This document shows, in pieces, positions 1-20,064 of a stretch of 20,064 nucleotides of DNA (the stretch's first letter is position 1; every line of letters starts with the position of its first letter). A model generated the notes under the pieces. That model worked only from the letters and a program-made list of their open reading frames with translations, had not been told where the DNA came from and did no database searches. The DNA comes from a virus, in the IMG/VR virus record IMGVR_UViG_3300042568_001657, positions 1-20,064 of that record; one strand, written 5' to 3'. A program made the position numbers and the translations under genes.

Positions 1-213
1 ATCAACACCTTCTGTGCCAGTAGATCTCATTAAAATAGAGTACTGAGCATTTCCTTTTGGATAATTACTATTTGAAAAAATAAATTCAGTATTAGAGTAT
101 GCCTCTCCATTTACTCCCAAGTTAGGAAAACCTGTTGGAACAAATTGGCCAGTTTGACCAGTTGTTACAAATTGACCAGTCGGTATGTCAATTCTTCTTT
201 TATATAGTGGCAT
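1..213 (-). CDS. Partial phage structural-type protein (N-terminal 71 residues)
   Basis: An open minus-strand frame starts at an ATG at 213-211, two bases after the stop of the preceding gene, and runs off the left edge with no stop over 71 codons. It begins MPLYKRRIDIP and contains three TGQ units close together (residues 12-14, 18-20 and 21-23), followed by PTG. Small Gly/Thr/Asn-rich proteins of this kind, in a row after tail genes, are usually virion or fibre accessory proteins; that role is inferred from position and composition, not from a recognised domain. There is only a weak purine stretch (AGAGC) upstream of the start. The tight spacing to the 216-698 gene implies co-transcription. 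Confidence 0.7.
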   Translation of the reverse strand, partial: MPLYKRRIDIPTGQFVTTGQTGQFVPTGFPNLGVNGEAYSNTEFIFSNSNYPKGNAQYSILMRSTGTEGVD

Positions 214-215
214 AT

Positions 216-698
216 TTAAGCTCTATAGTAAATATTTGCAATAAGGCCAGTGCCATTATTTCCAGGCCAAGGATAAAGACCCTCCCTATCTTCAGATATC
301 TTAACTAATATGCCTTGAAATCCATGAACCAAATAAGAAAAACTTTGATCTAATGTAGATTGTGCGTAAATTGGATAAGTTATGAATGGAGTCGATTCTG
401 AAGTATACGGATTACTATAAAATTGAACAAAAAGAGGTTCATTGTTCAAATTGTTATCAACAAAAAATCCAGCCAACTTTGTAGCTCCATTGTTTACTTC
501 TGAAATTTCTCCAGATAAATTAACGTTTCTATAAACCGAAAGGGCTGGCGGTTTAAGTAAATCACTTTCTCCCAATCCAGCCAAATCAGCAGGAGTCATT
601 GGTCGCCATTCCTGAGTATCCCCATCATAGATGTAGGAAAACTGAGGAGTAGCTTTACCGTGATATACCGAATTTGATTTGTAAACTGGATTTGGCAT
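216..698 (-). CDS. Hypothetical phage structural protein, 160 aa
   Basis: A complete minus-strand ORF lies two bases after the 701-949 gene and two bases before the partial gene at the left edge, so the three form one tight operon. I do not recognise the family. Residues 22-42 read like the start of a virion accessory protein (YIYDGDTQEWRPMTPADLAG, an acidic/aromatic stretch followed by MTPADLA). The rest alternates hydrophobic and polar residues as in a beta-rich fold, with many Asn, Ser and Tyr. There is no signal peptide, membrane segment or catalytic motif. Position in a minus-strand structural block suggests a decoration, fibre or head-tail accessory role. The upstream sequence is AT-rich with no Shine-Dalgarno. 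Confidence 0.7.
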   Translation of the reverse strand: MPNPVYKSNSVYHGKATPQFSYIYDGDTQEWRPMTPADLAGLGESDLLKPPALSVYRNVNLSGEISEVNNGATKLAGFFVDNNLNNEPLFVQFYSNPYTSESTPFITYPIYAQSTLDQSFSYLVHGFQGILVKISEDREGLYPWPGNNGTGLIANIYYRA

Positions 699-700
699 TT

Positions 701-949
701 TTAACTATATAAAATAACTCCCGTTTGATTTGCGGAAAGATTTCTGATAGTTGAGAACGGTACGGGATTTGGAAATGTTACGTGTTGATCTGTTGCAATA
801 TGAATTGTATGCGTATTGTCAATGCGCATTGACATTTGAGCATTAGTTCCATTGTACAATGCATGAATAACACTTGCTCCAGTAATTGTAGTAACGCCAT
901 TCCCAGTTAACGTATATAATTGTGCTACCTTTTGATAATTTTCGGCCAT
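701..949 (-). CDS. Small hypothetical phage protein, 82 aa
   Basis: A complete ORF and the first gene of the left minus-strand block, starting 53 bases from the divergent gene at 1003. The protein is short, has no Cys, and is rich in Thr, Asn, Ile and Val, with a predicted beta pattern (for example VTTITGASVIHALYNG at about residues 19-34, and HTIHIATDQHVTFPNP). It looks like a small beta-sandwich virion accessory or tail-appendage protein, but I recognise no family. The start is preceded by an A/T-only run with no Shine-Dalgarno; a TAAAAAT stretch ends six bases before the ATG and could be a -10 element. It is probably co-transcribed with the two genes that follow it leftwards. Confidence 0.7.
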   Translation of the reverse strand: MAENYQKVAQLYTLTGNGVTTITGASVIHALYNGTNAQMSMRIDNTHTIHIATDQHVTFPNPVPFSTIRNLSANQTGVILYS

Positions 950-1002
950 ATTTAAATTTTTACACTTTTTAGAAAGTTAATCTTAACTAATTATAATCTT
1001 GT
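950..1002. promoter_or_regulatory. Divergent promoter region between the left minus block and the plus cassette
   Basis: This 53-bp spacer separates the minus gene at 949 from the plus gene at 1003. On the plus strand a perfect TATAAT lies at 992-997, five bases before the ATG, so transcription would start at or within the start codon. The -35 match at 17 bp spacing (969-974, TTAGAA) is weak. On the minus strand TAAAAAT ends six bases before the ATG. A dyad AGTTAA-TC-TTAACT sits at 975-988. A 10-mer TTTTACACTT (958-967) recurs in the other divergent region at 18242-18251. Promoter function is inferred from these sequences and from the gene layout. Confidence 0.5.
975..988. promoter_or_regulatory. 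Candidate operator dyad
   Basis: A perfect inverted repeat with 6-bp arms and a 2-bp centre (AGTTAA TC TTAACT) lies in the middle of the divergent spacer, between the -35 and -10 positions expected for the plus-strand promoter. This is where a dimeric repressor would block transcription. The arms are AT-rich and short, so chance is possible, and no regulator gene is visible in the window. Confidence 0.25.
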
Positions 1003-1476
1003 ATGAATTTTAGTCTATATAAACCTAATTCAAAAGTTACAGGATGTGCTTTTCAATTTAAATTGGGGGAAAGTAAAAATGGTGAAAAAGTTGTCTATGT
1101 GAGTGCGATTCAACAAGCTTCTTGGAATGAAAATACTAAAACGGGTTCTTTTTCTGAAAATGCAAAAAATCCAGAAAAAAATCTCAACATTAAATTAAAT
1201 GTTAATGAGATAGGTGGATTTCTATATTCAATTAGGCAATATAAAGACTTTTCAGCCTTTCATACATACGAAGACAACAAGACTCAAATTTCATTTAAGC
1301 CATATCAAAAAAAAGATGGCACTGATGCATTTTCTTTTTCAATCTCAAGAAATGGAAATCAAAAGTTTGGAATTGGAATTGAATTAGGAGAAGCTGAAGC
1401 TTTAGCCGAATTTTTAAAGTTCTCGCTGTCTCAAGTATTCTCCAATAGGACAAATTCATCTAAGCAAGAAGAATAA
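1003..1476 (+). CDS. Beta-rich protein, possibly PC4/Whirly-like ssDNA-binding, 157 aa
   Basis: This is the first gene of the plus cassette. The N-terminus MNFSLYKPNSKVTGCAFQF leads into an alternating beta pattern. Then come an acidic/Asn linker, KLNVNEIGGFLYSIRQ (about residues 63-79) and SAFHTYEDNKTQISF. The C-terminal half ends in a helix rich in Glu, Ala and Leu (about residues 127-145). The arrangement of strands, the LNxxEIGxFL segment and a terminal amphipathic helix resembles small phage proteins with a PC4/Whirly-type ssDNA-binding fold, but this is pattern recognition, not a domain hit. The possible annealing protein in the same operon makes a DNA-binding role plausible. The stop overlaps the next ATG by one base (TAATG). 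A TATAAT ends five bases before the ATG, and there is no Shine-Dalgarno. Confidence 0.75.
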   Translation: MNFSLYKPNSKVTGCAFQFKLGESKNGEKVVYVSAIQQASWNENTKTGSFSENAKNPEKNLNIKLNVNEIGGFLYSIRQYKDFSAFHTYEDNKTQISFKPYQKKDGTDAFSFSISRNGNQKFGIGIELGEAEALAEFLKFSLSQVFSNRTNSSKQEE

Positions 1477-3374
1477 TGAAAAAAAAGATACTCTTTCATT
1501 CAAATTACTCCAGAGCATTTACTGGTTTCGGTAAAAATGCCAAAAATATTCTTCGCTACTTATTTAATACTGGAAAGTATGAAATAATTGAAGCTGCGAA
1601 TGGAATGCCATTTGAGTCCGAAGAAACAGCAAGACAACCTTGGAAAAGTTATGGAACCTATCCACCACAGCAAAAACTGGAACAATTAAAAGCTCAAGAT
1701 CCAAATATTGAAAGAAGTTTGGGCTATGGAGCTGGAATGATTGACGATTTAATTAAATTAGTTAAACCAGATATTTATGTTGGCACGGAAGATATTTGGG
1801 GATTCAATGGATATTGGGATAAGCCTTGGTGGAGCAAAATCAATTCAGTTATTTGGACAACTTTAGACAGTTTGCCAATTTTGCCAGACGCAGTTAATGC
1901 TGCTCCAAAAATTAAAAATTATTATGTGTGGGCTACTTTTGCAGAAAAAGCATTAAGGGTATTGGGTTACAATCACGTTAAGACCTTGCGTGGCTGTTTA
2001 GATACTTCTAAATTCTTTAAATTAGAAGATGAGGAGAGATCTAAACTTAGAAAAAGTTTTGGGTTAGATGATTCTTTTTTGATTGGATTTGTATTCAGAA
2101 ATCAACTAAGAAAATCAGTGCCTAATTTATTGGAGGGCTTTTCAATATTTAGATTCAATAATCCTCAAGCAAATGCAAAACTATTACTTCACACCCACTG
2201 GTCTGAAGGTTGGGATATTCCAAGATTATTAAGAGAAAAAAATATTCCTTCAGATCTAGTTTATACGACTTATTTTTGTCACGCTTGCAACAATTATGAA
2301 GTCAAGCCATTTACAAGACAAAATATAGGATGTAAGTTTTGTGGAAATCCCAACAGCCAAGTAACCACAAATGTAACAGCTGGCGTTTCAGATAGACAGC
2401 TGAATGAAATTTATAATTTAATGGATGTATATTGTCATCCATTTACTAGTGGTGGGCAAGAAATTCCCATTCAGGAGGCAAAACTTGCCGAATTAATTAC
2501 CTTGGTCACTAATTATTCTTGCGGCGAAGACAGCTGCACTACTGAAAGTGGAGGCATGCCTCTAGATTGGAAAGAGTATAGAGAGCCTGGAACTCAATTT
2601 ATCAAAGCTTCAACTTGTCCACAAAGTATTAATCAAAGACTTGCAGAAGTTTTTTTCATGCATCCAAGCAAAAAACTTAGAATTGGTCAAGCTGCCCGAA
2701 AATGGACAATAGATAATTTTTCTATAGAAGTAATTGGTAAAAAACTGGAGGAAATATTCGATTCGTTTCCAGAAATTGATTATGACTTTTCGTTTGAGGA
2801 GGAAAAGCCTAATCCAACATATGCATTTCCTGAAATTGAAAGCAATGAAGACTTCATTATAGATCTTTATGCAAATATTTTAAAAGAAAAAATAGATAAA
2901 AATAATGCAAGTTGTCTTGAATGGATGAATCAATTAAAGTTTGGAGTTTCGAGAAAACAAATTTATGATCATTTAATCAATCAAGCCAATCAAAAATTAA
3001 ACAAACCAAAACAAATTAATTTTGAAGATCTTTTAGACAAGGATGACGAAGGAAAGCGATTGGCAGTTGTAATTCCACAATCTGGTGGAGATGTTCTGAT
3101 GGTTAATTCATTGCTTAAAAATTTAAAATGTTTATATCCAGAGTATAATATTTATATTTTTACCGAACCTAAGTTTTTTGATTTGATTAGAGATAATCCA
3201 GTAGTGCATAAAGTTTTACCATATAATCCAATTTGTGATAATTTACTATTCTTGGAAGGTCAAGGTGCGCACAAAGGATTTTTTGAATTAGCATTTTTAC
3301 CGCATGCTACAACTCAAAAGTTTTTCGCTTACCAACATAACGGAAAAGATAAAATTCAATTTTCATTAGTATAA
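1476..3374 (+). CDS. Multidomain glycosyltransferase: GT4-type domain, DUF4214-like linker, N-terminal half of a GT9 domain
   Basis: Residues 1-430 look like a GT-B, GT4-type glycosyltransferase: N-terminal MKKKILFHSNYSRAFTGFG, a strand FLIGFVFRNQLRKSVPNLLEG (about 201-221), and the nucleotide-sugar binding region SGGQEIPIQEAKLAEL (325-340) with the paired Glu329 and Glu334. A zinc-knuckle-like insert has Cys268, Cys271, Cys286 and Cys289 (CHAC ... CKFC). Residues about 458-505 (DLYANILKEKI ... GVSRKQIYDHL) resemble the DUF4214 repeat. Residues 528-615 (AVVIPQSGGDVLMVNSLLKN) are the N-terminal Rossmann half of a GT9/heptosyltransferase-like domain, cut off by the stop at 3372-3374; its other half is encoded by the next gene. 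The likely role is to glycosylate a virion protein, host surface glycan or modified DNA; the acceptor is unknown. The start overlaps the preceding stop (TAATG). Confidence 0.88.
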   Translation: MKKKILFHSNYSRAFTGFGKNAKNILRYLFNTGKYEIIEAANGMPFESEETARQPWKSYGTYPPQQKLEQLKAQDPNIERSLGYGAGMIDDLIKLVKPDIYVGTEDIWGFNGYWDKPWWSKINSVIWTTLDSLPILPDAVNAAPKIKNYYVWATFAEKALRVLGYNHVKTLRGCLDTSKFFKLEDEERSKLRKSFGLDDSFLIGFVFRNQLRKSVPNLLEGFSIFRFNNPQANAKLLLHTHWSEGWDIPRLLREKNIPSDLVYTTYFCHACNNYEVKPFTRQNIGCKFCGNPNSQVTTNVTAGVSDRQLNEIYNLMDVYCHPFTSGGQEIPIQEAKLAELITLVTNYSCGEDSCTTESGGMPLDWKEYREPGTQFIKASTCPQSINQRLAEVFFMHPSKKLRIGQAARKWTIDNFSIEVIGKKLEEIFDSFPEIDYDFSFEEEKPNPTYAFPEIESNEDFIIDLYANILKEKIDKNNASCLEWMNQLKFGVSRKQIYDHLINQANQKLNKPKQINFEDLLDKDDEGKRLAVVIPQSGGDVLMVNSLLKNLKCLYPEYNIYIFTEPKFFDLIRDNPVVHKVLPYNPICDNLLFLEGQGAHKGFFELAFLPHATTQKFFAYQHNGKDKIQFSLV

Positions 3375-3375
3375 T

Positions 3376-4611
3376 ATGTCACATCTTATAGAAGAATACG
3401 CAAAAACACTTGGCGTAAAAATTGGAAAACCATATCTCTGTGAGCATTTTTATCCATCGCTTGATGAGAAATATATAACAATTCATACGGACAAAAAAAT
3501 TGATTCAAAAAACTATGAATATTTTTCTCAAGTTTTAAATCTTATAAAACCTTTTTTAAATAAAGAAGGATATAAAATTTATCAAATTGGAGGGGCCGAA
3601 GACCCACGCTTAGAAAATGTCGATGCTTGGTTTTTAAATTTAAATTTTAAACAGTCGGCATATTTAATCAAAAGATCGAAATTACATCTTGGGATTGATA
3701 GTTTGCCGATTCACATAGCTAGTATGTATGACGTACCAATCGTTGCGCTATACTCGCATACTTACGCAGCAAACGCTTACCCATATTGGTCGTCAAAAGA
3801 AAATGTTATTACAATCGAATCTGACAAGAATGGAAACAAGCCATCATTCTCTTATCAAGAAAGTCCAAAAACAATTAGGTCAATTAAGCCAGAAAAAATT
3901 GCTCAATCAGTTTTTGATTTATTAAAAATTGAAGAAAAAATTAACTTTACTACTTTAAGAATAGGCGACCATTATCATATTCCACTAGTAGAGATTGTTC
4001 CTAATTTTCGAGGAAATTTAGAAGATCAAAAAAATAAAACTTTATACATAAGAGCTGATCTGCATAATGATGATCAAATAATTGCATTTTGGTGCGCAAA
4101 TTATAAAACAAAAATTATTGCAGCAAGTGAAATTCCAATTCCATTAATTAAACAATTTGCTTCAAATATAGAACATATCTATTTCAAAATCAAAGACCAA
4201 TCCATCAGCAATGAATATTTTGATTTAGTTAAAAAATGCAAAGTAAATTTTACTCTCTGCATAGATGACAAAGAAAATATTGCTCAAATAAGAAATCATT
4301 ATTTTGATTTTAGAGTAGAATTTGATAACGTGAAACAACGAATTGAAAAAATCACAAAACAAAATGGTTATTTTTTAACAAATAAAATCCTTATTTCTGA
4401 AGGAAAATTGTACCCAAGTGAAGCTCATTTAAACGCAAACAAAAAACTTGACATGCTTAACGAAGTAATGCATGATGATGATGCATTTTGGAAAGATGCA
4501 GAACACTTCTATATTTATGACTTCATCATCAGAGAAACAATCGAAAACTCAGACTCAAAACCCAAAGAATGCTCAAGAGAACTTGAGGAAAGCGAACGGA
4601 CTCCTATCTAA
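3376..4611 (+). CDS. C-terminal half of a GT9-like glycosyltransferase plus unknown C-terminal domain
   Basis: Residues 1-15 (MSHLIEEYAKTLGVK) correspond to the interdomain segment of GT9 enzymes, normally found mid-protein. Residues 33-183 form the second Rossmann domain, with the GT9 nucleotide-sugar signature HLGIDSLPIHIASMYDVP (104-121) and IVALYS. No N-terminal GT9 domain is present; it is at the end of the preceding gene, so the two products should pair, or the genes are a broken single gene. Residues 190-390 form a further domain I do not recognise (RIGDHYHIPLVEIVPNFRG at 195-213; WKDAEHFYIYDFIIRE near 372-387). The ATG lies one base after the upstream stop, in the +1 frame (TAATATG). 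An in-frame TAG just upstream (3367-3369) limits the frame, so it cannot start earlier. Confidence 0.85.
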   Translation: MSHLIEEYAKTLGVKIGKPYLCEHFYPSLDEKYITIHTDKKIDSKNYEYFSQVLNLIKPFLNKEGYKIYQIGGAEDPRLENVDAWFLNLNFKQSAYLIKRSKLHLGIDSLPIHIASMYDVPIVALYSHTYAANAYPYWSSKENVITIESDKNGNKPSFSYQESPKTIRSIKPEKIAQSVFDLLKIEEKINFTTLRIGDHYHIPLVEIVPNFRGNLEDQKNKTLYIRADLHNDDQIIAFWCANYKTKIIAASEIPIPLIKQFASNIEHIYFKIKDQSISNEYFDLVKKCKVNFTLCIDDKENIAQIRNHYFDFRVEFDNVKQRIEKITKQNGYFLTNKILISEGKLYPSEAHLNANKKLDMLNEVMHDDDAFWKDAEHFYIYDFIIRETIENSDSKPKECSRELEESERTPI

Positions 4612-5305
4612 CGTAGAATACATCTTTAATGAAGATGGCTCAATTAATTGGCGAGCCATGATTAAAGCCGAACATCTTTATCCAAATAAAGATTGGTTTG
4701 AAACTCGAAAATTAGAAACGCCGCCAACTATTGAAGGTTTAGCGGATAATCAACTATTAATTAAACTTAGTGGCTTGAAGGATCTTGCAAAAATTCGTGG
4801 ATTCAATTCTGTATCTTACGAAGTTGTTAAGTCTGAAAGAGATTATGTTGTTGTCAAATGCAAAATAAATTGGATAGGTAATTTTGAAACCAGTGGCGTT
4901 TGCATTGAATTTGAAGATATGGCTAACGCTTCATTAGAAAATACCAATGATTTTTGCGCCAAATTTCTTGAAACTATTGCTACAAATCGCGCATTTGTTC
5001 GCTGTGTTCGCAACTTCTTAAATATTCATATTGTTGGTGATGATGAGATTGACAAATCAAAAAGCAAAAATAAATTTTACGAAAATTCAGAACAAGTACA
5101 AATTGATGGAGATATTTCTCCACAAAATTTGCTTAGAAATCATGCTGTAAAAAAATTGAACATTAATAACTTTGAAGACTTTAAGCAAAAATTAAGAGAT
5201 ATGTGGATTTCGGAATCGTATCAAAATCCAGAAGCAAAGAGCTGGAATTCCTTTAAAGATATTCCAGCTAGAGAGTGTCGAAAATTAATTTCAATCATTA
5301 ATTAA
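4583..5305 (+). CDS. Possible single-strand annealing protein (Erf/Rad52-like), about 240 aa
   Basis: The reading frame is open from 4472, but that start would overlap the preceding gene by 140 bases and add a low-complexity leader. I favour TTG at 4583 (29-base overlap), which puts a compact domain at the N-terminus; ATG 4517 or 4658 are alternatives. Numbered from 4583, VEYIFNEDGSINWRAMIK (11-28) and DNQLLIKLSGLKDLAKIRGF (55-74) lead into strands YVVVKCKINWI. The stretch TIATNRAFVRCVRNFLNIHI (131-150) recalls the conserved Ala/Arg helix (A..RAIGRAL type) closing the core of Erf and DUF1071 annealing proteins. The C-terminal 60 residues look like a small helical domain. Recombination function is inference from pattern only. 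It lies directly before the GNAT-like gene, with no gap. Confidence 0.7.
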   Translation: MRKANGLLSNVEYIFNEDGSINWRAMIKAEHLYPNKDWFETRKLETPPTIEGLADNQLLIKLSGLKDLAKIRGFNSVSYEVVKSERDYVVVKCKINWIGNFETSGVCIEFEDMANASLENTNDFCAKFLETIATNRAFVRCVRNFLNIHIVGDDEIDKSKSKNKFYENSEQVQIDGDISPQNLLRNHAVKKLNINNFEDFKQKLRDMWISESYQNPEAKSWNSFKDIPARECRKLISIIN

Positions 5306-5776
5306 ATGGAAAAAGATTCTATAAAAAAAATCACCTCAGTAATTGAATTAGAAAAAGTTACTGCAGACATAAACGAATTACATCTTGAGGATAATTTGCA
5401 ATACGGTCACGCCCTTAATTTGAAGCATGATGTAGAACTAATGTTAAAATCTTTTTCTCATGAATCCATATTGATATGGAATGGTCATTTATGGGCTCAT
5501 TTTAATGGAGAAAAATGGGATGGCATCTTTGGAGGAATCATTCGCAAATCTGAAAAATTTAATAAAAAAATAATGGAAGAGTATTTGTGGCTTGCAAAAA
5601 GCTCAAACGCTGGAATGAGATTGTATAAGACTGCAGTCGATTTTGCCAAAAGCCAAAAATGTGAATTCATTTTCATGAATGTTGCTGAAAATCATCCATA
5701 TTCAGAAAAAATTAAAAAAATTTACAAAATGCTAGGCTTTATTAAAGATACTGAAACTTACGTAAAAAAACTTTAA
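5306..5776 (+). CDS. GNAT-family acetyltransferase-like protein, 156 aa
   Basis: This is the last gene of the plus cassette; its ATG directly follows the preceding stop and has no Shine-Dalgarno. The C-terminal half reads like a phage GNAT fold: a helix (GMRLYKTAVDFAKSQ, 103-117), a strand (CEFIFMNV, 119-126), then the A-x-N-H-P segment and KKIYKMLGFIKDTETYVKKL (137-156), matching the family pattern in which the acetyl-donor helix ends in Y.k.GF followed by a final strand. The usual motif A pyrophosphate loop (Q/RxxGxG/A) is degenerate (SSNAGMRL), which is common in phage members. Substrate is unknown; the neighbouring glycosyltransferases suggest a sugar or modified base as well as a protein acceptor. 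The stop codon overlaps that of the convergent gpJ gene. Confidence 0.78.
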   Translation: MEKDSIKKITSVIELEKVTADINELHLEDNLQYGHALNLKHDVELMLKSFSHESILIWNGHLWAHFNGEKWDGIFGGIIRKSEKFNKKIMEEYLWLAKSSNAGMRLYKTAVDFAKSQKCEFIFMNVAENHPYSEKIKKIYKMLGFIKDTETYVKKL

Positions 5777-8700
5777 TAATTTATTATATTGATACTTCTT
5801 TTTGTTGGAGTTGAAAATACATAAACTCCATCTTTTTCATAAAAAGCTTCAACGCTAATTGTGTAATTGCCCACTTCTTTCTCTAAAGGATTTGCAATGC
5901 CATCTCCTTGATAATTATATTCAAAATAATTATTTAATCTATCAAATGCATTGTCACCAACAATAGCTTGTAAGTTTGGAGTTTGTTTAGATGGAGATTG
6001 GACATATATCCTGTACTGCGTATAACCTTCAATATGTTCAGACGCTGGAACCCATTTAATATTTAATGTTGGAGCGTTTGAATATCTTACATAATCTATA
6101 GATTTTATGATTGGAGATTTCAGGGGTTCATTTTTCTGAGTCAATCTTGAAGCTGATTGATAATAATATAATGCATTAAATGTATTTTCAAGAGAATCAA
6201 TTCGTACATTCTCTTCTATTTCTAAAAATTTCTCTTCCTTATATTGAGTCGCAAAAATATTATATTCGTTAATATAATTTTCAGTTATTGACATTATTTT
6301 GAATGTTGGAGATGTTTTATTTAAAATTTGCAATGAATATAAAGATCCAATGCAAAAATTTCCCAAACCATTTCTAACTGAATCTTTCGTAACTCCGAAA
6401 TCGTTTGTTTTACAAAGATAAAGTTCAGTATAGACGTTTGTGGAAACGCCTTGGTCAAATCCTGACGCTTGGTTATATCCAGTAATATAATCATGTATTA
6501 AAAATAATTCTACTGAAGGTCTATCATTTTCCACTATTTTGGAATATGAAATACAATTTGCATTTTGTGGTATTATATATAAATCTAAATTTGATTCATA
6601 TCCACTTGTGCAGCATACATAGGAATAAAATCTATCTGGAGTTTCAATTTGAAAGTTTGGGAGAAAATATGGATTAGAAATTATCATCTCCTTTGAATAA
6701 GCTATATTTACATCAAATTGTGTTAAATATTTTCCCGAGAGTGCGTGATAAGGCTGAATATCACAAAAATGCGGGAAATAGTCGCAACATAAATACAAAT
6801 GTCTGCAAGTTTGCGCATTAAAAGAAATTAATTTTTCTGAAGGCCCATTTATATCTTTTACAAAATATTTAGTTTTTATTGAAAAAAATGTATTCCAACC
6901 ATTTATAAGAATATCTGTCGTTAAATTGCTTGAATATCCATTTGCACTGCTTGGATACTTAAAATTATTTAAATTTTCAGTTGTTATTAATCCAGTATAA
7001 AAATGTGCAAAAGTTCTTTGAAAATAACTGTAGTGATATTTAATTGGCGAATCTGGATCAATCTTCCACGATCCAACGTCATCATAATTCATGCTCGCAT
7101 AAAGAGGATTCCGCCTAAATTCGGGAAGTAAATTTAAGCCTGTAAAATCAATAATCATTCTTGGAGTAAAATTTTGAAATTCATCTAAATGCAAATTTTG
7201 AATTATTTTTCGACAAGTAAATCTATTATTTAATGATGACACAGTATTTTGTTGAGCAGCTATAGAAGTACATATTCCAGTATAGCTTAAAGATGAATTA
7301 CAATATTGCCTTATTTCAAGAGCCCCCACCTGTGTGTTAAGATATGATATGTAATCTATTATGCCAGTGTTATAAACTGGATAATAAGGTTTTCCTAAAT
7401 TAAAACATTGACATAAAAGCTCTCTTATTCCAGATAAGTAAGTGTTATTTAAGTTATTTTTAATAATTTTTGGAATATAAGTGAGACTTATTTGTGGCGA
7501 AAAAACGTCTAAAAAGGGTGGTAAATTAGAGTCGCTTGGATGGGGATAATTTAAAATAAAATTAACTCCAGTCATTTGAGAAAATAAATATAAATTATTG
7601 AATCCGCTATAGATTCCAGATCTTTGTTCAAAAGGTTCTTCGTGAAGAAATCTGCAACAAGAAAATCCAGTAAATGGATTTTGATCTTTATTGTATCCAG
7701 TAGGACAACAATAAATTGGCTCGCCACTAATAACTCCACTCAATTTGCTAAAACGAAAACAATTACTATTATTTAATATATCGTATATATTTGATTTTAT
7801 TTTTTCAGATTCATTATCAATCCAATCTAATTCTAAAACATCGGAGAAGCCAGTTCCAACGGAAATTAGCCAATGTCCCTTAAGTTTATTATTTATTAAT
7901 TCATTTTCAAAAAGATCGCAAAACATATCATTTTCTACATATCGCAAACTTATGGGTATGCATTCTATTACTTCAGTCATGCCATTCAAATAGTAAGAAG
8001 TTTTATTTTCACTTACGCAAAAATACATTAATGCTGGAAAAAATATTTTATGATCTTGCGGTATTTGAGAAAGTCCGCTTACTGTATATCTGCTGTAAAG
8101 ATAATTAAAAAATTCCAAATCATCATCTGATGATAAGCATGGCATTATTGCTTTTGTTGAAAAAGAATCGCTCATTATATTATAGCATGCAATAGGATTA
8201 GTTTTTGCAAAACCTATTTTTGCGCTTCCATATAATTGATTAGGTCTTGATACTATAAATCCTTTTTCTTGAGAAAAGTAATTTAAATTATGAAAATTTT
8301 CTTGCTCGCGTATTGAAAATACACTTGCCCTATATTCATCATCATTAAGTGCTATTTGTGGCTTTGTATAATCACACAATTGATGTTTTCCAGTTATGTA
8401 TACAACATTGTCGTAAGTATGATATTTAAATTTTAAAGATCCAGTAAAAAGAAAATCATTACTACGAAATAATTCAATTTTATTTCCAGAAGGATACAAA
8501 AAACAAACTTCGCTTTTTATTTTATCTCCAGTTTCTACATAAACTGGTAAACCAGAAATTCTACTTGTGTATATTTCCATGTCTGAGCATGGATATGTTA
8601 TATAAGAAAGTTTAGATAAATTACAAGCTGGATATTGACTTAATCCAGTATAATCCTGTCCGCTATTCATCAAAATAAACAAACAATCTTTACCAAAAAT

Positions 8701-11700
8701 TCTGCATGGATTAGCTATAACTTTATTATCAATTGAAGCTAAAAAAGGAGGAAATAGATAATTATTTGGAGCCGCTAAACAGCCAAATCCAACATCCGCC
8801 AATGGAATAATTGTTTCGCCCTTAATAGAAAATATAGGTTTTAGAGCATTAAGAGTTCGAGAATTATAAAATACTGAATCAAAATATTTTTCATTAGAAT
8901 TGAGATATTCAAGATAATCAATTATTCCTCGATTGGTTTCTTTTTTAGCACGATAATCCCAATTTATTGGCGCATAAGGACTTTTTATCCAAGAATATCC
9001 AAATTTGCATCCGTATATAATTTGATTTGAATTCACGCCATTTTTTATTGCAAAAGAGCGGGGCGATTCATTTCGAATTTTTTGACCAATTTCTTGCAAA
9101 TTTGGGATGAGTGATTGCAAAAAATCAATGGTAACTTTCTCATAAGATGTTCCGCCACACAAGTAATTTTGCATATCGGAATATGTTGGCTTTGTCATTG
9201 CCGAATAAAGAGTAATCGAGCCATCGTTATAAATACCAGAATTTAAAGTTTGATCAATTACAACTTTAAATAAATCACCGCTATTTGGAACTTCTTCAAT
9301 AGCCTTTACAGATCCAAAATTTTTATAAGAATTAAGCAATTCATCATGGATTGTAATTAAATCTCCAGGCTTGTATAGCAATGCTTTCATATCGGTCGTG
9401 AAAGAAACGTTGAGATTTTCTTTAGAGCTTTGATGCAAGAAATGCTTTCCAATTCTTCTCGCTTGTCCTCTAGAAGTAACGCCAAAAGCATTCATTTGTT
9501 TTTTTAGAATGCCTCGTTTTCTTATTGCGTCAGCATTTTCAACATATTCTATACTAGATCTATAGTCATTCTTTGCATCAACAAACGCAACTTCGACAAC
9601 GGTAAATTCGTCATCTTTTTTCATGTTTGCATAATTAAATAAACCGTCTTTAACATCCGCATTCGTAAATTCTCCAATTGGAGGTTTTGGTCTATCATCA
9701 TCAAAAGTAATAAGAGAATTCATGTAGTAAACATGACCTCTAAATACAGAAGCAATTTGATTAATCATGTCAAAAACATTAAATTTATCACCAATTAAAG
9801 CATTAAATGTGTGTCTTGGCTCAACTCCACCATATGAATCTGGAACTCCATAATAGTATCCATCATCATCCACACCATCACACCATCTTGCTACTTGGTA
9901 AAGTTCCCAGATATCTATCTGTTCTGGAGCAATATGATTTCCCAATCCATATCTTTTGTTTACTAACATGTCCATGAGAATCCAAGCTGGATTATCTGTC
10001 CACATTAATTTAAATGTGCCATCCCAATCTCCATCATATATTTTATGTAAACCAACCTGAGTTACATCGTATCTTATATCAGATTCATCTTTTGGATTAT
10101 TTGGGTAATAATTTGATGGAACTAAAACTTTTTTAAGTTTGCAATGAAAAGATCTACTAGGCATTTGAGCAAATGATCTTGCGTCTATTTTTGTTCCTAC
10201 TATTGCTGAGAATGGATATGAAAAAGTTTGCGGTATAATTTCAGTAACTGTTCCGACGCTAATACGTTTGGATATTAGAGGAGAAAGAGTTTCATAAGAT
10301 AATTTTGTAATTTTTACATACCTTCTAATTGGAGAGCCAGAAAGATCTAATTTAGGTGGAGGCAAAAGAATCTGTTGTCCAGCATCATTTGAGTAAATAT
10401 TTTGCGTATTTGTGGAAAAATTGGTAACTGGAATTTGGTAAAATGAAATCTCTAGAGTTTGAGTTGTCGTTGGAGTTTCCAATTTCCAAACATAACCTCC
10501 AGTTCCGCGAGCCATAGGTGGAGGTGGAGTCCAAATATAAGCATACATGTAACTTGTGTTTGTAAAAACTACTTTTGATTTTGGCGAACCTTTCGAAAAA
10601 ATAGCATCTGCAGGAATTGCATCAACTCCAAAAGTTGTCGATTTTAATAAATCTGAAACAACATCAATTATATCTTCTCCCGATTCCATTTTTCTTTCAA
10701 TAATTTTTAAATTTTTATTTGGAACATCTAACGAAGGAGTGGAAAAATTATTTTTAAATTGATATTTATGAAATATCACTCCCTGCTTATCAGTATTAGG
10801 ATAGTCTCTTTTTCCAATAACAGTGCAAACTTGATTCACTACTCCAGGTCCATAACCAAAATTATTAGATAAAGAAACAAATGAACCATATTCAGCGCCG
10901 TTAGGACTATTTTGTCTAGAGTGTGGATATGTAAGTTTTGTTACCGCGCTAAAAGAATTATTTGAATAACCAATTTGTCCATCATCTTTCAATATTAAAA
11001 AATCTTCAGGCCTGTTGTAACTACCGCCATTAATTCCAATAGTGCTAGGAAGATTTTGTAAAAATCTATTTATAGGAAGTTTATTTATTACTTCTTGATC
11101 TTGTAATTCGTTCCAATTATTTTCTTTTGAAAAACTTGAAAAAACAACAGAAACTACTGATGTGCTTGGATTATATAAAACCCAAAAATTTGCAGTTATT
11201 GAAATTGCTTGCGCTTTTATTGGAGAAGCTATTTCATTTCTTGCTACGACTGGAATCGTAAATACATTACTAGCCGCAATTTCAGATCGTAAATAATAAT
11301 CATTTGAACAAATTGGCTGACAATTTAAAGCTGAAGCTAATTGGGCAACAAATATCTCACTTGAATTTTCCGCACGAATACAATTTGCCAGTGATTTGCA
11401 ATTAATTTTGCAAATACTAGACGGATTTGTAGAATAGCAAATACAATTCATGCTCGCCTGAAAGCAGTAATTATTTACTTTAATAACCGATTGTGAGACC
11501 AAGTTGCTCCTAGCTATCCATTTTATATTTTCAAAATTTGAAACCAATGAATTTAAATCCGCAACGTTTTGATCATTCGAAATTGAAAGCAAGAAAGATT
11601 TTAAAAAACAATTATTAATAGATGGAGTAATATTTGATGCATCTTGCGTCCAATCAGTTTCAAAATATGAATTAGAAGCTGCGCCATAACCCCTCAACGA

Positions 11701-14700
11701 TATTGCTGAATCATGCGATGTATACTTTGCCCAATATGCAATTGACTTAAAATAGTCTTTGTCTACTTTTTCACAAATTGTTGTTTGAGTTCCTTTTGAA
11801 TAATAAAATGGAAGATAAGTTACAAAGTAATTAGAAGAAAATTCTTCTGTCGCTGTTTCGAAAAACATATAATTTCCCCTGTAATCATAATATTTACAAG
11901 CGTTTGCTGAATTGATAGCTGTAAAAATTTTAGACTGAAAAGTGTTCGCGTCATTTAAACTATCGGAGGGAACGTTAACACGCACGGGTCCATAAGGTTT
12001 ACAAGCGAGAACGCTTAAATTATTTTTTAATTTTTTTGTGCTTTTGCCTAGAGTTAAATTTCCAATTGTTTCAATAATTTTAATAACGTCAGCGTTTGAT
12101 TTTTTTTCATCTGGAAGATTAACTAAAACATATTTATTTAAATCTTCGTTTATATTTAATACGGCATATTTATATCCTAAATTATTCAAAGCTAATTGAG
12201 TACGGGAAATATCGCCATTAACTCTAAAAATTGAAAAGGAATAAGAAGTTTTTGGCTCTGCAACCTTATTATTGTCCGAAAATACATTATAGACATCCAC
12301 ATCGAAAGAACAAACTTGCACGCAAGTATTAGTGTATAGGTCATTAAATTTATAAGTATCTACGTTGTAGCAATTTATTGACGAATTTACCGAATAAGAG
12401 CATTCGATAAAATTATAAGGAGAAGAATAATTTGAGAAACTTAAATAATTTATTTTTTTAAGTTCTGGAATGGCTGTTGACATGTTTAACTTAAAATTGT
12501 CAAACATTGAATTTTCGAGAGCTGGTGGTATTTTTAAACCTCCATCTAACAATATTTGAGTTTCAAAATCTTGAGCAGATAAATATCCGCTAGTTTGCAA
12601 TCCAAACATTCCATTTTCATCCAAAGTGCAAACTTCGCATATGTAGCAATTTTCACTACCGCAAATTATTGCGCCAGTTAAAATTCCAGAAAAGCAAGAC
12701 TCTAAATCACCCGCAAATTCTTCTCCAGTTGGATAATAAACCCTGAAATCCCCAGTTAAATCTGCCTCTTTAGCTTCAACTAGATATGAAAATGGACTTA
12801 AACTTGCAAAACTTATACTATTATATTTTACATCTCTACTATTTGAGATATAATAGTCTGAAGCTTTTCCAGATTCAGTTACTTTAAATATATGAAATTT
12901 AACAACTGAATCAGCTTTTGAAACTGCATACACGCCAGCTCTTGGATTACCCAAGCTCCTTTGACCTCTTAAAAAATCATAACCTCGCCTTCCTATATCT
13001 ATTTTTGATGGATCGTTCGCTAATCCATAAATATCAAATTTATAAGAAAAGAAATCGCAACTACTCGAATAATTGCTATTTTCGTTAGTTTCATATCCAG
13101 TATCAATTCTGATGGATACTACTGCAGGTAATTTAGTTCCAGCAGTAATTTGCTGTTTTCTATTAAAAAGAGAATTACTTAAATTACTGCTCGATCTAGA
13201 TGGCAATGCCGTCAAATTAGTGTTAACTTCTTTAGGAGTGAGTTTATATTTAAAAACATAATCATAAATACTTGTATTTTTATATGAATTTTTTGCTAAA
13301 TATATTCCATTGCCAAAAGCAGTTCCTTCTGAACTGGTAAATACATTAAAAGCATCAGTTTCATTATAACTTAAACTAGTTTTTGCTTCTGTTAAGGTAA
13401 ACTCTTCATATGGAATAGTTAAATCTACTATTTTGGAATATCCAATTAATTTGCCATTATCAAAATTCGATAAAAACGTTTGAAAATCAACATTATTATA
13501 TAAATAATATTTTTCCAATAATGAGTTTAAATTTTCTATTGAAATTAAATTATTAACTATCAAAGATTCATTTTGCAAATAATCTAAGTTTATGCCAAAA
13601 AGAATAGATTTTGTAGGAAAAGCAAAAGTTTTATTTTTTATAGAATTTAAATTTACTTCTATTGCAAATTTTTGCAAAAATGGATATTGAGCTGGATTTA
13701 TGTTGGCGCTGGATCTAATTCCAAGTGGAAAAATTGTTGCCCAAGGAATAAATGCAGCAATATTAACTCCAACTATATATCTTTCTTGAATTTTTATTGG
13801 AGCATTAGTAAGTGCATTTTGATTTATTAATTCAGCATAAGTTAAAGTTCCTTTGTAAGGTTCTTCCGTATAACCTGGCTTTGTCCCATATCCAGCGCTA
13901 GTTAAATCTATATGATTTGTATCTGATAAGTTATTTAATGTTAAACTGACATAAACTTCCTCAACATTATTATTATCTATGTAATGGACTACAGGAATTG
14001 CAGGCTGTTCAGTTCTGTTTTGAGAAGTTTTGTCAAAAACCGCATAATTAAAATTTATATTGCTTATAATTAGCGGATTTCCCTCAGTATCATATTCAAT
14101 TGGCCAATTTTTAATATATCTAACATCGTCAGAAGTTTCATTTTCCAAATTTGTAATAACTGGAAAATTTTCCTCTACGACTGTTAAATCTGTTAATCTT
14201 GTAACTCCACCAGCATTACAAGCTTTTGCAGAAGTTACTTTTTGATTATTTTTTATTTTAAATGGTCCAATTAGCTCTTTATCATGTTGAATATCAATTT
14301 CTACATTTTTAAAATTTTGCAATGGATATTGAACTTCAGCTCCATTTTTAAATTCACTTTTAATTAAATTGTAATTATACTGTCCAGGCAGTCTTTGCCT
14401 TATGGTTATTTTATTAAAATAACGATCTATAGCTTTTGATACATCTTTAATTCCATATTTTCCATATATTCCCCATATATAAATATTTACGTTATCAAAT
14501 TTCTGTGCTGAATATCCAAGTAATGGAGAAATATTATTTTTTAATAATGCGGGTTGAGAATAACCATTATATTTAATAAAAGTTCTTGGAATTTCCGAAT
14601 ATTGATTTGAATTTAAATTTTCACTATCAACAGTAAAATATATATATTGGCCAATATTTGAAATTTCCAAATCTAACCCATGCGTTTTGTCAGTTAATCC

Positions 14701-15363
14701 AAAAAAAGATTTATCAAACTTAAAATCCGCAATTGGAACTGTAAAAGTTGGAATATTTATAATTGTTAAAAATGGACGTTCGTCATTGATTGAAATTACA
14801 TCAAACGCTCTTTCTGCTAATTTTATAGAATCTAAATTTAAATTTAAAGAATTGGCTAATTCAAACAAAGAATCTTCTGGGTGATATGAAGTTATTGAAA
14901 TTGGTCCAGAAAAAAATGGATTATTAATTAATGACGAACTTGTTGAATCTATAATCTTTTTTGAAGGAAAATTTTTATTTAAAAGCAGTGGATCTTTGTC
15001 TTCGTTTATTTGCCAAAAATCTTTCAACTCTTGCTTTAAGAAAAAAATATCAAGTTCTTCAGAATTTATTCTTGAAGTTTCTTTTACGGGAACTCCATTT
15101 AAAAATATTCCTTCAAAAATATCTTGACCATATACTTTTTTATTATCTTGATTAACTAAGCCTTCAATAGGTCCATCAGAAATCAAATCAACAATTTCTG
15201 CATATGAAAATGATGAGATGTAATTAGTTTGACCCATTAATGGTGGAGCTAATACAGCTGGATACATTTGAACTGCAACAGGTCCAGGTGGCGCTGGAGC
15301 ACCACCGCCACCACCACCAGCGCCACGAATTGTTAAGCTATTTTTTTTAAGTAAATGTTTCAT
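5773..15363 (-). CDS. J: Giant tail tip attachment protein, lambda gpJ-like, 3196 aa
   Basis: gpJ forms the tail tip hub and contacts the host receptor. A Gly/Pro-rich leader (residues 14-28) precedes the N-terminal hallmark IVDLISDGPIEGLV (57-70; gpJ has AISEGPIEG) and NGVPV. The conserved core lies at about 1680-2050: TEIIPQTFSYP, VLVPSNYYP, DGDWDGTFK (about 1778), DMLVNKRYGLG, EPRHTFNALI, AFGVTSRGQARRIGKHFL (about 1955-1975) and LYKPGDLITIHD, each paralleling lambda gpJ in order. The C-terminus (about 3085-3190) looks like a fibronectin III domain. Two huge insertions, about 110-1680 and 2060-3080, carry most of the length and nearly all the cysteines. Lambda gpJ is 1132 residues. The ATG overlaps the gpI stop (TAATG), so translation is probably coupled. 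There is no nearby terminator; the stop overlaps that of the plus cassette. Confidence 0.95.
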   Translation of the reverse strand: MKHLLKKNSLTIRGAGGGGGGAPAPPGPVAVQMYPAVLAPPLMGQTNYISSFSYAEIVDLISDGPIEGLVNQDNKKVYGQDIFEGIFLNGVPVKETSRINSEELDIFFLKQELKDFWQINEDKDPLLLNKNFPSKKIIDSTSSSLINNPFFSGPISITSYHPEDSLFELANSLNLNLDSIKLAERAFDVISINDERPFLTIINIPTFTVPIADFKFDKSFFGLTDKTHGLDLEISNIGQYIYFTVDSENLNSNQYSEIPRTFIKYNGYSQPALLKNNISPLLGYSAQKFDNVNIYIWGIYGKYGIKDVSKAIDRYFNKITIRQRLPGQYNYNLIKSEFKNGAEVQYPLQNFKNVEIDIQHDKELIGPFKIKNNQKVTSAKACNAGGVTRLTDLTVVEENFPVITNLENETSDDVRYIKNWPIEYDTEGNPLIISNINFNYAVFDKTSQNRTEQPAIPVVHYIDNNNVEEVYVSLTLNNLSDTNHIDLTSAGYGTKPGYTEEPYKGTLTYAELINQNALTNAPIKIQERYIVGVNIAAFIPWATIFPLGIRSSANINPAQYPFLQKFAIEVNLNSIKNKTFAFPTKSILFGINLDYLQNESLIVNNLISIENLNSLLEKYYLYNNVDFQTFLSNFDNGKLIGYSKIVDLTIPYEEFTLTEAKTSLSYNETDAFNVFTSSEGTAFGNGIYLAKNSYKNTSIYDYVFKYKLTPKEVNTNLTALPSRSSSNLSNSLFNRKQQITAGTKLPAVVSIRIDTGYETNENSNYSSSCDFFSYKFDIYGLANDPSKIDIGRRGYDFLRGQRSLGNPRAGVYAVSKADSVVKFHIFKVTESGKASDYYISNSRDVKYNSISFASLSPFSYLVEAKEADLTGDFRVYYPTGEEFAGDLESCFSGILTGAIICGSENCYICEVCTLDENGMFGLQTSGYLSAQDFETQILLDGGLKIPPALENSMFDNFKLNMSTAIPELKKINYLSFSNYSSPYNFIECSYSVNSSINCYNVDTYKFNDLYTNTCVQVCSFDVDVYNVFSDNNKVAEPKTSYSFSIFRVNGDISRTQLALNNLGYKYAVLNINEDLNKYVLVNLPDEKKSNADVIKIIETIGNLTLGKSTKKLKNNLSVLACKPYGPVRVNVPSDSLNDANTFQSKIFTAINSANACKYYDYRGNYMFFETATEEFSSNYFVTYLPFYYSKGTQTTICEKVDKDYFKSIAYWAKYTSHDSAISLRGYGAASNSYFETDWTQDASNITPSINNCFLKSFLLSISNDQNVADLNSLVSNFENIKWIARSNLVSQSVIKVNNYCFQASMNCICYSTNPSSICKINCKSLANCIRAENSSEIFVAQLASALNCQPICSNDYYLRSEIAASNVFTIPVVARNEIASPIKAQAISITANFWVLYNPSTSVVSVVFSSFSKENNWNELQDQEVINKLPINRFLQNLPSTIGINGGSYNRPEDFLILKDDGQIGYSNNSFSAVTKLTYPHSRQNSPNGAEYGSFVSLSNNFGYGPGVVNQVCTVIGKRDYPNTDKQGVIFHKYQFKNNFSTPSLDVPNKNLKIIERKMESGEDIIDVVSDLLKSTTFGVDAIPADAIFSKGSPKSKVVFTNTSYMYAYIWTPPPPMARGTGGYVWKLETPTTTQTLEISFYQIPVTNFSTNTQNIYSNDAGQQILLPPPKLDLSGSPIRRYVKITKLSYETLSPLISKRISVGTVTEIIPQTFSYPFSAIVGTKIDARSFAQMPSRSFHCKLKKVLVPSNYYPNNPKDESDIRYDVTQVGLHKIYDGDWDGTFKLMWTDNPAWILMDMLVNKRYGLGNHIAPEQIDIWELYQVARWCDGVDDDGYYYGVPDSYGGVEPRHTFNALIGDKFNVFDMINQIASVFRGHVYYMNSLITFDDDRPKPPIGEFTNADVKDGLFNYANMKKDDEFTVVEVAFVDAKNDYRSSIEYVENADAIRKRGILKKQMNAFGVTSRGQARRIGKHFLHQSSKENLNVSFTTDMKALLYKPGDLITIHDELLNSYKNFGSVKAIEEVPNSGDLFKVVIDQTLNSGIYNDGSITLYSAMTKPTYSDMQNYLCGGTSYEKVTIDFLQSLIPNLQEIGQKIRNESPRSFAIKNGVNSNQIIYGCKFGYSWIKSPYAPINWDYRAKKETNRGIIDYLEYLNSNEKYFDSVFYNSRTLNALKPIFSIKGETIIPLADVGFGCLAAPNNYLFPPFLASIDNKVIANPCRIFGKDCLFILMNSGQDYTGLSQYPACNLSKLSYITYPCSDMEIYTSRISGLPVYVETGDKIKSEVCFLYPSGNKIELFRSNDFLFTGSLKFKYHTYDNVVYITGKHQLCDYTKPQIALNDDEYRASVFSIREQENFHNLNYFSQEKGFIVSRPNQLYGSAKIGFAKTNPIACYNIMSDSFSTKAIMPCLSSDDDLEFFNYLYSRYTVSGLSQIPQDHKIFFPALMYFCVSENKTSYYLNGMTEVIECIPISLRYVENDMFCDLFENELINNKLKGHWLISVGTGFSDVLELDWIDNESEKIKSNIYDILNNSNCFRFSKLSGVISGEPIYCCPTGYNKDQNPFTGFSCCRFLHEEPFEQRSGIYSGFNNLYLFSQMTGVNFILNYPHPSDSNLPPFLDVFSPQISLTYIPKIIKNNLNNTYLSGIRELLCQCFNLGKPYYPVYNTGIIDYISYLNTQVGALEIRQYCNSSLSYTGICTSIAAQQNTVSSLNNRFTCRKIIQNLHLDEFQNFTPRMIIDFTGLNLLPEFRRNPLYASMNYDDVGSWKIDPDSPIKYHYSYFQRTFAHFYTGLITTENLNNFKYPSSANGYSSNLTTDILINGWNTFFSIKTKYFVKDINGPSEKLISFNAQTCRHLYLCCDYFPHFCDIQPYHALSGKYLTQFDVNIAYSKEMIISNPYFLPNFQIETPDRFYSYVCCTSGYESNLDLYIIPQNANCISYSKIVENDRPSVELFLIHDYITGYNQASGFDQGVSTNVYTELYLCKTNDFGVTKDSVRNGLGNFCIGSLYSLQILNKTSPTFKIMSITENYINEYNIFATQYKEEKFLEIEENVRIDSLENTFNALYYYQSASRLTQKNEPLKSPIIKSIDYVRYSNAPTLNIKWVPASEHIEGYTQYRIYVQSPSKQTPNLQAIVGDNAFDRLNNYFEYNYQGDGIANPLEKEVGNYTISVEAFYEKDGVYVFSTPTKRSINIINY
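6120..9190 (-). other. Second large cysteine-rich insertion in gpJ (about residues 2060-3080)
   Basis: This lies between the gpJ core and the C-terminal FN3-like domain. By eye it has more than 30 Cys in about 1000 residues, including CC pairs (IYCCPTG, FSCCRF, LYLCCDYF, YVCCTSG). The dipeptides TG and SG follow an aromatic or aliphatic residue dozens of times. Similar segments recur: GIIDYLEYLN near 2150 and GIIDYISYLN near 2670, and YTGLSQYP, VSGLSQIP and FTGLNLLP. This suggests divergent internal repeats. No known domain recognised. Confidence 0.55.
10320..15030 (-). other. First large cysteine-rich insertion in gpJ (about residues 110-1680)
   Basis: Boundaries are approximate, set by the end of the N-terminal gpJ motif and the first residues that again align with gpJ. 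It holds about two dozen Cys, several in tight clusters: CFSGILTGAIICG plus ENCYICEVC near residue 890-912, and CFQASMNCICY plus ICKINCKSLANC near 1300. Ser, Asn, Tyr and aromatic residues are frequent and the pattern suggests repeated beta domains, but I recognise no family. The conserved core that follows has only about two Cys. Confidence 0.6.
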
Positions 15364-16040
15364 TATGATATGTAGTCAGTAAATAATGAGCTTAGTTGCA
15401 TTGAGGCAAATTCCTGAACGCTATCTACGCTAGTCGGATAATTTTTTGTTGCCGCTTCGATAATTTTTGAATCACATTTAAATCGACCATAGCCAATTGA
15501 TACAGGATCTCCTTGCGAGGCAGTGTTTTCTAAACTGGAAAAAACATAACTTTTACCTCTTGACTCGACCGCAGCAGTTGCTCCTCCAACAGCTTGTGGT
15601 CCCTGACCTGGAGCGCTAACTTGATCAGCTTGAGTTTGCGTTAAATATGACACTGCCAAAGATATACCTACAGAAATCAAAGTGTTTACTGCGCCTGCTA
15701 CTATTTGCCCCATTAAAGTCAATGTGCCAGCTTTTGCACCCTCTGTTATTACTAGACCCATACCTACTGCAACAGCTTGACCAGTTCCGTAGACTATCGG
15801 AACTATATAAATAGATTTTATATTTCTTTTTTCAATTATTTTATCACTATCGTTAATAATCTCATTATCAATTATTAATTGATAATGAACACCATCCAAA
15901 GACAAATCTTTTATTTTTTTAAAAAAACCTTTTTTATTGGCATTTATTCCTTTTAACGCATCAATTCCATTCTTAATTTTTAATTCAAAAAAATTACCAA
16001 AAATTTTACCCAATATTCCAGAGATATATATTTTAGTCAT
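15363..16040 (-). CDS. I: Tail assembly protein, lambda gpI-like (copy 2), 225 aa
   Basis: gpI-type proteins are needed for tail-tip assembly with gpJ. The start is taken at ATG 16040-16038, not the longer open frame to 16124, because MTKIYISGILGKIFG aligns with the start of the preceding paralogue (MTNVVIHGILAKKFG) and creates the same 8-base overlap (ATGACTAA) with its upstream gene. The layout is a ubiquitin-like N-terminal half (1-80), a Gly/Ala-rich hydrophobic middle (about 86-134, possible membrane-interacting helices) and the conserved tail GKSYVFSSLENTASQGDPVSIGYGRFK (within 162-188), as in gpI. It lies directly before gpJ and overlaps its ATG. The upstream sequence lacks a Shine-Dalgarno, fitting coupled translation. 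Confidence 0.85.
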   Translation of the reverse strand: MTKIYISGILGKIFGNFFELKIKNGIDALKGINANKKGFFKKIKDLSLDGVHYQLIIDNEIINDSDKIIEKRNIKSIYIVPIVYGTGQAVAVGMGLVITEGAKAGTLTLMGQIVAGAVNTLISVGISLAVSYLTQTQADQVSAPGQGPQAVGGATAAVESRGKSYVFSSLENTASQGDPVSIGYGRFKCDSKIIEAATKNYPTSVDSVQEFASMQLSSLFTDYIS

Positions 16041-16713
16041 ATAAAGGCATGATATTATTCGAAATTGAAGAAGCATAATCTTCCATTGATATGTTTGTTG
16101 GATTATTTTTGATTGAAGCTCCAATAGTATTTGTTCCCGCTTTCATTTTTCCATATCCAACTCTGACAATCTGCCCTTGAGTATTAAAATTCACTTCGTT
16201 AGAAAATAAATAACTTGCACCAACACCACCAACTAATTTTGCGTTACCTCCCGTATGTTTATCTTTGGAAGCGTTTTTCATTTGCTCTGCAAGTTGCGCA
16301 TACATAGCTTGTATTTTAGCCATCGCCTCCAATTTCGTTCCATATGCTGAAGCTAAAGCTCCAACAGTAAATAGACTTGTTTGAATGAGCGCTTGCAATC
16401 CAAGACTGAGCGCTTGAAAACCTGGAATAAATATAAGAATAAATGATATAACTGAAAGTATAATGCCAAAATTTTTCCAACCGCTCGCACCAGAACCAGC
16501 TATATGCGGAATGAAATGAATTTCATTTTGATTATCTTTATTTATTACAACTTCATAACATACGTTTTTATGAAAAAGCTCACAAAGCTCTTTGCGAAAT
16601 CCACGTTTTATTGAATCTATAGCAGAAATTATAGATTTAATGTTTCCCATCCTTAATTTGATTGATTTTCCAAACTTTTTAGCTAAAATTCCATGTATAA
16701 CTACATTAGTCAT
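16033..16713 (-). CDS. I: Tail assembly protein, lambda gpI-like (copy 1), 226 aa
   Basis: A paralogue of the following gene with the same architecture and almost the same length: N-terminal MTNVVIHGILAKKFG, ending at FIPHIAG (67-73), a hydrophobic stretch (about 83-122, rich in Ile/Phe/Leu), then a Gln/Met/Ala helix, and GASYLFSNEVNFNTQGQIVRVGYGKMKAG (within 165-193), matching the gpI C-terminal pattern. It overlaps the gpK-like gene by eight bases (ATGACTAA). It is one of the few genes here with a plausible Shine-Dalgarno: AAAGGA about eight bases before the ATG. Lambda has one gpI; two in tandem suggest a duplication followed by divergence, perhaps giving a hetero-oligomeric assembly factor. 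No frameshift or inactivation is visible. Confidence 0.85.
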   Translation of the reverse strand: MTNVVIHGILAKKFGKSIKLRMGNIKSIISAIDSIKRGFRKELCELFHKNVCYEVVINKDNQNEIHFIPHIAGSGASGWKNFGIILSVISFILIFIPGFQALSLGLQALIQTSLFTVGALASAYGTKLEAMAKIQAMYAQLAEQMKNASKDKHTGGNAKLVGGVGASYLFSNEVNFNTQGQIVRVGYGKMKAGTNTIGASIKNNPTNISMEDYASSISNNIMPLYD

Positions 16714-17113
16714 TTATTAATTCCTTTAACCTTTCTATAGTGTTTACATCATAATCCTTATATTTAGGCTCATAAATATAAAAATTTTCAGTGCATATCG
16801 AATATATAATAAAAGCTAAACAACAGCTTTCAGAGGTTTTTTTGTCAAATTCTGAAGCTTTTTCGTCTCCAACTAGATGACTATGAAAAATTCCTAGTAT
16901 TTTATAATCTTTCATAAAAAGCAAATAATCATAAGGATCAATGATAAAAAATTGTTCGGGATTTTTTGATCTATTTTGCATTTGCCTATATATAATTTTA
17001 TTTTTATCATTTATTCCTATTAATGAACATAATTCCGCCACAAGACTATATTCAGACTCTTTTTTTAAAAAAGCCAATAAATCAGTTTCGCTATCAAATA
17101 AATGATCTTTCAT
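16706..17113 (-). CDS. K: JAB/MPN-domain metallopeptidase-like tail protein (gpK N-terminal type), 135 aa
   Basis: The position between gpL and gpI, and the JAMM motif, identify a gpK-like protein. The motif is complete: Glu27 in the segment VAELCSLIG, then GIFHSHLVGDEKASEFD (74-90) with zinc-ligand candidates His77, His79 and Asp90, and Ser87. Lambda gpK has a JAB domain followed by an NlpC/P60 peptidoglycan hydrolase domain; here the protein ends right after the JAB fold, and no NlpC/P60 motif is seen anywhere in the window. JAB-only versions are known among phages. It likely acts in tail-tip assembly or in processing of a tail protein. The ATG overlaps the gpL stop (TAATG), and the end overlaps the first gpI copy by eight bases. 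Confidence 0.85.
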   Translation of the reverse strand: MKDHLFDSETDLLAFLKKESEYSLVAELCSLIGINDKNKIIYRQMQNRSKNPEQFFIIDPYDYLLFMKDYKILGIFHSHLVGDEKASEFDKKTSESCCLAFIIYSICTENFYIYEPKYKDYDVNTIERLKELIND

Positions 17114-18204
17114 TATGTAAATTTAAATTTGTCTGTTCCAGGAAATCCGCCAAACGGCAATATTGAATCAACTATTACTGAATCATTATAAGAAACGTAT
17201 CCATTTCCTTTATAACTTTCTATTCCAAATCTTTTCTTGCATGCAGAAATTGTTTTTGAGCACCCATCTTTTTGCCAAAGTTGAACCGATTTATTTGGAC
17301 TATTGTAAACTGTTGATATGTGATCTTCTACGCATAAATACCAAGTTCTTGGAGGATCTTTAACTCCATTTAAATCAATATTATCTACAAAAATTATTTG
17401 ACCTTTTTGATAAGAAAAGTTTTCTTTCCATTTAAATTTTGAAATCGCCTCTAAAAGTGAAGAGCCATTTATAAAAAAACCACCCAAAGACTTTATATGT
17501 TCCGTAGGCGCTACATCAAAATCTTTATCATTTTCTTGGCAGATTAAATCTCCTTGATAATTACAACCCATTCCCCGATATTGCCAACCACAATATCTTC
17601 CATAAATGCCTCTTGTTGCAGTTTGCAAGCTCTCCAAATCAAATGGAGTTATTAACTCAAATTGAATTAGATTTTTATTTTCAGTAAGTTTTTGAGAAAT
17701 TACATATCTTTCTTTTGAAATGTATGCGTTTGGGTCTGCCGTGCCGAATGGATTCTCATTGTCCTCAAAATTTACATTATCCAAATGCTTTAAAAATAAT
17801 TTGATTCTTACAAATTTTCCATTCCTAAAGTCAGAAAAATCTCTTAATATGTTAGAAATAATTTGGTCAGAATTTGCAACAGTTACTTTTGGTCTAGGCA
17901 ATCTGCCGACCATATTAGCTTCAAAACCCTCAACTTCAATTGCTGTTGCGTAATATTTATTACCATTCCAGACAATATCTCTTTCTAAATTATTTGTTCC
18001 AGCATGAAATCTAAATGGTTCATATCCAACTTCAAAATATAATTCATAAAGCTCTATTACGGCAGACGGCTCCAAATCAATCAAAGATCTACCCAATTCT
18101 CTTCTGATTAATTCTATTTGTTCTGGCGTTCTGGGGGGAGGTGTGCCAATGTTGACATTAGCAAAATCGATAGGAGTTGGAGTTAAATTTTGAAAATCTG
18201 GCAT
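17113..18204 (-). CDS. L: Minor tail protein, lambda gpL-like, with carbohydrate-binding-module-like insert, 363 aa
   Basis: gpL is a tail-tip protein that in lambda binds an Fe-S cluster through four Cys. The core pattern is present: WNGNKYYATAIEVEGFE (79-95), RPKVTVANSD (104-113), a strand with VRIKLFLKHLDNVNF (132-146), ISKERYVIS (162-170), ELITPFDLE, then YCGWQYRGMGCNYQG (Cys205 and Cys214) and DGCSKTISACKKRFG (Cys315 and Cys322), ending in LPFGGFPG. Between the two Cys pairs, residues 259-310 hold an insert with Trp259, TWYLCVEDH and LWQ, whose spacing resembles a CBM5/12-type chitin-binding module. The first 45 residues are Pro/acidic. This is the first gene of the tail-tip operon; the candidate TATAAT lies four bases before its ATG. 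Confidence 0.92.
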   Translation of the reverse strand: MPDFQNLTPTPIDFANVNIGTPPPRTPEQIELIRRELGRSLIDLEPSAVIELYELYFEVGYEPFRFHAGTNNLERDIVWNGNKYYATAIEVEGFEANMVGRLPRPKVTVANSDQIISNILRDFSDFRNGKFVRIKLFLKHLDNVNFEDNENPFGTADPNAYISKERYVISQKLTENKNLIQFELITPFDLESLQTATRGIYGRYCGWQYRGMGCNYQGDLICQENDKDFDVAPTEHIKSLGGFFINGSSLLEAISKFKWKENFSYQKGQIIFVDNIDLNGVKDPPRTWYLCVEDHISTVYNSPNKSVQLWQKDGCSKTISACKKRFGIESYKGNGYVSYNDSVIVDSILPFGGFPGTDKFKFT

Positions 18205-18256
18205 ATTAATTATAATTTTTGTTTGACTTTTCGCTAGATGGTTTTACACTTACTAT
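18205..18256. promoter_or_regulatory. Divergent promoter region between the tail-tip operon and the right plus block
   Basis: This 52-bp spacer lies between ATG 18204 (minus) and ATG 18257 (plus). On the minus strand a perfect TATAAT (18214 to 18209) ends four bases before the gpL ATG. On the plus strand TTGACT (18223-18228) and TACACT (18245-18250) are 16 bp apart, with six bases from the -10 to the ATG, which places the expected transcription start on the start codon. AATTATAAT here is also found before the gene at 1003. TTTTACACTT (18242-18251) is shared with 958-967. No Shine-Dalgarno precedes either gene. Confidence 0.55.
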
Positions 18257-18784
18257 ATGGGTTTCAGGAGTAAATACGACTACAGTGGAGAAAGTCAAAA
18301 AATGGGAGAGTCTGCCGAAGGCATTTTTGAAGACTTGGCGAAACAAAAAAAATTAAATCCAATTAAAGCTACAAAAAAGCAACAAATTTCCCATATAGAT
18401 TTTATTTTAACAGCAAAAAATAATTTAAAATATCTTGTAGACGTTAAAGCGAGAAAAAAAAGCGCAAGAAGCGACAGTGGGGTCAGTGATGAATTAGTTT
18501 GGGTAGAATTTAAAAATGTTTCTGGAAACAAAGGGTGGCTTTATGGGGCAGCAGATTATATCGCTTTTGAAAGAGAAAATGATTTTATTATTGTTTCGAG
18601 ACTTAATTTAATTACTCTTTGCGACCGCTTGATCAATAAAAATTTAAAAACAACCAACTCAAAAGACGCTTTGTATAAGCTCTACTCAAGAGCTGGTAGA
18701 AATGATGAAATTTCTATGATTAAAATGCGTGACATTTTGGATAATATTAAAACTACAGTATGGAACAAATCTCAGCAAATTTAA
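18257..18784 (+). CDS. PD-(D/E)XK nuclease-like protein, 175 aa
   Basis: The N-terminal helix region GESAEGIFEDLAKQ (17-30) is followed by HIDFILTAKNNLKYLVDVKARKK (within 46-68), which gives the D-x13-DxK arrangement of PD-(D/E)XK restriction-endonuclease-like proteins: Asp48, then Asp62 and Lys64. Glu18 or Glu21 could be the helix acidic residue. Residues 80-105 (LVWVEFKNVSG and WLYGAADYIAFE) fit the continuing core strand. Families in phages with this layout include Holliday junction resolvases and packaging or repair nucleases; which one cannot be settled here. It opens the right plus block, overlaps the next gene by 25 bases, and its start has a promoter-like -35/-10 just upstream but no Shine-Dalgarno. 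Confidence 0.8.
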   Translation: MGFRSKYDYSGESQKMGESAEGIFEDLAKQKKLNPIKATKKQQISHIDFILTAKNNLKYLVDVKARKKSARSDSGVSDELVWVEFKNVSGNKGWLYGAADYIAFERENDFIIVSRLNLITLCDRLINKNLKTTNSKDALYKLYSRAGRNDEISMIKMRDILDNIKTTVWNKSQQI

Positions 18785-19023
18785 AAGTAATAGGCACAAA
18801 CGGCTTATTGAAGGATCTTTTAGATAAAGAATTCAAAGCTTATTCTATTGTGGCGAACGAAGTGGGTTGCATTTTATGCCAATTAGACGATAAAAATGAG
18901 ATTTATTTCAACAAATCTCCTAAAATAGAACTTACTACTGAAGGTTTTACCATTGAAGGTCTTGCACAAATAGGTTACTCCATTGGCAACATTAAAGTGC
19001 TTTTAACAAACATAAACAAATGA
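18760..19023 (+). CDS. Small hypothetical protein, 87 aa
   Basis: A complete ORF that begins inside the end of the nuclease-like gene (25-base overlap) and overlaps the next ATG by four bases (ATGA). I recognise no family. The composition suggests an alpha/beta fold: a helical start (NGLLKDLLDKEFKAYSIV, about 14-31), a CILC pair at 37-40 (Cys37, Cys40), strands around IYFNKSPKIELTTEGFTI, and a last strand (IKVLLTNIN). No zinc-binding set is complete. Its position between a nuclease and a nucleotide enzyme suggests DNA or nucleotide metabolism, but that is only guilt by association. Confidence 0.72.
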   Translation: MEQISANLKVIGTNGLLKDLLDKEFKAYSIVANEVGCILCQLDDKNEIYFNKSPKIELTTEGFTIEGLAQIGYSIGNIKVLLTNINK

Positions 19024-19994
19024 AAGAAATGCTGTCTTACAAAGATGTAGTTCTAATTCCGAATTACTCTGAAGTAAAATCAAGAGATAATCTATCGACA
19101 GAAGTAGATTTTCTTGGAACAAAATTTAAATTGCCAGTTTTGCCAGCAAATATGGCATGCACAGTAAATTTTAAATGGGCTGAAACGCTTGGCAAGCAAG
19201 GATATTTTTACATCTTGCATAGATTTTATGACTATTTTGGCAAGAGTGGAATTCGTGAATGGCTAATGGCTAAAAACAAATCAGACTTTCCTTTAAGCAT
19301 TAGTGTTGGAGTAAAAGATATTGATTATGATCTGTTACAAGATTTGGCAGAAAATGATTACAATGTTCATTTTATTACTATTGATGTTGCTCATGGACAC
19401 AGTTTACAAGTAAAGAATGTTTGTAAATTTTTTCATCAACTTCCTTGGAAAGTTAAGCCAAAACTAATCGTTGGCAACGCTGGATCAGTTTTAGGGGCAA
19501 AAGATTTAATTGAATGGGGCGCAGATGCAATTAAAGTTGGCCTTTCAATGGGTGCAGCTTGTACAACATACAATAATACTGGCGTTGGCACACCGATGTA
19601 TTCAATCATTGCTGAAATTAAAGAAGCAATGGAAAACAAAATCATGCCCAATATTCCAATTATTGCTGATGGACAAGTAAGAGAAGTTGGAGATGCTTGT
19701 AAGGCTCTCCATGCTGGAGCAGACATGGTTATGGTTGGCGGTATGTTTGCAGCTTGCTATGATAGCGCAGCTCCATTCAATGGAGACAAGAAAATCTTTT
19801 ATGGTTCTGCTTCTGCAAGAAATAAAGGCGAAGACAAATATACTGAAGGAAGAGAAAGTTTGATTGATTTATCTCAAGATTCAGTAATTGATTTGTTAAA
19901 AAGATTTGAACAAGGAATTAAATCATCAATGTCATATGCTGGAGCATCATCTCCTTACGAATTGTGTAAAATGGAAGTAAGGAAAAGAGTATGA
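19020..19994 (+). CDS. GMP reductase-like enzyme (IMPDH/GMPR family), 324 aa
   Basis: Likely converts GMP to IMP and ammonia with NADPH, or is a related phage member of the IMPDH/GMPR family. The TIM barrel is complete: SYKDVVLIPNYSEVKSR near residue 6-22, LPVLPANMACTVN (38-50), ITIDVAHGHS (119-128), then GADAIKVGLSMGAACTTYNNTGVGTP within 167-192, where Cys181 is the catalytic cysteine, followed by IIADGQVREVGDACKALHAG and MVGGMFA. The late EG (276-277) and SYAGAS (305-310) match GMP reductase, and the CBS/Bateman domain of full IMPDH is absent, so GMPR is favoured. The usual CTTR is CTTY and GPGS is SMGA, so activity should be tested. Overlaps with both neighbours are ATGA. Confidence 0.9.
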   Translation: MKEMLSYKDVVLIPNYSEVKSRDNLSTEVDFLGTKFKLPVLPANMACTVNFKWAETLGKQGYFYILHRFYDYFGKSGIREWLMAKNKSDFPLSISVGVKDIDYDLLQDLAENDYNVHFITIDVAHGHSLQVKNVCKFFHQLPWKVKPKLIVGNAGSVLGAKDLIEWGADAIKVGLSMGAACTTYNNTGVGTPMYSIIAEIKEAMENKIMPNIPIIADGQVREVGDACKALHAGADMVMVGGMFAACYDSAAPFNGDKKIFYGSASARNKGEDKYTEGRESLIDLSQDSVIDLLKRFEQGIKSSMSYAGASSPYELCKMEVRKRV

Positions 19995-20064
19995 CTCCCG
20001 AAACCAAAAACAAAATACAAAGAATTTTAAACTATATAGAATCTGGCTCGCAAAATGGAAATTA
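19991..20064 (+). CDS. Start of a further gene, truncated by the window edge
   Basis: The ATG at 19991 overlaps the stop of the GMP reductase-like gene (ATGA), and the frame stays open to the right edge. The 24 visible residues begin MTPETKNKIQRILNYIESG and are polar and helical. A purine run containing AAGGA lies about ten bases before the ATG, which could act as a Shine-Dalgarno, though it also codes for the end of the previous protein. Too little is visible to name it. Confidence 0.6.
   Translation, partial: MTPETKNKIQRILNYIESGSQNGN

Follow-up and report, generated by a model that had tools for sequence, protein, structure and literature searches.

A lambda-type tail-tip hub with variable modules in two enlarged decoration domains from an uncultured aquatic phage lineage

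Introduction

The protein analysed here is related to gpJ, the tail-tip hub and central fibre of phage lambda. Two domains decorate this hub: HDII-ins2 (also called FNIII-A, residues 72-215), which is inserted in HDII-ins1, and the OB beta-sandwich (residues 483-569), which is inserted in HDIV (PMC10721106, PMC11101478). Opening of the lambda tip involves movement of HDII-ins1, HDII-ins2, HDII and HDIII (PMC11101478), and gpI touches HDII, the HDII insertion and FNIII-A via strand addition (PMC10721106). In the Salmonella phage Jersey (Guernseyvirinae), the gp32 hub has no C-terminal antireceptor, and an extra HDII-ins domain was proposed to act as the antireceptor (PMC13243795). Finally, a functional disulfide network has been described in the tail and baseplate of phage Milano (PMC10811340). 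Here we analyse a much enlarged gpJ homologue encoded in a 20,064-nt stretch of viral DNA (IMG/VR record IMGVR_UViG_3300042568_001657), hereafter the window.

Results

Positions 5773-15363 of the minus strand are one uninterrupted reading frame that opens with ATG, has no internal stops and encodes a protein of 3196 aa (J; Table 1). An earlier note, made from the sequence alone, had described a gpJ homologue with enlargements in two places. This description holds: the frame is intact and the core is that of gpJ. The two gpJ-type motifs on which the note relied were both located, GPIEG at residues 64-68 and DGDWDGTFK at 1777 (given as near 1778). Residues 1696-2024 match phrog_31 'central tail fiber J' (E 1.9e-103, PHROG), and the core also matches Pfam Phage-tail_3 and, in the PDB, lambda gpJ. 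Alignment of the core and its flanks with lambda gpJ covers 308 columns (E 1.8e-41) and anchors J residues 1699, 2064 and 3006 at lambda residues 195, 535 and 556, respectively, with the end of J at ~699; by hhalign, the C-terminal part (3006-3196) aligns with lambda 556-699 at E 3.3e-6. Since the first anchor falls inside lambda HDII-ins2 and the next two inside OB, the N-terminal insert (residues ~110-1680) lies within HDII-ins2, as an expansion of that domain, and the C-terminal insert within OB, i.e. both sit in decoration domains of the hub. The conserved HDII/HDIII/HDIV core is present, as is HDII-ins1 with its GPIEG-type motif at the N-terminus (GPIEG or close variants are found in most relatives), and J is thus a lambda-type siphophage tail-tip hub that has kept its tube-closing core. 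Neither HDII-ins2 nor OB has the compact form seen in lambda. As judged by hhalign, J stops after FNIII-1, and the FNIII-2, helical shaft, straight fibre and RBD of lambda are missing.

Table 1. Parts of J and its neighbouring genes, with positions in the window.
Feature	Position	Strand	Evidence or remark
Acetyltransferase-like gene, convergent with J	5306..5776	+	phrog_1249, E 3e-8
J 3006-3196 with stop codon, last part of HDIV/OB plus FNIII-1	5773..6348	-	hhalign to lambda
J 2065-3005, insert in OB decoration of HDIV	6349..9171	-	~20 residues in lambda
J 1644-2064, hub core: HDII-ins end through HDII/HDIII/HDIV to first OB strands	9172..10434	-	lambda ~193-535; PHROG, Pfam, PDB, hhalign
J 1361-1643, last part of slot D-E, weak conservation	10435..11283	-	short matches to L002, L024 and L026 slots
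J 871-1360, Cys-dense module, variable content of slot D-E	11284..12753	-	21 Cys, 4.3%
J 735-870, conserved block D	12754..13161	-	in 49 loci
J 501-734, variable slot B-D	13162..13863	-	234 aa vs 461-524 in relatives; 0 Cys
J 328-500, conserved block B within HDII-ins2 expansion	13864..14382	-	in 91 fetched loci
J 1-330, scaffold block A, GPIEG (start of HDII-ins1)	14374..15363	-	38-47% identity over its length, nearest clade
gpI-like tail assembly protein, copy 2	15363..16040	-	phrog_32, E 2.1e-24
gpI-like tail assembly protein, copy 1	16033..16713	-	phrog_32, E 3.1e-17
gpK-like, JAB-type domain only	16706..17113	-	phrog_30, E 9.4e-12; Prok-JAB, E 0.0011, below Pfam cut-off
gpL homologue	17113..18204	-	PF05100, E 6.6e-41; phrog_18, E 6.2e-59

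Structure prediction agrees with the placement of the core. Modelled with AlphaFold (mean pLDDT 59.5), the J protein of a mid-size relative has the lambda tail-tip gpJ as its top PDB match (8k35, E 2.6e-40), with low-confidence stretches within the N-terminal expansion, where an Ig-like HDII-ins3 fold was looked for. The earlier note had also proposed prediction of the C-terminal insert; run on residues 1960-3110 of the window J, it modelled the flanks only, leaving the insert at pLDDT <50, and Foldseek returned weak matches for this model, lambda gpJ first.

Upstream of J, on the same strand, the genes follow the tail gene order L-K-I-J, with a JAB-only K and a doubled I. The gpK-like protein has no NlpC/P60 part, and the listed reading frame of gpI copy 2 opens at 16124 (TTG), with the likely ATG start at 16040. 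Those giant-J phages for which data exist (L002, L021, L023/L024, L025, L026 and G004) share the tandem gpI pair; mid-size relatives and G005 have one gpI. Given the gpI contacts in lambda, two gpI genes in the giant-J clade would fit an enlarged contact surface but do not prove one. The gpL homologue is longer than that of lambda (363 vs 232 residues), has six cysteines and may have retained the iron-sulfur site described for gpL. The phage also carries heptosyltransferase-like (GT9) and IMP dehydrogenase/GMP reductase-like genes (3376-4611 and 19020-19994).

We compared J with relatives from about ninety IMG/VR loci, most of them on fragmentary contigs. At ~50% core identity the J proteins have roughly 1300-1640 residues, 530-800 of them between GPIEG and the core; in the near clade (65-75%) they have 2468-2955, with 1520-2005 in the same interval. 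The N-terminal expansion is thus found in all near relatives and is smaller in more distant ones, and residues 1-110 are found in the ~50%-identical relatives too. In lambda gpJ and six cultured homologues the core match starts at residue 118-206 and Cys content is 0.2-1.0%, compared with ~1683 and 1.85% in the window J (the seven were checked individually; a joined query of N-terminus and core gave too weak an N-terminal match). The part after the core, ~1170 residues in the window J, is the longest in the sample, the other complete ones having 285-574. One 20.9-kb contig (L094; J core 51% identical) comes from a 'Lokiarchaeota' genome bin and is probably a mis-binned phage contig.

Alignment of the relatives resolves J into conserved blocks in a shared order, A (1-330), B (328-500), D (735-870), the core and F (2945-3196), separated by slots that differ. 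The two insertions of the earlier note are accordingly two enlarged places, of which the N-terminal one is, judging from this series, a graded trait of the whole phage family and not a single insertion, with conserved blocks inside it (1-540, 735-870 and, weakly, 1361-1643). The content of slot B-D (501-734) weakly resembles the second half of the relatives' slot, and slot D-E varies from 496 to 947 residues across the clade, with 0-5% Cys. Slot E-F measures 884 aa in the window J vs 189-285 in relatives. It retains landmarks of their shorter slot, SLRYVEN..GHWLI (~2472-2500) and YSKIVENDRPS (~2940-2950), and therefore seems to be the relatives' domain in enlarged form, not an insertion of foreign DNA. 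A high share of TGC among the Cys codons was considered as a sign of foreign origin and rejected, as ~50% TGC is found clade-wide, relatives' genes included. The earlier note had suggested searching with the inserts; for the Cys-dense pieces (871-1360 and 2065-2944), viral contigs, cultured phages, Pfam and the PDB gave no convincing relatives.

Slot contents also differ between L002 and L003. The J proteins of L002 and L003 are 67-72% identical, and a ~280-residue block in slot D-E is present in L002 and absent from L003. In L002, residues ~1215-1390 of J hold five Asp-box-like repeats with a period of 40 (S/T-x-x-D/N-G/A-x-x-W), like beta-propeller blades; these have no match in Pfam. In the window J, internal repeats were looked for and dismissed: BLAST gave no self-match and the scores fall inside the shuffle range, and 19-residue stretches at 2143 and 2664 may echo each other, though weakly.

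We next compared J with its genomic surroundings. In phages whose flanking genes are 83-98% identical to those of the window, the J cores are only 60-68% identical and the slot contents are largely unrelated. At the DNA level, the window and the 85.7-kb record of L002 share 85% and 91% identity in the flanks and 78% in the J core, and the inserts do not match. Likewise, the product of gene 4472-5305 is 94-96% identical in L002, L003, L004 and L027, phages with J cores at 60-68%; in trees, branches are near zero for this product vs about 0.4 for the J core, where they are ~ten-fold longer. The gpL-K-I-I-J cassette diverges as one unit and is sharply bounded, with identity dropping abruptly at ~18199, the upstream edge of gpL. 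At the other end, the acetyltransferase-like gene diverges with the tail cassette, whereas its neighbours beyond do not. Compared with the window, the gpL/K part of L024 is nearer than the right flank (71% vs 66% DNA identity), while L004 has the reverse pattern (69% vs 89%); these opposite patterns suggest that the cassette is exchanged between genomes. A single clade of the near-identical-flank phages was not rejected in an AU test on the J core (p 0.12), which leaves room for fast divergence in place beside swapping.

The earlier note had estimated about 60 cysteines in J, about two of them in the core; we counted 59 (1.85%), with two in the core (1741 and 1828), one in residues 1-768, 22 in 880-1560 and 31 in 2140-3020. 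The description of the inserts as Cys-rich needs to be narrowed: 52 cysteines fall in the two Cys-dense modules (871-1360 and 2065-2944), while the first ~760 residues of the N-terminal insert hold one. Relative to an expectation computed from local codon-position base composition, Cys is 1.6-fold enriched in the N-terminal piece (P 0.017) and 1.2-fold in the C-terminal insert (P 0.16, not significant), and depleted in the core (0.28 of expectation) and the N-terminal scaffold (0.14). Relative to the average protein of the clade (1.6-1.9% Cys), both pieces are ~two-fold enriched (P ~1.5e-4). A modest conclusion is that the Cys avoidance of the scaffold is lifted in the slot modules, and this relief accounts for much of their apparent Cys-richness. 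Since the same slots hold 0-5% Cys in relatives, with neither number nor place conserved, the cysteines belong to particular slot contents and are not part of a conserved mechanism. They probably stabilise the two modules after release through disulfides, as the Milano precedent would allow, or an exposed surface simply tolerates their presence.

Discussion

In our reading, to which we assign a probability of about 0.65, J is a hub of the lambda type that now presents its antireceptor on exchangeable modules within its two decoration domains, HDII-ins2 and OB. The tube-closing core is retained and the lambda fibre and RBD after FNIII-1 are gone; receptor recognition would have moved to the long modules inserted in HDII-ins2 and OB. 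A conserved scaffold (A, B, D, core and F) carries the slots, whose contents turn over by gain, loss and replacement. The gpL-K-I-I-J cassette would be exchanged, or diversify, as one unit among phages that are otherwise nearly the same. When the phage meets a cell, the slot modules would attach to its surface, and the tip could then open through shifts of HDII-ins and OB, as the hub domains shift in lambda. Because the HDII-ins domains move when the lambda tip opens, modules carried on them could relay binding directly. The sequences show where the inserts sit in the hub, how the slots are arranged and that divergence runs in blocks; receptor binding, the most likely function of the slot modules, is inferred, as are the trimer and the opening route. 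The earlier note had raised the possibility of a new receptor-binding fold marked by the cysteines. Receptor-binding modules survive as the most likely meaning of the inserts, but the cysteines mark just two of the changeable pieces. Against this reading, the Cys-dense modules gave no convincing family, PDB or contig relative and the C-terminal insert gave a low-confidence model, and tail-protein candidates encoded elsewhere in the relatives could be the receptor binders.

A rival explanation that we consider unlikely but worth weighing is that the inserts are structural, enlarging the tip or forming a skirt that holds side fibres, and that tail proteins encoded elsewhere bind the receptor. 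It would account for a J without the lambda fibre and RBD and for the conservation of blocks B and D inside the expansion, and a relative's genome (G001, 1844-6012) does encode a pair of large, mutually related proteins that weakly match tail or virion families (phrog_26941) and are separate tail-protein candidates. However, conservation would be expected of a structural part, and no other part of the region varies nearly as much as the slots when phages with near-identical flanks are compared.

Less probable still are metal-binding or disulfide-locked switches with a redox- or metal-triggering function in the Cys-dense modules. The concentration of cysteines in two modules, a CxxxxCxxCxxC motif at residues 901-912 and the functional disulfides of Milano speak for such a role. 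Against it, Cys number and position are not conserved in relatives and the cysteines of the C-terminal insert are not significantly above base composition. The paired spacing that the earlier note had thought worth checking did not emerge, as we saw no convincing pairing or pattern in J (smallest uncorrected P 0.02); together with the single His in 871-1360, this gives no support for a classical zinc site.

An assembly chimera or insertion artefact, which the earlier note had named as a possible refutation, is very improbable: J does come from a single contig, its C-terminal insert has a length unique in the sample and J is broken in two relatives' contigs, but independent contigs repeat both the gene order and the order of blocks in J, and the C-terminal insert runs in frame for 940 residues with the relatives' landmarks inside. 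In the two broken cases, one in-frame TAA interrupts J inside an insert (L108, G004, 10284-10294) or J is split into three reading frames inside the inserts (L112, G005, 14904-14906 and 16081-16093); these junctions were found in no other contig searched and may represent gene fission or sequence error.

Returning to the modular-hub interpretation, a more far-reaching version, which we regard as tentative, holds that the decoration domains are sites for adhesin cassettes replacing the central fibre, that the hub cassette is exchanged between genomes and that the Cys modules have undescribed folds with disulfides forming after release. Two defined hub loops emerge from the analysis as places that siphophages lacking a central fibre may use for host recognition. 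Near-identical phages differing in the cassette form a natural series in which the location of the antireceptor is testable by matching slots to hosts. Annotating gpJ via its core alone hides most of such a protein.

Compared with known systems, J shares with lambda gpJ the domain order HDII-ins1, HDII, HDIII, HDIV, OB, FNIII-1 and the gene order L-K-I-J; it differs in its giant HDII-ins2 and OB and in ending before FNIII-2, the helical shaft, the straight fibre and the RBD, and the cassette differs in its two gpI genes and JAB-only gpK. With Milano (PMC10811340) it has in common tail proteins with above-usual Cys (2.1% in Milano structural proteins); Milano, however, has a contractile sheath and baseplate with mapped inter-subunit bonds, whereas the window J is known from sequence and its cysteines are not conserved. 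The hypervariable tail tip recalls phage receptor-binding proteins diversified by DGRs, but here variation concerns whole modules, and neither the window nor the records of six relatives, which may be fragments, contain a reverse transcriptase. The Jersey gp32 hub likewise lacks a C-terminal antireceptor and has extra sequence in the HDII insertion. The additions in Jersey are an Ig-like HDII-ins3 domain and, at the N-terminus, a small domain (PMC13243795), whereas in the window family the HDII-ins2 expansion comprises 530-2000 residues and is mosaic and hypervariable, and in the window J OB is expanded as well. The most economical reading is that the window family would carry its antireceptor on decoration domains, in line with the proposal for Jersey but with far greater size and variability.
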